DNA from: Paludibacter sp.
GTDB taxonomy: Bacteria > Bacteroidota > Bacteroidia > Bacteroidales > Paludibacteraceae
Direction of reading: 5' to 3'
Length of the DNA: 64,000 nt
Assembly (NCBI GenBank): GCA_023666945.1
Contig: JAMPAY010000006.1
Coordinates: 1 to 64,000, forward strand
The translations under genes and the position numbers were made by a program. Shown piece after piece: positions 1 through 64,000 of the stretch. The notes under the pieces were generated by a model. That model saw only the letters and a program-made list of their open reading frames with translations. It was not told the origin of the DNA and ran no database searches. Every line of letters begins with the position of its first letter. Position 1 is the stretch's first letter.

Positions 1-362
1 CCTAATACGTATCTACACTTCGTCAGAAAAAATATATGAGGCGATACACATTATCGGTACAAAATAACGGTTAAGACAACAACCTATAAATAACGCCTAA
101 AAATATCTATTATAAAAAAGTTATAATACACCTATTTTCAATTTGTACTATAACAGCAAGGGAATAGACTTACTCTATTAAGAGAAAAAAATCTTTTGAG
201 CAACCTAATCCGATAAGGGTTGTGGCATATTTCTTGTAGGTATATAATATGAAAGGAAGAGGCTCAGTATATTCACACTGAGTGAGTGGAAAGAAAAGTG
301 CTGCGTGATAGCGGCGGAAGGATGCAACAATAAGTAATACTACATAAATTCTGACAACCCCT
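1..362. other. Intergenic leader, no gene seen
   Basis: AT-rich stretch before the patatin gene. I see no open frame with convincing codon use on either strand, no RNA gene and no clear TTTG/TAnnTTTG promoter. The neighbouring gene to the left lies outside the window. Confidence 0.5.
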
Positions 363-1280
363 ATGAAAAAGACAAAAAAGGTAGCCTTGGTATTAGGCTC
401 CGGTGGTGCGCGAGGTTTGGCACACATTGGCGCGATAGAGGAATTGGAATCGCGCGGGTATGAAATAGGCAGTATAGCGGGGTGCTCGATGGGCGCCATG
501 ATAGCAGGTATGTATGCTGCGGGCAGGCTGCAGGAAGCCAAAGAGTGGTTTCTGCAAGTGGACAAACAGAAAATACTGAAGATGGTGGATTTGAGTATCT
601 CGCTGAACTCGTTGGTGAAAGGTGAGCGGATAATCAACGCCCTGAAAGAGGTAGTGCCCGACCAGTTGATAGAGGATTTGCGTATCCCTTGTACGATCGT
701 GTCGGCAGACTTGATTTCTGCGAATGAGGTAGTGTTTGAGGCGGGGCACTTGTTTGAGGCTATCCGTGCGTCGATCAGTATACCGTTGTTTTTTCAGCCT
801 GTGCAAAGAGATAATCAGTTGTTGATAGACGGCGGGATACTCAATCCCCTACCCTTGAATCGTATTCAGCGGAAGAGGGGCGACCTGCTGGTGGCGATGA
901 ATATCTCGGGGAAAGACCAGTTGCAAGTGAAACAACCCGAGAAATCGTACATCACGAAAGCCGCAGAGGCTATAGAGCAGACGGGCATCAAACTGCCGAC
1001 TTACCTGCAGAACCTGAAGAAACGGTGGGAAGATATGCAGGAAGAGGAGCGGCCGGATCTGCAAGACTCGGTGAACTACTTCTCGTTGGTAGACCGTATG
1101 TCGGACATGCAGATACAGCAAAACACAAACTTGATGCTGCAACTGCTACATCCCGATATATTAGCGACGATGCCGCAATACGCGTTCACGACCTTTGATT
1201 TCGACCGCGCAGAGGAGATAATAGAAGAAGGTCGCCGCTTGATGAGCGAGGCGTTGGATCGGTATGAGGGAGAGGAATAG
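363..1280 (+). CDS. Patatin-like phospholipase
   Basis: A 305-residue patatin-like lipid acyl hydrolase. It has the three family hallmarks: the oxyanion glycine loop GSGGARG at residues 12-18, the nucleophile elbow GCSMG with Ser42, and the catalytic Asp in the DGG motif at residue 156. This is the Ser-Asp dyad of bacterial patatins. No signal peptide or membrane segment is visible, so it is likely cytoplasmic or peripheral to the membrane; the substrate cannot be told from sequence. The fold ends near residue 180 and the rest is a charged tail (many E, D and K). The gene stands alone, convergent with the minus-strand operon to its right, and a bidirectional hairpin terminator follows at once. 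Confidence 0.9.
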   Translation: MKKTKKVALVLGSGGARGLAHIGAIEELESRGYEIGSIAGCSMGAMIAGMYAAGRLQEAKEWFLQVDKQKILKMVDLSISLNSLVKGERIINALKEVVPDQLIEDLRIPCTIVSADLISANEVVFEAGHLFEAIRASISIPLFFQPVQRDNQLLIDGGILNPLPLNRIQRKRGDLLVAMNISGKDQLQVKQPEKSYITKAAEAIEQTGIKLPTYLQNLKKRWEDMQEEERPDLQDSVNYFSLVDRMSDMQIQQNTNLMLQLLHPDILATMPQYAFTTFDFDRAEEIIEEGRRLMSEALDRYEGEE

Positions 1281-1306
1281 GCAAATAAAAGAAATCAATA
1301 TAGTAA

Positions 1307-1346
1307 AAAACCGCCACTTATATCTCTTTATATAAGTGGCGGTTTT
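1307..1346. terminator. Bidirectional hairpin terminator
   Basis: A perfect 17-bp inverted repeat (1307-1323 and 1330-1346) with a 6-base loop, flanked by A-run and T-run. It lies between the convergent patatin gene and the DUF4857 gene, so it can end transcription from both sides. Confidence 0.85.
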
Positions 1347-1350
1347 GTGT

Positions 1351-2409
1351 TTAGTCTTGGTTGAGGCGGGGGTAGATGTAGACATCTTGCCAGCCTGTGA
1401 AGTCGAGGCGGAGGGGAAGGATATACTTGCGCCACTTGCTCCAACCTGTGGGTGCGGGATCGGGAATGACAGCCGCATCGATACGCTCGAAAGTACGAGC
1501 ATCGACGGCATAGTAGCGTGTGTCGGACTCGGTATACAAGACGATAGTCCACTGCTGCAGGTCGCCCACGATAGTAATCTGCATGGTGGCGGGGTTGTAC
1601 TCGTCGATGTCCACGCGGGTGGTAGTACCATTCTGACGCACGACATAGAGTTGGTTCTGTTGGTCGACTGCCATGCCAATGAGTTGACGGTTGGCAGGTT
1701 CGAGGGTGAAGAGTTGTTTCCACCCTGTGGCATCGGTCTGTATCTGTCGTACGAAGGGTGCGCCCTTGACGCGGCGCAGTTGGTAAAGGTGGTCGTTTTG
1801 GTCGGTGAGAAGGAAACCGTTGTCGTAGTCTTTGCGTGTGGAAGCATTACCCCATATCAAGCGCACGGGGAAGACGAAACCGTACTTCTCCAACTCGCGT
1901 GTGTATGAACGAGAGCGTGCGGGCAAGACCTGATTGGTCTCACAATCGATGAACTCCAATCCGTTGTCCACCAAGCGGAAGACATCGTCAGACAGCGTGA
2001 GATTGACCAATCCAGAAGCCGACTCTAAGGGTGTGTATAGCCCTATCTGCGGTTTGGATAACTGCTTGGGTGATGTCTTGAAATAGAAGGCGTTCTGCTG
2101 AATCAGTTTGGGATTGACCGCTATGCCGCCAATGGTGTCGGGGAGTCGTCCTTCGGCAAGCAGTTGTCGGAAACTGAACAGGGGCAGAAGGGAGTCACAC
2201 TCCGCTTTGGTGAACTCTTGTCCGCGCATGTCGATATAGCGCGTTTGGTGATTGCCCGTCTCGAAACGGATGAACGAACTATCGGCGATAGAATACTGCA
2301 CGAAGGGGGTAGCGACCTGTATGGGTGCTAACAGTCCCACCAAGGCAGGAAGAAGCCATACACAAAGCACGATAGCGAGCAAGATAATGAGATAGCGGAT
2401 ATTTTTCAT
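1351..2409 (-). CDS. DUF4857-type membrane-anchored protein
   Basis: 352 residues. One N-terminal membrane segment (about residues 5-30) is followed by a large presumably periplasmic domain. The pattern resembles the DUF4857 family of Bacteroidales, which is found beside two-gene ABC transporters; I recognise this from the N-terminal layout (TM, then FIRFETG..YIDMRGQEFT..ECDSLLPL..FRQL) and from context. No enzymatic motif is visible. Its start overlaps the end of the permease gene by 4 bases, so the two are translationally coupled. It is the last gene of the nine-gene operon. A likely role is as an accessory subunit of the ABC transporter, but that is inference. Confidence 0.7.
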   Translation of the reverse strand: MKNIRYLIILLAIVLCVWLLPALVGLLAPIQVATPFVQYSIADSSFIRFETGNHQTRYIDMRGQEFTKAECDSLLPLFSFRQLLAEGRLPDTIGGIAVNPKLIQQNAFYFKTSPKQLSKPQIGLYTPLESASGLVNLTLSDDVFRLVDNGLEFIDCETNQVLPARSRSYTRELEKYGFVFPVRLIWGNASTRKDYDNGFLLTDQNDHLYQLRRVKGAPFVRQIQTDATGWKQLFTLEPANRQLIGMAVDQQNQLYVVRQNGTTTRVDIDEYNPATMQITIVGDLQQWTIVLYTESDTRYYAVDARTFERIDAAVIPDPAPTGWSKWRKYILPLRLDFTGWQDVYIYPRLNQD

Positions 2410-3077
2410 AGTCCTTTTCCTTGTTTGAAACGATAAACACTATAAAACGGCAGCATAAAGAGCAGCATTGTGAGCAGGAGCAAAGCGGGCAAGAGATAGT
2501 TGTACGCTTCGGGCATGCTACTGAGATAGCAGATACTCAATAGTGTGGCACTGATACAGAGTGCGAACACGCGCATACGCCCGATGGGCTCCAAGATGAC
2601 CCAGGAGAAGAGCAAGTAACCCATGATACCTGCCAGATACCATGTAAGCATGGTGAGGAGGGTATGGCGTATGAGTTCGTAGGGGAGATAGATAGCCTCC
2701 ACAGCCCCCAAGAGCAGGAGATTGGATAGGGATATGCCCAGCATCACCACTACGCCATAGAGCAACATGATACTGATGGAATAGGCATAGTGTACAGGTA
2801 GGTGCAGGGTGAGTTTGAGACGCTTCTGCTGCATCTCGGGCAACCACTGCGCAAGGGCGAGGCATACGCCTATGATAAGCGGCACAAAGCGCATGATGTC
2901 AACAAAAATAAGGTCTCTACCCAACATGGTAGCGATAGTTTCCACCGCTCCTGAGGTGAGGATAGTATGGCGTAAGGAGAGCAGCAAATAGAGGATCATT
3001 CCCATGGTAGCAAACCAAGCGAGTGCCACCACAAGGCGCGTTTTGAGCCACTCTTTGCAAAATAAACTTCGTAGCAT
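2406..3077 (-). CDS. ABC transporter permease (ABC-2-like)
   Basis: 223 residues with about six hydrophobic segments (roughly 15-37, 60-78, 98-125, 135-162, 167-188 and 193-213), a compact ABC-2-type membrane subunit. It starts 6 bases after the ATPase gene and overlaps the DUF4857 gene by 4 bases, so the three form one unit. No substrate-binding protein is encoded nearby, and ABC-2 families usually export, so this is more likely an exporter or an envelope-remodelling pump than an importer. Confidence 0.75.
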   Translation of the reverse strand: MLRSLFCKEWLKTRLVVALAWFATMGMILYLLLSLRHTILTSGAVETIATMLGRDLIFVDIMRFVPLIIGVCLALAQWLPEMQQKRLKLTLHLPVHYAYSISIMLLYGVVVMLGISLSNLLLLGAVEAIYLPYELIRHTLLTMLTWYLAGIMGYLLFSWVILEPIGRMRVFALCISATLLSICYLSSMPEAYNYLLPALLLLTMLLFMLPFYSVYRFKQGKGL

Positions 3078-3083
3078 AGCGTA

Positions 3084-3785
3084 TTAGTATTTACCTGTTA
3101 ATTCTATAAATGTATCCTCCAATGTCATGGTAGGAGTGATGAGTTCGGAGACGGGGCATTGTCGGATAATATGTCCGTAATCCATGATGATGCAATCGTC
3201 AACAAGTCGCTCCAAATCTTGTATGATATGGCTGGTGAGGAAGACGGTGCGTTCTTTCTGCTTGCAGAAGTCGCGCAGGTACTCTACGAACAGTCGGCGG
3301 TAGCCAGGGTCTAAGCCCAAAGAGAAATCGTCGAGAATGAGCAGTTCGGGGTCTTGCGCCATGAGGAGTCCGAGGGCTACCTGTGAGCGTTGTCCATTGG
3401 ACATCTGGTTGAGGCGTTGGTAGTCCTTAACATGGAGGAGGCTCATGAGTTCGTAGTAGGCATTCTTGTTCCAATGCGGATAGAAAGGAGCATAGAACTG
3501 CTCAATCTGCCGTATGGTCATGAAGGGATATTGCACATGTCCTTCCAAGAGCAGTCCGATGCGTTGGCGTACGGTGGCAGGCATGGTTCGTGTGTCGTAG
3601 CCCAAGAGGCGACAAGTACCTTTGGCGGGCTGAATGAATCCGCTAAGGATATTGATGGTAGTTGTCTTGCCTGTGCCGTTCTTTCCGAGCAAGCCTAAGA
3701 TGCGTCCTTTAGGGACTGTGAAACTGAGGTCTTCGTAGATCAGTCGCTTGCCGTAATAGTGTGTTACATGCTCGTATTGTATCAT
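3084..3785 (-). CDS. ABC transporter ATP-binding protein
   Basis: 233 residues, one nucleotide-binding domain. Walker A is GKNGTGKTT (34-42), the signature is the divergent MSNGQR (128-133), Walker B is LLILDD (148-153) and the switch histidine is H186. The usual catalytic Glu after Walker B is Asp153, a conservative but unusual change that could slow ATP hydrolysis. It pairs with the permease directly downstream. The layout matches ABC-2 exporter ATPases. It starts 4 bases after the barrel gene upstream, inside the same operon. Confidence 0.9.
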   Translation of the reverse strand: MIQYEHVTHYYGKRLIYEDLSFTVPKGRILGLLGKNGTGKTTTINILSGFIQPAKGTCRLLGYDTRTMPATVRQRIGLLLEGHVQYPFMTIRQIEQFYAPFYPHWNKNAYYELMSLLHVKDYQRLNQMSNGQRSQVALGLLMAQDPELLILDDFSLGLDPGYRRLFVEYLRDFCKQKERTVFLTSHIIQDLERLVDDCIIMDYGHIIRQCPVSELITPTMTLEDTFIELTGKY

Positions 3786-3789
3786 AGGA

Positions 3790-4998
3790 TTATAGTGTTA
3801 GTGCAAGTGCAAGTCGCACCTGCCAAGTATATTCGGATGTAAGTGTATAGTGAGTATATTCCGCTACGGGTCGCAAGGCGAGTCCGATACGCTTGCGGAC
3901 GGGGAAAGCATACTCGAGCGAGGCTGACAGCCCCACGGAAGGCGATAGTAACCGCGCAGAAAGGGTACTGAAGAGGGGTTGCACCTGTGTGCTACCGAGC
4001 AGCGGGTGGGTGTAGTGCGCGGCAAGATAAGGAGTGAGTTTGCCCATAGGGAGCAATGCCGTATAGCGGGCATGGAGGCGGAATTGCAGTAGGTGCTCGG
4101 TGTAGTTGAGTGTTTTGCCGATGAGGTAGTAGTAGTTGCCTGTGGACTCGCCGTACATATATTGCTGCCCTTGCCGGAGGTGATAGTGCAGGTCGAGGGC
4201 GGTATGCCAGTGGGTGGTGAGGTAGCCTGCAGAAAAGGAGAATTGGTGGGTAGCCAACTGCGCAATGGGGGTATTAGTGTTTTGCAGTAGTTCCTTGGTA
4301 ATCTGCTCGTACTGATAATCGATTGCGCCGAGCCATCCTTCATGAAGGGGTTGGACAGTGAGTGCGGCACCGCCTGCCATGCCGTGGTAGTAAGCAGATT
4401 TGAAGCCGCCTGCAAAACGCGTGTAGGGCGTACCCGGTTGCACGAGGTGGTAAATCATAGTCTCTCCGAGTTCGGAGTAAAAAGAGATCTTGTTGGTCTG
4501 CTTGTAGCGTTGCAGATTCAGATTGAGGCTGTAGGCGTATTGCCTGTGTACATAGCCGACACTCCCCTCTACACGCAAATCTGCCACTTTGTTTTCCGGA
4601 CGCGGGTCGACTTGACGATAACTTTGGCGTGCAGTGTACTGCAAGGCTATATGCCAAACTACCGACGAATAGAGTCCACGGTAGCCTCCACGGAAGAAAT
4701 ACTCTTCGGTTCGCAATCCCCCGCCAATAGTATCGACCGTGAGGTAGGGATAGAGGCGTGTGTAGTCGGCATTCTCGACCCACTCGTTACCCTGCGATTG
4801 CCCCCACGAATAGGATGCTTCGCCGAAGAGTCGGTGGCGCGGACTGAGGTCGTAGACAGAGGCGGCTTGTATGGTGAACCCACCCGACGATGCACCCTCG
4901 AGTGCGTAAGTACTCCGGGAGTAGTTGCCCTGCACAGATACTTCGGTGAAGGTGGTGTCGCTGAGCAAGATGCCTATGAAGAGTAGTGTCTTGAGCAT
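3790..4998 (-). CDS. DUF6850-type outer-membrane beta-barrel protein
   Basis: 402 residues with a short N-terminal hydrophobic leader. The body is dense in alternating aromatic and polar residues with repeated Y-x-Y and L-x-L strands, ending in RLALALTL, as outer-membrane barrels do. The match to the DUF6850 barrel family is by pattern and by neighbourhood (DUF4876 and a TonB receptor upstream, ABC genes downstream). It probably sits in the outer membrane as a partner of the TonB receptor. No plug domain is present. The spacing to the upstream gene is only 5 bases. Confidence 0.7.
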   Translation of the reverse strand: MLKTLLFIGILLSDTTFTEVSVQGNYSRSTYALEGASSGGFTIQAASVYDLSPRHRLFGEASYSWGQSQGNEWVENADYTRLYPYLTVDTIGGGLRTEEYFFRGGYRGLYSSVVWHIALQYTARQSYRQVDPRPENKVADLRVEGSVGYVHRQYAYSLNLNLQRYKQTNKISFYSELGETMIYHLVQPGTPYTRFAGGFKSAYYHGMAGGAALTVQPLHEGWLGAIDYQYEQITKELLQNTNTPIAQLATHQFSFSAGYLTTHWHTALDLHYHLRQGQQYMYGESTGNYYYLIGKTLNYTEHLLQFRLHARYTALLPMGKLTPYLAAHYTHPLLGSTQVQPLFSTLSARLLSPSVGLSASLEYAFPVRKRIGLALRPVAEYTHYTLTSEYTWQVRLALALTL

Positions 4999-5003
4999 AG
5001 CAT

Positions 5004-6242
5004 TTACTTAGACCAAAAGAAGGGGTCGGCAGGTTGTTCGGGCAAGAAATCGTTGGTAGAATTGTTGGTGTCTTGCAGTACACGGCGTTCGGACAAGATG
5101 GTGGCTACTTTACGGCGTACACACTTGCCGTAGCGCGTTTTGTCGTTGCCGAGGGTAGCGACATAGGTGTATCCTGCGTCTAAGGAGGTAGAGACTACCG
5201 TCCAGGCATAGGTAGCACTTGGGCAGAGATTGACGGCATCGATCACCCACTCGTTGGGGACGAGATAGGTAGTAGCCGTCATTTGGAAGGTGCCTGCAGA
5301 AGTAACATTGATATAATCGTAATCTTGCTTATATTGCACCAGATAGTCTTCGTCGGACAAGCCTTGCGGCATGCGTGCTAAAGCGATAGAGGTGTTGCCT
5401 TGGTTGTTGGGTCCCCAGATAGTAAGAGTATAGCAATAGACTTTTTGGAGGTTCTCTACGGCAGGATTGTCGACATCAAGCACCTTGGGATTGGTGGATT
5501 CGTCGTACCACTCGAAATCGGCTTGGCTCAGATTGAAAGAGTTAGGATTGGCTTCGCAGTGGTTCATAGCGTTGTCTACCAAAAGGAGGTGTCCGCCCGG
5601 TAGTACGGGATAGGTCTGTCCGTCGCCGGGGATGCGATAGATAGCATCTGCGCCAAAGGAGTGGTTGCGGAAATCGGGTGTAAGAGTTAACTTCTGTGTG
5701 TTCTTGAGTTTGGACTCCAGAAGAAGCAATCCGTCGGCATAGAGGGTACGGGAAGAGTTGTTGTAGAGGACAAAATATTTGTCTCCCACATACTGCTTGC
5801 CTTCATCGGTAAGTGTGCCTGCGAAGAAAATCTCTGCCAAAAGAAAATCCTCTTGTATATCAGTGATGTTGGCATCCATATGGAGGGTTGTATTGGCAGA
5901 TACATGCACGCCTTGGAGATAGCCTTGCACGAGGTGGGAAGTGGTGTCTTGGCGTAGTGTAGCCGTGAACCGAAGGTCGTAGTAGCCTGCGGTGAGCAGG
6001 AGAGAGAAACTCAACGGTGATGTGGTACTCTCGTTGGTAAAAGTGGTGGTAGTACCCATATTCAGGTCTTGCACCTGCATTTGCACCTCTTGCAAGACGG
6101 CATCGGGGATAGCGTCCATGGCTGCGACACGCACATCGAGCAAGACGTTGTAAGTGTCTTGCATTGTTTCATTGCACCCCATGAAACAGAGAGGCAACAG
6201 AACATAGATAAAGTTTCTCAGTATTTTCATTGTATTCGTCAT
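5004..6242 (-). CDS. DUF4876-type lipoprotein
   Basis: 412 residues. There are two possible starts; the first (6242) forms a TAATG overlap with the receptor stop, like other joints in this operon. The leader ends in the lipobox FMGC with Cys23, so it is a lipoprotein, probably surface- or outer-membrane-attached. An N-terminal Ig-like segment (about 30-130) is followed by the DUF4876 region, which has FAGTLTDEGKQYVGDKYFVLYNNS near residue 155. Genes of this family typically sit beside a TonB-dependent receptor, as here. It is probably a surface partner that captures ligand for the receptor; the ligand is unknown. Confidence 0.75.
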   Translation of the reverse strand: MTNTMKILRNFIYVLLPLCFMGCNETMQDTYNVLLDVRVAAMDAIPDAVLQEVQMQVQDLNMGTTTTFTNESTTSPLSFSLLLTAGYYDLRFTATLRQDTTSHLVQGYLQGVHVSANTTLHMDANITDIQEDFLLAEIFFAGTLTDEGKQYVGDKYFVLYNNSSRTLYADGLLLLESKLKNTQKLTLTPDFRNHSFGADAIYRIPGDGQTYPVLPGGHLLLVDNAMNHCEANPNSFNLSQADFEWYDESTNPKVLDVDNPAVENLQKVYCYTLTIWGPNNQGNTSIALARMPQGLSDEDYLVQYKQDYDYINVTSAGTFQMTATTYLVPNEWVIDAVNLCPSATYAWTVVSTSLDAGYTYVATLGNDKTRYGKCVRRKVATILSERRVLQDTNNSTNDFLPEQPADPFFWSK

Positions 6243-8743
6243 TATATCGTTAAATTGATTTCCATTCCAAAATAAGGGCTTGCCGTGCGGTGTATGGTAA
6301 CGCCATCCACCTCGTAGTCGGGCAAAAAGTCTAAGAGTTTGTTCACGAAGAATGCCACGGTAGCATAGCGTGTAACGGATTTCTGTACACGAAAATTAAG
6401 ATAGCCCGCAAAAGGCACTACGCGGCGGCGGAACATATCGGCATTGTATTGGAAGACGAGCCATTGCAGATAGGGGTCTTGCCTGTCGGTTTCGGTATAG
6501 GGTTGCAGTTCGCCACTTGTATCCATATAGGCAATAGGCGTGCCGTTCTTCTGCAGGGTACGCGTAGCCGAGTACCAGTTGAATTCGATTGTAGCACTGA
6601 CCGTGAGCCCCAACTTAGGCACATGCACATCGGCGATAAGGTTGGTATTGAAATTCTCGCGCACCGATCCGTCCGTCCAGTCGTACAAGCCGACATACAG
6701 GTCTTTGACGGCAGTGTTGCCCACTACGGCCGTGAGTTTGTCGGTAGAGAACATAGATTGAGAATTTTGGTAGGTGGTACGCAGCCATGCTCCATTGACG
6801 GTGAAGCGCGTATAGATGGCGGGGATACGTGGGGAAGCATACTGCCACTCCACACCCTGTTTGAAGACGGCACTGCCGTTGGTAGTGATAGGATAAGTGA
6901 GCAGTTTGGTATAGGTATTGGTAACACCCTCTTGCGTGATAGGATAAGTGTATGCGATGCAATTCGTCCAGGTGCGGAAACCATCGTTCATACGTTCCTC
7001 GAAATAGGTAATGGATAAGTTGTGTTTATGAATATCGATACCGACACGCGCTTCCCACTTGAGATTGCGTGCGGGTTGGAGGTTGTAGTTGGTAGGGTTG
7101 ATCAGGTGCGTATAGAGTGATATAGTGCTATCAGTGGGGCTGACATGCATATCGGGCGAACGGAGATCTTCGTACAACATGTTGGGGTAGAGTTGCAAGA
7201 GCGTAGGCATCTTGGTATGCTGTCCGATGCCCCCTGCCAAATAGATTTCTCCGCCGGGGACAGGTATATGATAACTGATATTGACGCGTGGATCGACATA
7301 GTGCTTTCCGCGCATAGCATAGGCGGCATCTAACCCCATTAGACTCGTTCCACGCACCCCAATCTCCACATCGAAAGAAGTAGTGACGACAGGGATGTGT
7401 AATTCGTCTTGCACATACCAACTGATTGTATTGTTGGCAGGAATATCGCTATATGCTCGCGGACGCAAGGTGCTATTATAGTTAAGGGGACGCGTCATAT
7501 CGTAGACTTGCCCATCGCCAAAGTTCTTATCGAGTTTCCACTCGACACCCACTGCTGCTTTGTGGGATATATGCCATGTATCGAATACGAAATTGACTTT
7601 GGGGCGCACGAAGGCATTAAATGGTCTGCCATCGACAACGTGAGCAGCCACATAACGATAAGGCAGCAAGGAGGCTGTCCACTCGCCCTCTTCCAATCGG
7701 TCGATGACAGGCTGAATAGGCGTGGATAATTGCACAAGTTTGGTCTGCTCGATACGATCGAATGAGCCACTGAGATTGGTGGTAACCGCAGCCGTCCACC
7801 ATTGTTGGTCTTTGGGTAGGATATTGAGGGTATTGCCCCAACCAATATGGTGATATTGACTACGGTAAGCATCTTCTTTATTGTAGTTGATATCGGGGTC
7901 AATTTTATCGTTATCGATACTTCCCGTATAGTCGACATTGGTTTGCCAACGGATATTCAGATTGTCTGATTGCCAACGATTCTGTAGTCGTGCACTGAGC
8001 GTGGTGCGTTGGTAGTTCTCCAGCGAGTTGGTGGGGTCGCTTTTGGCATTGAGGTAGTCGATACCGACATTGAGCACTGTGGCATTGTCGCGCCACCCTA
8101 CTCCTTTGCCGACATAGAACAATTTGGAAAAACCATCCGCCTTGAATCGTGCTTTCCACGGTGTAGGTTTCATGGTTCGTTCTATTTTGACCACACCCGA
8201 TGTGATATCGCCATACTCTGCACCTGCGATACCTCGGATAACCTCCACTTTCTCGATGTCGTCGGTGGAAATGGTACGCATATCGACACCCGCATTGACC
8301 GTTTGGCGTGTTGCATCCTGCGAACTTGAGGAACCTTGGATGTACTGCATATTGGCATCGGTAGAGATAGGTACGCCATCAATGACAAAGCCGGTACCCA
8401 ATGAGGTGGTCTGATAGTCGGCATCGGAAGTACCATCGCCTGCCTCGCGGAGGTGAATGGTATTGGCGGTATTGAGATTGGGGTCTTTAGTAGTAGACCC
8501 GGGGAGCATGGAGAGAATATCGGTAAAAGAGGAGGGTTGCAAATGTTGCATTGCTTCTTTATTGACCACCGAAGAGGATGCCGCGCCATGCGATTCGACC
8601 GCCGTCACCACGACTTCGTCCAACTCCAATAGCAAGGAAATAGGATTGCCTGCCGTATCGGTTAGTACAATAGACTCGTTATCAGCCCAGCACCCACCAG
8701 ACAAGAACAGACAGACTACTATAATCCACAACCTACCCCGCAT
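6242..8743 (-). CDS. TonB-dependent outer-membrane receptor
   Basis: 833 residues. A signal peptide (about 1-20) is followed by a segment with DEVVVTA (about 42-48) that resembles a TonB-box region. The plug (about 50-190) contains LPGSTTKDPN, an IHLREAGDG segment, FVIDGVPI and VEVIRGIAGAEYGD. A 22-stranded-type barrel follows and ends in ASPYFGMEINLTI. There is no SusD partner and no N-terminal carboxypeptidase-like repeat domain, so it resembles siderophore, heme or metal receptors more than SusC. The PepSY membrane protein encoded 4 bases upstream supports iron or siderophore uptake. The substrate is inferred only from this context. Confidence 0.9.
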   Translation of the reverse strand: MRGRLWIIVVCLFLSGGCWADNESIVLTDTAGNPISLLLELDEVVVTAVESHGAASSSVVNKEAMQHLQPSSFTDILSMLPGSTTKDPNLNTANTIHLREAGDGTSDADYQTTSLGTGFVIDGVPISTDANMQYIQGSSSSQDATRQTVNAGVDMRTISTDDIEKVEVIRGIAGAEYGDITSGVVKIERTMKPTPWKARFKADGFSKLFYVGKGVGWRDNATVLNVGIDYLNAKSDPTNSLENYQRTTLSARLQNRWQSDNLNIRWQTNVDYTGSIDNDKIDPDINYNKEDAYRSQYHHIGWGNTLNILPKDQQWWTAAVTTNLSGSFDRIEQTKLVQLSTPIQPVIDRLEEGEWTASLLPYRYVAAHVVDGRPFNAFVRPKVNFVFDTWHISHKAAVGVEWKLDKNFGDGQVYDMTRPLNYNSTLRPRAYSDIPANNTISWYVQDELHIPVVTTSFDVEIGVRGTSLMGLDAAYAMRGKHYVDPRVNISYHIPVPGGEIYLAGGIGQHTKMPTLLQLYPNMLYEDLRSPDMHVSPTDSTISLYTHLINPTNYNLQPARNLKWEARVGIDIHKHNLSITYFEERMNDGFRTWTNCIAYTYPITQEGVTNTYTKLLTYPITTNGSAVFKQGVEWQYASPRIPAIYTRFTVNGAWLRTTYQNSQSMFSTDKLTAVVGNTAVKDLYVGLYDWTDGSVRENFNTNLIADVHVPKLGLTVSATIEFNWYSATRTLQKNGTPIAYMDTSGELQPYTETDRQDPYLQWLVFQYNADMFRRRVVPFAGYLNFRVQKSVTRYATVAFFVNKLLDFLPDYEVDGVTIHRTASPYFGMEINLTI

Positions 8744-8747
8744 GCGG

Positions 8748-9302
8748 TTAGAGTAATAAAAACAATAAGGGTATGAGCATGCCTATCAGCACTTCAAGCC
8801 CTCCCCAGCCCCACAGACCATGTTTGCCCTTGAGCATAAGCAAGCCTGTGAGTACGACAAGAATCATGGCGACTGCAAACGTATCGGAGAAGACCGTCCA
8901 AGCACGACCAGGATTGTAGTGCAATTTGCTCAAACTACCCATGAGGGGACGTTTGTGCACTTCTTCGAGCAGTGCATTTCCCGTAGAGACATCCACAACC
9001 AAAGAACTATTGCCTTTAAGGAACACTTTCAGCGTTGTATTATCGGGATAATAGTGCTGAATATATGCTGCCTTGACACCTGCATCGTGCAATAAGCGTT
9101 TGACATCGTCAGGTGCTTGCAAGCCACGCACAGCAGCAGGTATCTGCAGTTCGGTGCGTGAAACACTATACTGGCTATTGAAGGTATTCTTATGATTGAG
9201 GGCTATACCAGAAATAGCGTATATGAGCAACATTCCCGCAAAGACATAACTCAGTTCGCGATGAATGATGCGCATCCATTTACGAATTTTAGCCCACTTC
9301 AT
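8748..9302 (-). CDS. PepSY-type inner-membrane protein (putative siderophore/heme reductase)
   Basis: 184 residues from the start at 9302, chosen because its ATG overlaps the upstream stop as TAATG; an earlier in-frame ATG would add 24 unlikely residues. Membrane segments lie at about 19-35, 140-157 and 165-182. The membrane-near histidines are H14 (IHRE), H37 (LNHK) and H128 (LHYNPG), a pattern typical of PepSY-TM proteins, in which such histidines are thought to bind heme. Members of the family act as inner-membrane reductases that release iron from siderophores. Placement next to a TonB receptor resembles xenosiderophore loci of Bacteroides, but that equivalence is inference. Confidence 0.8.
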   Translation of the reverse strand: MKWAKIRKWMRIIHRELSYVFAGMLLIYAISGIALNHKNTFNSQYSVSRTELQIPAAVRGLQAPDDVKRLLHDAGVKAAYIQHYYPDNTTLKVFLKGNSSLVVDVSTGNALLEEVHKRPLMGSLSKLHYNPGRAWTVFSDTFAVAMILVVLTGLLMLKGKHGLWGWGGLEVLIGMLIPLLFLLL

Positions 9303-9745
9303 TACTCTTGTACAATTTCGTAAGCAATAGCCTCCGCATAATAGGTGCGTATGGCTTTTTTCTCGGTTTCGCAACCATTGCCGTCTTCACCATGTTGTTC
9401 AGAAGGCAAGGCATTATCTTGCTCCGGCTGAATTTCGGTAGCACGCAAGATGCCTTGAACACGCACGATATTGTTAATACAATCGGCTTCGAAATGCCCC
9501 ATACCGGCACCTTCGACGCGCAGGATACGGCTTTCGTCGGTACCCATAAGGAAAGCCTTACGTCCACCATGCTTGCACAAGTGTGTGCAGATACCCTGAA
9601 AAGTGATAGTATCGTTCAGCAAGGAATCGGCATTATCGTAAACCTCATTGATGGTGTAGACAACTGTTTGTTCGGTTGTCGTTTTACTGCATGCGGTGAA
9701 TGCTCCCAGCACTACGACCGCTATAAAAAGAACTTTCTTCATCAT
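9302..9745 (-). CDS. Cys/His-rich lipoprotein of the TonB operon
   Basis: 147 residues. The signal peptide ends in FTAC with Cys19 as the lipidation site. The mature part looks like a small OB-type beta domain (TITFQGICTHLC..., then RILRVEG..., then IVRVQGIL). It has a striking CTHLCKHGGRK motif with Cys53, His55, Cys57 and His59, followed by an isolated Cys near residue 87 and another in the ENGCETEKK-like tail. The motif could bind a metal, heme or an Fe-S centre, or form disulfides. The 4-base overlap with the upstream gene and the TAATG overlap with the PepSY gene fix it in the operon. I do not recognise a named family. Confidence 0.75.
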   Translation of the reverse strand: MMKKVLFIAVVVLGAFTACSKTTTEQTVVYTINEVYDNADSLLNDTITFQGICTHLCKHGGRKAFLMGTDESRILRVEGAGMGHFEADCINNIVRVQGILRATEIQPEQDNALPSEQHGEDGNGCETEKKAIRTYYAEAIAYEIVQE

Positions 9746-11289
9746 AATATCTTATTGCCTAAAATTGTATATACATCTTCACCTCGGCGAATCAGTACCT
9801 GTCCATCGCGTACTATCTTCTGCGCAGACGGTTGCTGCCGCAGATGCTCCAATCCATCGGAAGTATCGGCAAAAGAGCCTGCAGCGATAGTACTATACCA
9901 AAGTACATCTTCGTTGACAGTTTGTCCCATGATAGAAAAATCTTGTCCTCGCTGGCTACGCAGTCCGACACAAAACATATCGTTATACGATGCGACCGCC
10001 ACCAATGCGGACATACCTCCTCCCGTTGCGATCAGACGTTCGTCTTGATAATTCAATTGTTTATCGTATCGTTTCATCCAAACAGAGCCAAATTGGTAAC
10101 CTACAATATATAGGCTATCGCCTCGCTCAATGACCCCTTGATTCAGGTTAAGCGTAGTGTTGCCGGTTATCACCGCATTGCGTAGCGTTCCAGTTTCGCT
10201 ATCGATTTGAATAGTATAGCCATCGTTCATGGTGCTATTGAGTTCGCCTCCTGCATGGATGTAGCGATCGCCCACCATGAGTCCGCCCATAAATCCGCCA
10301 CTGATATAGTAGGTCTGTTGATCTCCGCTCCACTGCATTTGATAGAAGAGATAATTCTGTTTGTCGTTGTGTCGCAGAATAGGCGTTGCCGCCAAATACT
10401 CGCAACGTAAGTTGGTATCGACACATGCATTGATGAAATTCAATTCGGAAATATAAGTAACTTTCTCTCCGTAGATAAGTTCGGTAGCGGCATCGTTCTT
10501 CGCATTGCCACCGAGATAGAGTTTACCCGCTTTGTAAAGCAAACCATTCCAACGATCGTCGAGCGTATTGCCAAACATTACCAATTGGTTGATTTCTTCC
10601 AAGCGTTTATTCAACTTGTAGAGTACGGCATGTTGTTCGGTTGTACTACCCGCCAAGTAGACACAGTCTTCCTCATCGGTAACAACAGCCCGAACGGTTA
10701 GCGGATTAGCAGCCTGCACCCCCGCATCCAAGACACGTGCCGACAGGATCTCGCCTTGTGCATTGATACGCAAGACAACCGTATTGGCATAGAGCGCATC
10801 GTTGTACGTAGCAGTAGTTACAAAAGAAGCACCTGCAGCATCGACAATATGGCACTGCTCCGCCTCTTGCCCTACCACCTTATTGCGGAAAGACAAACGA
10901 AACCGAGCCACCAAGATGACACCCCCATCGGAAGTAGGGCAGAAACAGCCCGACTGATAATCGCCATCGATACTGTGTATCTGCCACAAGAGATTACCCT
11001 CTAAATCAAACTTAGAGAGCAACATATTCTTATTGTAACTTGTTCCCATACCATAGTCGGCACCTCCGAAATGTTGCCCCAAGAAAGCATTGTCGTCGGT
11101 AGCAGCAAGCGTTCCATAATCAGCCAAAACAAAGCCGTCTCCCTGCTCATTGAACCGTATGTCCGCAATCATAGACTGGCATCTTTCGGCAGAGCAAGTA
11201 AGCGAGCCAAGCCATCCGAATTGCAGCGTTGCGGCATAAGCAGAATAGGCTGACAGCGCCATGAAAGCAATCAATATTTTTCTACGCAT
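9742..11289 (-). CDS. Secreted propeller-like protein with short sorting tail
   Basis: 515 residues, first gene of the operon. The signal peptide is about 1-20 (cleavage near AYA). The body holds repeated short blocks of the type 'D-x-x-G-N-L-L-W' and 'YLAGST', such as KFDLEGNLLWQIHSIDGD, VLRINAQGEILSARVL and LYKLNKRLEEINQLVMFG, which fit a beta-propeller. The C-terminus (about 485-515) carries the tail AQKIVRDGQVLIRRGEDVY followed by TILGNKIL. The same kind of tail is on two other proteins in this window. It is likely exported to the cell surface and may bind the receptor's ligand; the function is not recognised. Confidence 0.75.
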   Translation of the reverse strand: MRRKILIAFMALSAYSAYAATLQFGWLGSLTCSAERCQSMIADIRFNEQGDGFVLADYGTLAATDDNAFLGQHFGGADYGMGTSYNKNMLLSKFDLEGNLLWQIHSIDGDYQSGCFCPTSDGGVILVARFRLSFRNKVVGQEAEQCHIVDAAGASFVTTATYNDALYANTVVLRINAQGEILSARVLDAGVQAANPLTVRAVVTDEEDCVYLAGSTTEQHAVLYKLNKRLEEINQLVMFGNTLDDRWNGLLYKAGKLYLGGNAKNDAATELIYGEKVTYISELNFINACVDTNLRCEYLAATPILRHNDKQNYLFYQMQWSGDQQTYYISGGFMGGLMVGDRYIHAGGELNSTMNDGYTIQIDSETGTLRNAVITGNTTLNLNQGVIERGDSLYIVGYQFGSVWMKRYDKQLNYQDERLIATGGGMSALVAVASYNDMFCVGLRSQRGQDFSIMGQTVNEDVLWYSTIAAGSFADTSDGLEHLRQQPSAQKIVRDGQVLIRRGEDVYTILGNKIL

Positions 11290-11315
11290 AGATGTACATT
11301 TAACCTAATGGAGTG

Positions 11316-11347
11316 CAAAATTACTGCTTTGTTTCGGACTTTACAAG
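11316..11347 (-). promoter_or_regulatory. Promoter of the TonB/PepSY/ABC operon
   Basis: On the minus strand, -7 element TAATTTTG (11316-11323) and -33 element CTTG (11344-11347) with a 20-base spacer, matching the Bacteroidota sigma consensus. It lies 27 bases before the first start codon. Confidence 0.6.
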
Positions 11348-11679
11348 CCTGCTTTTACAAACCCCAAGTTTATGGGATTGGCGAAGAAGATTTGTTTTGG
11401 AAAAATGAAAGCGGAATAAGATTCCGCACGTATCCCATAACGATTTCGTAATGGTATAGTAAGGAGACATGCCTTATCCAAAGAAAGACAAGTAATCATC
11501 AGTAAGGCTATTAAAAAGAAAAAAATATTATAAATCACGAAAACACATTACAATTTAGATAAATTTCAACAGAATCAGTAACATAGATATACACTAACAT
11601 TACCCTTACATTTCCAGAAACAAAATTGATTGGGTTAGGCTCTTACACATCCCCATTATTAGGTATTTTGGGCATCTTC

Positions 11680-11712
11680 CTTGCAAAAGATGAGATAAAA
11701 AATGTACTTTTG
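11680..11712 (+). promoter_or_regulatory. Promoter of the FISUMP gene
   Basis: -7 element TACTTTTG (11705-11712) with TTG at 11680-11682 upstream, spaced by about 21 bases. The leader to the ATG at 11779 is about 60 bases. Confidence 0.55.
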
Positions 11713-11778
11713 CAGTCGTTTTTGACTTCAACAGATGCATATAGTATATTTCATTAACAATCATAAACAGAAAAGACT

Positions 11779-12711
11779 ATGAAGAAAAACTACACAATTT
11801 TAAGTCTGTCGGTTATGCTGACAGCAAGTATGCTATTAAACGCTCAAGAGAGTACAACAGGTACTATAGAGATTGGCGGCGTGGAATATGCGACAGTGGT
11901 AATGAAAGACGGTCGCACATGGATGGCTGAAAACTTGCGTTATGTGCCAGAAGGGAGGCAGATAACGCCTCTCAACAATCAGGATGCAGAGAAGGCAACC
12001 GGTATTTACTATCCTGCCACCTTTGAAGTAGTAAACGGAGTTGCCACAGTAACCCCGACTGACGATGTGAATGCCATTGCTCAAATGGGATTGCTCTATA
12101 CTACCGATATATTCATGAACGGAGAAAACATGCCTACCGAGGACTTTACCGATGCCGCCAATATACAAGGAATTGCGCCGAAAGGTTGGCATATCCCCAC
12201 TGCACAAGAGTGGATAGACTTGGTTGGCGCATGCTCCAACACAACTCTCAACAACACTGATGCCCCCTATTACGACGCACCCCTGAGCGGTGCAAGTCTG
12301 GAGGCTTTGAATGCAGACGGCTTTAATATGTTGCCCTACCCATATTTTATGACTAATACATCGAAATACTTAGGTACTTGGCTGAATAAAGATGAAAGCA
12401 GAGCATATAGCAGTTATTGCTCCATGGCGTATTTTGCATCGTCGACCGGCAGAAGCGAAAAGCAGAGTTATGCAGCCATGATTACCAACAACACTGTAAA
12501 ATCGTCGGTAAACTGCGCTTACAACAACTATACAAACGCCGTATTCGTGCGTTTCATCAAAGACAAGAACGACACCCCCTCGAACATAGAAACCATTTCC
12601 ATACCTGCACAGAAAGGCGTATACAGCATTATGGGTGTATATCTTGGAGAGGATGCAACTAACCTACCCCAAGGTGTGTACATTATAAACGGAGAGAAAG
12701 TGATACGATAA
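11779..12711 (+). CDS. FISUMP-domain surface protein
   Basis: 310 residues with signal peptide MKKNYTILSLSVMLTASMLLNAQ. The body shows the marks of the 'Fibrobacter succinogenes major paralogous' domain: MKDGRTWMAENLRY (about 42-55), a G-IYYP block, APKGWHIPTAQEWIDLVGAC (about 134-153) and ASSTGRS (about 218-224). A C-terminal segment, GVYSIMGVYLGEDATNLPQG then VYIINGEKVIR, resembles a type IX secretion-like tail. It is probably a surface or secreted protein; no enzymatic role is known for the family. The gene is monocistronic, with its own promoter and a strong shared terminator. Confidence 0.85.
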   Translation: MKKNYTILSLSVMLTASMLLNAQESTTGTIEIGGVEYATVVMKDGRTWMAENLRYVPEGRQITPLNNQDAEKATGIYYPATFEVVNGVATVTPTDDVNAIAQMGLLYTTDIFMNGENMPTEDFTDAANIQGIAPKGWHIPTAQEWIDLVGACSNTTLNNTDAPYYDAPLSGASLEALNADGFNMLPYPYFMTNTSKYLGTWLNKDESRAYSSYCSMAYFASSTGRSEKQSYAAMITNNTVKSSVNCAYNNYTNAVFVRFIKDKNDTPSNIETISIPAQKGVYSIMGVYLGEDATNLPQGVYIINGEKVIR

Positions 12712-12747
12712 GACGATATAAGAGGGACACGTTGGTAAGTATTGACC

Positions 12748-12812
12748 TATTCTTTATACACAGCACGTCCAAATGCCGAGAAGACATTTGGACGTGCTGT
12801 GTATAAAGAATA
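12748..12812. terminator. Very long perfect bidirectional terminator hairpin
   Basis: Perfect 28-bp inverted repeat, 12748-12775 and 12785-12812, with a 9-base loop (CCGAGAAGA). It lies between the convergent FISUMP gene and the small barrel gene and can end transcription in both directions. The arm is much longer than needed for termination. Confidence 0.85.
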
Positions 12813-12858
12813 AAGATTTGTGCGTATGTTTGACAACACGGATGCCGGCTTCCGTTGT

Positions 12859-13491
12859 TTAGCGAATCTGCCAGAACCAAGCAAGATTGAGGGAGAGGTT
12901 CATAGAATTGGAGCGTGCGAAATAGTCGGTCTTATGATTGGCAAAGACATCGCCAAAACTATAGTTGAACCGTGCTTCGAGTTGCCAGACACCCGCTACA
13001 CTACGATACAACATACCCAATCCTCCTGCCAAGCCCCAATCGAAACGGCTATCAAGTGAGAGGTGCTGCGGTTGTGTTTCCTCGGGCAGACCATAATGCG
13101 ACTCATGCACCAAGAAACCGATTTGCGGCCCGAGATTGACAAAACCACGGAACTTACGTCCGAACCAGATATGCGTAAGAAAAGGGATTTCGAGATAATC
13201 GAGTTGGCGTCGGTAGTCGGTAAGCGTTTCGTGCCAACCTCGTTGCATATAGTTGAGTTCGACTTGAAGACCGCAACATTTCTGTCCGCTATAGCGAAAG
13301 ACAAGACCTGCATTCGGTCCCCAATAGGGGTGCAAAGCCGACTGTGTCACATCGGGAGAAAAACTAATCATAGACCCCAAGATACCAGCATGGACGCCAA
13401 TATACATTTCATAGCGTTCCAAGCGCGGTTGCGCCAGAACCGTTCTCACACAGAGTAACAAGAACAAACCTATAAGACAGCGTTGCTTCAT
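12859..13491 (-). CDS. Small outer-membrane beta-barrel protein (PorT-like superfamily)
   Basis: 210 residues with signal peptide MKQRCLIGLFLLLCVRTVLAQ. The body is the short 8-strand-type barrel common in Bacteroidota (VELNYMQRGW, LEIPFLTHIWFG, VNLGPQIGFLVHES, GLAGGLGMLYR, ARFNYSFGDVFANH), ending in LSLNLAWFWQIR. It overlaps the LysM-PBP1 gene by 4 bases and is the last gene of an operon with gldG and a SurA-like isomerase. The family includes PorT of the type IX secretion system, but similarity here is only at superfamily level, so I would not call it PorT. Confidence 0.75.
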   Translation of the reverse strand: MKQRCLIGLFLLLCVRTVLAQPRLERYEMYIGVHAGILGSMISFSPDVTQSALHPYWGPNAGLVFRYSGQKCCGLQVELNYMQRGWHETLTDYRRQLDYLEIPFLTHIWFGRKFRGFVNLGPQIGFLVHESHYGLPEETQPQHLSLDSRFDWGLAGGLGMLYRSVAGVWQLEARFNYSFGDVFANHKTDYFARSNSMNLSLNLAWFWQIR

Positions 13492-15161
13492 CGTGTAAGA
13501 ATATGTAATCCTTGATTTTCATAGCCACCGACAGCCGACTTACGCAGGAAAAGGATGTCGGATTGTAATCCTTTATAGCGGGTCTGTTCGATACGCTGCT
13601 GCATAGGTAACTCGGCATCCTGCTGCAGGAACAGCACCAACCATGAGGTAAGATCGTAGCCTAAAAGGTCGTAGCGCGGGTAGGTGTTGGTGAGTTCGTG
13701 TCCGAAATAGCAGTTATAGCGTAGCGAATAGGTCATCAGCGGCAAGTTGAGCATTGTTTCCGTATTGAAAACAGAGGTATAGAAAGCAGGGAAAGGCAAC
13801 ATCTCTTTTTGCCAAGCGTAGTAAGAGAACACAGACAGGCTGTATTGCTTACCGAAGGGCTCTGCCTTAGCCAACAAGGGATGAACAGAAGCAAAACGCG
13901 TATAAGGAAAGATGAGTATGTTTTCTTTCTCTTTCGCCAAACAATCAGCCAAGGAATCGTTTTGCAAGGTATGCAAAGGTATGGTTGAGAGAGAGAGTTG
14001 TTGTTGCTGTGCCTGTGCATAGAGTGTACGCACATCTTGTGCAGCATCGTCGGCATCAAGACCTATGAAAAGACAATGCACATTGTTGCCTTTTTGCTTC
14101 AGCCAATCGCACACAAGTGCAGCCTCCATTTGTTCGGAAGGATTGAACTGCAAGAGATAGGGATTGCGGTCGATATCGGAGACCCTGGATGTAAACGGAA
14201 CCAAGACGGGAATATGATTGGCAAAAGCGAACTGCGAGAGCAGACTCACCTGAGAGGGGTATGCGGGTCCGACAATAGCGTCCATATTGAGCATTTCGGG
14301 CTGCTGCAAGATGCGCTGCAGTTTGACATTGTTTTTCTCGATATCGTAGACATAGATTTCGAACTTCTGTCCTGACTTTTGGGTGGCATAGACTGACAAG
14401 AGAGCACCTTCGTAGAACTCGACAAAGCGATCGATAGCAGGGTCTCGCTTGGCAACCTCCGTCATAAGGGGTAACATGAAAGCAATACGCAAGGGTGTTT
14501 GCGTAGGCTGATAGGCAAGCGACAGTGTATCTTGTACAACGGTGTCGGAGAACAGAGTGTCGGAGAACAAGGTATCGACCTTTTCCTGCTGCGGTTGTGC
14601 GGGGGCAGGTTGTGCGATTTGCTCCTGCATTGCGGGTTGAGATTCGGGCTGTGACACAATGACCTGTTCCGTTAGTGCAGAGGAGGCGACATTCGTAGCC
14701 TCTTTAGGGATATTCCGAAGAGGAGTGCTATCAGCGGCAGGCTGTTCGGGTGCACGCGGGATGAGCAGTTTGGCACCTATATTCATGCGTTTTGCCGTAA
14801 CAGGATTGAGATTTTGAATATCTTCGACTTTCACCTGATAGCGTTTGCTCAAACCATAGAGTGTTTCCTTGGGTTGGAGTTCGTGCACTATATAGCGTGA
14901 CGAATCGATTTGCTCCACATAAGGTATACGAATGATTTGCCCCAAGCGTAAGCCACTATGTTCCAACTCCGGATTAGCCGCCACTATATCTTCTTGCGGT
15001 ACTCCGAAATTCTTACTGATGCGATATAATCCCTCGCTTTTCTGCACCGGGTAGAGCCAATAGACTTTTCCTTTGACCGTATCGGTAGGATAAGACAAGG
15101 ATTGCGCCATTGCTACAACAAAAGCGATGAAGCATAAGTATAGTGTGCAGAAACGTTTCAT
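13488..15161 (-). CDS. LysM and PBP1-fold periplasmic protein
   Basis: 557 residues. A signal peptide (1-20) precedes two LysM peptidoglycan-binding repeats (about 34-80 and 89-136), each with the Y-x-V..K-E-x-LY-x-ISK..V..I..NP pattern. A Gln/Pro-rich linker (about 140-215) includes a duplicated DTLFS. The rest (about 225-557) is a type-1 periplasmic-binding fold (LRIAFMLPLMTEVAKRDP..FVEFYEGALLS..). This pairing is common in Bacteroidales, where it probably anchors a binding module to the cell wall rather than feeding an ABC importer; no permease is nearby. It lies in the gldG operon, 47 bases after gldG. Confidence 0.85.
   Translation of the reverse strand: MKRFCTLYLCFIAFVVAMAQSLSYPTDTVKGKVYWLYPVQKSEGLYRISKNFGVPQEDIVAANPELEHSGLRLGQIIRIPYVEQIDSSRYIVHELQPKETLYGLSKRYQVKVEDIQNLNPVTAKRMNIGAKLLIPRAPEQPAADSTPLRNIPKEATNVASSALTEQVIVSQPESQPAMQEQIAQPAPAQPQQEKVDTLFSDTLFSDTVVQDTLSLAYQPTQTPLRIAFMLPLMTEVAKRDPAIDRFVEFYEGALLSVYATQKSGQKFEIYVYDIEKNNVKLQRILQQPEMLNMDAIVGPAYPSQVSLLSQFAFANHIPVLVPFTSRVSDIDRNPYLLQFNPSEQMEAALVCDWLKQKGNNVHCLFIGLDADDAAQDVRTLYAQAQQQQLSLSTIPLHTLQNDSLADCLAKEKENILIFPYTRFASVHPLLAKAEPFGKQYSLSVFSYYAWQKEMLPFPAFYTSVFNTETMLNLPLMTYSLRYNCYFGHELTNTYPRYDLLGYDLTSWLVLFLQQDAELPMQQRIEQTRYKGLQSDILFLRKSAVGGYENQGLHILTR
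14542..14571. repeat. Tandem 15-base duplication inside the linker of the LysM-PBP1 gene
   Basis: Two adjacent near-identical 15-base units beginning GTGTCGGAGAACA, read on the minus strand as a repeated DTLFS. In frame, so harmless; a sign of slippage in a flexible linker. Confidence 0.7.
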
Positions 15162-15208
15162 AATGTATAGTAGTATCGGTAAGTTGTTTATATTATCGGT
15201 TTATCCAT

Positions 15209-16873
15209 TTATCTCTGTGCTATTCGATTGCCGTATCGCCAACGTCGCACCGCCAATACGACTACCGCCAAGAGCATCAACAAACCAAGTGGCACGAGCA
15301 GACTCCACAACACACAAGCGGTGCGTTGTGCATCGACTTGCGACCGATTGAGCATACGTAGCGGAATCGTTTTTTGCCTTAATTCGATAAGTCCCGAATC
15401 GTCGGCCAGCCACAAAAGGGCATTGACAAGAAAATCGCGATTACCGAACCGGATGCCCGAATAGCGGTCGTAACCAACAGGCAGTGATTGTCCGTTTTGC
15501 CACTCGTTGCGCACAATAGACCCCGATGCGACAAAGATTTGCCGTGTAGGTACGGAAAAGGTCTTTTTTTCGGTAGCATTGACCACTCCCTCGGGTGAGA
15601 TACGATGTGCGAACAAGGAAGAGAATGTTCCCTCGATGCTTACTCCTACGGGGACATAAGCATACTGAAAGAGTTGCGGGTCGGGTGTGACATCGCTCAG
15701 ATTGATTTCGGAGGGTGTAGGTATCAGTCGTGAAGCATTCCCCGTGGCCAACAGAACCTCTCGAAGTTGCCCGTCGGATTCTCCGACAAACTCGATATCG
15801 GATACAAAGGATGCGCTTAATTGCATAAGGTTCTTTGTGAGCGGTGTAGCATCGGAAGTTAGCAACAAAGGCGCATAGCACCAAGGCATGGGTTGATATT
15901 GGGGTTGTGCAGGGTCGGGGGAGACATCGACCGGAATGGAAAGGCACTGCAGGTCTGCCACCAAGCGTGGATTGACCCGTACACCATATCGAAACAATAG
16001 GTCTTGAAGATTCAAGTCGAGCGGAATGACCGGCGTAAAGCCATTGCCGGAAAGCACATCTTGCGAGAACTGCACTCCGTTGAGCAGCCAAAGGACACGT
16101 CCTCCTTGCATGACATAGCGATCGATGATATACTTATCTTGTTCGGAGAAAGATGCTTGCGGGTCGGCAATAACCAATGCCTTAAACGGTTGCAAGCAAT
16201 CGGCATCGGCAGTGATAGAGCCCCGATAGACATCGAACCATTTTTCTAACGCCATTTGTACATCAGCCGTATTGTGTTCGGGCAATTCGCCATGCCCTTC
16301 CAAGAAAGCAACTTTGGCTCGTTGCTCTTGCGTGAGGGAATGTATTGCTTCTGCAAAATTGTACTCTAACGTCTCGATAGAATGGTTGAGGTTTTCCGCT
16401 CCTGACAGTCCCCTATTGTTCTGCAACAAGGAGACCATGGTTTCTCGATTTCCCACCGCCACTTTGGCATAGGGCCACACGACAGTTTGCACAGCCTTGC
16501 CGTCTTTATCGCGTTCGTAGATAGCAGTAGGTCGGAAATTGTATTCTGCCAATGCGTTGTTCAGTTGTTCTTGCTGATTTTGCGACAAGAGTGCCGGATT
16601 AACGACACGGCATGTGACATCGCCATAGACATTGAATTCTCCCAACAACTCGATCGCAGCCTGCTGCAAACGCAAAAACCCGGCATTGAGTGCCCCATCG
16701 AGAAAGAGTGTGACCTCAACAGCATCGGTACGCTTAAGGAGTGTTTTGGTGGCAGGATTGACCGAGTAACGCTTATCGGCTGTAAGGTCGATGCGGAAAA
16801 AGCAATAATGCACCCACACATTGAGTATAAAGATACCCAACAACGCACCTATGAACCAAGCGTTCTTTTTCAT
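15209..16873 (-). CDS. gldG: Gliding-motility ABC transporter component GldG
   Basis: 554 residues. Membrane anchors lie near residues 7-27 and 518-540, with a large periplasmic domain between. Diagnostic segments are FRIDLTADKRYSVNPATKTL (about 26-45), VEVTLFLDGALNAGFLRLQ, a conserved FLEGHGE motif and NGVQFSQD. GldG works with the ATPase GldA and permease GldF in gliding and envelope functions of Bacteroidota. Oddly, no gldF or gldA is adjacent; the preceding gene (28 bases upstream) is a SurA-like isomerase. The same operon carries LysM-PBP1 and a small barrel, so the setting is the cell envelope. Confidence 0.85.
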   Translation of the reverse strand: MKKNAWFIGALLGIFILNVWVHYCFFRIDLTADKRYSVNPATKTLLKRTDAVEVTLFLDGALNAGFLRLQQAAIELLGEFNVYGDVTCRVVNPALLSQNQQEQLNNALAEYNFRPTAIYERDKDGKAVQTVVWPYAKVAVGNRETMVSLLQNNRGLSGAENLNHSIETLEYNFAEAIHSLTQEQRAKVAFLEGHGELPEHNTADVQMALEKWFDVYRGSITADADCLQPFKALVIADPQASFSEQDKYIIDRYVMQGGRVLWLLNGVQFSQDVLSGNGFTPVIPLDLNLQDLLFRYGVRVNPRLVADLQCLSIPVDVSPDPAQPQYQPMPWCYAPLLLTSDATPLTKNLMQLSASFVSDIEFVGESDGQLREVLLATGNASRLIPTPSEINLSDVTPDPQLFQYAYVPVGVSIEGTFSSLFAHRISPEGVVNATEKKTFSVPTRQIFVASGSIVRNEWQNGQSLPVGYDRYSGIRFGNRDFLVNALLWLADDSGLIELRQKTIPLRMLNRSQVDAQRTACVLWSLLVPLGLLMLLAVVVLAVRRWRYGNRIAQR

Positions 16874-16901
16874 CGGTAAAGTAGATTAACGAAATCAGAC
16901 G

Positions 16902-18896
16902 TTATTCTGCCGTTTCGGAAGCCGTGAGTGTGTGCAACACGTCTTCATCGATAACGACATTATACTCTTGTCGTAATGCTTTGACCCATTCCTGCTCCAG
17001 ATAGTCTTGATAAGCAGAAGTAACTTTTCCTCGTTCATCGGTATAGACTTCTGCCCCTTTGAGTTGTTTACCTATAACGAAAACGTACGGAAATTCTTCT
17101 TCGGGTTGGTAGTTTCCTTTCTTGAAAGCATACTTATCGACGGCAGGATTATCGCCTTGTTTCCATAATCCTTTCTCGAAACGTACGTATTGCACACTAT
17201 CGAGGTTAAGGCGATTATTGATGTAAGAAGCCACTGAATCGGCATTGGCACTTTGTATGATACGTTTTGCTGCTTTGGCTGTGGTTTTATCTTTGCAATA
17301 GACCACATATCCTTTGTAGCGCGGTGTATCCCATGTATAGTCTTTGCGATGTGCATTGAAGAATGCCGTGATACCGGCAGTATCTTGTCCTGCCTTATCC
17401 CATACTTCGCGCAGTGAGACTTCGAAGAGTAGTATACCGTCGTGATATTCGGTCATGAGATTGCGTAGTTCGGGGTATTTATCTTCGAGCAAAGACTCTT
17501 CGTGTGCGCGCAGTTCGCGTGCGACATAGCGTTGGTAATTGTCATCGATAACCGCCTTAGTAGGAAGTTGCTGTACGAATGTGTTTTGACGAAGGTAGGC
17601 AGCAAAATCGGCTTGTGTACGGTACTCGTCGGCATATCGGAAGAGTACATCGTTGAGTTGTGCAGCAGCAGCCATGAAAACGGAATCGCGTACATCGTAG
17701 TCGGCAGCCAGATTGTAGATCGGAGCGAGTGCCTCGGTGTTTTGTGTGAAATTGTAATCTTGTTTGAGTTTTTCGACAAAGGCATTATCGATTTCCTGCT
17801 GATATTCGGAGCGTCGTATATTCTTAATAACTTCGTCGCGTATATCTGCAAGATCGGGAGTTCCGCGTCGTTCCAACAGTTTGATGATATGCCATCCGTA
17901 GACTGATTGTACGGGTTGCGAGAGTGTACCTTCCTGCTCTATTGCGAAAGCAGCATCTTCGAAAGCGGGAACCATTTGTCCTTTTCCGAACCATCCCAAG
18001 TCACCTCCTCGTTGTGCGGAGCCACGGTCGTCGGAGTTTTGTATGGCGATTGTAGTAAAATCTTCGCCTGCCAAGAGGATATTATATAGCGAATCGATTT
18101 GTTGTTTAGCGGCGGCACATACAGAATCGTTACCTCTCGGCGTCATCTTCATGATGTGTGCTGCGTGCACTTCGAGGTGCGGGCGTTCTTCTTCGACCTT
18201 AAGAATATGGAAACCGAAAGGTGTACGGAACACATTGCTAATGTGTCCGACTTCGGTATTGTAGGCCTGTTCTTCGAAAGGATAGACAAAACGGAAAGGC
18301 CGTACCCAACCGATCATTCCCCCATTATCGGCAACGCTTGGATCTTCGGACATCTCGGCGGCTACTATGGCAAAATCTTCGGGTGTACCAGGGAGTGTTT
18401 TGCGTCGTACAACGACAGGTAGTCCGGTGGTAACGCGTGTGTATGCCCTATTGATTTTTTCGATTGCAGCGGCTTCTTCTTCGGGTGTTGCATTAGCGGG
18501 ACATTTGATTGCGATATGGCTTACCCGTCGATCGTTGAGCATACGTCCATAGGCTTTTTGTATGGCTGCTTCTTCGGCTTCAGGGTCGACCATGTACTTT
18601 GGTGTAGCCTGTTTTCGGTATCCTGCCAATTCTTTCAGAAACGCTTCGGTAGTATCGATGCCGAGTTGTTCGGCAGCCTTCACTTTGAGTTTGAAATTGA
18701 TAAAGAGTTCGAGGTATTCGTTGATAGTTTTTTGTTCGACCTGTGTTTCTTGGTTGTTCTTTTGATAGATATACATGAACTCTTCTACGGTAGAGGGTTC
18801 TCCGTTGATGGTGAGCAGTACCCTTGTGTCGGGTAGTTGTGCTGCGAGTGTTGCTGCAGTGATGAGCAGCGTGACTGCCAGAGAAAGTTTCTTCAT
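16902..18896 (-). CDS. Periplasmic peptidyl-prolyl isomerase, SurA-like with two PpiC domains
   Basis: 664 residues with a signal peptide ending near TLAAQ. The N-terminal chaperone part (about 30-115) has INGEPSTVEEF. A first rotamase domain (about 120-255) contains DPSVADNGGMIGWV and TPFGFHILKVEEERP. A second rotamase domain (about 258-365) contains DRGSAQRGGDLGWFGKGQ and SVYGWHIIKLLERR. A long C-terminal region (about 370-664) is lysine- and tyrosine-rich. This is the Bacteroidales-size version of SurA/PpiC, which folds outer-membrane barrels; E. coli SurA is about 430 residues. First gene of the operon with gldG, driven by the promoter at 18931-18962. Confidence 0.88.
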   Translation of the reverse strand: MKKLSLAVTLLITAATLAAQLPDTRVLLTINGEPSTVEEFMYIYQKNNQETQVEQKTINEYLELFINFKLKVKAAEQLGIDTTEAFLKELAGYRKQATPKYMVDPEAEEAAIQKAYGRMLNDRRVSHIAIKCPANATPEEEAAAIEKINRAYTRVTTGLPVVVRRKTLPGTPEDFAIVAAEMSEDPSVADNGGMIGWVRPFRFVYPFEEQAYNTEVGHISNVFRTPFGFHILKVEEERPHLEVHAAHIMKMTPRGNDSVCAAAKQQIDSLYNILLAGEDFTTIAIQNSDDRGSAQRGGDLGWFGKGQMVPAFEDAAFAIEQEGTLSQPVQSVYGWHIIKLLERRGTPDLADIRDEVIKNIRRSEYQQEIDNAFVEKLKQDYNFTQNTEALAPIYNLAADYDVRDSVFMAAAAQLNDVLFRYADEYRTQADFAAYLRQNTFVQQLPTKAVIDDNYQRYVARELRAHEESLLEDKYPELRNLMTEYHDGILLFEVSLREVWDKAGQDTAGITAFFNAHRKDYTWDTPRYKGYVVYCKDKTTAKAAKRIIQSANADSVASYINNRLNLDSVQYVRFEKGLWKQGDNPAVDKYAFKKGNYQPEEEFPYVFVIGKQLKGAEVYTDERGKVTSAYQDYLEQEWVKALRQEYNVVIDEDVLHTLTASETAE

Positions 18897-18930
18897 GATG
18901 TTGTTATGTATGCGTTAATGTTATAGGGTG

Positions 18931-18962
18931 CAAAGATACAGAAACTATTTGTTTTTGGCAAT
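18931..18962 (-). promoter_or_regulatory. Promoter of the SurA-like/gldG/LysM operon
   Basis: Minus strand: -7 TATCTTTG (18931-18938), -33 ATTG (18959-18962), spacer exactly 20 bases. The leader is about 35 bases. Confidence 0.65.
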
Positions 18963-19063
18963 AGTTTGCGAGCAAGTGATTATAAATGAAGAGCGGGATA
19001 AGCAATTAAGAATCGGCAGCGGTTCATCGCACAAAAAGTTTTATCGGATTATGCTTTTAACAG

Positions 19064-19111
19064 AATAGGTATCCCTGCTTTGGAAAGATACCATAAGCGG
19101 AGATACCTATT
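19064..19111. terminator. Hairpin downstream of the small lipoprotein gene
   Basis: Inverted repeat AATAGGTATC (19064-19073) / GATACCTATT (19102-19111) with extra partial pairing (GCTT/AAGC) inside. There is no good T-run, so it could be a terminator, an RNA-stabilising 3' stem or a protein site. Confidence 0.4.
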
Positions 19112-19167
19112 AAGAAAAACATAAGAGGTTGATTAAACGAGTGCAAATGATTCGTTAGAGAGGAGAT

Positions 19168-19710
19168 TTAACAGATGACTGTGCCTCCTTTCCATACGTA
19201 GCCGTATTGAACAACAACGATTTGCAGGTAGTTCCAATAGCCTACCGGCAATTCGTTTCCTACATAGTTTCCTTCGCAATCGAAAATTAATTCTTTAGGC
19301 GGTTGAGGCGGGACTTGCGAGCGTTGCATCTTTTTCCTCTCTTGCAGTTGTTCTTGATGATCCGATTCGTTTCCTTGTGACGTAACATTCGTTAGTTGTT
19401 CTACCCATGAGAAATCGGAACAACAGATTTTTACATAATAAAGGATATTGTCTTCTTCCATTTGAGTACATACATAGACACGGAGGATATTGAAATAAGC
19501 CATTTCTTCTTTTCTGATAAGGCTATCCGCCATAAAATCGTACACTATATCGTGCAGCCAAGGTAAGTTATCGACCGGATTGGCGACATCGCAACATACT
19601 GCCGTTGCATCGATATTGACAACAGACGGAAGATACACTTTCTTGGCAGTTTCTTCGCACCCCACCAATGCCACAAAACATATCGTGCAAAGAAGAAAAT
19701 ATTTTTTCAT
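19168..19710 (-). CDS. Lipoprotein of unknown function
   Basis: 180 residues from the start at 19710; a longer frame would put MLNTKIIII ahead of a typical leader. Lipobox LVGC gives Cys at residue 18. The mature protein has the block NPVDNLPWLHDIVYDF (about 49-64), then a strand-rich region with paired cysteines (VCCDV, KICCSDF), a charged segment and a C-terminal IFDCEGNYVG strand. Blocks like DNLPWL recur in small secreted Bacteroidales lipoproteins, but I know no function. It starts 13 bases after a small secreted protein gene and is probably co-transcribed with it. Confidence 0.7.
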   Translation of the reverse strand: MKKYFLLCTICFVALVGCEETAKKVYLPSVVNIDATAVCCDVANPVDNLPWLHDIVYDFMADSLIRKEEMAYFNILRVYVCTQMEEDNILYYVKICCSDFSWVEQLTNVTSQGNESDHQEQLQERKKMQRSQVPPQPPKELIFDCEGNYVGNELPVGYWNYLQIVVVQYGYVWKGGTVIC

Positions 19711-19723
19711 AATAATTATAATT

Positions 19724-19951
19724 TTAGTGTTCAACAAATAATTTATCGGAGGTTATTAGTGTGCCGTCTTGTAAGAGGAGCAACTCATACCACCCGGAAG
19801 GATAACCCGACACATCTATCAACGCATTAGTATCTGTAGTTTGCTGCGAGCATAAGCACCCAAAACGTTCGTGCCACAATTCTACAGTAAACGATGCTGC
19901 GCACAGAATCGGTATCAAGACTCTGTGACAAAAAATGTAAATACGTTTCAT
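19724..19951 (-). CDS. Small secreted protein, unknown function
   Basis: 75 residues from an internal ATG at 19951; an in-frame ATG 24 codons earlier is possible but adds no leader-like sequence. It has a basic-hydrophobic leader (MKRIYIFCHRVLIPILCAAS). The end, IDVSGYPSGWYELLLLQDGT then LITSDKLFVEH, resembles the last two strands of the DUF3244/sorting-type beta domains of Bacteroidales ('SGxYxLxLxDGxxxxxxFxI'). It sits 13 bases before the lipoprotein gene. It may be a real small gene or the remnant of a larger one. Confidence 0.5.
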   Translation of the reverse strand: MKRIYIFCHRVLIPILCAASFTVELWHERFGCLCSQQTTDTNALIDVSGYPSGWYELLLLQDGTLITSDKLFVEH

Positions 19952-20176
19952 AACAATTGTATTTAGAAGTGAAACACATAGAAGAAGACCTTCATCGGAC
20001 ATAGGTAGTATATTATTTTTCATTATTCCAATAGAAACAAGGAAAACAATTGCAAAATTTCATTATTTTGCAAAAAATACGTCTGTTTTTCTATCAAAAA
20101 AGCGTGTATTCTATTTGAATGTTGCATGATTGATTGACGGATGTTATGATGCGGGAAGAGGTGTGTCGCGTTTGCA

Positions 20177-20212
20177 CGAAAAAAGGTGTGCCGCATATTA
20201 ATGCGACACACC
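20177..20212 (-). terminator. Terminator of htpG
   Basis: Minus strand: 14-bp stem (20199-20212 with 20181-20194) containing one G-U pair, 4-base loop, then a run of six T. It lies 30 bases past the htpG stop. A textbook intrinsic terminator. Confidence 0.85.
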
Positions 20213-20241
20213 TTGCATGCAGAGTATTTAAAAGATACTTC

Positions 20242-22332
20242 TTAGAGCAGTTGAATGGTTCGATTGAGGAATTGTGCGAGCGGTTCACCTTTGAGCAAAC
20301 CGGCTGCGAGGAGCGCAATGTCGATGAGTTGACCAACTTGCGGGTTGGCAGCAGCGAGTTGAGAGAAGATTTGTTTCTTCTGTTCGCGCAGTTCGGCAAT
20401 CTGTTTGGTAATGTTGGTGACAGCCTCTTTTTCTTCGGTAGTGAGTTCGTCTTCCTTTTTATCTTTCTGCGCATCACGGAGTTGTTGTTCTTCGTTCTGC
20501 TTGGCCGTGATTTGCTCGTTGAGCGGTGCTATTTCGGCAGCGGCAGCATCAAGCAGATTGCCTGCAAGTTGCGTGATGAGCGGGTGCTCTGTATTGAGGA
20601 CAAAATTGTATTGGTCGGGCATTTGTCCGTAGAACGACATGCCCTGCTGACGTGCAGACATCTCTTTCATGCGTCGCATGAACTCGTTTTGCGTAAGGAA
20701 GACCGGCATTGCATCGGCACTGACTGCTTCGAAAGAAACAAAGTAGTTGGTCTTATCGTTTTTGGGCAGTTGCGACTCGAAAGAGAATCGGAGTGCTTCC
20801 TGCTGCTCGTCGTTGAGTGTAACCTGCTGTTGTGCGTCCTTTCGTATGAGGTTTTCGATAGTGTCGGAATCGATACGCACGAAACGTACGGCGGCTTTTT
20901 TGTCGGTATTGTCATCGGCAGAATAGTCGGTATTCTTCTGTTCGGTTTGCGAGATGAAATGCACATCGAGTTCGCCATTCATCAGCAACACATCGTAGCC
21001 CTTCTGTTTGGCGCGCTGAATATAAGCATAGGAAGCATCGACATCTTGCGCATAGAGACAAATGAGATTGCCGTCCTTATCGGTTTGTTGCTCTTTGATT
21101 TTGTCTTTATACTCATCGAACGTAAAGTATTGATGATCGATATTCTCGTAGAGTGCGAATTTGTTGGCTCTTTCGTAGAACTTTTCATCGGAGAGCATCC
21201 CGAACTGTATGAACAGTTTGATGTCGTCCCATTTCTTCTCGAAGTCTTCCCGCTCGTTTTTGAAGATTTCCGCCAAACGGTCGGCGACCTTTTTGGTAAT
21301 ATGAGATGAAATCTTCTTGACGTTTTGGTCGGACTGCAAATAACTGCGCGAAACATTGAGCGGAATGTCGGGCGAATCGATAACCCCATGCAGAAGGGTC
21401 AGGTATTCGGGGACAATGTTTTCGACCTCATCGGTAACGAAGACCTGATTGCAATAGAGTTGTATTTTATTGCGGTGAATATCGAGGTTGTTCTTAATAC
21501 GCGGGAAATAGAGTATTCCAGTAAGGTGGAAAGGATAATCGACATTGAGATGTATATGGAAGAGAGGCTCATCCAATTGGTTAGGATAGAGTTGGTGATA
21601 GAACTCTTTATAATCTTCTTCCTTCAACTCGGATGGCTTGCGTGTCCAAGCGGGATTAACGTTGTTAATGACATTATCTTGGTCGGTTTCTTGTTCGCGT
21701 CCGTCTTTCCATTCTTTTTTCTTCCCAAAGACGATTTCGACGGGTAGGAACTTGCAGTATTTGGTAAGCAAGCCTTGTATTTTGCTATCTTCGAGGAAGT
21801 CGAGATTCTCATCGTCGAGGTGCAGTACGATATCGGTACCTCGGTCGGCCTTGATAGTGTCTTCCATTTGATAGACAGGACTTCCGTCGCATGACCAGTG
21901 GACAGCCTTCTCGTCTTCCCGATAGGATTGAGAGAAGATTTCGACCTTTTTGGAAACCATGAAAGCAGAGTAGAATCCGAGTCCGAAATGCCCGATGATG
22001 GCTTGGGCATTGTCTTTGTATTTGTTGACGAACTCTTCTGCTCCTGAGAATGCTATTTGATTGATGTATTTATCAACTTCGTCGGCAGACATGCCGATAC
22101 CATGATCGGATATGGTGAGTGTTTTTTTGTTTTTATCGATATTGACATAGACGCGCATATCGCCGAGCTCGCCTTTTGCTTCGCCGACAGATGCGAGTGT
22201 TTTGAGTTTTTGTGTGGCATCGACCGCATTGGAAACGAGTTCGCGCAAGAAGATTTCGTGATCGGAATAGAGGAACTTTTTGATGACGGGGAAGATATTG
22301 TCAGACGTAACCCCGATATTACCTTGTGCCAT
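20242..22332 (-). CDS. htpG: Molecular chaperone HtpG (Hsp90)
   Basis: 696 residues, cytoplasmic ATP-driven chaperone. The GHKL ATPase motifs are in place: LRELVSNAVDA with Glu31 and Asn35, DHGIGM (76-81) and GHFGLG (114-119). The middle domain and a C-terminal dimerisation domain follow. The length exceeds the E. coli protein by about 70 residues, partly through a charged coiled-coil insertion near residues 585-650 (many E, Q and K), as is usual in Bacteroidota. It is a single gene, with its own terminator and a perfect palindrome over its promoter. Confidence 0.97.
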   Translation of the reverse strand: MAQGNIGVTSDNIFPVIKKFLYSDHEIFLRELVSNAVDATQKLKTLASVGEAKGELGDMRVYVNIDKNKKTLTISDHGIGMSADEVDKYINQIAFSGAEEFVNKYKDNAQAIIGHFGLGFYSAFMVSKKVEIFSQSYREDEKAVHWSCDGSPVYQMEDTIKADRGTDIVLHLDDENLDFLEDSKIQGLLTKYCKFLPVEIVFGKKKEWKDGREQETDQDNVINNVNPAWTRKPSELKEEDYKEFYHQLYPNQLDEPLFHIHLNVDYPFHLTGILYFPRIKNNLDIHRNKIQLYCNQVFVTDEVENIVPEYLTLLHGVIDSPDIPLNVSRSYLQSDQNVKKISSHITKKVADRLAEIFKNEREDFEKKWDDIKLFIQFGMLSDEKFYERANKFALYENIDHQYFTFDEYKDKIKEQQTDKDGNLICLYAQDVDASYAYIQRAKQKGYDVLLMNGELDVHFISQTEQKNTDYSADDNTDKKAAVRFVRIDSDTIENLIRKDAQQQVTLNDEQQEALRFSFESQLPKNDKTNYFVSFEAVSADAMPVFLTQNEFMRRMKEMSARQQGMSFYGQMPDQYNFVLNTEHPLITQLAGNLLDAAAAEIAPLNEQITAKQNEEQQLRDAQKDKKEDELTTEEKEAVTNITKQIAELREQKKQIFSQLAAANPQVGQLIDIALLAAGLLKGEPLAQFLNRTIQLL

Positions 22333-22398
22333 AGTTGATATATGTTAATTAAAAGTTATACATATTGGTTCTATGGGATTAGCAATCGAATTTCGTGC

Positions 22399-22429
22399 CA
22401 AAGACACAAAAGCGTCAAATTCTGCCAAA
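22399..22429 (-). promoter_or_regulatory. Promoter of htpG
   Basis: Minus strand: -33 TTTG (22426-22429), 19-base spacer, -7 TGTCTTTG (22399-22406). The -33 box lies at the centre of the palindrome at 22411-22447, so a bound protein would block RNA polymerase. Confidence 0.6.
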
Positions 22430-22447
22430 ATGGCAGAATTTGACGCT
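22411..22447. promoter_or_regulatory. Palindromic operator upstream of htpG
   Basis: Perfect 17-bp inverted repeat (22411-22427 and 22431-22447) with 3-base centre AAA. The core TTCTGCCA-AAA-TGGCAGAA matches the element upstream of grpE (26932-26948). It is not CIRCE (TTAGCACTC-N9-GAGTGCTAA). It could alternatively form an RNA or DNA hairpin. Confidence 0.7.
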
Positions 22448-22477
22448 TTATTGGCAGCCCATTGCGGTTATGCCGAA

Positions 22478-24637
22478 TTATCGGATTTGTGTACCAAAGG
22501 GAGTATAGAGGTTGTTATTGTGGAGGATATAGATATGCCCATTGATAAGTACTTTCTGCGGAGCAGTGAAGGATTCGGTATAATCAAGTGCCATATCGGT
22601 TTTCTTGAAGAAAACAGTAACGGTGGCATCTTCTGCGGGCATAGAGTAAAATAAAGTGGTACTATTGGTGGCTTCGCAACTCCATGTATCGACACAATAG
22701 CCGGTATAAGGCATGGCTACGATAACGACATCGGAACCTGCCATATACTGTCCGCCACCGATAACGTTACCCATATTGTAGTCGTTAGCAGTAACGGTAA
22801 GTGTATAGTAAGGGATTTCGGGTATTATACGTTGGAACTGTGCCTGCAAGAGGGTATCTTGGGTGACCCGCAGGGAGCGTGGGTTATCGGTGACTCCATC
22901 GTTCCAGGAGATGAATTCGTAGGCATTGTTGGCATAAGCCTGAAGGAGTGCTTGTTCGCCATAGAGATAAGCCCCCGAGCCTGTAGTGTATCCGGCAGCG
23001 TCGTCGACAACAGAGGCGGTGACCGTGAACATGCCGTCGAAGACAATATCGAACTCTTTCCATACATCGGCTTTCCGATAGGCTTCGACAGAAGCAGCAG
23101 GAACAATGAGTTGGCAATGCGGTTGGTCCACACCAGAGAAAACGCTCTCATCAACAGGCAAAGGAACCGGCAGCGGACATACTATTTGGCGCAGGGAAAT
23201 ACACCCGGGAAAAGCATTGGAACCTATTGAGGCAAGGTAGCGCGGGAAAGCGACGTATTGCAAAGCATTATCTTCTTGACAAAGTGAAGGGCTGACAGAG
23301 GTAAGCAAAGGACAATTAAGCAAATTGAGTGATTGTAAACGCGGACAGAACGCAAATGCAGAATGGCCTATGGAAGACAGAGAAGGAGTGTTGGAAAAAA
23401 TCGAGAGTTTCCAAGAAAGTATGCCCAAAGGCGTTTCCTCCTATTGTAGTGAGACAAGAGGGAAATGAAAATGTATGTAGCGCAGAGGCATAAAAACAGT
23501 CCTTCGGAATAGAAACAACTTGTGTTTTGTCGAAATTAAGCAATGCTTGCACTGAAGAACCAGAAAAAGCAGACTCTCCCAACACACTCAGTGCCGAGTT
23601 GCAAAACAAGTTGTTCAGTATATCTTCAGAAGTTGGGAAAGGCTCATTATCTTCTCGTTCTTCTACCGTCTTAGACATTGCAAAAGCGTATGCGGCAATC
23701 GTGTCGGTTAGGATAGGCAAATAATACGTATTGCCAGTACGGGTATAGGGATAGTGAAAAAGGGTGCGCCCCGTTTTAGTAAAGAGAACTCCATCAGACG
23801 TATAGAAGTAAGGATTGTTGTTTGCAACCTCAATATGCCGCAAGAAATACCATCCGTCAGCAAAATCGTTATTGATTTCTTTCACTTTTGCTCCGAGACG
23901 CAATGTATCCATTAAACAGTCATCGCATATATATGAGCCTATTTGCTCCAACGCTTCGGGAACCGTAAACTCTTTTAACCGCATGCAGTAGTTAAATAGA
24001 TTAGTTCCAGTATTCGTATTGTATGAGGAAACACTACACGTTCAAGAAAACCATCAGATTGGAATGCGGAAAGAGGAAGCGTAGTCAGATTGTGGCTACT
24101 CAAGTCGACTTCCTGCAAAGAGGTGCATACTGATAGTGTGATAGGAATATCGCTTGTTACCGAAGAAAAATGCAATGGATACCCGGCAAAAGATTGGAAT
24201 AATCCTCTATCAAAGAAGAAGATACAGGGTCGTAGGTAGACGCACCATTCAGTTCCACTGCTACAGTAGGAGGAAGAACAAGTGTATCGACATCGATGAA
24301 ATAACTGCGATAAGAATCTTGACGCATAGATGAAATATAATGTTTAACCCTACTATAATCAATTTTAGTATAATGCTGCAACCCACATGTATTCCCTTGG
24401 AAAGATTGTACCACACCCGTGATTTTTATTGATAATTCCCATACACGACTGACTCAGGAATAACGACACAAGCGGTATCGTAGAAAACAGCCTTTGCCTC
24501 AAACGTGCCACTCTCCGGATTTTCCACCGTGACTTTATATCGCACCTTCCGTTGCATAAACGTATCCGCCCACAGCCCCCTGCAATACCGAATAGCAACA
24601 AAGAAAGAGAAGGCTAAAAAGTATATATCGTTTCATA
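22478..24637 (-). pseudogene. BspA-like leucine-rich repeat surface protein, frameshifted
   Basis: One former gene of about 720 codons. It starts at ATG 24637 with leader MKRYILFSLLFLLLFGIAGG, then WA/DTFMQRKVRYKVTVENPES after correction. Reading must change frame five times: at the C-run 24576-24580, the C-triplet 24438-24440, the C-triplet 24182-24184, near 24013-24016, and at the A-run 23395-23400. Between the shifts the frames join into a coherent protein: leader, beta domain, BspA-type LRRs (FTVPEALEQIGSYICDDC, SIPKDCFYASALHTFSFPSC, AFAFCPRLQSLNL), a bacterial InlB-like repeat pair (YEFISWNDGVTDNPRS; MGNVIGGGQYMAGSDV), and the short tail APQKVLINGHIYILHNNNLY plus TPFGTQIR. No stop codons break it apart from the shifts. 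Either recent decay or base-call errors at homopolymers. Confidence 0.8.
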
Positions 24638-24698
24638 AGTTGTAAGTTGTTTTTATATTAAAAGTAAATAATTACTAAAAGACAGATCTACATATATC

Positions 24699-24740
24699 GA
24701 GGGAGGGAGGAGAGGGAGGAGAGGGAGGTTAGGGAGGGTG
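24699..24740 (+). repeat. Purine G-tract repeat, potential G-quadruplex
   Basis: About 40 bases of G and A with six GGG tracts separated by 1-6 bases, including two exact AGAGGGAGG units. It lies 60-100 bases upstream of the LRR pseudogene start, with the C-rich strand as its coding strand. It could fold as a G-quadruplex and is prone to slippage. Confidence 0.75.
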
Positions 24741-24988
24741 TGTTCCTTTAGCCGTGCGGCAAGAGGAATGGCAGTAGAAATATGAACAAGCGGCAAAAGA
24801 CATAACAGAAACGAACATCAACTTAACAGCGACAAAGGTAATCAAAATATCTAAAGAAATAAACAAAACGTAAAAATAAATATTACATTCTTTATTTTTA
24901 CCATTCGAAACAATTCCATAATTAACATATAGTTCTTGTGAAGAAAGAAACGCAAACTACCGAGAAAACGGCACAGAATACAGAAATT

Positions 24989-25023
24989 CAGCACGGGATG
25001 TCGTTGCCGACAATCCCGTGCTG
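24989..25023 (-). terminator. Probable terminator of grpE-dnaJ
   Basis: Inverted repeat CAGCACGGGAT (24989-24999) / ATCCCGTGCTG (25013-25023), with TCG/CGA extending it. It lies about 95 bases past the dnaJ stop. The following AATTTC is only a weak U-run. Confidence 0.6.
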
Positions 25024-25117
25024 TGAGTTGAGTGAGGTTTGTTTATTGAATTCTGCCCTTAGAAGAACTGATATGTTTCAGAAGATTGTTCTTCGGAACA
25101 TTGCAAAACACTATATT

Positions 25118-26269
25118 CTATTTGAATAGGTTGCGGAAGAAGTTCTTTCGGTCGGACGCTCCCGGTCGTACATTTTCGGACTCTGCCAACTGCTCCATGA
25201 TTTTTTTCTCGTCTTTGGAGAGATGTTCGGGGATATAGACCCCGACATTGATGAGCAAGTCGCCATTGTCGTATTGCCGTCCGTATTGGTCGATAGAGGG
25301 GAGACCTTTGCCCCGCAACCGCAATACTTTGCCCGGCTGTGTACCCGGTGCAACAGTAACTTTGACTTTTCCCTGCAAGGTAGGTACTTCGACCTGCCCG
25401 CCTAAGGTAGCCGAAGGTACAGAGAGCAAGAGATTGTAGATAAGGTCGGATCCGTCGCGGATAAGTTCGGGGTGTTCCGTTTCTTCGATGAGCACCAACA
25501 AATCGCCATTAATACCTCCATGCGGTGCAGCATTTCCCTTGCCTTGCACAGTGAGTTGCATACCATCCATAACACCTGCGGGGATATGAATGGAGATTAC
25601 CTCTTCGTTGCGCTCCACTCCCTCACCATTGCAATGGGTACACTTGTTCTTAATAATTTTGCCCTCTCCATGACATGCAGCACAAGGCTCTTGTACCTGC
25701 ATCATGCCAAAGATACTGCGTTGAGATTTGACTACATGTCCTGAACCATGACAAACAGAACAAGTTTCGGTATTTCCGTCGGCAGATCCGGTACCGTTGC
25801 AATGCGTGCAGGACACGAGTTTCTTCACCTTGATTTTCTTATCGACCCCGGTAGCGATTTCTTCTAACGAGAGTTTGACCTTAACCCTCAAATCGCTGCC
25901 CCTGCGCACGCGTTGTCCGCCTCGTTGTCCGCCGAAGCCTCCTCCGAAAAGATCGCCAAAGCCACTACCTGAGAAGATGTCGCCAAAATGCGAGAAGATG
26001 TCTTCCATAGACATACCACCGCCAGAGAATCCTCCTGCCCCGGACATTCCTGCATGCCCGAATTGGTCGTATCGTTGCCGCTTTTGCGGGTCGGACAAAA
26101 CCTCATAGGCTTCCGCTGCCTCTTTGAACTTCTCTTCGGCTTCTTTATCTCCCGGATTTTTATCGGGGTGATACTGTATCGCTTTCTTACGATATGCCTT
26201 TTTTATCTCATCGGGGGTAGCCGTCTTGCTGACGCCCAAGACCTCGTAATAATCTCTTTTTTCTGCCAT
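25118..26269 (-). CDS. dnaJ: Chaperone protein DnaJ
   Basis: 383 residues from ATG 26269 ([13 protein letters not shown]), the normal DnaJ start; 12 further upstream codons are not family-like. J domain with HPD at 34-36; Gly/Phe-rich linker (about 75-118). The zinc-finger domain has four CxxCxGxG motifs at Cys155, 171, 197 and 211. C-terminal substrate-binding domains follow. It acts with DnaK and GrpE in protein folding. It follows grpE by 56 bases and shares its operator-bearing promoter; dnaK is not in the window. Confidence 0.96.
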
Positions 26270-26325
26270 ATTGCTTTTCTGATTAGTAGATGCATCCAGC
26301 CACAAAAAGGCTGTACGTATCCGTA

Positions 26326-26877
26326 TTATTCTCCGACCACCACTTTAGCGTAACGAATTACCTTTTCTGAGAGCATATAGCCTTTCTGCGTGCAGTCGAG
26401 CACTTTTCCTTTCTGCTCTTCGGTAGGAGCGGGCAAAGTGGTAATGGCCTCGTGAAATTCGGTATTGAACTCGGCATTGTCGGTATCGATAGGCGTTACT
26501 TCGTGTTTTGCAAGGAAAGTAAGAAATTTATTATAAATAAGTTCGATACCTTCGCGCAATGCCTGTACATCGTCGGCTTGTTGCATAGCCGCCTTTGCAC
26601 GTTCGAAATCGTCGACCAAAGGAAGCATATCTTTGAAGATGTCTTCTCCTGCCGTTTTGAGCAGTTCGAGTTTTTCTTTATTGGTACGTCGACGATAGTT
26701 GTCGAACTCTGCCATCATGCGCAAGTTGCGGTCTGCCAAATCGGCACACTGCTGTTCCAACTCTGCGACTTTATCATTGACTTGTGTATCGGTTTCCTCC
26801 ACTTCGGTTGTCTGTTGAGCAGTCTCAACATCCTGTCCGGCAACAACTTCCGGTTCTTCGTTCTCTTTCTTAAACAT
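26326..26877 (-). CDS. grpE: Nucleotide exchange factor GrpE
   Basis: 183 residues. An acidic disordered start ([20 protein letters not shown]..) is followed by a coiled coil (about 30-90: [33 protein letters not shown]) and the C-terminal beta domain ([39 protein letters not shown]). It releases ADP from DnaK. First gene of the grpE-dnaJ pair, transcribed leftwards, with a palindromic site just upstream. Confidence 0.95.
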
Positions 26878-26931
26878 AGTGATGCTTGATTTTTAACAGT
26901 TATACAGCAAAAGACTTGCCAAAAGCAAACA

Positions 26932-26948
26932 TCTGCCAGATTGGCAGA
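26932..26948. promoter_or_regulatory. Palindromic operator upstream of grpE-dnaJ
   Basis: Perfect inverted repeat TCTGCCA-GAT-TGGCAGA, 54 bases before the grpE start. It has the same core and spacing as the htpG element. A possible -7 element GTCTTTTG lies at 26908-26915 on the minus strand, about 21 bases from the palindrome centre, so the site again covers the -33 region. Confidence 0.7.
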
Positions 26949-27125
26949 GAACAAGAAACGGTTGCACTATTTCTATTTTCGAGAAATCGGGGAATGGTGA
27001 GAAAGCGGTCGGTTTTTGACACCGGCATACATACCTAATCAAGTTGCCCTACAGAATAGTTAAAACATAACAAAAGGTCGGTATTGAAAAGGCAAGAGCA
27101 TCTATAAAACATATGCCCAAAGACC

Positions 27126-28049
27126 CTAATCGAACCAGCAGCGGCATACCGAATGACGACGATGCGGAATGCGATAGGAAACCCCCAATTCCAATCCGAC
27201 AGAAAAAGCGTGCGCCTTATCTCCGATGAGTGATGTATTCAAGAGGTTGGTATAGTTCGGCATAAAAGCGTGTATTTCGTCCATCCCAGGGCGGTCGTTG
27301 CGGAAACCGATATCCTCCTGAAGCAGATTGGCAGGAAGATTGTTGGTAAGTCCTGCCGTACAAGAGAGTGCACACGTGAAATCAAGATGTGCCATAATAG
27401 GCACAGCCACTCCCACTTTAAGAAACGCAGCCCACATATCGCGGAAATCGGCATTCGCAGACGGTGTAAAATCGGACGTGGAATAGAATCCATAAGGTGG
27501 CAAATCGTAGAGAAGCAGATGCCACTTGTCGTACCAGCCCGTATGTGAAACTATTCCCGTTGCCTTTGTAGAGCCAGACAAAGCGAGTCCGTATTTAGCC
27601 CCGACATCGAATGTGAGCCGAATATTATCGAGCGGCACAGAGAATCGGAGTGCAAGAGGTATTTCGACATAAAGGGCATTGTGGCGTTCTCTCCATTGGT
27701 TAAGATGCAGATGATGGTCGTAGATTTCGCCATCGGTATCAAAAACCCCTACCCATGTATATTCTTCGGGCAAATGCAGTGTAGCCCCATAGCGTGCAAA
27801 ATCGGCCCCGACAGATAGACCAAAGACGGGGGTAAAAAAGAATGTATAGCCCACATGTGCCGTAAGTCCCCACGAACCCGTATTCGCCATATCCTCCGCC
27901 ATTGGGCGATAGGAAATGGTGCTCCATCCTCCACCTATTGAGATGTCGAAAGCCGAGGAAGTTCCCATATGCGGATTGCGCCCCCATAGCGCAGAACAGG
28001 ACAAACAACAGAACAATAATATGGTGATATGACATTTTTTCATTGACAT
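27126..28049 (-). CDS. Outer-membrane beta-barrel protein, paralog of the STN-OmpA barrel
   Basis: 307 residues (or 305 from a second ATG). The leader ends near SALWG. The body is a 12- to 14-strand-type barrel. It resembles the barrel of the STN-OmpA protein four genes upstream: DTDGEIYDHHLHLNQWRERH against DSDGESYTHYALTHKWREQQ, VEIPLALRFSVPLDN against VELPVGVQCQYPLND, and a WYDKWHLLLYDL / YYPQWDMLVTDL block. It lacks the STN and OmpA domains. Last gene of a four-gene locus; 8 bases separate it from the secreted protein upstream. Its role is unknown. Confidence 0.75.
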   Translation of the reverse strand: MSMKKCHITILLFCCLSCSALWGRNPHMGTSSAFDISIGGGWSTISYRPMAEDMANTGSWGLTAHVGYTFFFTPVFGLSVGADFARYGATLHLPEEYTWVGVFDTDGEIYDHHLHLNQWRERHNALYVEIPLALRFSVPLDNIRLTFDVGAKYGLALSGSTKATGIVSHTGWYDKWHLLLYDLPPYGFYSTSDFTPSANADFRDMWAAFLKVGVAVPIMAHLDFTCALSCTAGLTNNLPANLLQEDIGFRNDRPGMDEIHAFMPNYTNLLNTSLIGDKAHAFSVGLELGVSYRIPHRRHSVCRCWFD

Positions 28050-28057
28050 GACGACTC

Positions 28058-29653
28058 CTATTTAGCGATGAGTTTATGCAATTGCGATTGGCCTGTTGTG
28101 CTATACAGACGCAGCAAATAGACTCCCTCTCCGGCAATAGTCAGCCAATTGTCGCCAAGCAACAGTTTACCCACTGAAAGCAACATACCATTGGGAGCAA
28201 AGAGCACATATTCTTGCCATACACTATCGGAAAGATTGATTTGCACACGGTTGCCCACTATACAGATTCGGAACGGCGGCTGTTGGTTATAGGTATCGGC
28301 ACTACGCGGTATGTCGGCATAAGGCAGTTGACAGGAGCAATGTTCTTCGCCTGCAAGCGTAGCAGCACAGACATGAAAAAGTGCCGTTTGTGTAGCGACA
28401 CCCTGTGTGGAGGGGAAATAGAGGAACTGCTTATTTTCTCCTGTAAGCGGTGCACCATTGCAATACCACTGATAGGAAACAAACATATCGGCAGCATTAT
28501 CACAAAAGAGGACATCTTCCCATTTGGCATAGAGCATATTGTCGTAGCAGACAGGTGATGGAGGTAAGGGACGTTCGCAATGAAGGGTATCAAGCACACG
28601 TATGTGCAAGATACTATCGCATCCACGAGGGCTATATTCGATCCACTGCATGGTGTCGGGCTGTGTAAAAGTATATCCTTCCCATAGATAAGGCAACAAT
28701 GTATCGCACAGAAGAACCGATTGTTCATCGGTTTGCACAGCGGGACACGGAGGTGTACAATCGTGCGGTTCAATGATAAAGACACACTCGTGAATAACCA
28801 CATTATCGACCATAGTTGTTTTTTGGAACATGATATCGTCCAAACAAAAATCGTTACCTCCCTCGGATTGATTTTGGTCGTAGACTCCGATAGTGACTTC
28901 TGCAGACGAGACAGGGGCTATCCATGTGATTTCTTGCAGTTCCCACGCATTGAGCGGTGAGATATTGCCCAAGGTGTGTGGCGCGCCAAGATTATAGGTA
29001 TGCGTTTGTCCCGCAGGATCTTTACAGATGATAACAAACTGCAGACGTGCCGGTGAATTGTTGGGGCTTTTGTTGGGATAGGCAGCCCAATAGGAGAAAA
29101 GGTAGGCGGAGTCTTTTTCTAAAATCAACTGCGGATTATTACTCGTTTCGGCTTTCCAAGCATAGCCCGATTTACCGGCATCGAAGAGTGCAAAATAGTT
29201 GCCTCCATGCGGACGAACCGGATAGAAATCTTTCCAAAAATAGGAGGCGTCTTGCGTGATTGTATAAAGATTGGATGCCCCTCCGTGCGTAGCATAATAC
29301 TGCGAGGGATTCCAACCTGCATACTGATAATCAGAGGTAAAACCGACTGGCGGATTAGCCTCGAAATCGCCATTTGCCATAAGATTGTGCAATGCGCTGA
29401 CGGTTTTTTCGGCTATAGAGCAGACATAGGTGGCCGTTTCGTCGGCATTAATGATGATTGTACGTGTATCGAAGTCAAGCGGTTGCCCATCTTTTGTCCA
29501 CATATAGGCATCGCCTGCCACCGTTGCCGTGAGCACCTGTTGCGAACCGATACAAACAGACGAGCGTACGATAGTATCGGACGGAATCTGACAACAGACC
29601 TTCTCAAAAGAGAGGATGCTCAACACAATTATTGTTCCCCACAAACGCCTCAT
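28058..29653 (-). CDS. Secreted protein with MAM/CBM-like module and T9SS-type tail
   Basis: 531 residues; signal peptide about 1-22. A PKD/Ig-like strand region (about 25-85) is followed by a 190-residue module (about 88-280) starting NLMANGDFEANPPVGFTSDY and ending GGNDFCLDDIMFQKT, a jelly-roll-like carbohydrate- or ligand-binding type. Then come a Cys-rich segment (HDCTPPCPAVQTDEQSVLLC), the block YAKWEDVLFCDNAADMFVSY..QWYCNG that often precedes sorting tails, and a C-terminal domain, VYLLRLYSTTGQSQLHKLIAK, like the type IX secretion signal. It is probably surface-attached or released. Its neighbour upstream is a paralog. Confidence 0.75.
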   Translation of the reverse strand: MRRLWGTIIVLSILSFEKVCCQIPSDTIVRSSVCIGSQQVLTATVAGDAYMWTKDGQPLDFDTRTIIINADETATYVCSIAEKTVSALHNLMANGDFEANPPVGFTSDYQYAGWNPSQYYATHGGASNLYTITQDASYFWKDFYPVRPHGGNYFALFDAGKSGYAWKAETSNNPQLILEKDSAYLFSYWAAYPNKSPNNSPARLQFVIICKDPAGQTHTYNLGAPHTLGNISPLNAWELQEITWIAPVSSAEVTIGVYDQNQSEGGNDFCLDDIMFQKTTMVDNVVIHECVFIIEPHDCTPPCPAVQTDEQSVLLCDTLLPYLWEGYTFTQPDTMQWIEYSPRGCDSILHIRVLDTLHCERPLPPSPVCYDNMLYAKWEDVLFCDNAADMFVSYQWYCNGAPLTGENKQFLYFPSTQGVATQTALFHVCAATLAGEEHCSCQLPYADIPRSADTYNQQPPFRICIVGNRVQINLSDSVWQEYVLFAPNGMLLSVGKLLLGDNWLTIAGEGVYLLRLYSTTGQSQLHKLIAK

Positions 29654-29667
29654 GTTAACTGTCAGTT

Positions 29668-31563
29668 TTAGAATATCACTCGTTTTTCGGCTTTCACTGT
29701 ACCATCATCGTAGGTGGTGATAATCAGATAGAAATTAGTCGAAACGGGATAGAGACGTCGTGCAACTTCCACTTGTGGCGTTTCGGCAGGATAGATTTGT
29801 GCAGAGGCCTCCGCTTGCTTAAAAGTAGTGTGACACGACTCGGTATCGCCATTGACGACCACCCAGAACTCATCGGTTGCAGCCGGAGATTCGGGCATAC
29901 GATAGTATTGCCCAGTAGCCCCTGCCACGGCCTGACCATTGCAGTACCACTGATAGGAGGAATACAGCCCTTCGCTATTATCGACAAAAAGGAAATCGTT
30001 CCACTTGCGATAAACCTCCAACGTACAATCGGGCTCGGAACAGTCTTCGACCGTAATGAGAAAACGATTGGTGAAAGCGACACGGGATTCGCTATACGAA
30101 ACCGTTTGAAACATGATATCGTCCAAACAGAAATCGTTGCCTGTGCCGCTATTGGGATTAAGGTCTTTCACCCCAATCATAACATTGACTGATGTTGCAG
30201 GTGCTTTCCAGGTAACTACTTGCTGATGCCATTCGTTGTCGTCGGTAGGCAAGAGATAAGGATTGCCGAGATTCTCCTCGACCCCATCGTAGGCGATAAC
30301 AAACTGCAACTCGGCAGGCGAATCGCTTTGCGATGTTTCGTTGGGATGTGCCGCCCAATAGGAGAAATAGTAGATAGAATCTTTCATGATGATAAGATTC
30401 GGATTGTCTTTTGTATGGTCGGTTGCACATTCGGTTTCGGCCTTCCAGGCATAGCCCGATTTTCCGGCATCGAAAAGTCCGAAATAGTTACCACTATGCG
30501 GTGTGATAGGTGCATAACTCTGCCAAAACCAGTTGGCATCGTCGGTTAGAGTATAGAGGTTAGATGTTTCGGGATGAGCAGCATAGTAGTTGTTTTCGTT
30601 GGCTACATAAGCGTAGTCGGATGTAAATCCGACATTGTCTTCGAAATCACCTCCCAACATAAGATTGCGTTCGGCATTAACAACGGTTTTATAAGCCGTA
30701 ACTTCCACCTCGAAAGTGCCCTCTTTGTCGGTGGGGAAAATCAGGGTACGCCCGGTAGCATCATCTGATACAACATTGGCGGCAGTCCACGCATAGACTT
30801 CCGCTTCCAATTCGGAAGCCAAGACAAGTTCGTCTCCTACACAAACCGTAAGTGCAGTCTGTTTTTCACAAATTGCTTCGGGAGCGGTGACTACCAACGT
30901 TTTTTCTTCCAAGAGCAATGTGCAAGCAGCATCGCTATAGAGACAGACGGTAAAAGACACTTGTTCTTCTTGCTGCATATTCAAGTTGGTGACTTTGTAC
31001 TCATACGGAGAATGGGGTGTTTTAACCACCTTATCTTTTTCGAGTAAAGCACTACTGATACGCAAGCCACAAGGTGCTCCATCGAATGAGATGGTCAGTT
31101 GTGCGGTATAGTTTCCTTCCGCACAATCGTAGACCAAAGTTGCATGCGCATCGGTTAATGCAGTAGCCCCCATGGAAGAAGGAGAAGCAGCCCAATGATA
31201 GGTGCGTCCGTTTTCGGCATCAATAATACAATAGGGCTTGCTTTTAGACCAACCCGTGGCATCTTCGGTATGTGTACTAATCTGTCCTTGAATAGTGGCA
31301 GCAGTTTCAGATTCACTGTAGCAGAAACGGATATTATCTTGCGTAGATGAAGTTGTGGTAAATTGATATACACCATCGTTACCCTCGACAGGTGCCATCT
31401 TATAAGACTTATTATCTCGACTAAGATAAATATAGTAAGACTTTTTGCAACACCAATGTTGCGTTACATCCAAATAGATAACGGCACCTTTGGGTATATC
31501 AGCAAAAACTGTTGCCACAGCAACAACTGTAAGAATGAGTAATGTATATATACGTTTTTTCAT
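29668..31563 (-). CDS. Secreted protein, paralog with MAM/CBM-like module
   Basis: 631 residues; signal peptide about 1-21. The N-terminal region (about 22-125) contains VIYLDVTQHWCCKKSYYIYL, a pattern of starch-binding-like or Ig folds. Two further beta regions follow, then a 190-residue module (about 299-488) closely matching the neighbour's (GDFEDNVGFTSDYAYV; FGLFDAGKSGYAWKAETE; NDFCLDDIMFQTV). The block YRKWNDFLFVDNSEGLYSSY..QWYCNG is at about 510-537. The tail is shorter than in the neighbour and ends FYLIITTYDDGTVKAEKRVIF. Same operon: 14 bases to the next gene and 35 to the STN-OmpA gene. Probably a surface protein. Confidence 0.75.
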   Translation of the reverse strand: MKKRIYTLLILTVVAVATVFADIPKGAVIYLDVTQHWCCKKSYYIYLSRDNKSYKMAPVEGNDGVYQFTTTSSTQDNIRFCYSESETAATIQGQISTHTEDATGWSKSKPYCIIDAENGRTYHWAASPSSMGATALTDAHATLVYDCAEGNYTAQLTISFDGAPCGLRISSALLEKDKVVKTPHSPYEYKVTNLNMQQEEQVSFTVCLYSDAACTLLLEEKTLVVTAPEAICEKQTALTVCVGDELVLASELEAEVYAWTAANVVSDDATGRTLIFPTDKEGTFEVEVTAYKTVVNAERNLMLGGDFEDNVGFTSDYAYVANENNYYAAHPETSNLYTLTDDANWFWQSYAPITPHSGNYFGLFDAGKSGYAWKAETECATDHTKDNPNLIIMKDSIYYFSYWAAHPNETSQSDSPAELQFVIAYDGVEENLGNPYLLPTDDNEWHQQVVTWKAPATSVNVMIGVKDLNPNSGTGNDFCLDDIMFQTVSYSESRVAFTNRFLITVEDCSEPDCTLEVYRKWNDFLFVDNSEGLYSSYQWYCNGQAVAGATGQYYRMPESPAATDEFWVVVNGDTESCHTTFKQAEASAQIYPAETPQVEVARRLYPVSTNFYLIITTYDDGTVKAEKRVIF

Positions 31564-31598
31564 ATTCGTAGCGTAAGAGTTGAGTGATTTCTATCGGT

Positions 31599-33386
31599 TT
31601 ATTCTACAGGAATAATCTCCGTACGTCGGTCGAGCGCAATAGAGTGTTCGGTACCATTTCCTGCATCGTAGGCTATATCTGCCGCATGTGCTTCAACGCT
31701 AATTTGTTCGGGTTTAGCCCCTTTAGCAATCAGCAAATCGGCCACAGCCTGCGCCCGTTGTTCGGACAAAATACGATTCTTACGTGCATTACCCTCCTTG
31801 CTGGCATGCCCCGATACGATGATTTTCTGTTCGGGATTTTCCACCAAGACAGCGGCTATACGATCGAGAATATCGGCTGGTTCCAATTTAGGTTCAATGG
31901 AGTTGACATCAAACCAAATGACTGATTTATTCATCAAACGCACAATCTGTCGTGCAGCCTCTTGTTTGGGTTTCAGTATTGTTTCCTGTCGTTCGGTTAC
32001 AGAGAACGTTGTATCGCACAGTTGTATGCGCTCGTATTTGGGTTCCGGTTTGCGCGGTTTTTCGACATGATGCCATGATATTCCGACCTTCAGGCCTACT
32101 CCCCACGGACGCACTGCCGATGCAAAATCGGAAGCCAACTCACCCTTGTATTCGTTCATAAAAGCATGCTGACGATAGCCGTTTTGCTCAGCCTGTTGCC
32201 ATCCGACAGGTTGTCGGGATTCGTTATTGAGATCAAGACAATTGACTTGACCATAGACCCCGCACAACAAGTCTAATTGCTTATTAAGCGGAATCATTAC
32301 TCCGAGATCCACTCCTACGGACAATGCTACTTTCTTCAGATTAAGATTGTGACGATCTTTACTAAAATCGTCTCCGATAGTTTCCGTATAGAAGTCGCGA
32401 TCATCCAAATCAGTCACCAACATATCCCACTGCGGATAATAGCCTTGATGCTCCAATGCACCACTCTTCAATTCCCATTTGCTATAAACCGGAACTCCCA
32501 CTCGCACTCCTGCTCCCGCATACAAACGAACATCGGAATCGTTGAGCGGATATTGGCATTGCACACCGACAGGCAATTCGACGATATGCGTTATTTGCTG
32601 TTCACGCCACTTGTGTGTGAGTGCATAGTGCGTATAAGATTCGCCATCGGAATCGCCTATTTTCATACCCTTATATTCCGACCATTCATTACGATTATCC
32701 AACACGCCATAACTACCAAAAGCAGAGAAACCCAAACCTGCCGTGATACCCCAATTCTCGTAGAAATAGTAAGCATATTGCACTTGTAGACCTCCTTGCA
32801 AATCTCCCATGTTTTTACCGACCTTGGTGCCGGAAGCATCTTTCAGTGTATACCCCATAGAGCCATAACCAAGCCCCAGCATTGCCTGTACATAATGTCC
32901 TTTGCGTGTAGGTGCAGGTAAAATGATACTATCGGATTCGATGAGATGCGTTTGTGTACGGCAAGAAACCGACCAGACCGTATCGGCATAGGTTTTGACA
33001 ATTTTTTCGTCGTCTTCCTCTACTTTGTAAGGTTCGGCGGCTACCGACTGATAAACAGTAGGAGGAACCGGCAGATTGGTGATACGGATAACTCCTTTTT
33101 TAGATTTTACCACATATTGTTTACCCAAAATCTTTTTAACAGCAGAAACCGCACTTACTTCTTTGAATTTTTTGTTGACTACCTGCCCTATATCGAGATC
33201 AGCATCCTCAAAATTGATGATGTATCCCGTACGATGTCCAATATCTTGCAAAGCATCTGTCAACGGAGTGTTCACATATGTCTTTGTCAGTTTCTTATAA
33301 GCGGTTTTCTTTTTTTTCTGTGCGGCTTCAGCCCCACCGAAAACCATCAGCAGGCAAAGCAACAACGAAAGTAATCTATTTGTCAT
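31599..33386 (-). CDS. STN-barrel-OmpA fusion protein
   Basis: 595 residues. The signal peptide ends near AEA. Then an STN-like domain (about 28-108: VNTPLTDALQDIGHRTGYII; VVKSKKGVIRITNLPVP), a linker, an outer-membrane barrel (about 163-450) and a C-terminal OmpA peptidoglycan-binding domain (about 490-595: IIVSGHASKEGNARKNRILS, then EQRAQAVADLLIAKGAKP). STN domains usually occur in secretins and in TonB transducers that signal to anti-sigma factors; joining one to a barrel and OmpA is unusual. It may tie a surface structure to the cell wall. First gene of the four-gene locus with a paralogous barrel and two secreted proteins. Confidence 0.8.
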   Translation of the reverse strand: MTNRLLSLLLCLLMVFGGAEAAQKKKKTAYKKLTKTYVNTPLTDALQDIGHRTGYIINFEDADLDIGQVVNKKFKEVSAVSAVKKILGKQYVVKSKKGVIRITNLPVPPTVYQSVAAEPYKVEEDDEKIVKTYADTVWSVSCRTQTHLIESDSIILPAPTRKGHYVQAMLGLGYGSMGYTLKDASGTKVGKNMGDLQGGLQVQYAYYFYENWGITAGLGFSAFGSYGVLDNRNEWSEYKGMKIGDSDGESYTHYALTHKWREQQITHIVELPVGVQCQYPLNDSDVRLYAGAGVRVGVPVYSKWELKSGALEHQGYYPQWDMLVTDLDDRDFYTETIGDDFSKDRHNLNLKKVALSVGVDLGVMIPLNKQLDLLCGVYGQVNCLDLNNESRQPVGWQQAEQNGYRQHAFMNEYKGELASDFASAVRPWGVGLKVGISWHHVEKPRKPEPKYERIQLCDTTFSVTERQETILKPKQEAARQIVRLMNKSVIWFDVNSIEPKLEPADILDRIAAVLVENPEQKIIVSGHASKEGNARKNRILSEQRAQAVADLLIAKGAKPEQISVEAHAADIAYDAGNGTEHSIALDRRTEIIPVE

Positions 33387-33510
33387 TCTTCTGTTTGAGT
33401 TTTGGACGGGAGACTGCCACCATAGGCATATCTCCCATTGTTTGCAATATGTACTAAATCCATTCGATTCGTCGGCTATTCAAAAGTGCAGTCAGCGAAC
33501 CATCGTGTTA

Positions 33511-36144
33511 TCAATATACGACAGCCTTCTGTCTGCCAACCAAATATAAGCCCTGCGGTAGCCTTATACTATTGGCACCCTCTTGCAAAGACATGCGGCT
33601 TACCAAATGACCATCGGCAGCATAGATATCCACTTGTTGTACAATCGGACTATTGATGTAGAGTACGCTATTTTCGCTATACAATACCAATGCCGTACTC
33701 TGCAAATTGTCGGTTGCAGCAGGTACATCTTCGCAAATAAGCGAAACAGTAGAGGTACACTTGATATCGGCTCTGCTTGTACCCGTATATAAACCGTGCA
33801 TAGTAAAACTCAAATCGTTGGTTTGGTTGCCACCATCATTCCATATAATCATCCAATTAGAAGCCACTGCAGGCATAGTTTCGGGCAAGGTAAATTTATA
33901 AGTTCCTCCACCCAAGGATACGGCACGTGAACCAGGCCATCCCGCAGAAAGAGAAGCCCCTCCGTTTACCCACATATAGACATTGATAGAATTTCCCCAA
34001 TCGGCAGGTTTAGTAAAGAACACGGCACGTTCATCAGCAGTTTCCAAGCACGGTGGAGTAGCGGGACCTACGATAGGATCGTCCGCTCCAAAATTATTAT
34101 CCAACTCTTCTTCCGTACCATCCCATTGCGGAGCGGGCACCGACACAGATGATGAGGTATAGATATACTTACCATCGGTACCAATCTTGCCCGGAGCAAC
34201 TGTTTTGGCAGTAGTAAGCACATAGACACGAAGATTACCCTTACCGGAACAAGATGCTGTTAGTGTACCATTGCTAACCGTTTTGACATCTCCCGTAACC
34301 GCATCGGTATATGTTCCGTTAGGAATACCGGTAAAGGTAGCATTCCCCGAAATGGTGATCAAAGCATAACTATCGGTTGCATTATCGGTATAGCGCCGTT
34401 TGAAAGCGAATGTTCCGCTACATCCCGTGGTGCTATACTGCCCTTTACGCAAAGCGGGTACAGCCATACGAATTTGGCTCAATCGACGAATATGCTGTGC
34501 CAACGGATGCGCCAATGTCTGTGCCATATTGCCCGTAGCATTGCTATATTCGGCAAAATCGGTTACATTGGCAGACCCTTTGATATATCCACCAAAATAA
34601 GCACGTCCAGATTCTTTCAAAGCGAGGTTGGGTCCTTCATCAATTGTCTTGCCTTTCTTGAACTCAATTTCGGAACCATAGTATACACAAGGAATACCAC
34701 GGAACGTGTACATCAGACTGAGATTTTCAGCCCATGTATCCTGACTCTGTGCAAAGCGTTGGCTCTCGGGAGCACCATCGGGAGCATAGTCGTGCGAATC
34801 GACATATACAACATTCCATGTGGCATCGTTGTAATACTTATCACCCGACTTTACTCCCCATGCTTCTGCCGCACTGCGAAAATTCCAGTGCATGGGGAAA
34901 TCAATCACACTAAAGCCCGAATATTGGCTATAGTCAGGCGTATGGTAGTCGTTGCCATTGAGCAAAGCATTTTGCGAAGTAAGCATACCTTGATCGTCGG
35001 AATAGTCGGTACCTTGTTTATCGACCGAGAGGATGTTGGTATGATTGCCTTTCTGCCCCTCCATTACCACGAGTTTGTCCCATGAAGTTTCGCTATTGTC
35101 CCACGCATAATTTTTAGTTTCTTTCCATGTGTAGAAATAGGGAGAAAGGTTTTCTTGATTACGATACGTCACATCACGCGCACGCGCACAGACTTCTCCA
35201 TACATAAAGAAATCGCCGCCATTACGTTTGGCTTTATATTGTTCCGCTAATGCTTGGAACTGAGGAATAAAGGCGTTATTGAATGTCAAGCGAGAGATGT
35301 GTCCGCTTGTATCAATGCGGAAACCATCTACACCCATCTTTATAAATTCGCCATAGCAACGCACCAAGTAATTATACACTGCAGGGTTCTCGGTGTTCAA
35401 ATCGACACAATCGCCAGCAATCTGTCCATACCAACGGCTGGGCAAATCCCAGTTCCATTCGTTACCGACATGGTGCCAATAGTTGTGCATATCGTAGTTT
35501 ACTCCCGATGTATTCTTCATTTGCTCTAAACGCGCATCATATTGCAACCCACTTGCCAAGGACAGATAGTTGTCGGGTAATTTACCGCCTTCGCTTTTGG
35601 TATAGGGAATCATACACGCATTGATATCGCTTTGGTCGGCACTCCAATCGCGTTTAAAGAGTTTGCACAAATTTTCTTCTCCGAAATTACCCGTATGATT
35701 CAGCACAATATCCAATATAATCTTCATTCCTCGAGCATGAGCAGCATCTATGACTGATTGGAAATCGACATCATCAGACAAATAGCGTTCGTCTACCTTA
35801 GAAAAATTGGAAGCATGATAGCCATGATAGTCATATCCTGAAGCATTCTCTACGACAGGTGTAATCCATACCGCGGTGAATCCTAAAGCCTTGATATAGT
35901 CGAGTTTCTCTATAAGTCCTTTGAAATCACCTCGCCAAGCGGGATCTCCCACATTCTTGCTTTGCCCATCCCAGCATTGTGTATTGTTACCCGGATCGCC
36001 ATCGTAGAAACGTGTAGTTATTACAAAATAAATCTGTTCATCGCGAAAATCAGTTCTGCTCGGGAACAGCGTTGCTGCCACTGCAGACTGCATCAGACAC
36101 AAAAGCCCCAGAGCCATTGTCAGATATCGAGAAATCCTATTCAT
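33511..36144 (-). CDS. Secreted alpha-amylase, GH13 with CBM26-like module
   Basis: 877 residues; signal peptide about 1-23. The GH13 barrel has all catalytic regions: DIVLNH (145-150), GFRID with nucleophile Asp278, proton donor Glu317 in MYGEV, and VDSHD with Asp452. A beta-sandwich domain C lies at about 560-650. A starch-binding CBM26-like domain (about 705-785) reads FFTKPADWGNSINVYMW, NGGASLSAGWPGS, WMIIWNDGGNQTNDL. The end (VDIYAADGHLVSRMSLQEGA..LPQGLYLVGRQKAVVY) resembles a type IX sorting domain. It hydrolyses alpha-1,4-glucans outside the cell or on its surface. Unlike sus loci there is no SusC/SusD. The following secreted proteins carry related starch-binding modules. Confidence 0.92.
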   Translation of the reverse strand: MNRISRYLTMALGLLCLMQSAVAATLFPSRTDFRDEQIYFVITTRFYDGDPGNNTQCWDGQSKNVGDPAWRGDFKGLIEKLDYIKALGFTAVWITPVVENASGYDYHGYHASNFSKVDERYLSDDVDFQSVIDAAHARGMKIILDIVLNHTGNFGEENLCKLFKRDWSADQSDINACMIPYTKSEGGKLPDNYLSLASGLQYDARLEQMKNTSGVNYDMHNYWHHVGNEWNWDLPSRWYGQIAGDCVDLNTENPAVYNYLVRCYGEFIKMGVDGFRIDTSGHISRLTFNNAFIPQFQALAEQYKAKRNGGDFFMYGEVCARARDVTYRNQENLSPYFYTWKETKNYAWDNSETSWDKLVVMEGQKGNHTNILSVDKQGTDYSDDQGMLTSQNALLNGNDYHTPDYSQYSGFSVIDFPMHWNFRSAAEAWGVKSGDKYYNDATWNVVYVDSHDYAPDGAPESQRFAQSQDTWAENLSLMYTFRGIPCVYYGSEIEFKKGKTIDEGPNLALKESGRAYFGGYIKGSANVTDFAEYSNATGNMAQTLAHPLAQHIRRLSQIRMAVPALRKGQYSTTGCSGTFAFKRRYTDNATDSYALITISGNATFTGIPNGTYTDAVTGDVKTVSNGTLTASCSGKGNLRVYVLTTAKTVAPGKIGTDGKYIYTSSSVSVPAPQWDGTEEELDNNFGADDPIVGPATPPCLETADERAVFFTKPADWGNSINVYMWVNGGASLSAGWPGSRAVSLGGGTYKFTLPETMPAVASNWMIIWNDGGNQTNDLSFTMHGLYTGTSRADIKCTSTVSLICEDVPAATDNLQSTALVLYSENSVLYINSPIVQQVDIYAADGHLVSRMSLQEGANSIRLPQGLYLVGRQKAVVY

Positions 36145-36239
36145 TGGTATTTTTATTGTATGTTTGTGTATTTAGTTAATTGTTTATCAACAGTTATAAA
36201 CTTAATTCGTCTTATGCGGACATTCCATTTATTTTTATT

Positions 36240-39200
36240 CTATTGTACTTGGCGTCCTTGTACATCATACAGATGAGTTCCTTTCTGTATATACAAGCGA
36301 CCATTGATTATATATTTACGAATCAGGTTATCATCGCTACCCACATTGTCACCAGCAGTAACGATATGTTGTTGCGGTTTGATCTCTAATACAAAACGTT
36401 GTTCGAAAGACCCCGGCTGCAACATGGTCGTATAGTTACTTAGCAATAAATCGGTTCGCGCACCTATTTCCATATCAAGCAAGTTGACACTCAAACCGTC
36501 GGTACCATCGGGCAATGCGAACGTGTATTCTCCTGCCTCCGCAATGCTTACTCCCACAACGATATTCTTCTGCTGTTGCGGCATAGGTTGTACATTGGCA
36601 GCAACACGGATGTCATTTGAACCCGTGAGTGTATAGAGATTAGCCCCGGCATTATCCTGCTTGGATAAATCGACATTCAAGTCGAATTCTTCAGAAGCCC
36701 CCTCTTCTTGGAAGCGTACATAGGCACAATCGAGGGTTTTAGCGTTCTGCTGCAAAGTGAGACGCAATGTAGCGACCTTATTCTTCGCCTCTACACGGCG
36801 TGCGCGTATGGCTTGAGGATAAATCTCTCCCGCAGCCTCCGGTGTCATCCAATCGATGTCGCCCGCATACTGCACCATATAAGAATACATACTATTGAAT
36901 TTCAGCGGGTCGGTTTCCGACACGATAAACTTACTATTTGCCGCATCGTATTCGTACATAAAGCCTATGATGTGTTCACCCATATCTACGGGTAGTTGCG
37001 GATTGGTAAGTTGGTCGATATTAGCAAAGGAGGGAGCACCTATAAGATTCCAGTTAGAATCGTATATATACCGATTATCGCGCTCAATGGTACATATATA
37101 GGAGGGATAGGAAATAGTTTTGACCACACCACTAATAGGCATCGGTTCTTTATTGGCCGATGGGAAATACAAACATACATCTGTATTGCCCGATGTAAAA
37201 GAACGTGACAATATACGTTGCCAATCGAGAACCACTACATAGCCTGCACCTTCGTGAAGCGTTATGCCGTTGGTTTCTTCGTAATATTTCCAATAGGAGG
37301 GAGAGTCGCTCCAGCATCCGTTGGCAGCACGCGCAGCCCCATCGTAATATTGTATCATATAATCGTTACCATACTCCAGACCACCGCCAAATACTTCAGA
37401 GAGCAACACATCGAACGGGAAAGTTACCCAATAGACGCTCTTCTCTTTAGCAGGAGCCGTACTCTGCAGATAGTCTTTTGTTATGGAGAGCACACAGTAA
37501 GCATTTTTCACCTTAGCGATTTCGCGTACGTTCGGATTAAAGGTTAGTTGTTCCGCCTCTTGATGGTTCTCTCGAATAATCATTAAATCGGTTTCTATCT
37601 CGTCGTCAGCCGTTATCTCGTTGCCACCTACCAACCATGCACAGATAAGGTGATTTGTTTTGAAGTCGTAGAGTACACGTACCTTATAGGGATGTTCTCC
37701 CTCTTGCTTACCCAAGATAAGCGGATACATATTTTCATCGCTATAATCGCCAGCCATTCCCTTGAAATATTGGTCGTGTCCTTGATAAGGAGCCAACACT
37801 TTTACAAGCGCATTAGCAGAGGCATATATATCGGCACGATAGACCCAGTTTTGCCTATCCTGCAAACATATTTTAGTTTGCAATGTATTGTCCTTACCAT
37901 AGATACCGTTTTTGCTTAACAATTGCACATTTTCACCTGCACCTGCCAAGTAAGCACGATTCAGACTATTGTCATAAGTATTCCACATGAAACGGATATT
38001 TGCATCGTTGGTCAGTTTACCATCCGCCCCTACAAAGCCATTCTCTTGCTCATAGTTATTTCTTACAAGCGTATCGCTCAAACAGTAACTATACGGATTG
38101 GCCACGGTAAAGCATATATCGGTACCTTTCGTAACCCATTCGCAATAGTAGTAATCGAATGTTTCGTAATTCTTTGCATATTCGGAATAATAAATTCTAT
38201 TCATCACATTCCCCACATAATCTTCATCTGCAAAACCGACACCTCCTCGCCTTGTTGCGGCATCGGAGCGAATATAATACGTACCTGTGTAAGGATAGAT
38301 CAGACTTATATGCGGATTATCTTCTCCGTTTTGTTCTATCACAAAATTGTACACTCCATTGCCTGTGACGGCATCGGTGTTATGCACATTGGTGACACTG
38401 ATGGTGGTCCATTCTCCTATTGTTTCCGGCAAGTACTGTTGCAGCCACACCTCGCAATTATTGGTATTTGCTGATTCTACTCCTGCAGCATCTTTCTGCA
38501 TAGGACGCACATGCAAACTTAAGGTGTCGCACATAGGATTGTCGGTCGTGGCATATCTGCGGACAGCAACACTGTGCGTAGGATGGAACACTACATTGCC
38601 GCCGGCATTGCGTTCGACATACACTAAGCGATATTCCGCATCGGGCAAAGCATCGAAACCAATAATTACCTTACCATCTTCCAAATACAAATGCAAAGTA
38701 TAAACACCCGAACGTTGCGGAGCGAAAGTTACATAAGATGCAGCCTCAGCCCAATTATCCCAACGATAGAGTTGGTATTGTGCTTCAGTACCATATAAAG
38801 TTGCATCGTTGCCGGCACTGAAATATTCATTACGATCGTTTTTCAGGTAGAGTGAATAGGTCTTTCCCGCCGTTGCCGTAATCTGAGCAGAGAAAACAAA
38901 GCCACCTGCCACATCAGCCGTAAAGGCTTTTTGGGTTTCGCGATTATCTTCAAGCGACATCAGATAGTAGCCAGACAAGACAGAGTTATATTTCATCCAT
39001 ATACCCGCATCGTAGTATTTCGTTTCATTAACGGTAGTATAATTGCTACCTCGTTCATGGATAAACAACGGCATATCGGTATTGAAGTCTCCCCTATGCA
39101 CGGCTTCCGTTTTATAGAATTCTCCGTAGTCATTTTGGTTATCCTTGGTAAAAGTAAGGTACTGAACGGTTGCCGTTTGTTGTAATGTATAAGCGTATAC

Positions 39201-40808
39201 ATCATCACCGACCTTATTCATTTGCCCATACTCTATGCGGTTTTGTTTCGGATGTACTCCCTTGCCGTCTTCCCAAGGATTGGCAGAGAAAGTAAACAAA
39301 TAGGGATTATCCCAACCTAAATCGTTCTTCTTAAAATAGATAGCAGGTACTTCCACAAACTTTACATAGACTTGATTGTTGGTTTGGCTAACACTCATTG
39401 TATAGGTTTGTGCCGTTCCCGCTTCCGATATGCGTTCTGTAGCCTCCCAATTGCGATACCACCCTTCGACTGTATAGCCGGTTGCAGGGGTGGCAGTAAA
39501 CGCAGCAGAAGATACCGTCTGTCCGGATTCGATGATAGAACCGCCCGACTGAGCCGTAAGCGTTCCTCCCACATTGCCAATTACTCCAAAACTTATCGGA
39601 TAGAGAGAGGGTTGTATTTTTGTCAGTGTAATAGTTCCTTTTGCCGGATCCAGTGTAAAGATTGCGGAATCGCCCTTTTGCACTCCATCAGGGTTACCCA
39701 AGTTGTTTTGCGGAATCCATTTTGCGCCCGCATCCTGCGACGTTGTATTCCAATTACAACCATCAGCCCCATATGTATTGCGTAACGAGTAAGTGCCATC
39801 GCCATTAGGAGTCAATTCTACCCAAGACCAATTATTATCACCCTTAAAGGGATGCTTAATGTAATAGGTAATCGGTGCAGTGACGGTTACTTGCACATCG
39901 AACGTAGCGGAACACCCATCGGGCGTAACTGCCGTTAGTGTAAGTGTATAGGTCCCTTCCGTAGCGGATCGGAAAACAGGAGTAAGCGATGTGTCATCTT
40001 TAAGTGTACCAGCCGTTGTTGTCCATGTATATATACAATTGTCAGGCGTTACCACGATGCCCGTGATCTGCAAATTCTTATTTATTTCCGTAATAAACGA
40101 TGCAGTACCACCGATTGTGGGAAACGTACACGTTGTAGGCAAGGTAGTGGAAGCACAAATAATAGGTTTATCGGTAGTATTCACCGAAGTATTCGGATGG
40201 TACACTAAGATATACAAAGCCCGCGTATCCCAATAGTAGCAATTATCATGTCCATAATCTCCGATGTTGGTAACATCCGTACCATTAAAACCTGCTTGCA
40301 CATAACTATAATTGTAATCATACCCATTTGCAGACAAAGCGATTTTAAATTTTCGTGCATTGTCATCGGAAGAAGCATTACAGTAATAATAAGAATAGGT
40401 TTTATCGTCACCTAATGTCATTTGCGTAGCCCCCCAACCATTCATACCTCCACGATAATAGTAAGGACTATCATTATTACCTGCCTCTTCTCCGAATCCC
40501 TGCTGCCATCCATCCTTATAATAGGTATTTTCGGCATTAATGATAAGGTTTCCCGTCTGACTGCCGCTGTTGTTATTATTGAAGATAATATTGGATGTTT
40601 TTGTTTCATCCACTTCGATAGAATACCAACCATCATGACCGGGAACCAAGTTCATTTGCTTACCCGGCCAGCCTCCAAATGTTTCGGGCGAAAATGTGTA
40701 TGCCGCCACTTGATTCCAGTTGTTGGAATTGTAATAATATATGGTGATTGCATTGACAACAGAGGAGAGTAACGTCAAGAGGCAAAGGAAACCTAATTTC
40801 TTCTTCAT
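36240..40808 (-). CDS. Giant multimodular surface protein with starch-binding modules
   Basis: 1522 residues, no catalytic domain seen. Signal peptide 1-20. A CBM26-like module (20-100) has WPGKQMNLVPGHDGWYSIEV and IIFNNNNSGSQTGNL. A second starch-binding-like fold (about 115-225) has YYRGGMNGWGATQMTL. Then a PKD-like domain (about 228-312), a 'KHPF' module (about 315-398) also found in the protein at 41499-43184, and an InlB-like repeat (about 403-486: GYTVEGWYRNWE). A long beta-rich remainder includes repeated 'YTLQQTATVQYLTFTKDN' type segments. The short tail is RKYIINGRLYIQKGTHLYDV plus QGRQVQ. Probably a surface scaffold or capture protein for starch, working with the GH13 amylase next to it. 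It is 95 bases from that gene. Confidence 0.78.
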   Translation of the reverse strand: MKKKLGFLCLLTLLSSVVNAITIYYYNSNNWNQVAAYTFSPETFGGWPGKQMNLVPGHDGWYSIEVDETKTSNIIFNNNNSGSQTGNLIINAENTYYKDGWQQGFGEEAGNNDSPYYYRGGMNGWGATQMTLGDDKTYSYYYCNASSDDNARKFKIALSANGYDYNYSYVQAGFNGTDVTNIGDYGHDNCYYWDTRALYILVYHPNTSVNTTDKPIICASTTLPTTCTFPTIGGTASFITEINKNLQITGIVVTPDNCIYTWTTTAGTLKDDTSLTPVFRSATEGTYTLTLTAVTPDGCSATFDVQVTVTAPITYYIKHPFKGDNNWSWVELTPNGDGTYSLRNTYGADGCNWNTTSQDAGAKWIPQNNLGNPDGVQKGDSAIFTLDPAKGTITLTKIQPSLYPISFGVIGNVGGTLTAQSGGSIIESGQTVSSAAFTATPATGYTVEGWYRNWEATERISEAGTAQTYTMSVSQTNNQVYVKFVEVPAIYFKKNDLGWDNPYLFTFSANPWEDGKGVHPKQNRIEYGQMNKVGDDVYAYTLQQTATVQYLTFTKDNQNDYGEFYKTEAVHRGDFNTDMPLFIHERGSNYTTVNETKYYDAGIWMKYNSVLSGYYLMSLEDNRETQKAFTADVAGGFVFSAQITATAGKTYSLYLKNDRNEYFSAGNDATLYGTEAQYQLYRWDNWAEAASYVTFAPQRSGVYTLHLYLEDGKVIIGFDALPDAEYRLVYVERNAGGNVVFHPTHSVAVRRYATTDNPMCDTLSLHVRPMQKDAAGVESANTNNCEVWLQQYLPETIGEWTTISVTNVHNTDAVTGNGVYNFVIEQNGEDNPHISLIYPYTGTYYIRSDAATRRGGVGFADEDYVGNVMNRIYYSEYAKNYETFDYYYCEWVTKGTDICFTVANPYSYCLSDTLVRNNYEQENGFVGADGKLTNDANIRFMWNTYDNSLNRAYLAGAGENVQLLSKNGIYGKDNTLQTKICLQDRQNWVYRADIYASANALVKVLAPYQGHDQYFKGMAGDYSDENMYPLILGKQEGEHPYKVRVLYDFKTNHLICAWLVGGNEITADDEIETDLMIIRENHQEAEQLTFNPNVREIAKVKNAYCVLSITKDYLQSTAPAKEKSVYWVTFPFDVLLSEVFGGGLEYGNDYMIQYYDGAARAANGCWSDSPSYWKYYEETNGITLHEGAGYVVVLDWQRILSRSFTSGNTDVCLYFPSANKEPMPISGVVKTISYPSYICTIERDNRYIYDSNWNLIGAPSFANIDQLTNPQLPVDMGEHIIGFMYEYDAANSKFIVSETDPLKFNSMYSYMVQYAGDIDWMTPEAAGEIYPQAIRARRVEAKNKVATLRLTLQQNAKTLDCAYVRFQEEGASEEFDLNVDLSKQDNAGANLYTLTGSNDIRVAANVQPMPQQQKNIVVGVSIAEAGEYTFALPDGTDGLSVNLLDMEIGARTDLLLSNYTTMLQPGSFEQRFVLEIKPQQHIVTAGDNVGSDDNLIRKYIINGRLYIQKGTHLYDVQGRQVQ

Positions 40809-40875
40809 GGTTGTAAAGTTGAGTATTCTTTTTATACTATCTATAATCGCCGTTTTTCTATCAGCGTACGTATTT

Positions 40876-41316
40876 TTAATTTTGCAGTTTGTTGCGTCGT
40901 ATAAAGCATACGACCATATATCCCAAGGCCAATACTACTAAAGCCCAGGCATCACCTATAGGTGATTCTTTACTACGGTTAGGGTCGTCATCGTCAGATG
41001 ATCCCATACCCATACCGCCAAATGCCTTACGTTTTACCATTCCTTCACCAAATGCCTCTTGCGCCGCATAAGTGCTTGGCAGTTCAGCGGCAAACGGGGC
41101 GTAGATGGTAGACACATAAATGCCTGCAACACGTACTGATGATGCAGTACTGTTGCCACTTGCAGTTCCTGCCGTTCCTGTAATGCCCATTTCTGCCCAC
41201 CCAATACTATACGCACTATTGCTTATCTCCACAAGGGGGCGACAAGCATACTGAACAGCATACACTGAAGGCATACAGCCAAACAAGACTGCAATAATTA
41301 AATATTTTGTTTTCAT
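40876..41316 (-). CDS. Small exported protein with C-terminal membrane anchor
   Basis: 146 residues from ATG 41316 (MKTKYLIIAVLFGCMPSVYA leader; an earlier ATG has no leader). The mature part is rich in Gly, Ala, Ser and Thr, with a basic patch and DDDD. It ends in SPIGDAWALVVLALGYMVVC followed by FIRRNKLQN: a short motif, one membrane helix and a basic end, the layout of sorting signals such as PEP-CTERM. No sortase or exosortase is in view. It lies between two starch-binding protein genes, and its role is unknown. Confidence 0.65.
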   Translation of the reverse strand: MKTKYLIIAVLFGCMPSVYAVQYACRPLVEISNSAYSIGWAEMGITGTAGTASGNSTASSVRVAGIYVSTIYAPFAAELPSTYAAQEAFGEGMVKRKAFGGMGMGSSDDDDPNRSKESPIGDAWALVVLALGYMVVCFIRRNKLQN

Positions 41317-41457
41317 GGTAGAGGTACTAATAGCGTGCCTGCAACCTCTATGCAGACACCTCATATTGCAAAGCCTTTCCTATAATCTCGATTGTCAGAC
41401 GACAACCGTATCCACAAAGCACCGAAACAAATCACATCGGTGCACAGAAAGAGAAAA

Positions 41458-41493
41458 AGACCGGTCTCCCACACACACTAAGAAGACCGGTCT
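41458..41493 (-). terminator. Terminator of the CBM26-like gene
   Basis: Two copies of AGACCGGTCT (41458-41467 and 41484-41493), each itself palindromic, able to pair as a 10-bp stem. On the minus strand a T-rich run follows. It lies just past the stop at 41499. Confidence 0.75.
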
Positions 41494-41498
41494 CGTAA

Positions 41499-43184
41499 TC
41501 AGAACACCACAATTTTTTCGGTTGCAGTACCGATGCGCACAATATACACACCAGTTGTCAGATTACGGCTGTAATTGGCGGTAGTTTGTGCATCTATAAC
41601 CTGTCCACCAACGGTATAAACCGCAACGGGAGCAGCATTGTCAAGCATAATCGCCAAATTTCCATTCGACACTGCAAGTACATATTCGGCAGTCAAATTA
41701 TCGAGTGCAGTTCCCGATTTTGTCACATACGAAAGGGTAAGCGTAGCATCGGAATTTGCCACCAACGTAAAGTCAACCTGTACATTACCCGGAACGAACA
41801 ATTTTTCTTTTCCACCAGCAAGCGTATTAACCAATACAGCAGGAGATTCTCCGGCATATTCCATTGCCATATACCAATTCTGATTATCTCCCGTTTTAAT
41901 AAACACATACGAATCGGCAGTAAATGTAGCCGTCAACTTTCCGTCTACGAATTTATATTCGCCCGTATTATCAGCATCTGCCTCTATTCCATAGTCGGCT
42001 CCGTTGATATAGCCCACCAAATAATAATCGCCATTCAGTTCTACCGTTTTTGTTACCGTCATTTGCTTGGTATCTTCCAATGCTTGCTCAAGTCCATCGC
42101 CCGTAACAGTAACTTTGACTCCATACACACCTTCTACCTCGGGCGTATACGTATTACCCTCCAAAGCAACATACTCGGAAGTACCGGGCGTTTGTACGCT
42201 ATAGATATATACAGGATTGGAGACATTGGCAGATGTAGCACTAAACTCAACCTTTTCACCAATAACAGCAGATGTGGGAACAGTGAGATAGACAGCAGGA
42301 GTTTCGTCGGCAACAATGCTCAAGGAAGCAGTCGTTGCATCGTATACATAAGTAACCATAACACCTGTAATTGCAGGGCAGTTGCTTATGTCGTCTGCGG
42401 GAAACCATTTGGCACCAGCATCATTCATTTCAGTATTAACATTCGCACCTGTACCTTGCCAATAAGCATCCAGAGTAAAGGTATTATCCGTATTTTTAGC
42501 CATTGCTTTCCACTCCCACGTACTGCCATCGAAAGGATGTTTCAAATACATAGCCTCCGGAGTAACCACTACAATTTCTCCAGTAAAGCCGTTGGTCCAT
42601 CCATTGTTATAGTAAAGATTTTCAGCATCCACAATCAAGTCATCCGTTTGATTTCCGGCACCTCCTTCACCCTTATTGAAGATGATTTTTTCAGGAAGCC
42701 CCCCTCTAAAATCGATAGCGTACCAACCGGCTTGTTCCGTTACGGGCGACATTTCATCACCGGGCCAACCTGCCGTAACAGCACTACCGCCCCAACCATA
42801 AGCATATACTTTGTCCCAATTATTCACATTATTGTAATAAACGGTATACGTTTCAACAATCACTTCTCCATCGAATCCTGTAGTCCAACCCTCATTATAA
42901 TAAGGTTTAGCAGCATCGATAGTCAAATTGCCTGTTTGCGAACCCTTATTATTGTTATTGAAAATAATACTGGACGTTTTCGTTTCATCCACGTCGATAG
43001 AAAACCAACCTTCGTGGTCAGCAACAGCAGTCATCACCGTTCCCGGCCAAGTTCCAAGCGTTTCCGCGCTAAACGTGTAGGCAGCAACTTCCTGCCAATT
43101 ATTGGTGTTTTTGTAAAAGATTGTCAGCGCATTAGCCGCCATAGACAACACGGCAAAAGCCAACATAAGAGTAATTTTCTTCAT
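41499..43184 (-). CDS. Secreted protein with two CBM26-like modules and a KHPF module
   Basis: 561 residues; signal peptide 1-19. Two starch-binding CBM26-like modules: 20-100 (WPGTVMTAVADHEGWFSIDV; IIFNNNNKGSQTGN) and 112-198 (GWPGDEMSPVTEQAGWYAID; IIFNKGEGGAGNQTDDL). A 'KHPF' module (about 211-291: YLKHPFDGSTWEWKAM, DAGAKWFPADDI) is followed by an Ig-like domain (about 295-390) and a beta-rich C-terminal part ending in a type IX-like tail (TTGVYIVRIGTATEKIVVF). The first module is very close to that of the 1522-residue neighbour, so they share ancestry. Likely binds starch at the surface. First gene of the leftward cluster; possible -7 element at 43262. Confidence 0.8.
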   Translation of the reverse strand: MKKITLMLAFAVLSMAANALTIFYKNTNNWQEVAAYTFSAETLGTWPGTVMTAVADHEGWFSIDVDETKTSSIIFNNNNKGSQTGNLTIDAAKPYYNEGWTTGFDGEVIVETYTVYYNNVNNWDKVYAYGWGGSAVTAGWPGDEMSPVTEQAGWYAIDFRGGLPEKIIFNKGEGGAGNQTDDLIVDAENLYYNNGWTNGFTGEIVVVTPEAMYLKHPFDGSTWEWKAMAKNTDNTFTLDAYWQGTGANVNTEMNDAGAKWFPADDISNCPAITGVMVTYVYDATTASLSIVADETPAVYLTVPTSAVIGEKVEFSATSANVSNPVYIYSVQTPGTSEYVALEGNTYTPEVEGVYGVKVTVTGDGLEQALEDTKQMTVTKTVELNGDYYLVGYINGADYGIEADADNTGEYKFVDGKLTATFTADSYVFIKTGDNQNWYMAMEYAGESPAVLVNTLAGGKEKLFVPGNVQVDFTLVANSDATLTLSYVTKSGTALDNLTAEYVLAVSNGNLAIMLDNAAPVAVYTVGGQVIDAQTTANYSRNLTTGVYIVRIGTATEKIVVF

Positions 43185-43261
43185 GTTCGATTAGTTTTTA
43201 AGGTTGATTATTCAAATATTCAGCCAGTTACAATACATACAAGTGCATGCAACATGGTTTG

Positions 43262-43269
43262 CAAAGATA
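43262..43269 (-). promoter_or_regulatory. Possible -7 element of the CBM26-like gene
   Basis: TATCTTTG on the minus strand, 78 bases upstream of the start at 43184. No good TTTG lies 19-21 bases further on, so a regulator may be needed. Confidence 0.4.
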
Positions 43270-43556
43270 CATTAAAAACCAATATATACACATCCAAACA
43301 TTTCCGAACGGTTAATTTAATACGATGAACAACAAGATTTCAAGGATGAACCAACCGTTCATATCCGTATTATTTTAGAGTAACCGAATATATCATTACA
43401 CGCTAATTATCAAATAACTATTACAAACCGCCAAACCCATTACAGCCCTTATCGGCAAGCTATACGTTGCATAAATGAGTTTTTTGCGCATCAATAAGTT
43501 CCCCTCTATTATTGTCGATTTCCAGATGATATTGCCTTTGACAAAATGAAAGCCGC

Positions 43557-43593
43557 ACGAGATCTCGTCGAGATCTCGTTACGGTCCCGTAAC
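43557..43593. repeat. Cluster of three short palindromes
   Basis: Two copies of CGAGATCTCG (43558-43567 and 43569-43578), one base apart, then GTTACGG-TC-CCGTAAC (43578-43593). It could be an operator array in the divergent region or a terminator-like structure. Confidence 0.55.
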
Positions 43594-43807
43594 TGTCTCG
43601 TAAAAGGGTATCAAGCATATGTTGTTAGCAATATACAGCATAAGAAAGAAAATGGTTATATATTTGCAAGATAATATAACAAATTATCAAATCACAAGCA
43701 AAAAGCATCACCAGAAAAGAGAAACGGAAGCATAAAATGCGAATTTAGAGCAATATCCTTTTACACTCACATCTGACTCCGCAGGAATACAAGGGGAAAA
43801 AAACAGA

Positions 43808-43839
43808 TTTGGAAGAAAGGAATAAATGTCGTACCTTTG
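43808..43839 (+). promoter_or_regulatory. Promoter of the FKBP genes
   Basis: -33 TTTG (43808-43811), 20-base spacer, -7 TACCTTTG (43832-43839): an exact match to the Bacteroidota consensus. The leader is about 25 bases. Confidence 0.75.
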
Positions 43840-43870
43840 TCGGTTGAAAACAATGTAAACAATTAAACTT

Positions 43871-44455
43871 ATGGATAAAATCAGTTATGCGTTGGGGCTT
43901 AGCCTCGGACAAAATCTTTTGGGTAGCGGTGTAAAAAAACTGAATTACACAGACCTTGCGAGCGGTATAGAAGACGTACTCACAGCAGGTACTCCAAAAA
44001 TCAGTTATCAAGAAGCCCAACAAATTCTTAACACGTTTTTTAGCGAACTTGAAACCGAAATAGCCACAGCAGAAAAAGAGCGGGGAGAAAAATTTCTTGC
44101 AGACAATGCCAAACGCGAAGGAGTCAAGACAACAGCGAGTGGCTTGCAATATGAAGTGATAGAAGGCACTATCGGTCAGAAACCCAAAGCAACGGATAAA
44201 GTGAAAGTACACTACGAAGGAACACTTATTGACGGCACCGTATTCGACAGTTCTTACAAACGCGGTGAAGCCATATCATTCGGGTTAAACCAAGTGATAA
44301 AGGGTTGGACAGAAGGTCTGCAACTTATGTCGGTAGGTTCGAAATACAAACTCTATATTCCTTATAATCTGGGGTACGGAGAAAGAGGTGCCGGTGCTCA
44401 AATTCCTCCCTATGCCACACTTATCTTCACCGTGGAATTATTGGGCATAGAATAA
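43871..44455 (+). CDS. FKBP-type peptidyl-prolyl isomerase
   Basis: 194 residues. An N-terminal FKBP dimerisation region ([20 protein letters not shown], about 1-85) is followed by the FKBP catalytic domain (about 105-194) with [20 protein letters not shown] and [17 protein letters not shown]. It has no signal peptide, so it is probably cytoplasmic, unlike the next gene's product. The last 35 residues are nearly identical to those of the following FKBP protein, so this is a tandem duplication. It catalyses cis-trans isomerisation at proline and helps folding. Confidence 0.92.
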
Positions 44456-44487
44456 CAAGATACATCTAAACAACACGCTATAAAAGA

Positions 44488-45747
44488 ATGAAAAAGTTCA
44501 GTATTTTTGCCGTTGCACTCTGCACGGCCATGGTAAGTTGCGGTCATTCCTACGAAGCCAAACAAGCGACCTTGGAAAACCAAAGCGACAGTCTTAACTA
44601 TGCACTCGGCTATTTGAACGGTGCACAAATAAAAATGTACTACCTCAACCAAGATTCTTCTGCCACTACGGTAAACGAATTTATGGATGCTTTGGTAAGC
44701 GGTTATGAAACCAAGAGTCAAGAGCAAACCCAAATTCAGCAAGTAGGTCGCAATATCGGTATCGCCGTAAAACAGATGGAAAGTAAAGGTATTGCAGACA
44801 ATGCCAAATACCCCATCAACGAGAAGATTTTCTTCCAAGGTCTGATAAACGGTATCAAGAAAGCCGATACAACCATGGATTTGGATTCTGCCCGCGCCTA
44901 TTTCCAAAACAAGATAATATCTTCGCGTCTTGACACCACAGAAAAGAAAACTCCCAAAACCGTAAAATCCACTTGCACCGCCAAGGTGAAAACCATAGAA
45001 CTAAAGAACGAATACGACAGTGTAAACTACGCATTTGGCTATTTGAACGGTGACGGATTGGGCAGTGAACTGCTACAAAACGATTCTACGGGCGAAGACC
45101 TCAAAGATTTGATTGCCGCCATCAATAAAGGCATGAAAGAAAGTTACAACAACCCTCAACTTGCTCAAATGGGCGAACAGATAGGAAAAGCCATCAAAGA
45201 GCAAGAGAATGTAGGTTTGTTAGGCATTGAGGGTGTTGCCACCGATTTTGAACTTATCAAACAAGGTTTCGTAAACGGGTTGTACAACTTCGACCAAATG
45301 AACATGCAAGAAGCCAACCAATATGTGAACACCACTCTTGATCAAATACGTTATGGCAGCAACAAAGAAGAGGGAGAAGCCTTTTTGGCAGCCAACAAAT
45401 TGCGTGAAGAGGTGACTGAAACAGAATCGGGTCTACAATATGAAGTACTAAAAGAAGGAAAAGGCAAACGCCCGACCACTACAGACAAGGTAAAAGTACA
45501 CTATCACGGAACCCTGATTGACGGTACCGTATTCGACAGTTCGGTTGATCGCGGTGAACCTATCGTATTTGGTGTAACTCAAGTAATTCCCGGTTGGACA
45601 GAGGCTTTGCAACTCATGACCGTCGGTTCGAAATATAAATTGTACATTCCTTACAACCTCGGCTACGGAGAAAGAGGCGCAGGAGCACAAATACCTCCTT
45701 ATGCCACCTTGATATTTGAGGTTGAGTTGTTAGGCATTGAGAAATAA
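44488..45747 (+). CDS. FKBP-type peptidyl-prolyl isomerase lipoprotein with duplicated N-domain
   Basis: 419 residues. Lipobox MVSC gives lipidated Cys18. Two FKBP N-terminal dimerisation domains in tandem (about 30-145, starting [20 protein letters not shown]; and about 168-300, starting [20 protein letters not shown]) precede one catalytic FKBP domain (about 320-419). The doubled N-domain is unusual, since most relatives carry one. It probably assists folding in the periplasm, attached to the membrane. It follows the first FKBP gene by 32 bases and shares its promoter. Confidence 0.92.
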
Positions 45748-45780
45748 ACATTCCTAAACAGAGGAACATTCCTGATTTCA

Positions 45781-45816
45781 CTTGCCCGCTCCCTGCCCCA
45801 ACGGAGAGCGGGCAAG
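45781..45816 (+). terminator. Hairpin after the FKBP genes
   Basis: CTTGCCCGCTC (45781-45791) / GAGCGGGCAAG (45806-45816), a perfect 11-bp GC-rich stem. No U-run follows, but the position after the stop and before the flippase gene fits a terminator. Confidence 0.6.
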
Positions 45817-45839
45817 CGTATCAAAAAACATCCATAAGA

Positions 45840-47348
45840 ATGGGTATCATAGCACGACAAAGCATACGCGGCACAGCGATAACATATATCGGTGTTTTTA
45901 TCGGTTTTGTCACCACTTTCTTTATTCTTACCCGATTCTTAACCGCTGAAGAAATAGGTTTGGCTCGTGTACTTACCGATGCTGCGACCATATTTATTGC
46001 CTTAGCGCAATTAGGCACAAACTCTTCGATAGTACGTTTTTATCCTTACTTCAAAGACAAAGACAAGAAAGACCACGGTTTCTTTTTTTGGACGATGGTA
46101 ATTCCCTTGGCAGGTTTCTTTATTTTCACACTCCTCTATTGGGCATTTCACATTCCTTTACAACACCTGTTTGCCGAGAAATCGCCACTCTTTGTCGACT
46201 ACTATTATTTCGTACTCCCTATAGCCTTCTTCATGCTCTATCAGACCACGTTCGAGATGAATGCGAACGTACTGATGCGCATTGTTGTACCTCGCTTTGT
46301 AAGGGAAGTATTAACCCGTATTTTGCTGCTTGCCGTATATTTACTTTACGCATTCCGCATTATCAGTTTAGACGGCTTTGTGATAGCCTTATGCGTTGTT
46401 TACGCCCTTGCCGCCTTGTGCAACACAATATATCTATTTTCGTTAGGAAACATATCATTACGCCCTGACTTTGCGCATATAGACCGTTCCTTGGTGCGAA
46501 ACTGGGCTTTCTACAGTGCCTTTCTGATCCTTTCTGCCATGGCCAGTGTGTTAGCCCCCACCCTGAGCAGTTTTTTCGTTACCACCCAAATGGGACTTGA
46601 CCAAACCGGAATTTTCGCCATTGCCAACTACATTGCCGTGATGGTAAGCATTCCTTATCGCTCCGTATGCGCCATAGCACAACCAGAACTTGCCCAAGCG
46701 AGCAAAGACAATAACCGACAACAGATGGGGAGGTTGCTAAAGCAGGTTGCCAATAATCTGTTCCTTATCGGCACGCTCATATTGTGCCTTATTTGGGTTA
46801 ATATAGACCTCATATTTTGTTTATTGCCTAACGGAGATACCTATGCAGCAGCCCGCACAGCGGTATTGCTGTTAGGAATGAGTCATCTGCTACAAGCCAC
46901 CTTCAGCATAACGGCCTCCGCACTGAACTATTCTCGGCACTATTATTGGTCGCTACTACTTTCTCTGCTACTGACCATCTCCGCCATATTTCTGAACAAC
47001 CGTCTCATTCCTTTATTCGGTTTGAACGGTGCCGCTGCTGCAGGATTGCTCTCGTATGCAGTATATTACCTACTTTTGATTGCCACTGTCCGGATGTGCA
47101 CAAAAACCCACCCATTCAGCAGTAATCTTCTAAAGACCGGTACGCTTGCTCTGTTCATCTTAGGAGGGAATACACTATGGATACACTTCGCAGGTAACGA
47201 CTATATTTGGCTTCATTCCATAGCACGCACGATTATACTTATAGGCGGCGGAACAATGATTGCCTATCAGTGGAAGATATCAGACGACATTAATAAATTG
47301 ACACGTAATTACATACACAAAGTTATCGATATTCTGCACAAACACTAA
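45840..47348 (+). CDS. Polysaccharide flippase (Wzx/MOP family)
   Basis: 502 residues with about 14 hydrophobic segments, beginning MGIIARQSIRGTAITYIGVF. The N-terminal RQSI..T.IG..IG pattern and the LTAEEIGLARVL segment are typical of Wzx-type lipid-linked oligosaccharide flippases of the MOP superfamily. It acts in the inner membrane, moving a lipid-linked glycan outward. No glycosyltransferase lies beside it; the next gene, 5 bases later, is truA. The glycan is unknown. Confidence 0.85.
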   Translation: MGIIARQSIRGTAITYIGVFIGFVTTFFILTRFLTAEEIGLARVLTDAATIFIALAQLGTNSSIVRFYPYFKDKDKKDHGFFFWTMVIPLAGFFIFTLLYWAFHIPLQHLFAEKSPLFVDYYYFVLPIAFFMLYQTTFEMNANVLMRIVVPRFVREVLTRILLLAVYLLYAFRIISLDGFVIALCVVYALAALCNTIYLFSLGNISLRPDFAHIDRSLVRNWAFYSAFLILSAMASVLAPTLSSFFVTTQMGLDQTGIFAIANYIAVMVSIPYRSVCAIAQPELAQASKDNNRQQMGRLLKQVANNLFLIGTLILCLIWVNIDLIFCLLPNGDTYAAARTAVLLLGMSHLLQATFSITASALNYSRHYYWSLLLSLLLTISAIFLNNRLIPLFGLNGAAAAGLLSYAVYYLLLIATVRMCTKTHPFSSNLLKTGTLALFILGGNTLWIHFAGNDYIWLHSIARTIILIGGGTMIAYQWKISDDINKLTRNYIHKVIDILHKH

Positions 47349-47353
47349 CCCTT

Positions 47354-48133
47354 ATGCGCTACTTTGTTTATTTCTCTTATTTAGGAACGAATTTTCACGG
47401 TTGGCAACGACAACCCAACGGCATATCCGTACAAGAAGTAATGGAAGAGGCTTTCAGTACCATATTACGAGAGCCCGTTACACTCACCGCAGCCGGGCGT
47501 ACCGATGCCGGTGTACATGCCGAACTGATGGTGGCGCATTTCGACACAATCTCCCCCATCTGCACTCCAGATCGCATAACCTCACGCCTCAACAACTTTC
47601 TACCCAAGAGCATCGCTTTGCAAAAAATCGTACCCGTGCGAGACAATGCTCATGCACGTTTTGACGCTACAGGACGGCAATACCAATATCGTGTTATTAC
47701 CTCCAAAAATCCTTTTTACGAAGGTCTTGCCGCACGCATATCGCCTGACATTGATTTTCAGAAGATGAACGATGCCGCCCAACTACTGCTGCAAGCAACC
47801 GACTTTGCCTCTTTCTGCAAAGTGCACAACGATTCAAAAACCACGCTCTGTGATGTGCGAAAAGCCGAGTGGACACAAGAAGGCAATCTGTGGATTTTCA
47901 CCATTGAAGCAGATCGCTTTTTGCGTAATATGGTACGTGCGGTGGTAGGTACACTATTCGATGTAGGAAAAGGGAAAATAAGTATTATTGATTTCCAAAA
48001 CATAATAGATACCCGCTACCGCACTGCAGCAGGCATGTCAGCCCCAGCAGAGGGGTTATATTTGACAGACATAACCTATCCTACAACCCTTTTTATCAAC
48101 ACATCGGCAGAAGGTGGCAATTCGTTCCCTTAA
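47354..48133 (+). CDS. truA: tRNA pseudouridine synthase A
   Basis: 259 residues. It makes pseudouridine at positions 38-40 of the tRNA anticodon arm. The active-site motif is AAGRTDAGVHA with catalytic Asp51; the N-terminal YLGTNFHGWQRQPNGISVQE is also family-typical, as is FLRNMVRAVVGTLFDVGKGK. It begins 5 bases after the flippase gene, a chance pairing often seen in Bacteroidales. Confidence 0.95.
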   Translation: MRYFVYFSYLGTNFHGWQRQPNGISVQEVMEEAFSTILREPVTLTAAGRTDAGVHAELMVAHFDTISPICTPDRITSRLNNFLPKSIALQKIVPVRDNAHARFDATGRQYQYRVITSKNPFYEGLAARISPDIDFQKMNDAAQLLLQATDFASFCKVHNDSKTTLCDVRKAEWTQEGNLWIFTIEADRFLRNMVRAVVGTLFDVGKGKISIIDFQNIIDTRYRTAAGMSAPAEGLYLTDITYPTTLFINTSAEGGNSFP

Positions 48134-48171
48134 AACGACAAAAAACAAACATCTACCGCCTTAATAAGAGT

Positions 48172-48179
48172 TACCTTTG
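48172..48179 (+). promoter_or_regulatory. -7 element upstream of the pectin cassette
   Basis: TACCTTTG about 42 bases before the GH28 start. No TTTG at the -33 distance, as in promoters that need an activator. Confidence 0.45.
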
Positions 48180-48220
48180 CCGCCGAAAGAAAAATAGCAA
48201 AACACAAAGTAACTCACACT

Positions 48221-49759
48221 ATGAAGAAAACAAGTTTCCGTATATTGTTGTGCGCAACGTTACTATCGTGCCAAACAAAACAACACTACCAATATACCAC
48301 CCAAACAGACATTGACAAACTCACCGAGTCGGCAGCCATCGATATGCCCCAAATAAAGTTGCCTGCAATTTCCGACAACACTTATTCCGTACTTGATTTC
48401 GGTGCTACAAACGACGGCTCTGCACTTTCGACACAAGCCATACAAAATGCCATAGACAGAGCCACGGAAGATGGCGGTGGAACGGTTATTATCCCTGCCG
48501 GTATTTACACTACCGGTCCTATTGAACTAAAATCGAACGTCCGTCTTTATACAGAGCGCAATGCTTTGATTTTATTCTCGTCAGACTTCGAATTGTATCC
48601 TATTATTGATGCCAGTTTTGAGGGAGTTGAAACGAAACGTTGCCAATCGCCCATCAGTGCACGCAATGCCGAAAACATAGCCATTTGCGGTTACGGTTCG
48701 TTTAACGGAAACGGCGACGCTTGGCGCCCACTTAAACGTTCGAAAGTGACAGGCAGCCAATGGAAAAAACAACTGCAAAAAGGCGGAGTAGTTTCGGCTG
48801 ACGGTAACGTATGGTATCCAACCGAGGGAGCATTGTATGCCCAATCGTTGTGTATTGACCAAAACGTACCTGAGAATGTGGAAGATTGGGAATCGATTCG
48901 AGCCTTTCTGCGTCCCGTACTGCTTAACTTTATCAATTGCAAAAACGTTCTGTTGGAGGGAGTTTGCTTTGAAAACTCACCAGCATGGAACCTGCATCCG
49001 CTCATGTGCGAAAACGTAGTATTGAAAAACCTCACCGTACGCAATCCGTGGTATTCGCAAAACGGTGACGGTGTTGATATAGAATCGTGCAAAAATGTAC
49101 TTATCAGCGACTGCTCTTTCGATGTAGGCGATGATGCCATTTGCATGAAATCGGGGAAGAACGCAGACGGACGCCGCCGAGGTATTGCCACCGAGAATGT
49201 GCTTGTAGACGGATGCACCGTTTATCACGGGCACGGTGGTTTTGTAGTAGGCAGCGAGATGTCAGGGGACGTAAGAAACATAACCGTCAGCAATTGTCTA
49301 TTTATCGGTACGGATGTAGGTTTACGTTTCAAATCGACCCGCGGACGCGGAGGTATTGTTGAGAACATCTGCATCAGCAATGTAAATATGTCTGCCATTC
49401 CGAACGAAGCACTACTTTTTGACCTCTTCTACGGAGGGAAAGCAGCCGGTGAAGAAACCGAAGAAGAAATTGCCGCCCGCATGGCTGCCGGTATTCCTTC
49501 GGTAACAGAAGAAACACCACAATTCCGCAATATCAACATTGAGAACGTTATATGCAAAGGTGCCAAACGTGCCATTTATTTTAACGGTCTGCCCGAAATG
49601 CCTATTGAGAACGTAAGTTTGAGCAATATACGCATGACATCGGAATATGGAGCTCAATTCAACCAAACCAACGGGCTTATGTTGAAGAACGTGCACATTG
49701 ACAATCAAAAAGGCGAGGACTTCACATTTTCCAGCGTAAACAACCTCCGTCAAGAATAA
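48221..49759 (+). CDS. Glycoside hydrolase family 28 (polygalacturonase-like) lipoprotein
   Basis: 512 residues. Lipobox LLSC with Cys17. A right-handed beta-helix protein; the pectate_lyase_3-like start is YSVLDFGATNDGSALSTQAI (about 55-74). GH28 motifs are present: NGDGVD (281-286), GDD with Asp304 and Asp305, HGHGG with His338, and RFK (369-371). It hydrolyses galacturonic-acid links in pectin-type chains or rhamnogalacturonan fragments. It forms a two-gene cassette with the DUF4861 gene 3 bases later. There is no SusC/SusD pair, so it may act on oligosaccharides in the periplasm. Confidence 0.9.
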   Translation: MKKTSFRILLCATLLSCQTKQHYQYTTQTDIDKLTESAAIDMPQIKLPAISDNTYSVLDFGATNDGSALSTQAIQNAIDRATEDGGGTVIIPAGIYTTGPIELKSNVRLYTERNALILFSSDFELYPIIDASFEGVETKRCQSPISARNAENIAICGYGSFNGNGDAWRPLKRSKVTGSQWKKQLQKGGVVSADGNVWYPTEGALYAQSLCIDQNVPENVEDWESIRAFLRPVLLNFINCKNVLLEGVCFENSPAWNLHPLMCENVVLKNLTVRNPWYSQNGDGVDIESCKNVLISDCSFDVGDDAICMKSGKNADGRRRGIATENVLVDGCTVYHGHGGFVVGSEMSGDVRNITVSNCLFIGTDVGLRFKSTRGRGGIVENICISNVNMSAIPNEALLFDLFYGGKAAGEETEEEIAARMAAGIPSVTEETPQFRNINIENVICKGAKRAIYFNGLPEMPIENVSLSNIRMTSEYGAQFNQTNGLMLKNVHIDNQKGEDFTFSSVNNLRQE

Positions 49760-49762
49760 GGC

Positions 49763-51010
49763 ATGAAATCGACATTACTCTTGTCGTTCGGCTTATTAGC
49801 AAGCATGCTAAATTGTCAGGCTCAATCGGTGACATTAACCGTTAGCAAACATCCCGTATGTACCGTAAAAAATCAGCCGGTAGTAATTCGTACGCACGCA
49901 CTCAAACAATTCGCCGAACAAGAGTATGAACATATAGCCGTTTTTCATAATGGAAGAGAGTTATCCTCTCAACATGATGATCTAAACGCAGACGGTATTA
50001 TCGATGAGATAGCCTTTCTTATTGACATCGAGCAAAACCAACCTTGCCAAGTAGAGCTTCGTCTCGTTGAACAACACCCTATCTTTCAGCGTGAAGTGAA
50101 TGCACAAATGTGGGTAAAAGGAGCGGTTGGCGGTGAATTCAAACAACATACTGCAGAGGGGAAAACCTATGGCATCAAGCCGGTTACACAACAGACATTT
50201 TATCCCGGTGATGACTCGTTCCATAAAATGCACCACCATGGCGTAGCATTTGAATCGGATACGATGGCCTATCGCATTTATTTCGACAAGCGTCAAACCA
50301 TTGATGTTTATGCCAAAAAGATGCCTCGACTTGAATTGGAACAATGTCTTTGGTATCCTGATGATACGCAACTTGCCAACGGCTTTGGCGATGATGTACT
50401 CAAAGTCGGCAACACGATCGGCGTGGGTTCTGTTCGCCCCTTGAACGGTAGTAAACCCGGCAATATCGACAAATTTGCAGAGCGCACACAACGTATTGTT
50501 GCACAAGGAAATATACGTACAATTTGTGAAACAGAGGTGATAGGTTGGCAAACAGAAGGCAAAACAACAGACATGACTGTCCGTTATACCCTCTATGCCC
50601 ACCATAGAGATGTGCTTTGTGAGATTTTTCTATCCTCTCCGATAGAACACCTGGTAACAGGAGTGCAACGTGTAGGCAACGGCAACATCTACAAAGACAG
50701 CACATTGCTTGGCAGTTGGGGGACCGATTGGCCTGTGAATGATACAATAAAATACGCCAAAGAGACTATCGGATTGGGAGTATATGTGCCGAAAGAGTAT
50801 ATCCAATCTCATGTAGAAGACTCACGCAACAATCTCTTTGTATTGCAGCCTACCAAGTATATTTTCTTCTATTTGACCGTTGTTGCCCAAAAAGAGGCAA
50901 ATCCGCCCGCACACACAGAAGAAGAGTTTTGGGAGTACTTACGTACATACAGAAACACAACCGCAAACATACTGACACTGCCTGACAGTTTACACGAAAA
51001 GCGCAGATAA
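49763..51010 (+). CDS. DUF4861-type protein of the pectin cassette
   Basis: 415 residues; leader MKSTLLLSFGLLASMLNCQA. It has the DUF4861 pattern, with blocks YEHIAVFHNGRELSSQHDDL, NADGIIDEIAFLIDIEQNQP, HHHGVAFESDTMAYRIYFDK and LWYPDDTQLANGFGDDVLKV. The family occurs in pectin-degradation loci, and this gene lies right after a GH28 gene. No activity is known to me from sequence alone. It is probably periplasmic, in the same pathway as the GH28 enzyme. Confidence 0.8.
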   Translation: MKSTLLLSFGLLASMLNCQAQSVTLTVSKHPVCTVKNQPVVIRTHALKQFAEQEYEHIAVFHNGRELSSQHDDLNADGIIDEIAFLIDIEQNQPCQVELRLVEQHPIFQREVNAQMWVKGAVGGEFKQHTAEGKTYGIKPVTQQTFYPGDDSFHKMHHHGVAFESDTMAYRIYFDKRQTIDVYAKKMPRLELEQCLWYPDDTQLANGFGDDVLKVGNTIGVGSVRPLNGSKPGNIDKFAERTQRIVAQGNIRTICETEVIGWQTEGKTTDMTVRYTLYAHHRDVLCEIFLSSPIEHLVTGVQRVGNGNIYKDSTLLGSWGTDWPVNDTIKYAKETIGLGVYVPKEYIQSHVEDSRNNLFVLQPTKYIFFYLTVVAQKEANPPAHTEEEFWEYLRTYRNTTANILTLPDSLHEKRR

Positions 51011-51082
51011 AAAAGTCGGTTGCGGTATACAGATTTCTGTTCTTTTACCGATGAATTTGTCATAAAACAGCAGATTTGGCAG

Positions 51083-51114
51083 GTTGCACATATGTTTTTT
51101 TTGTTGTATCTTTG
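51083..51114 (+). promoter_or_regulatory. Promoter of lepA
   Basis: -33 GTTG (51083-51086), 20-base spacer, -7 TATCTTTG (51107-51114). The leader to the ATG is about 80 bases. Confidence 0.65.
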
Positions 51115-51199
51115 CAACCATTAATTGCGGGAAAAGGCACTAACAAGAACCACATACTTTTCCCCCCGCAGGAAAAAGCGGTTACTGACAACAAGACGA

Positions 51200-53011
51200 A
51201 TGAAAAATATACGCAACTTCTGTATTATTGCTCACATTGACCATGGTAAGTCGACCTTGGCAGACCGTCTGTTGGAATACACCAACACCGTTGCCAAAAA
51301 AGATATGGAGAATCAGGTTCTCGATGATATGGACTTGGAGCGGGAACGTGGTATCACCATAAAGAGCCACGCCATTCAAATGCAATGGACTCCGCAACAT
51401 GCCACCTCAGAGGGTCAGAAGCCGGAAACCTACACGCTAAATCTGATAGACACTCCGGGGCATGTCGATTTCAGTTATGAGGTATCACGCAGTATTGCTG
51501 CTTGCGAAGGTGCGCTTCTGATTGTAGACGCTTCGCAAGGCGTGCAAGCACAGACCATCAGCAACTTGTATATGGCATTGGAGCACGACTTGGAAATCAT
51601 ACCCGTGATGAACAAGTGCGATATGGACTCTGCCATGCCGGATACCGTAGAGGATGAGATTATCGACCTATTAGGTTGCAAACGTGAGGAAATAATTCGT
51701 GCTTCCGGCAAAACAGGAATGGGAGTAGAAGAAATACTCAATGCCATTGTAGACCGTGTACCTGCCCCAAAAGGCGATACAGAAGCACCCTTGCAGTGTC
51801 TGATATTCGACTCTGTATTCAACTCTTTCCGCGGCATCATTGCTTACTTCAAAGTAGTAAACGGAACACTGCGCACCGGTGACCGTGTAAAGTTCTTTAA
51901 TACAGGGCGTGAATATGACGCGGATGAGATTGGCGTATTAAAACTGAATATGCAACCCACCAAAGAACTCCATACAGGAGATGTGGGCTACATTATTAGC
52001 GGAATAAAGACCTCGACCGAGGTAAAAGTGGGTGATACCATTACACACGTTACACGTCCTTGTGCCGAAGCCATTGCCGGCTTCGAGGAGGTTAAGCCTA
52101 TGGTTTTCGCCGGAGTATACCCTATAGAGACCGAAGATTTCGAGAATTTGCGTGCCAGTTTAGAGAAACTGCAATTGAACGATGCATCTCTCACGTTTAC
52201 ACCGGAAAGTTCGGTAGCATTGGGATTCGGATTCCGCTGCGGTTTTCTCGGACTTCTGCACATGGAAATTGTGCAGGAACGTTTGGATAGGGAGTTCGAT
52301 ATGAACGTTATCACCACAGTGCCCAACGTTAGTTATTTGGTATATGACAAGCAGGGCGAAGTGAAGGAAGTGCACAACCCTGCCGGCATGCCCGACCAAA
52401 CACTGATTGACCACATAGAAGAACCCTACATACGTGCCTCTATCATTACAACGACCAACTTTATCGGACCTATAATGACTCTCTGCTTGGAGAAACGAGG
52501 CGAATTGGTAAAACAAGAGTATATATCGGGCAACCGAGTGGAAATTTATTTTGACTTACCCTTGGGTGAGATTGTCATAGATTTCTACGACAAACTCAAA
52601 TCGATATCCAAAGGTTATGCTTCGTTTGACTATCATGCCAACGGATACCGCCCTTCCAAACTTATCAAATTAGACATACTGCTCAATGGAGAGCCCGTAG
52701 ATGCCCTTTCTACATTGACCCATCAAGACAACGCCGTAGACTTTGGCAGACGTATGTGCGAGAAACTGAAGGAACTCTTGCCGCGTCAGCAATTCGACAT
52801 TGCCATACAAGCCGCCATTGGTGCAAAAATTATCGCACGAGAAACAGTTAAGCAAGTGCGAAAAGACGTATTGGCAAAATGCTACGGAGGTGACGTAAGC
52901 CGCAAGCGCAAACTATTGGAAAAACAGAAGAAAGGGAAGAAACGTATGAAACAAATCGGCAATGTAGAAGTGCCGCAGAAAGCATTCCTTGCCGTATTGA
53001 AACTTGACTAA
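51200..53011 (+). CDS. lepA: Elongation factor 4 (LepA)
   Basis: 603 residues from ATG 51200 ([20 protein letters not shown]), the usual LepA start; an earlier in-frame start would add 25 residues with no family match. GTPase motifs: AHIDHGKST (11-19), DTPGH (84-88) and NKCD. A LepA-specific C-terminal domain follows. It is a ribosome-associated GTPase that can back-translocate the ribosome under stress. It leads a run of four plus-strand genes. Confidence 0.97.
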
Positions 53012-53046
53012 ACAACAATATAACCTAATAACACAAAACTTATCTT

Positions 53047-54366
53047 ATGGAAGAATTTGTACATTCCGCATGGTCTATGATACCTTTTGGCATCATGCTC
53101 CTGATGATTGCCATTGGTCCGTTGATTGCGGAACATTGGTGGGAGAACAATGGTCATAAACTGATTGTCTCGCTCGTGCTTGGCGTCCCCACTGCCGTTT
53201 GCCTGATTATGGGCGGTATGATGCACGAACTGGAACACCAAGTACTTTACGACTATGTACCATTTATAATTCTACTACTCTCCTTGTTCGTTATAACGGG
53301 AGGTATTCACCTGAGCGGTGATATTAAAGCCAAACCGTGGATAAACACCACATTCCTTGCCATAGGTTGGATACTCGCTTCGGTTATGGGTACAACCGGT
53401 GCAGCCATGCTACTTATCCGTCCTCTGATAACCACCAACCAACAACGCAAATACCAAGTACACACTATTTTATTCTTTATTGCCTTGGTAGCCAACTGCG
53501 GCGGTTTGCTCACTCCACTTGGTGATCCCCCATTGTTTATGTTGTTCCTACGAGGTGCCTCTTTCACTTGGTTCCTCTCGTTGTTACCCGAATGGGCATT
53601 CACCGGCATACTGCTTTTGCTCATCTATTTCTTAGCCGATACTTATTTCTACAAAAAAGAGCATTGGACTGCCCTTAGCGCAGACGCGCGCGAACGTGTG
53701 CCTTTGAAATTAGGTGGCAGCGTGAACTTTATATACCTTATAGGTGTAGTACTATCCGTGGCTTTCATTAACGAGGGCACCATACCTCAAATGGGCGAAG
53801 CAGATGCTCCTCTTTGGCTGAAATACATGCGTGAAATCGTATTGCTTTCGCTGACCGGTCTGTCGCTCTACACCACCAAACACAAAGTACGTTACGAACT
53901 GAACAAATACTCATGGGGACCGATTATTGAGGTAGCCGTGCTTTTCTTGGGCATCTTCACCACGATGACTCCCGCCCTTGCTTATCTATCGGCAAAGGCT
54001 CCAGACCTGGGACTGACGCATACATGGCAGTTCTACTATTCAACAGGTGCTTTGTCGGCATTCCTTGACAACACTCCTACTGCTGTTGCATTCCATAGTG
54101 TAGCACAAGGACTCACTCCCGAGCAAATGGCAGCCTTTGGAGGAAATTTAGTTGCTGGTATTCCGGATGTATTGCTCAAAGCCATATCGTTGGCAGCCGT
54201 AATGTTCGGTTCGTTGACTTACATAGGCAATGGTCCTAACTTTATGGTGAAAGCCATAGCAGAGGAAAACAATATCAAGATGCCTTCGTTCTTCGGCTAT
54301 ATGATACGTTTTTCGCTGATTGTACTACTACCGGTATACATCATCGTACAATTGTTATTCCTTTAA
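53047..54366 (+). CDS. nhaD: Na+/H+ antiporter, NhaD type
   Basis: 439 residues, about 12 membrane segments. Conserved ion-transporter segments include GTTGAAMLLIRPLI, NCGGLLTPLGDPPLF, LSAFLDNTPTAVAFH and SLTYIGNGPNFMVKAIAEE, as in NhaD/ArsB-type transporters. It probably exchanges Na+ for H+ across the inner membrane. It follows lepA by 35 bases and may be co-transcribed. A related dicarboxylate or arsenite carrier is less likely given the T-x-L-G-D-P-P motif. Confidence 0.85.
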   Translation: MEEFVHSAWSMIPFGIMLLMIAIGPLIAEHWWENNGHKLIVSLVLGVPTAVCLIMGGMMHELEHQVLYDYVPFIILLLSLFVITGGIHLSGDIKAKPWINTTFLAIGWILASVMGTTGAAMLLIRPLITTNQQRKYQVHTILFFIALVANCGGLLTPLGDPPLFMLFLRGASFTWFLSLLPEWAFTGILLLLIYFLADTYFYKKEHWTALSADARERVPLKLGGSVNFIYLIGVVLSVAFINEGTIPQMGEADAPLWLKYMREIVLLSLTGLSLYTTKHKVRYELNKYSWGPIIEVAVLFLGIFTTMTPALAYLSAKAPDLGLTHTWQFYYSTGALSAFLDNTPTAVAFHSVAQGLTPEQMAAFGGNLVAGIPDVLLKAISLAAVMFGSLTYIGNGPNFMVKAIAEENNIKMPSFFGYMIRFSLIVLLPVYIIVQLLFL

Positions 54367-54396
54367 ATCACTACCGAACACACACATTAACCTATT

Positions 54397-55374
54397 ATGG
54401 AATCAAATCATCATGAAATGAACCTGTTCGACTTGTTGGCAGCATTCTTCCGCCGCATCGGACGTTTCTTCAAGGCATTAGTCAGCATGTGCGGCAACTC
54501 CTTTCGTTTATCTGTTTGGCGTTGGTACATCGTATATCCTATTCTGTGTCTTGGTATTGCGGGTGCTATTTATTGGTCGCGTCCTGACAACCGTATCTAC
54601 AAAGTGGGGGCTATTGTCAAACTGAACGGTCCCACCGTAGATGATGCAAAACAAGTATGGCAACCCTTACAATTTGCCACACCTCATTGCATATCTTCGG
54701 ATCAATCAATAGCAAACCTGCTCGGCATAACCGATGCTGAAGCCGCTTCAGTGGAGAGGTTCGCTTGTTTCAATGTGATAGATTGCTTGAATGATTCCAT
54801 AGCCGACTATATTGATTTCAAAGGAAAACACGACTTAACAGACACAATGAATGTGGTGATGAAAAACCACCTATACCTTCAGTTCCGCACCAAATGCCCC
54901 GAACAAGCTCAAAAGATAGGAGAAGCCGTATTGTCTTACATGAACGGCAACAAGGCATTACAAAGCACCTATTCGGCTTACCACGCCACCCTACAACGTG
55001 AAGCGGAGTTTTGCCATACCCAAATAGAGAAATTAGATTCGTTGACAACCTCATTCTATTTTGAGCAAGGTATCGGACAACAGATACAACGCAGTTGGGC
55101 TGCCTCGGCTTTGGTAGTAGGCGAACGCGAACTGAACTTATTGCATCCGGAGATATTGGAACTGATTCAGTATACCAAAAAAGCCGACAAAGAACTGAGC
55201 ACCGCTACAGCTCCAGTTGTATTGGAAGCAGCCTTCACAGTGGATCCGCGTCCTGTAAACGGACGATTAAAGTGCCTCTTTATAGGTCTGATAGCAGGCT
55301 ATATAGCGGGATGTATGTTGGCATGGGCTATAGAACGACGCAAAAGTATCGGCTCGTGGCTAAAACATAGTTAA
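54397..55374 (+). CDS. Wzz-like chain-length determinant family protein
   Basis: 325 residues. Two membrane segments (about 44-62 and 292-312) flank a periplasmic domain with a long helical part (about 195-250: YHATLQREAEFCHTQIEKLD), the layout of Wzz/chain-length regulators. No tyrosine-kinase domain is attached. It may regulate surface polysaccharide length; no polymerase is nearby, but a flippase is encoded about 7 kb away. The gene starts 30 bases after nhaD. Confidence 0.75.
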   Translation: MESNHHEMNLFDLLAAFFRRIGRFFKALVSMCGNSFRLSVWRWYIVYPILCLGIAGAIYWSRPDNRIYKVGAIVKLNGPTVDDAKQVWQPLQFATPHCISSDQSIANLLGITDAEAASVERFACFNVIDCLNDSIADYIDFKGKHDLTDTMNVVMKNHLYLQFRTKCPEQAQKIGEAVLSYMNGNKALQSTYSAYHATLQREAEFCHTQIEKLDSLTTSFYFEQGIGQQIQRSWAASALVVGERELNLLHPEILELIQYTKKADKELSTATAPVVLEAAFTVDPRPVNGRLKCLFIGLIAGYIAGCMLAWAIERRKSIGSWLKHS

Positions 55375-55379
55375 CTTGT

Positions 55380-56093
55380 GTGAACCGATTGACACGCATA
55401 CTGCAAGGCGGGTGGAACAGTCTGTTAGACTTGTTTTATCCGCCTATATGTATGATGTGCGGTACATTATTACAGCCCAAAGAGGAGATACTTTGCAGGG
55501 ATTGTATAGAGAAACTCCCTCGTACAGAACATGCCTTTCAAAGAGGCAACCACACCGAACAACTGTTGTGGGATATTCCTAAATTAGAGCGCGGTGGGGC
55601 TTTTTGTTATTATAAGAATGACTCAGATTTCCGTCACCTTATACATCGTATGAAATACGGCAATCGCCCTACCATAGGCGTATATCTCGGTCGTATTGCA
55701 GCACAAGAATTTTCAGAAACCCATTTTTTTGATGGTATAGACCTTATTGTCCCTATTCCTCTACACAAGAAGAGACAACGCCAAAGAGGTTATAATCAAG
55801 CCGAAATGATAAGCAAAGGAATATCGGAGGTCACCCATATTCCAATAGATACAACCCATCTATACAGACAGGTGAATAATCCCTCACAAACACGCAAGAG
55901 CCAACAAGAACGATTGCATAATACTCAGAACATATTTGAGGTAAACGTTCCTGCCAATTGGCGTGGTAAACACTTGTTGATTGTTGACGACATTATTACT
56001 ACCGGTGCCACACTACGCTCTTGTATAAATGCAATAAGCCCGATAAGAGGTACACGCATAAGTGTACTCACCTTGGGAATTGCAGCACGGTAG
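55380..56093 (+). CDS. ComF-type phosphoribosyltransferase family protein
   Basis: 237 residues from a GTG at 55380, 5 bases after the preceding stop. N-terminal zinc-finger-like cysteines (Cys24, Cys27, Cys39, Cys42; PPICMMCG, LCRDC). The PRPP-binding loop LLIVDDIITTGATL is near residues 198-211, with IPLHKKRQRQRGYNQAE upstream as in ComF. ComF is needed for DNA uptake in some bacteria; its role in Bacteroidales is unclear. Last gene of the lepA run. Confidence 0.88.
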   Translation: MNRLTRILQGGWNSLLDLFYPPICMMCGTLLQPKEEILCRDCIEKLPRTEHAFQRGNHTEQLLWDIPKLERGGAFCYYKNDSDFRHLIHRMKYGNRPTIGVYLGRIAAQEFSETHFFDGIDLIVPIPLHKKRQRQRGYNQAEMISKGISEVTHIPIDTTHLYRQVNNPSQTRKSQQERLHNTQNIFEVNVPANWRGKHLLIVDDIITTGATLRSCINAISPIRGTRISVLTLGIAAR

Positions 56094-56169
56094 AGTATGC
56101 TACGATTGGCACGTCACATAGCATTACATAAAAGCGGAGTTTAAGCGTGTATTTATTCCTTAGTAACGA

Positions 56170-56931
56170 TTATTTGCGATGACGGGTAAGCATTCTCTTC
56201 AGCACAAAGCAGATTATGGCAATACATAGGACAACAAGTAAAGCAATGGACAACTCATGACTATAACGATTTATTAAATCGGCTTGTCCGTGTGCCACAT
56301 AGCCCAACAATGCCAATACCGTATTCCACAAGAATGCACCCAAGAATGTGTAGAACAGGAATGCCATGAAATTCATGCGTGCCAATCCGGCAGGGATAGA
56401 TATAAGTTGTCGAATAGCCGGAATGAAGCGTCCTATAAAAGTTGATACCTTCCCGTGATGATTAAAATACTCCTCTGCTTTTCGTATTTTGTCTGCATTG
56501 AGCAGCAATATATGTCCTAAACGACTATCTGCCAAGGCATAAACGATAGGTCGCCCTAACCAGAGAGCAAGCAGATAGTTAATAACAGCCCCCAACACGG
56601 CTCCCAATGTGCCGAAAAAAACGATGAGCAAGACATTGAACACATAGGAATCGGTAAGATTGAGCGGACTATCCGGTTCTTCTGCCACATAGACAGCCGG
56701 TGGAATTACCACCTCTGAGGGGAAAGGAATGAAACTGCTCTCCAAGGTCATCAGTGCAGTAACCGAGAGATAGTTCATATGGTTGGCATACCAATCGGTA
56801 ACAGCCTGCACAAGCGATATATGTTGTTCTGTTGTCGTGTTAAGCGTATCAATAGCATTGTCGGATGCAGATTGTGCCCAAACACCCGACAGTGCACTAC
56901 ATAAGAGACAACACATTATAAATTTCTTCAT
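56170..56931 (-). CDS. DedA-family membrane protein
   Basis: 253 residues. An unusual signal-peptide-like start (MKKFIMCCLLCSALSGVWAQ) and a 30-residue linker precede the DedA core. The core has ESSFIPFPSEVVIPPAVYVA, GTLGAVLGAVINYLLALWLG and the signature GRFIPAIRQLISIPAGLARM. DedA proteins are inner-membrane lipid-related transporters or scramblases, important for envelope stability. The extra leader is unlike short DedA relatives and may be a non-cleaved or processed start. It overlaps the TPR gene by 4 bases. Confidence 0.88.
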   Translation of the reverse strand: MKKFIMCCLLCSALSGVWAQSASDNAIDTLNTTTEQHISLVQAVTDWYANHMNYLSVTALMTLESSFIPFPSEVVIPPAVYVAEEPDSPLNLTDSYVFNVLLIVFFGTLGAVLGAVINYLLALWLGRPIVYALADSRLGHILLLNADKIRKAEEYFNHHGKVSTFIGRFIPAIRQLISIPAGLARMNFMAFLFYTFLGAFLWNTVLALLGYVAHGQADLINRYSHELSIALLVVLCIAIICFVLKRMLTRHRK

Positions 56932-58355
56932 CGTGACTTATTTTTTTTCACACCGCTCAGTGTCTGCTCATAGTTCTCGATAGTGTTTTTGGCATCGGGC
57001 AACATTCGGTAGAATATATCCTTTGCATCGGGATGAATGCGTATTGCGTTCTCCAGATATGAGCAGACCTTATCCAATTCGTTGCGCAATACATGAATGA
57101 TTGCTAATGTGAGATTGGTTTCCAACCGTTCGGAGTCCATTTTATATGCCTTTCGCAGTACTTTGTATGCATTATCGTAATCTTCATACAGAATAAGTAC
57201 ACCTGCATAAGAAAGGTATGCACTGACATTATCGGGCTGCAAACGCATACTCAGGCGCGCCATTGCCAACGCCTTTTGTTTATTACCTTGTTTGACATAG
57301 ATATCCGCCAATCGTTCGGGGATTTTGAAATCGTCAGGGCAATCTTTCCGCAACAGTTCAAGCAATTTTGCAGCATCTTTCCAACGATGTAGTTCCCACT
57401 TGCAATCAGCAAATCTCCACATCATATCGGAAGTAGAGTAGCCTAATTTAAGTGCTTTGGTATAGTAGGCAGAAGCCTGCTTGTAATCTTGATGTACATA
57501 CGCCAAGTCGGCTTGCAGTGCAGCCAATAAATCTTTGCGTTGCGGGAACTGCTCCACCATATATTCCACACATTCTTCAGCCTCCTGCACACGATCAGCC
57601 ATAAGCAATGTTTGCGTCTTAACCAACCATGCCATTTCATCGTAAGGGTTAATGGCCAATACATATTCGAACGCTTCGAGTGCTTCATCGCACCTATCTT
57701 TCAGAACAGCCACCGACCCTTTAAGCAACCATGCCGCTGCCATATAGGGATTAACTTTGATAGCCTTATCGGCAAACATCTCTGCCTGTACGCCATCCCC
57801 TCGTTCCAAAACACAGCGTCCTAATGCCGTAAGTACCTCGGCATTATCGGGTTGCAATTTTTCCGCCTGCAGCAGATAGTCGTATGCCAAATCCATTCTG
57901 CCACAATCGCTGAGAACCAAGGCTATATCTACCGTATATTCTTCAATATCCCATCTCAAATCCAACAGTTGCTTTGCCTGCCTAAGTGCCTCTTCGAAAC
58001 GTTCCAAATAGGCTAAAATACGGAAACGCAAATAGCACCACCACGGTTCTTCTGCCAACGGATATGTATCTACCACTTGTAATGCCTCGACAAACATATC
58101 CATTTCTATCAGTATTTCTGCTTTCAAGAGTTTGAAGATATTGTCTTGCGGATGTTGAGTAACAGCAATTTTAAGCACCTGATCTGCCAAATAGAGTTGG
58201 TGCTTATCCAAATAGAGATCGAACAAGTCTTCTAAATCCTCCGCATCAAAATACACATTTTTCTCTCCGGGGAGCAACATTTGTTCGAATCGTTTGGCCA
58301 CTTGTTGCAAACGTTTCGCTTCTTCGTTGGAATGTGCCGAAGGATGCTTCATCAT
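56928..58355 (-). CDS. TPR-repeat protein
   Basis: 475 residues, no signal peptide. The region from about residue 30 to 450 is a chain of tetratricopeptide repeats, for example ADQVLKIAVTQHPQDNIFKL, AYDYLLQAEKLQPDNAEVLT, ALEAFEYVLAINPYDEMAWL and AYKVLRKAYKMDSERLETNL. It is a protein-interaction scaffold in the cytoplasm; its partner is unknown. 4-base overlaps with both yqeY and the dedA gene place it in the tail of the division operon. Confidence 0.85.
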   Translation of the reverse strand: MMKHPSAHSNEEAKRLQQVAKRFEQMLLPGEKNVYFDAEDLEDLFDLYLDKHQLYLADQVLKIAVTQHPQDNIFKLLKAEILIEMDMFVEALQVVDTYPLAEEPWWCYLRFRILAYLERFEEALRQAKQLLDLRWDIEEYTVDIALVLSDCGRMDLAYDYLLQAEKLQPDNAEVLTALGRCVLERGDGVQAEMFADKAIKVNPYMAAAWLLKGSVAVLKDRCDEALEAFEYVLAINPYDEMAWLVKTQTLLMADRVQEAEECVEYMVEQFPQRKDLLAALQADLAYVHQDYKQASAYYTKALKLGYSTSDMMWRFADCKWELHRWKDAAKLLELLRKDCPDDFKIPERLADIYVKQGNKQKALAMARLSMRLQPDNVSAYLSYAGVLILYEDYDNAYKVLRKAYKMDSERLETNLTLAIIHVLRNELDKVCSYLENAIRIHPDAKDIFYRMLPDAKNTIENYEQTLSGVKKNKSR

Positions 58356-58801
58356 TGCAAAAGTTCTTTTACTTTAAGCGAAATGAGTCGACCTTCTGCT
58401 TTGCCAGCCAATTGTTTGGTAGCCGTTCCCATGACTTTACCCATATCTTGCGGTCCTGTCGCACCGACGGCAGCAATGATTCCTTTGAGCACAGTCACCA
58501 ACTCATCTTCAGACATCTGTTTGGGCAGATATTTCTCTATCACCTTTACTTGTGCCAATTCGTTTTCCGCCAATTCGAGACGATTGGCAGCCGTGTACAT
58601 TTCTGCCGATTCCTTACGTTGTTTTACCATCTTTTGCAGCACTCGCACTGCTTGTTCATCGGTAAGTTCACCATTGTTCCCTTTAGCCGTCTTTGCCTCA
58701 AGAAACTCTTTTTTTACGCCACGCAGTGCATCCATAGCCACTTTGTCTTGTGCAAGCATGGCTTTCTTGATGTCTTCGCTTACTTGATCAAATAAATTCA
58801 T
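58352..58801 (-). CDS. YqeY/GatB-related protein
   Basis: 149 residues from ATG 58801 (MNLFDQVSEDIKKAMLAQDK), the usual start; an upstream frame of 33 codons is not family-like. It is the GatB/YqeY domain, with the KYLPKQMSEDEL segment and MGKVMGTATKQLAGKAEGR. The family resembles the tail of the tRNA amidotransferase subunit GatB, but the function of stand-alone YqeY is unsettled. It is 70 bases after ftsZ and overlaps the TPR gene by 4 bases. Confidence 0.88.
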   Translation of the reverse strand: MNLFDQVSEDIKKAMLAQDKVAMDALRGVKKEFLEAKTAKGNNGELTDEQAVRVLQKMVKQRKESAEMYTAANRLELAENELAQVKVIEKYLPKQMSEDELVTVLKGIIAAVGATGPQDMGKVMGTATKQLAGKAEGRLISLKVKELLQ

Positions 58802-58871
58802 ATTATCTATTGTATATAACCATTCGATACGCATAATAATAGTGTACGAACAGCATGTTAAACATTCATTA

Positions 58872-60122
58872 TCAACGTCGGCGCATATATGCCGGAACAT
58901 CCTCTATTTGCTGTTGTTCGTTAGCGGAAAGATTATCCAAATCAATAATATCGTCCTCTTCCCATACGATGGTTGGTGCAGAAGGTATATCTTGCACCTC
59001 ATTGGCAACGAGTTCTATTTCCTTCTGTTCCCCTCCCCCATTGGCAATATTTCCATAGTAAGCATCGATAGCCCCATCAATTGTTATTTTAGGCGTTTCC
59101 AGTTGCGTCGTTTTATTTTCAGCCATTGTTTCTTCGGTTTGCACAGCCTCTTCCAATCCGGGAATGTCGCTTACACTATAGCCCGTTGCAATAATGGTAA
59201 CTCTGACACTTTCACCCAACGAATTGTCGTAAGATGCTCCCCACTTGAAGCCGACATCGTCGCCGATAGAGTCGCTGAACGCCTGTACTTCATCTAATTC
59301 TGCCATACGAATGGCATGTTCTTCAGAGCAGTAGAAATTGAGCAAAATACGCCCTGCACCATGCACATTGGTTGTATTGACCAATGGTGAATTAAGTGCA
59401 TTTTCGATGGCTCTCGTAATACGTTTTTCACCATCTGCAACACCCACATTCATTATAGCCACATTACCATCTTTGAGCGTATTGTAAACATCTTGGAAGT
59501 CGGTATTGATATATCCCGGTTCCGTAATAATTTCGGCAATTGACTTGGCCGCATTGCACACCACTTCATCAGCCTTACTGAAAGCATTGGGTAAATCGAA
59601 ATCGGGGAAAAGCAGTTTCAATTTCTCGTTGTTGATAACCAAAAGGGCATCGGTATGTTGCGCCAAATTGGCCACTCCCACCATTGCTTTCCGAATAGCC
59701 CTTTTTCCTTCGAAGGCAAAAGGAATGGTAACAATACCTACCGTAAGTATACCCATTTCTTGTGCTATCTCAGCCACAACAGGTGAAGCCCCCGTACCGG
59801 TTCCGCCTCCCATTCCCGCTGTAATAAAGACCATACGCGTGCCGTCATCCAAGGCTTCTTTGATACGTTCTTTGTTTTCTTCGGCATAAGCACGTGCTTT
59901 TTCGGGATTTCCTCCCGCCCCCAACATTGCTATTGACAACTTGGCGGGCACAGACATCTTTTCCAAGGCCTGAACATCGGTATTACATACCAAAAAAGAC
60001 ACATCGCGTATGCCCTGCTTGTACATGTAATTGACCGCATTGCAGCCACCTCCGCCAACACCCAATACTTTGATGATGCTATTTTCTTGTATATCCAAAA
60101 TCAATGGCAAACCTTCTTCCAT
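58872..60122 (-). CDS. ftsZ: Cell-division protein FtsZ
   Basis: 416 residues; tubulin-like GTPase that forms the division ring. GTP-binding signature GMGGGTGTGASP (103-114), a synergy (T7) loop NTDFQDV, and the conserved C-terminal peptide VPAYMRRR that binds FtsA. A variable linker (about 325-400) is rich in E, T and I. It follows ftsA by 32 bases in the order murC-ftsQ-ftsA-ftsZ. Confidence 0.97.
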   Translation of the reverse strand: MEEGLPLILDIQENSIIKVLGVGGGGCNAVNYMYKQGIRDVSFLVCNTDVQALEKMSVPAKLSIAMLGAGGNPEKARAYAEENKERIKEALDDGTRMVFITAGMGGGTGTGASPVVAEIAQEMGILTVGIVTIPFAFEGKRAIRKAMVGVANLAQHTDALLVINNEKLKLLFPDFDLPNAFSKADEVVCNAAKSIAEIITEPGYINTDFQDVYNTLKDGNVAIMNVGVADGEKRITRAIENALNSPLVNTTNVHGAGRILLNFYCSEEHAIRMAELDEVQAFSDSIGDDVGFKWGASYDNSLGESVRVTIIATGYSVSDIPGLEEAVQTEETMAENKTTQLETPKITIDGAIDAYYGNIANGGGEQKEIELVANEVQDIPSAPTIVWEEDDIIDLDNLSANEQQQIEDVPAYMRRR

Positions 60123-60154
60123 ACGTTTTCTATTATGATAAATATATTATAGGG

Positions 60155-61438
60155 TTAATCATTGGTAAAGAACCCTATTGTGATCTGTTCTATTGTATCT
60201 TTAACCCTTTTTAATCGTCCTTTTTTGATAGGGGAATCCAAAAGCACTCCTTGCGGGCAACGTTTGCGATAATCGGCAGCCAATGCCAATGTTCCTACCA
60301 ATGAGGAATACTCGGGTTTGTAATATTCTTCCACTGCATCCAATTCCAACCAATCGGCATGCGAACCAAAAACAACCGGCAGTGTTGTATATTGTTGCAA
60401 GAAAGGAACCAAGCCCGTCAACAATGCTCCGCCTCCCGTAACATAGATTTTTGCGATCTCCGTTTCGTAGTTCTTCAACTCCGCCATTATCGGCATAACT
60501 ATTTCGCTCAAACGCGATTGTATAATCATTGCCAAAAATTGTGTAGTGACCGTAATTTGCCCTTGTTCCGCATGATTGGCTCTCATACGCAAGGTTCTAT
60601 TCTCCTTGACATATTTCTCTGCAGCCGCACCGAAAACAACTTTGGCTTTCTCTGCCATTTCAAATTGTATCTGCTGCGATTGTAAATCGCGAGTGATATT
60701 GTATCCACCCAAAGGATAGACTTTAGCAAACAAGCAACTATCGTTCTTACATATAGTGAGCGTAGTGGTTTGTGCTCCAAAGTCAATAATGGCACAGCCG
60801 TACTCATGATCCTCATTACCTGCCAATGCTGTCATGTGCGCATAAGGTTGCGCCCATAGAAAATCAATAGATCTGCCTGTACGCGCAAAAGCCCCCACCA
60901 TACGCGACATCGTTTCTTCCTTAGCAATGAACACATTGTAGGTAATTTGTAACTCCTTTACTTTCTGCGACTCGGTAGGCGGATAATCTTGTTCTATACC
61001 ATCCAGCTCAAAAGTAATCGGTTCGACATTGGTCACCTTCAATTGAGGATACTTCTTTTCTATTTTTTCCACCACTTCGGTTTCCATTGCCTTCAGAAGT
61101 TTCTCTGTAACGCTTTGCTTATTGATCAAATTACGCTTAACAGGTACCATGGTGGCTTGTACAGTTCCACCTACAGTAACAAAAACAGAAAGAATTTCAT
61201 CTTTGAGTCCTATGCGATTTTTCAATTTAAGCAACAAATCACCTATTAAAAATCCTGCATCACTTGTGTTCTTAACGACTCCTTTAGCCATATATTTATA
61301 GTTAGAGATAGACTCCACTCCCAATATATGCAGCGTCTTATCAGCATTTTCTATTGCCGCCATTGCACGGATAGCAGAACTACCCATATCAATAGCCACT
61401 AAAGGCATTGATTCTTTGGTATGTATTCGTTCTTTCAT
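60155..61438 (-). CDS. ftsA: Cell-division protein FtsA
   Basis: 427 residues; actin-like ATPase that anchors FtsZ to the membrane. It has MPLVAIDMGSSAIRAM, the SHS2-type insertion, FGAQTTTLTI and the nucleotide-site segment IYVTGGGALLTGL. The C-terminal end (GRLKRVKDTIEQITIGFFTND) is the usual membrane-binding amphipathic helix. It lies between ftsQ (34-base gap) and ftsZ (32-base gap). Confidence 0.95.
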   Translation of the reverse strand: MKERIHTKESMPLVAIDMGSSAIRAMAAIENADKTLHILGVESISNYKYMAKGVVKNTSDAGFLIGDLLLKLKNRIGLKDEILSVFVTVGGTVQATMVPVKRNLINKQSVTEKLLKAMETEVVEKIEKKYPQLKVTNVEPITFELDGIEQDYPPTESQKVKELQITYNVFIAKEETMSRMVGAFARTGRSIDFLWAQPYAHMTALAGNEDHEYGCAIIDFGAQTTTLTICKNDSCLFAKVYPLGGYNITRDLQSQQIQFEMAEKAKVVFGAAAEKYVKENRTLRMRANHAEQGQITVTTQFLAMIIQSRLSEIVMPIMAELKNYETEIAKIYVTGGGALLTGLVPFLQQYTTLPVVFGSHADWLELDAVEEYYKPEYSSLVGTLALAADYRKRCPQGVLLDSPIKKGRLKRVKDTIEQITIGFFTND

Positions 61439-61472
61439 TTTCTTCTTCCATTAATAATCTTTTGCCGACACA

Positions 61473-62207
61473 TTACTTACGACATATCACCTGCCCTTTA
61501 TAGCGCAAATCGACCTCTTTATAATCTTTCCAACCGATTTTGCCAAACCCCTCTTTGTAAAATGTCTGCAATTTATTCAGTTTCTGTTCGTACCCATCCA
61601 ATCTACCCAAGAGAATGATATGCCCTCCCACACGCGGCACCAATTCGATTTGTTTTGTGGGGGTTACGTGTATCTGTTCTATTTGCGCATTCCAAAAGCC
61701 ATCTTCTATATAGCATACAAAATCAAACAATTCCTCTTGCGCCATACGTTGCGTAACTCTACCTGTGATTACAGGTACATAGCAAGCCATTGATGCCAAT
61801 GAAGGTATAATCTGACGATCGGCATCAACATAGTAGTTTTCATCGGTTGCCACCCGCAGTTTAGGTACACGCTGATAAACGTCCATGCAAACCTTACCCG
61901 TATTGGTTTTATAGCACTCGACTTCCCGTACGACAGGATAGGTCCGCACAACCGTTTCAATATCTTCCGTCAGCACATTTTCCAATCGTTTTCCTACCGG
62001 ATACCGGTTGTGTTCTTTCAGCAACTGCTCCAATGTCGCAGGTTGTACAAACCGGCGCTTTACACTATCTACAATATGAATTTCAAAAACATTACATATA
62101 TCTTCGGACGTTGCTTCGTGCGGCAAAAAGGCAAACACAACCACCCAATAGGTTACGACCAAAATCGCCCCCACAACAGATAAAGATATATACAACGTCT
62201 TTTTCAT
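61473..62207 (-). CDS. ftsQ: Cell-division protein FtsQ
   Basis: 244 residues; one N-terminal membrane helix (about 5-28), then a periplasmic POTRA-like domain (RRFVQPATLEQLLKEHNRYP, then ENVLTEDIETVVRTYP) and a C-terminal beta part. It is part of the division complex in the periplasm. Its ATG overlaps the murC stop by 4 bases, so the two are translationally coupled. Confidence 0.9.
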   Translation of the reverse strand: MKKTLYISLSVVGAILVVTYWVVVFAFLPHEATSEDICNVFEIHIVDSVKRRFVQPATLEQLLKEHNRYPVGKRLENVLTEDIETVVRTYPVVREVECYKTNTGKVCMDVYQRVPKLRVATDENYYVDADRQIIPSLASMACYVPVITGRVTQRMAQEELFDFVCYIEDGFWNAQIEQIHVTPTKQIELVPRVGGHIILLGRLDGYEQKLNKLQTFYKEGFGKIGWKDYKEVDLRYKGQVICRK

Positions 62208-63652
62208 TTTAAGGCTTTTGCTATATCAGACACAAGACGATCTATATCGCCTGCTCCGAAAGTAACGACCACCGCATTCTGTTGCCCTTGCAGATGACCG
62301 ATGAGATTTTCTTTACTTACAACCGCTTTATGCCCACAAGTAATTTTATCCAACAACATCTCGGAAGACACTCCCTCTATAGGTTCCTCACGCGCAGGAT
62401 ATATCGGTAGCAATAAGACTTCATCCAACTCAGACAACACACGTGCAAAAGCATCCGCAAAATCGCGGGTTCGTGTATACAGATGCGGTTGGAATACGCC
62501 TACCAATTTACGTTCGGGAAACAAGACACGTACAGAGCGAATGGTTGCCTGCAATTCTGTAGGGTGATGTGCATAGTCATCTATATAGGCGATACGAGAA
62601 TTGTTTACATGCACGTTAAAACGACGATACACACCTGAATAAGAAGCCAAACCCAATCGCAATTCGTTAGCAGACACCCCATTCAACCACGCCACAGCCA
62701 TAGCCGCCACACTATTTTCGATATTTACATAAGCAGGAACGCCTAATTTCAGATTTAAGACCGACTCATTAGGAGTGTGGAAATCGAAACGGATTTCTCC
62801 TTTCTCTATCTTGATATTATCTACCCAAAAATCAGCCTCTTCATCCACAGCATAGGTATAGCACCGAACATTAGCACCCAATCGAGGTGTAAGTGCAAGT
62901 CCTTTTTTCATAATGAGCGCACCCCCAGGACGAATGAGTGACGTATAATATTCGAACCCCTCACGGAAACCTTCCGCATTGCCATAGACATCCAAATGAT
63001 CGGGGTCTACAGCAGTAATAACCGACATATAGGGATGCAAGTGATGAAAACTACGATCAAACTCATCAGCCTCCACAACCACATAGTTACTCTCTGCCGA
63101 CAACAACAGATTAGTACCGTAATTATTACTAATACCTCCCAAGAAAGCATTACAATTGATTTCCGATTGATACATCAAGTGAGCGAGAATGGTACTTGTA
63201 GTGGTTTTACCATGCGTACCCGCCACACAGAGTGCACGCATTTGACGTGTCACTTGCCCCAATACTTCTGCACGCTTAAAAATTAGGAATCCCTCCGACA
63301 CAAAATAGCGTAATTGTGCCTGACTCTCAGGAACTGCCGGAGTACGCACCACCATTGTGTGCAGTTTATCCGTAAAAGCGACCGGCAATGCAGCGACAGT
63401 GTCATCATAGATTATTTCAATACCTTCGGTCTGCAATTCGGACGTAAGCGGAGAAGGCGTACGGTCGTAACCGGCCACAGCAAAGCCTTTGGAAGAGAAG
63501 AAACGCGCAAGCGCACTCATACCGATGCCGCCAATACCCAAAAAAAATACCGAAGTAAATTTTCCCGCATCCCCCTGCCGCCAAGAGCAAGTATCCGACG
63601 TCTCCTTATGCTCCAAAACAAGTTGCCGATAATCCGCAGTATCTATTGACAT
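62204..63652 (-). CDS. murC: UDP-N-acetylmuramate-L-alanine ligase
   Basis: 482 residues from ATG 63652; an upstream in-frame extension (54 codons) has no family match. It joins L-Ala to UDP-MurNAc in peptidoglycan synthesis. Rossmann motif VFFLGIGGIGMSALARFFSS (about 35-54), ATP loop AGTHGKTTTST (144-154), and the conserved DEFDRSFHHLHP and YAHHPTEL. First gene of the murC-ftsQ-ftsA-ftsZ group, with its own promoter. Confidence 0.97.
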   Translation of the reverse strand: MSIDTADYRQLVLEHKETSDTCSWRQGDAGKFTSVFFLGIGGIGMSALARFFSSKGFAVAGYDRTPSPLTSELQTEGIEIIYDDTVAALPVAFTDKLHTMVVRTPAVPESQAQLRYFVSEGFLIFKRAEVLGQVTRQMRALCVAGTHGKTTTSTILAHLMYQSEINCNAFLGGISNNYGTNLLLSAESNYVVVEADEFDRSFHHLHPYMSVITAVDPDHLDVYGNAEGFREGFEYYTSLIRPGGALIMKKGLALTPRLGANVRCYTYAVDEEADFWVDNIKIEKGEIRFDFHTPNESVLNLKLGVPAYVNIENSVAAMAVAWLNGVSANELRLGLASYSGVYRRFNVHVNNSRIAYIDDYAHHPTELQATIRSVRVLFPERKLVGVFQPHLYTRTRDFADAFARVLSELDEVLLLPIYPAREEPIEGVSSEMLLDKITCGHKAVVSKENLIGHLQGQQNAVVVTFGAGDIDRLVSDIAKALK

Positions 63653-63967
63653 ATTTATAAAATCTTTACTAAACAGGCTATTACATATCTTTTCTATAGA
63701 AAACTCTTTCAAAAAGGTGTGAGGGCAAAAGTACAAAAAAGCCTCGGAATACACAACCCCATTTTGACACTTTTTCGTAGTAAAACTACGGCAAGCAACC
63801 TTATCTGCGAACACAAGAATACAACTATTTCAAAAAAATCCACCAACAGAGGTACAAGGTACGGTTTTTGTTAGTAATTTTGCGACTTGATTCTATCAGA
63901 AACTGCCTGCACAAAGAAAAAACAGTTACTAAAGAATCGTATAACAAACAACTAAAAATTATACATT
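63653..63967. other. Divergent intergenic region
   Basis: Between murC (leftwards) and the ferritin gene (rightwards). It holds the murC promoter and a likely ferritin -7 box TAATTTTG (63875-63882) without a clear -33. Nothing else is seen. Confidence 0.5.
63726..63757 (-). promoter_or_regulatory. Promoter of the murC-ftsQAZ group
   Basis: Minus strand: -33 GTTG (63754-63757), 20-base spacer, -7 TACTTTTG (63726-63733). The leader to the ATG is about 70 bases. Confidence 0.65.
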
Positions 63968-64000
63968 ATGCTCAACAAACGTTTGGAAGAGGCATTGAAT
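63968..64000 (+). CDS. Start of a ferritin-like gene (partial)
   Basis: Only 11 codons are present: MLNKRLEEALN. This matches the start of bacterial non-haem ferritins, iron-storage proteins made as a 24-mer cage, but the fragment is too short to be sure. It runs off the right edge. Confidence 0.5.
   Translation, partial: MLNKRLEEALN

Follow-up and report, generated by a model that had tools for sequence, protein, structure and literature searches.

Organization of the locus

The window, that is, the whole 64,000-nt stretch of DNA that was analysed, lies on contig 25 of assembly G000, a Bacteroidales genome of 2.08 Mb from a gut-type bacterium. Within it, four open reading frames on the minus strand, transcribed in the order A, B, C, D, are separated by intergenic gaps of only 35, 14 and 8 bp, and this tight spacing suggests that they may form a single transcript. 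The open reading frames and the paralogies described below agree with the preliminary description of this DNA, made from its letters only, as a four-gene locus in which two barrels flank two secreted paralogs. The genes and their upstream neighbors are:

31599..33386, minus strand: gene A, 595 aa, with signal peptide, STN domain, predicted 8-stranded outer-membrane barrel and OmpA-like domain (open reading frame, Pfam, model and relatives)
29668..31563, minus strand: gene B, 631 aa, putative secreted cargo protein (open reading frame, paralogy with C, model)
28058..29653, minus strand: gene C, 531 aa, putative secreted cargo protein, paralog of B, with a type A-like tail of the type IX secretion system (T9SS) (open reading frame, paralogy)
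27126..28049, minus strand: gene D, 307 aa, free outer-membrane barrel with a Cys-X-Cys C-terminal tail (PF13568, OMP_b-brl_2, E 5e-8; paralog of the barrel of A)
33511..36144, minus strand: secreted GH13 alpha-amylase with CBM26, the upstream neighbor, giving a starch context (domain search)
36240..43184, minus strand: further upstream, genes for a 1522-aa protein with CBM26 and PKD domains, for a small protein and for another CBM26 protein, which has a T9SS tail (domain search)

Downstream of D, a gap of 248 bp precedes grpE and dnaJ, named from their sequence. In locus L092 the place of the amylase gene, ahead of A, is occupied by a gene for a WG-repeat protein (3811-5526), and L028 has a gene of similar size.

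Protein A combines an STN domain, a barrel and an OmpA-like domain

Three domains were delimited in A:

33075..33290, minus strand: STN domain, residues 33-104 (PF07660 in relatives; secondary structure E-H-E-E-H-E-E in the model)
32067..32909, minus strand: predicted 8-stranded barrel, residues 160-440 (model; structure comparison Z 15-18 to OmpA/NspA-type barrels)
31602..31949, minus strand: OmpA-like domain, residues 480-595, with motif GHAS (PF00691, E 5e-16; motif survey)

Full-length relatives of A show 36-83% identity to it, and PF07660 matches 16 of 26 relatives (best E 6e-6), with the window copy giving no PF07660 match at E<1 in the Pfam search. An AlphaFold model of A as a single chain, built on an alignment of 26 rows (mean pLDDT 84, pTM 0.52), predicts an STN-like pattern of strands and helices, then eight transmembrane strands lying between residues 163 and 439 and then the OmpA domain, although with so low a pTM it gives no placement of the domains relative to each other. 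The architecture first assigned to A from its letters is thus borne out, including the STN fold, whose absence had been named as an argument against it. Two cysteines, C142 (window positions 32961-32963) and C457 (32016-32018), are situated in the linkers on either side of the barrel, in predicted long strands. In locus L090 (G239, contig C48, 8.6-10.4 kb) an in-frame TAG inside the barrel splits the homolog of A, which may be a pseudogene or reflect an assembly error.

Proteins B and C are paralogous putative T9SS cargo

B and C are 52% identical over residues 238-513 of B (E 8e-70) and have in common an Ig-like stretch, a jelly roll of ca. 190 residues, corresponding to the shared module of that length noted earlier, and a second Ig-like module, here called YRKW. 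Their parts are:

31174..31521, minus strand: N-terminal module of B, with distant similarity to the starch-binding CBM26 modules encoded upstream (hhalign, 70% probability, E 4e-5; suggestive only)
30100..30666, minus strand: jelly-roll, carbohydrate-binding-like module of B, residues 300-488 (CBM_4_9 in 11 of 62 relatives; CBM16/22/4 by Foldseek)
29764..30027, minus strand: YRKW Ig-like module of B, residues 513-600 (common to 62 of 62 cargo proteins, with two invariant Cys; Ig_2 in 12 of 62)
28784..29410, minus strand: jelly roll of C, residues 82-290 (52% identity to that of B)
28289..28573, minus strand: YRKW Ig-like module of C, residues 361-455 (sequence comparison)
28061..28291, minus strand: tail of C resembling a T9SS type A sorting domain (by eye; under the HMM cut-off, which its positional orthologs in L094 and L100 exceed)

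The modeled jelly roll of B resembles CBM16, CBM22 and CBM4 structures, with target-normalised TM values of ca. 0.6-0.77 in Foldseek. B and C are probably carbohydrate-binding proteins, and their ligand is probably starch. Genes neighboring the relatives encode SusC/SusD/GH97, GH3 or GH36 proteins, and therefore the target polysaccharide probably varies among them. Elsewhere in the genome, another protein with a YRKW module is encoded on contig C20 (586-867) in an open frame of 943 aa.

The sorting-type tails that the preliminary description gave to both secreted proteins were compared with profile HMMs. No match over the cut-off of the T9SS tail HMMs, which is 23 bits for type A (TIGR04183), was obtained with the window copies of B and C, and the tail of C is type A-like by inspection. 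Proteins encoded between A and D in related loci do exceed the TIGR04183 cut-off (36.5 bits in L094 and 44.3 bits in L100), as do 23 of the 62 cargo relatives. There was no type B tail (TIGR04131) among the matches listed for the 62 cargo proteins, and the single TIGR04131 protein of the genome is encoded on contig C21.

Gene D ends in a conserved twin-cysteine tail

The barrels of A and D are paralogous, with 28% identity (E 2e-21) in a search within the genome; they had been described as such, and a lack of any relation between them had been named as counter-evidence. By homology to the barrel of A, that of D is probably 8-stranded. The strongest clue to the mechanism is a feature that the preliminary description missed, the C-terminal Cys-X-Cys of D:

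27138..27146, minus strand: C302-R-C304, periplasmic twin-cysteine tail of D (ortholog alignment; background count)

The protein terminates in ...HRRHSVCRCWFD, and the two cysteines are situated just past the last strand. C304 is conserved in 24 of 24 aligned orthologs and C302 in 23, the remaining one having a CxC in a shifted register. A CxC occurs within the last 22 residues of 39 of 41 free D-type barrels, versus 3 of 412 other proteins. The C-terminus of outer-membrane barrels points to the periplasm.

In Flavobacterium johnsoniae, the C-terminal CxC tails of SprF and PorG are disulfide-bonded to Cys343 of GldK, a residue reported to be invariant in GldK/PorK (PMC12635249). The genome studied here encodes a PorK, in which the cysteine of a GCFLANF motif aligns with P. 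gingivalis PorK and, from the alignment and its spacing, is the likely equivalent of Cys343. By analogy, we infer that D could form a disulfide with PorK. The motif has at least two origins on the barrel tree, as judged from the starred branches, and the wider, order-level relatives of the barrels mostly do not have it; a link to PorK therefore cannot be general to the pairing of these barrels with YRKW proteins.

Other components of this machinery were also located. The PorP of the genome has no cysteine tail, and a separate gene on contig C8 codes for a DUF6089 protein, which we take to be PorG, with a CxxC tail. A GldJ-like protein scored under its family cut-off. A third D-like barrel, ending in CxxC (GNCVICKD), is encoded on contig C22 (81262-82164; L244, 7263-8165) close to a GldJ-like gene; its neighborhood is kept in genome G101, where the barrel ends in CVFC, and includes no YRKW partner. 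This barrel is a candidate for another disulfide client of the track. A plasmid search with D yielded one weak match, in Persicobacter.

The OmpA-like domain has lost the peptidoglycan-binding aspartate

Peptidoglycan-binding OmpA domains carry a GHTD motif, whose Asp binds DAP, and this motif is found in three other OmpA proteins of the same genome. The corresponding motif in A is GHAS, with Ser at the position of the Asp, and among barrel-OmpA relatives the fourth position of GHxD is Ser in 49 of 71, Cys in 22 of 71 and Asp in none. In the order-wide set, the barrel-OmpA proteins mostly have Cys at this position, with a single one having Asp. The replacement of Asp by Cys (GHAC/GHTC) occurs in L110, L172, L183, L189, L202 and others, and this is often the sole cysteine after the barrel; speculatively, it may act as a further disulfide hook in OmpA-type members. 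The substitutions also suggest that the OmpA-like domain of A may have a ligand other than the cell wall.

These data bear on the reading proposed in the preliminary description, in which the locus builds a surface structure tied to peptidoglycan: the OmpA-like domain of A would grip the cell wall, both barrels would present B and C, and the CxC of D would serve a local purpose, for instance by linking D through a disulfide to A or to another copy of D. We consider this explanation unlikely, although it is the best of the alternatives. The OmpA fold speaks for it, since the domain compares with peptidoglycan-binding domains of Pal/OmpA at Z ca. 15 and the Arg of the motif is retained, but the loss of the Asp in 71 of 71 relatives, while the three other OmpA proteins of the genome retain GHTD, makes a cell-wall tie doubtful. 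Disulfide-linked OmpA oligomers do exist in Bacteroidota, as in P. gingivalis (PMC12635249), and the post-barrel linker of A contains one cysteine in nearly all the loci that also hold D. A disulfide between this cysteine and D was attractive because of that co-occurrence and was dropped because the second linker cysteine shifts oppositely in L094: there, C142 and C457 move in opposite ways, according to both sequence and model, as an intramolecular pair would, so that an internal disulfide on antiparallel strands of A is likelier than an A-D bond and the pair is more likely an internal staple. Additionally, in L197, L198 and L201 the CxC barrels have no OmpA-type partner nearby. The part of the earlier reading that makes B and C surface components is supported.

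Barrel genes are associated with YRKW genes throughout the order

The gene set recurs in the genus, where roughly two dozen loci combine A and D with one or two YRKW proteins, and is thus not unique to this strain, answering the earlier suggestion to look for the same order in other genomes. The YRKW protein between A and D ranges from ca. 172 residues (L097-L102, L108, L127) to more than 900, and alternative orders exist, such as X-A-D (L095, L096) and X-D-A-X (L103-L105, L109, L111, L172). A YRKW gene likewise adjoins many OmpA-type barrels that lack STN, as well as some lone CxC barrels. Of 99 barrel genes collected solely on the similarity of the barrel and located away from contig ends, 91 have a same-strand YRKW gene no more than 700 bp away and three more do so through a partner barrel (94 of 99), although genomes of one genus are not independent and these counts overstate the number of independent cases. 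In an order-wide search, the D model matched 64 of 393 genomes and 43 of 206 genera, and a YRKW gene was present within 1.5 kb in 27 of the 29 loci fetched, a set spanning many families and genera. No YRKW module was found in 50 control loci (193 kb), which included T9SS genes and four other OmpA genes. The preliminary description had missed this order-wide link between barrel and YRKW proteins as well.

The periplasmic end of the barrel varies beside the same cargo. In L197, L198 and L201 a barrel ending in CxC lies next to a cargo gene for ca. 1151 residues, whereas in L189, L190, L202, L203 and L183 the orthologous barrel carries an OmpA domain and lies next to an orthologous cargo gene; between the two groups, the cargo proteins are 43-63% identical over most of their length and the barrels 43-56%. 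OmpA-type and CxC tethers therefore replace each other beside orthologous cargo, as expected if the barrel binds the cargo and its periplasmic end is the tether. Barrels of the same exchange group in L199, L200 and L196 have neither OmpA domain nor CxC, and possess single-Cys tails such as NCGKPDIPPTEYRR.

This association weighs on the idea that the four genes work separately, A and D being structural proteins of the common OmpA type and B and C standard T9SS cargo, carried by PorV, that share an operon by chance. OmpA-like barrels are indeed abundant structural proteins, and type A tails are normally carried by PorV (PMC12618676). Nevertheless, the adjacency across many genera, its absence from the controls and the maintenance of the barrel and cargo pair while the tether changes make a chance association improbable, and more so than the cell-wall reading.

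The weakest explanation, that the STN of A relays a surface signal, namely starch held by B and C, to an anti-sigma factor in the manner of FecA/FecR or SusC-type transducers, draws on the relaying role of STN domains in TonB receptors, on weak FecR_C scores in eight relatives of A and on the neighboring starch genes, but we rejected it as very improbable because no FecR was found in the genome (98.85% complete), which argues against the classical STN role, nor in six of eight genomes tested, and an 8-stranded barrel has neither plug nor TonB gating. We found no support for secretin or FecR-type signaling by this domain. STN and D were lost jointly in two comparable lineages, and their gain and loss could be compared in three independent pairs only (two in the same direction, none opposite, one undecided), too few for significance.

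A proposed model for barrel-anchored surface proteins

The most likely reading, to which we give about an even chance, is that the barrels anchor carbohydrate-binding proteins exported by the T9SS, with D hooked to PorK. B and C would be exported through the T9SS and displayed on the cell surface, where their jelly rolls, together with the CBM26-like module of B, would bind polysaccharide, probably starch, near the amylase and the CBM26 proteins. Binding of B and C by the barrels is inferred from the evidence of association: each cargo protein would be held by one of the two paralogous 8-stranded barrels, through its YRKW module or the adjoining tail, much like SprB by SprF and PG1035 by PorP. 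The Cys-X-Cys of D would be disulfide-bonded to the conserved PorK cysteine, and D with its cargo would ride on, or be fixed to, the PorKN ring or track. The STN and OmpA-like domains of A could provide another contact in the periplasm, whose partner is probably a protein because the peptidoglycan-binding Asp is gone. The outcome might be either plain anchoring or force-driven movement. Several facts run counter to this anchoring model: the dedicated carriers published so far are 14-stranded barrels of the PorP type whose cargo has type B tails, and the locus shows neither feature; type A cargo normally needs PorV alone; the window copies of B and C stay under the T9SS tail cut-off; and the wider relatives of the barrels mostly lack CxC.

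A wider proposal, which we advance tentatively and with less confidence than the anchoring model, is that the 8-stranded barrels, paired with YRKW proteins across Bacteroidales, constitute a second class of carriers for T9SS cargo that has no relation to PorP/SprF, and that some of those in this genus have swapped an OmpA-like tether for a twin-Cys hook like that of SprF. In bacteria that have no known gliding adhesins, the PorKN machine would then carry, or hold by disulfides, dedicated surface proteins such as polysaccharide-binding ones.

A 2025 report described disulfide coupling to GldK/PorK for just two outer-membrane proteins, SprF and PorG; in gliding bacteria the GldK structure moves, and the Cys-X-Cys hook bolts surface proteins to this moving internal track (PMC12635249). 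With this locus a family of independent candidates for GldK/PorK clients joins them, each encoded beside the gene for its own secreted partner, and these candidates occur in a genome without any SprF-like gene beyond the core porP. If the anchoring model is correct, the track or ring would carry surface proteins besides the gliding adhesins. T9SS proteins of type A-like appearance would also gain a candidate dedicated membrane anchor, and the model would account for an order-wide and apparently undescribed gene pair.

Comparison with known systems

The preliminary description knew of no described system with this gene order, and our search of the open-access literature likewise found no description of the barrel-YRKW pair, which could be described elsewhere. 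BamP-type subunits of BAM were also considered, but BamP is reported to be a protein threaded through the BamA barrel and not a barrel-OmpA protein. The closest counterparts of A in architecture are OmpA and Pgm6-Pgm7, which also have an 8-stranded barrel followed by an OmpA domain, but A differs from them in its N-terminal STN, in the loss of the DAP-binding Asp and in having a dedicated secreted neighbor.

D resembles PorG (DUF6089) in its predicted 8-stranded barrel and its cysteine-pair tail, which in PorG is disulfide-bonded to GldK (PMC12635249). Unlike PorG, D has a secreted partner gene, and its membership in this family was rejected because it gave no DUF6089 match at E<1 and the genome contains the separate DUF6089 gene.

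In their mode of working, the proteins of the locus would resemble SprF-SprB and PorP-PorE-PG1035 (PMC9143113, PMC12618676). As in PorP-PorE-PG1035 of P. gingivalis, there is a barrel, an OmpA-type periplasmic tether and a secreted surface protein (PMC9143113); unlike that system, A fuses barrel and OmpA domain in one protein, adds an STN domain, belongs to another barrel family and has an OmpA domain without the peptidoglycan-binding Asp. A PorP and a single type B protein are encoded in the genome, both away from the locus. Membership of PorP/SprF was rejected, as there is no TIGR03519 match, no 14-stranded barrel and, among the matches listed for the cargo, no type B tail: TIGR03519 is not among the best 25 matches of A, the core porP, on contig C4, is its sole match genome-wide, D has no NCBIfam match at E<1, and the model of A has eight transmembrane strands versus 14 in PorP/SprF carriers.

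SprF is a 14-stranded barrel of the PorP family and SprB has a type B tail, whereas the barrels described here are predicted to be 8-stranded and do not match TIGR03519, and their cargo, unlike SprB, has YRKW modules and type A-like or shortened tails. Nevertheless, as in SprF-SprB of F. johnsoniae, the gene for an outer-membrane barrel lies beside that for a large secreted protein, and D, together with 39 of 41 free barrels, shares with SprF the periplasmic Cys-X-Cys tail.
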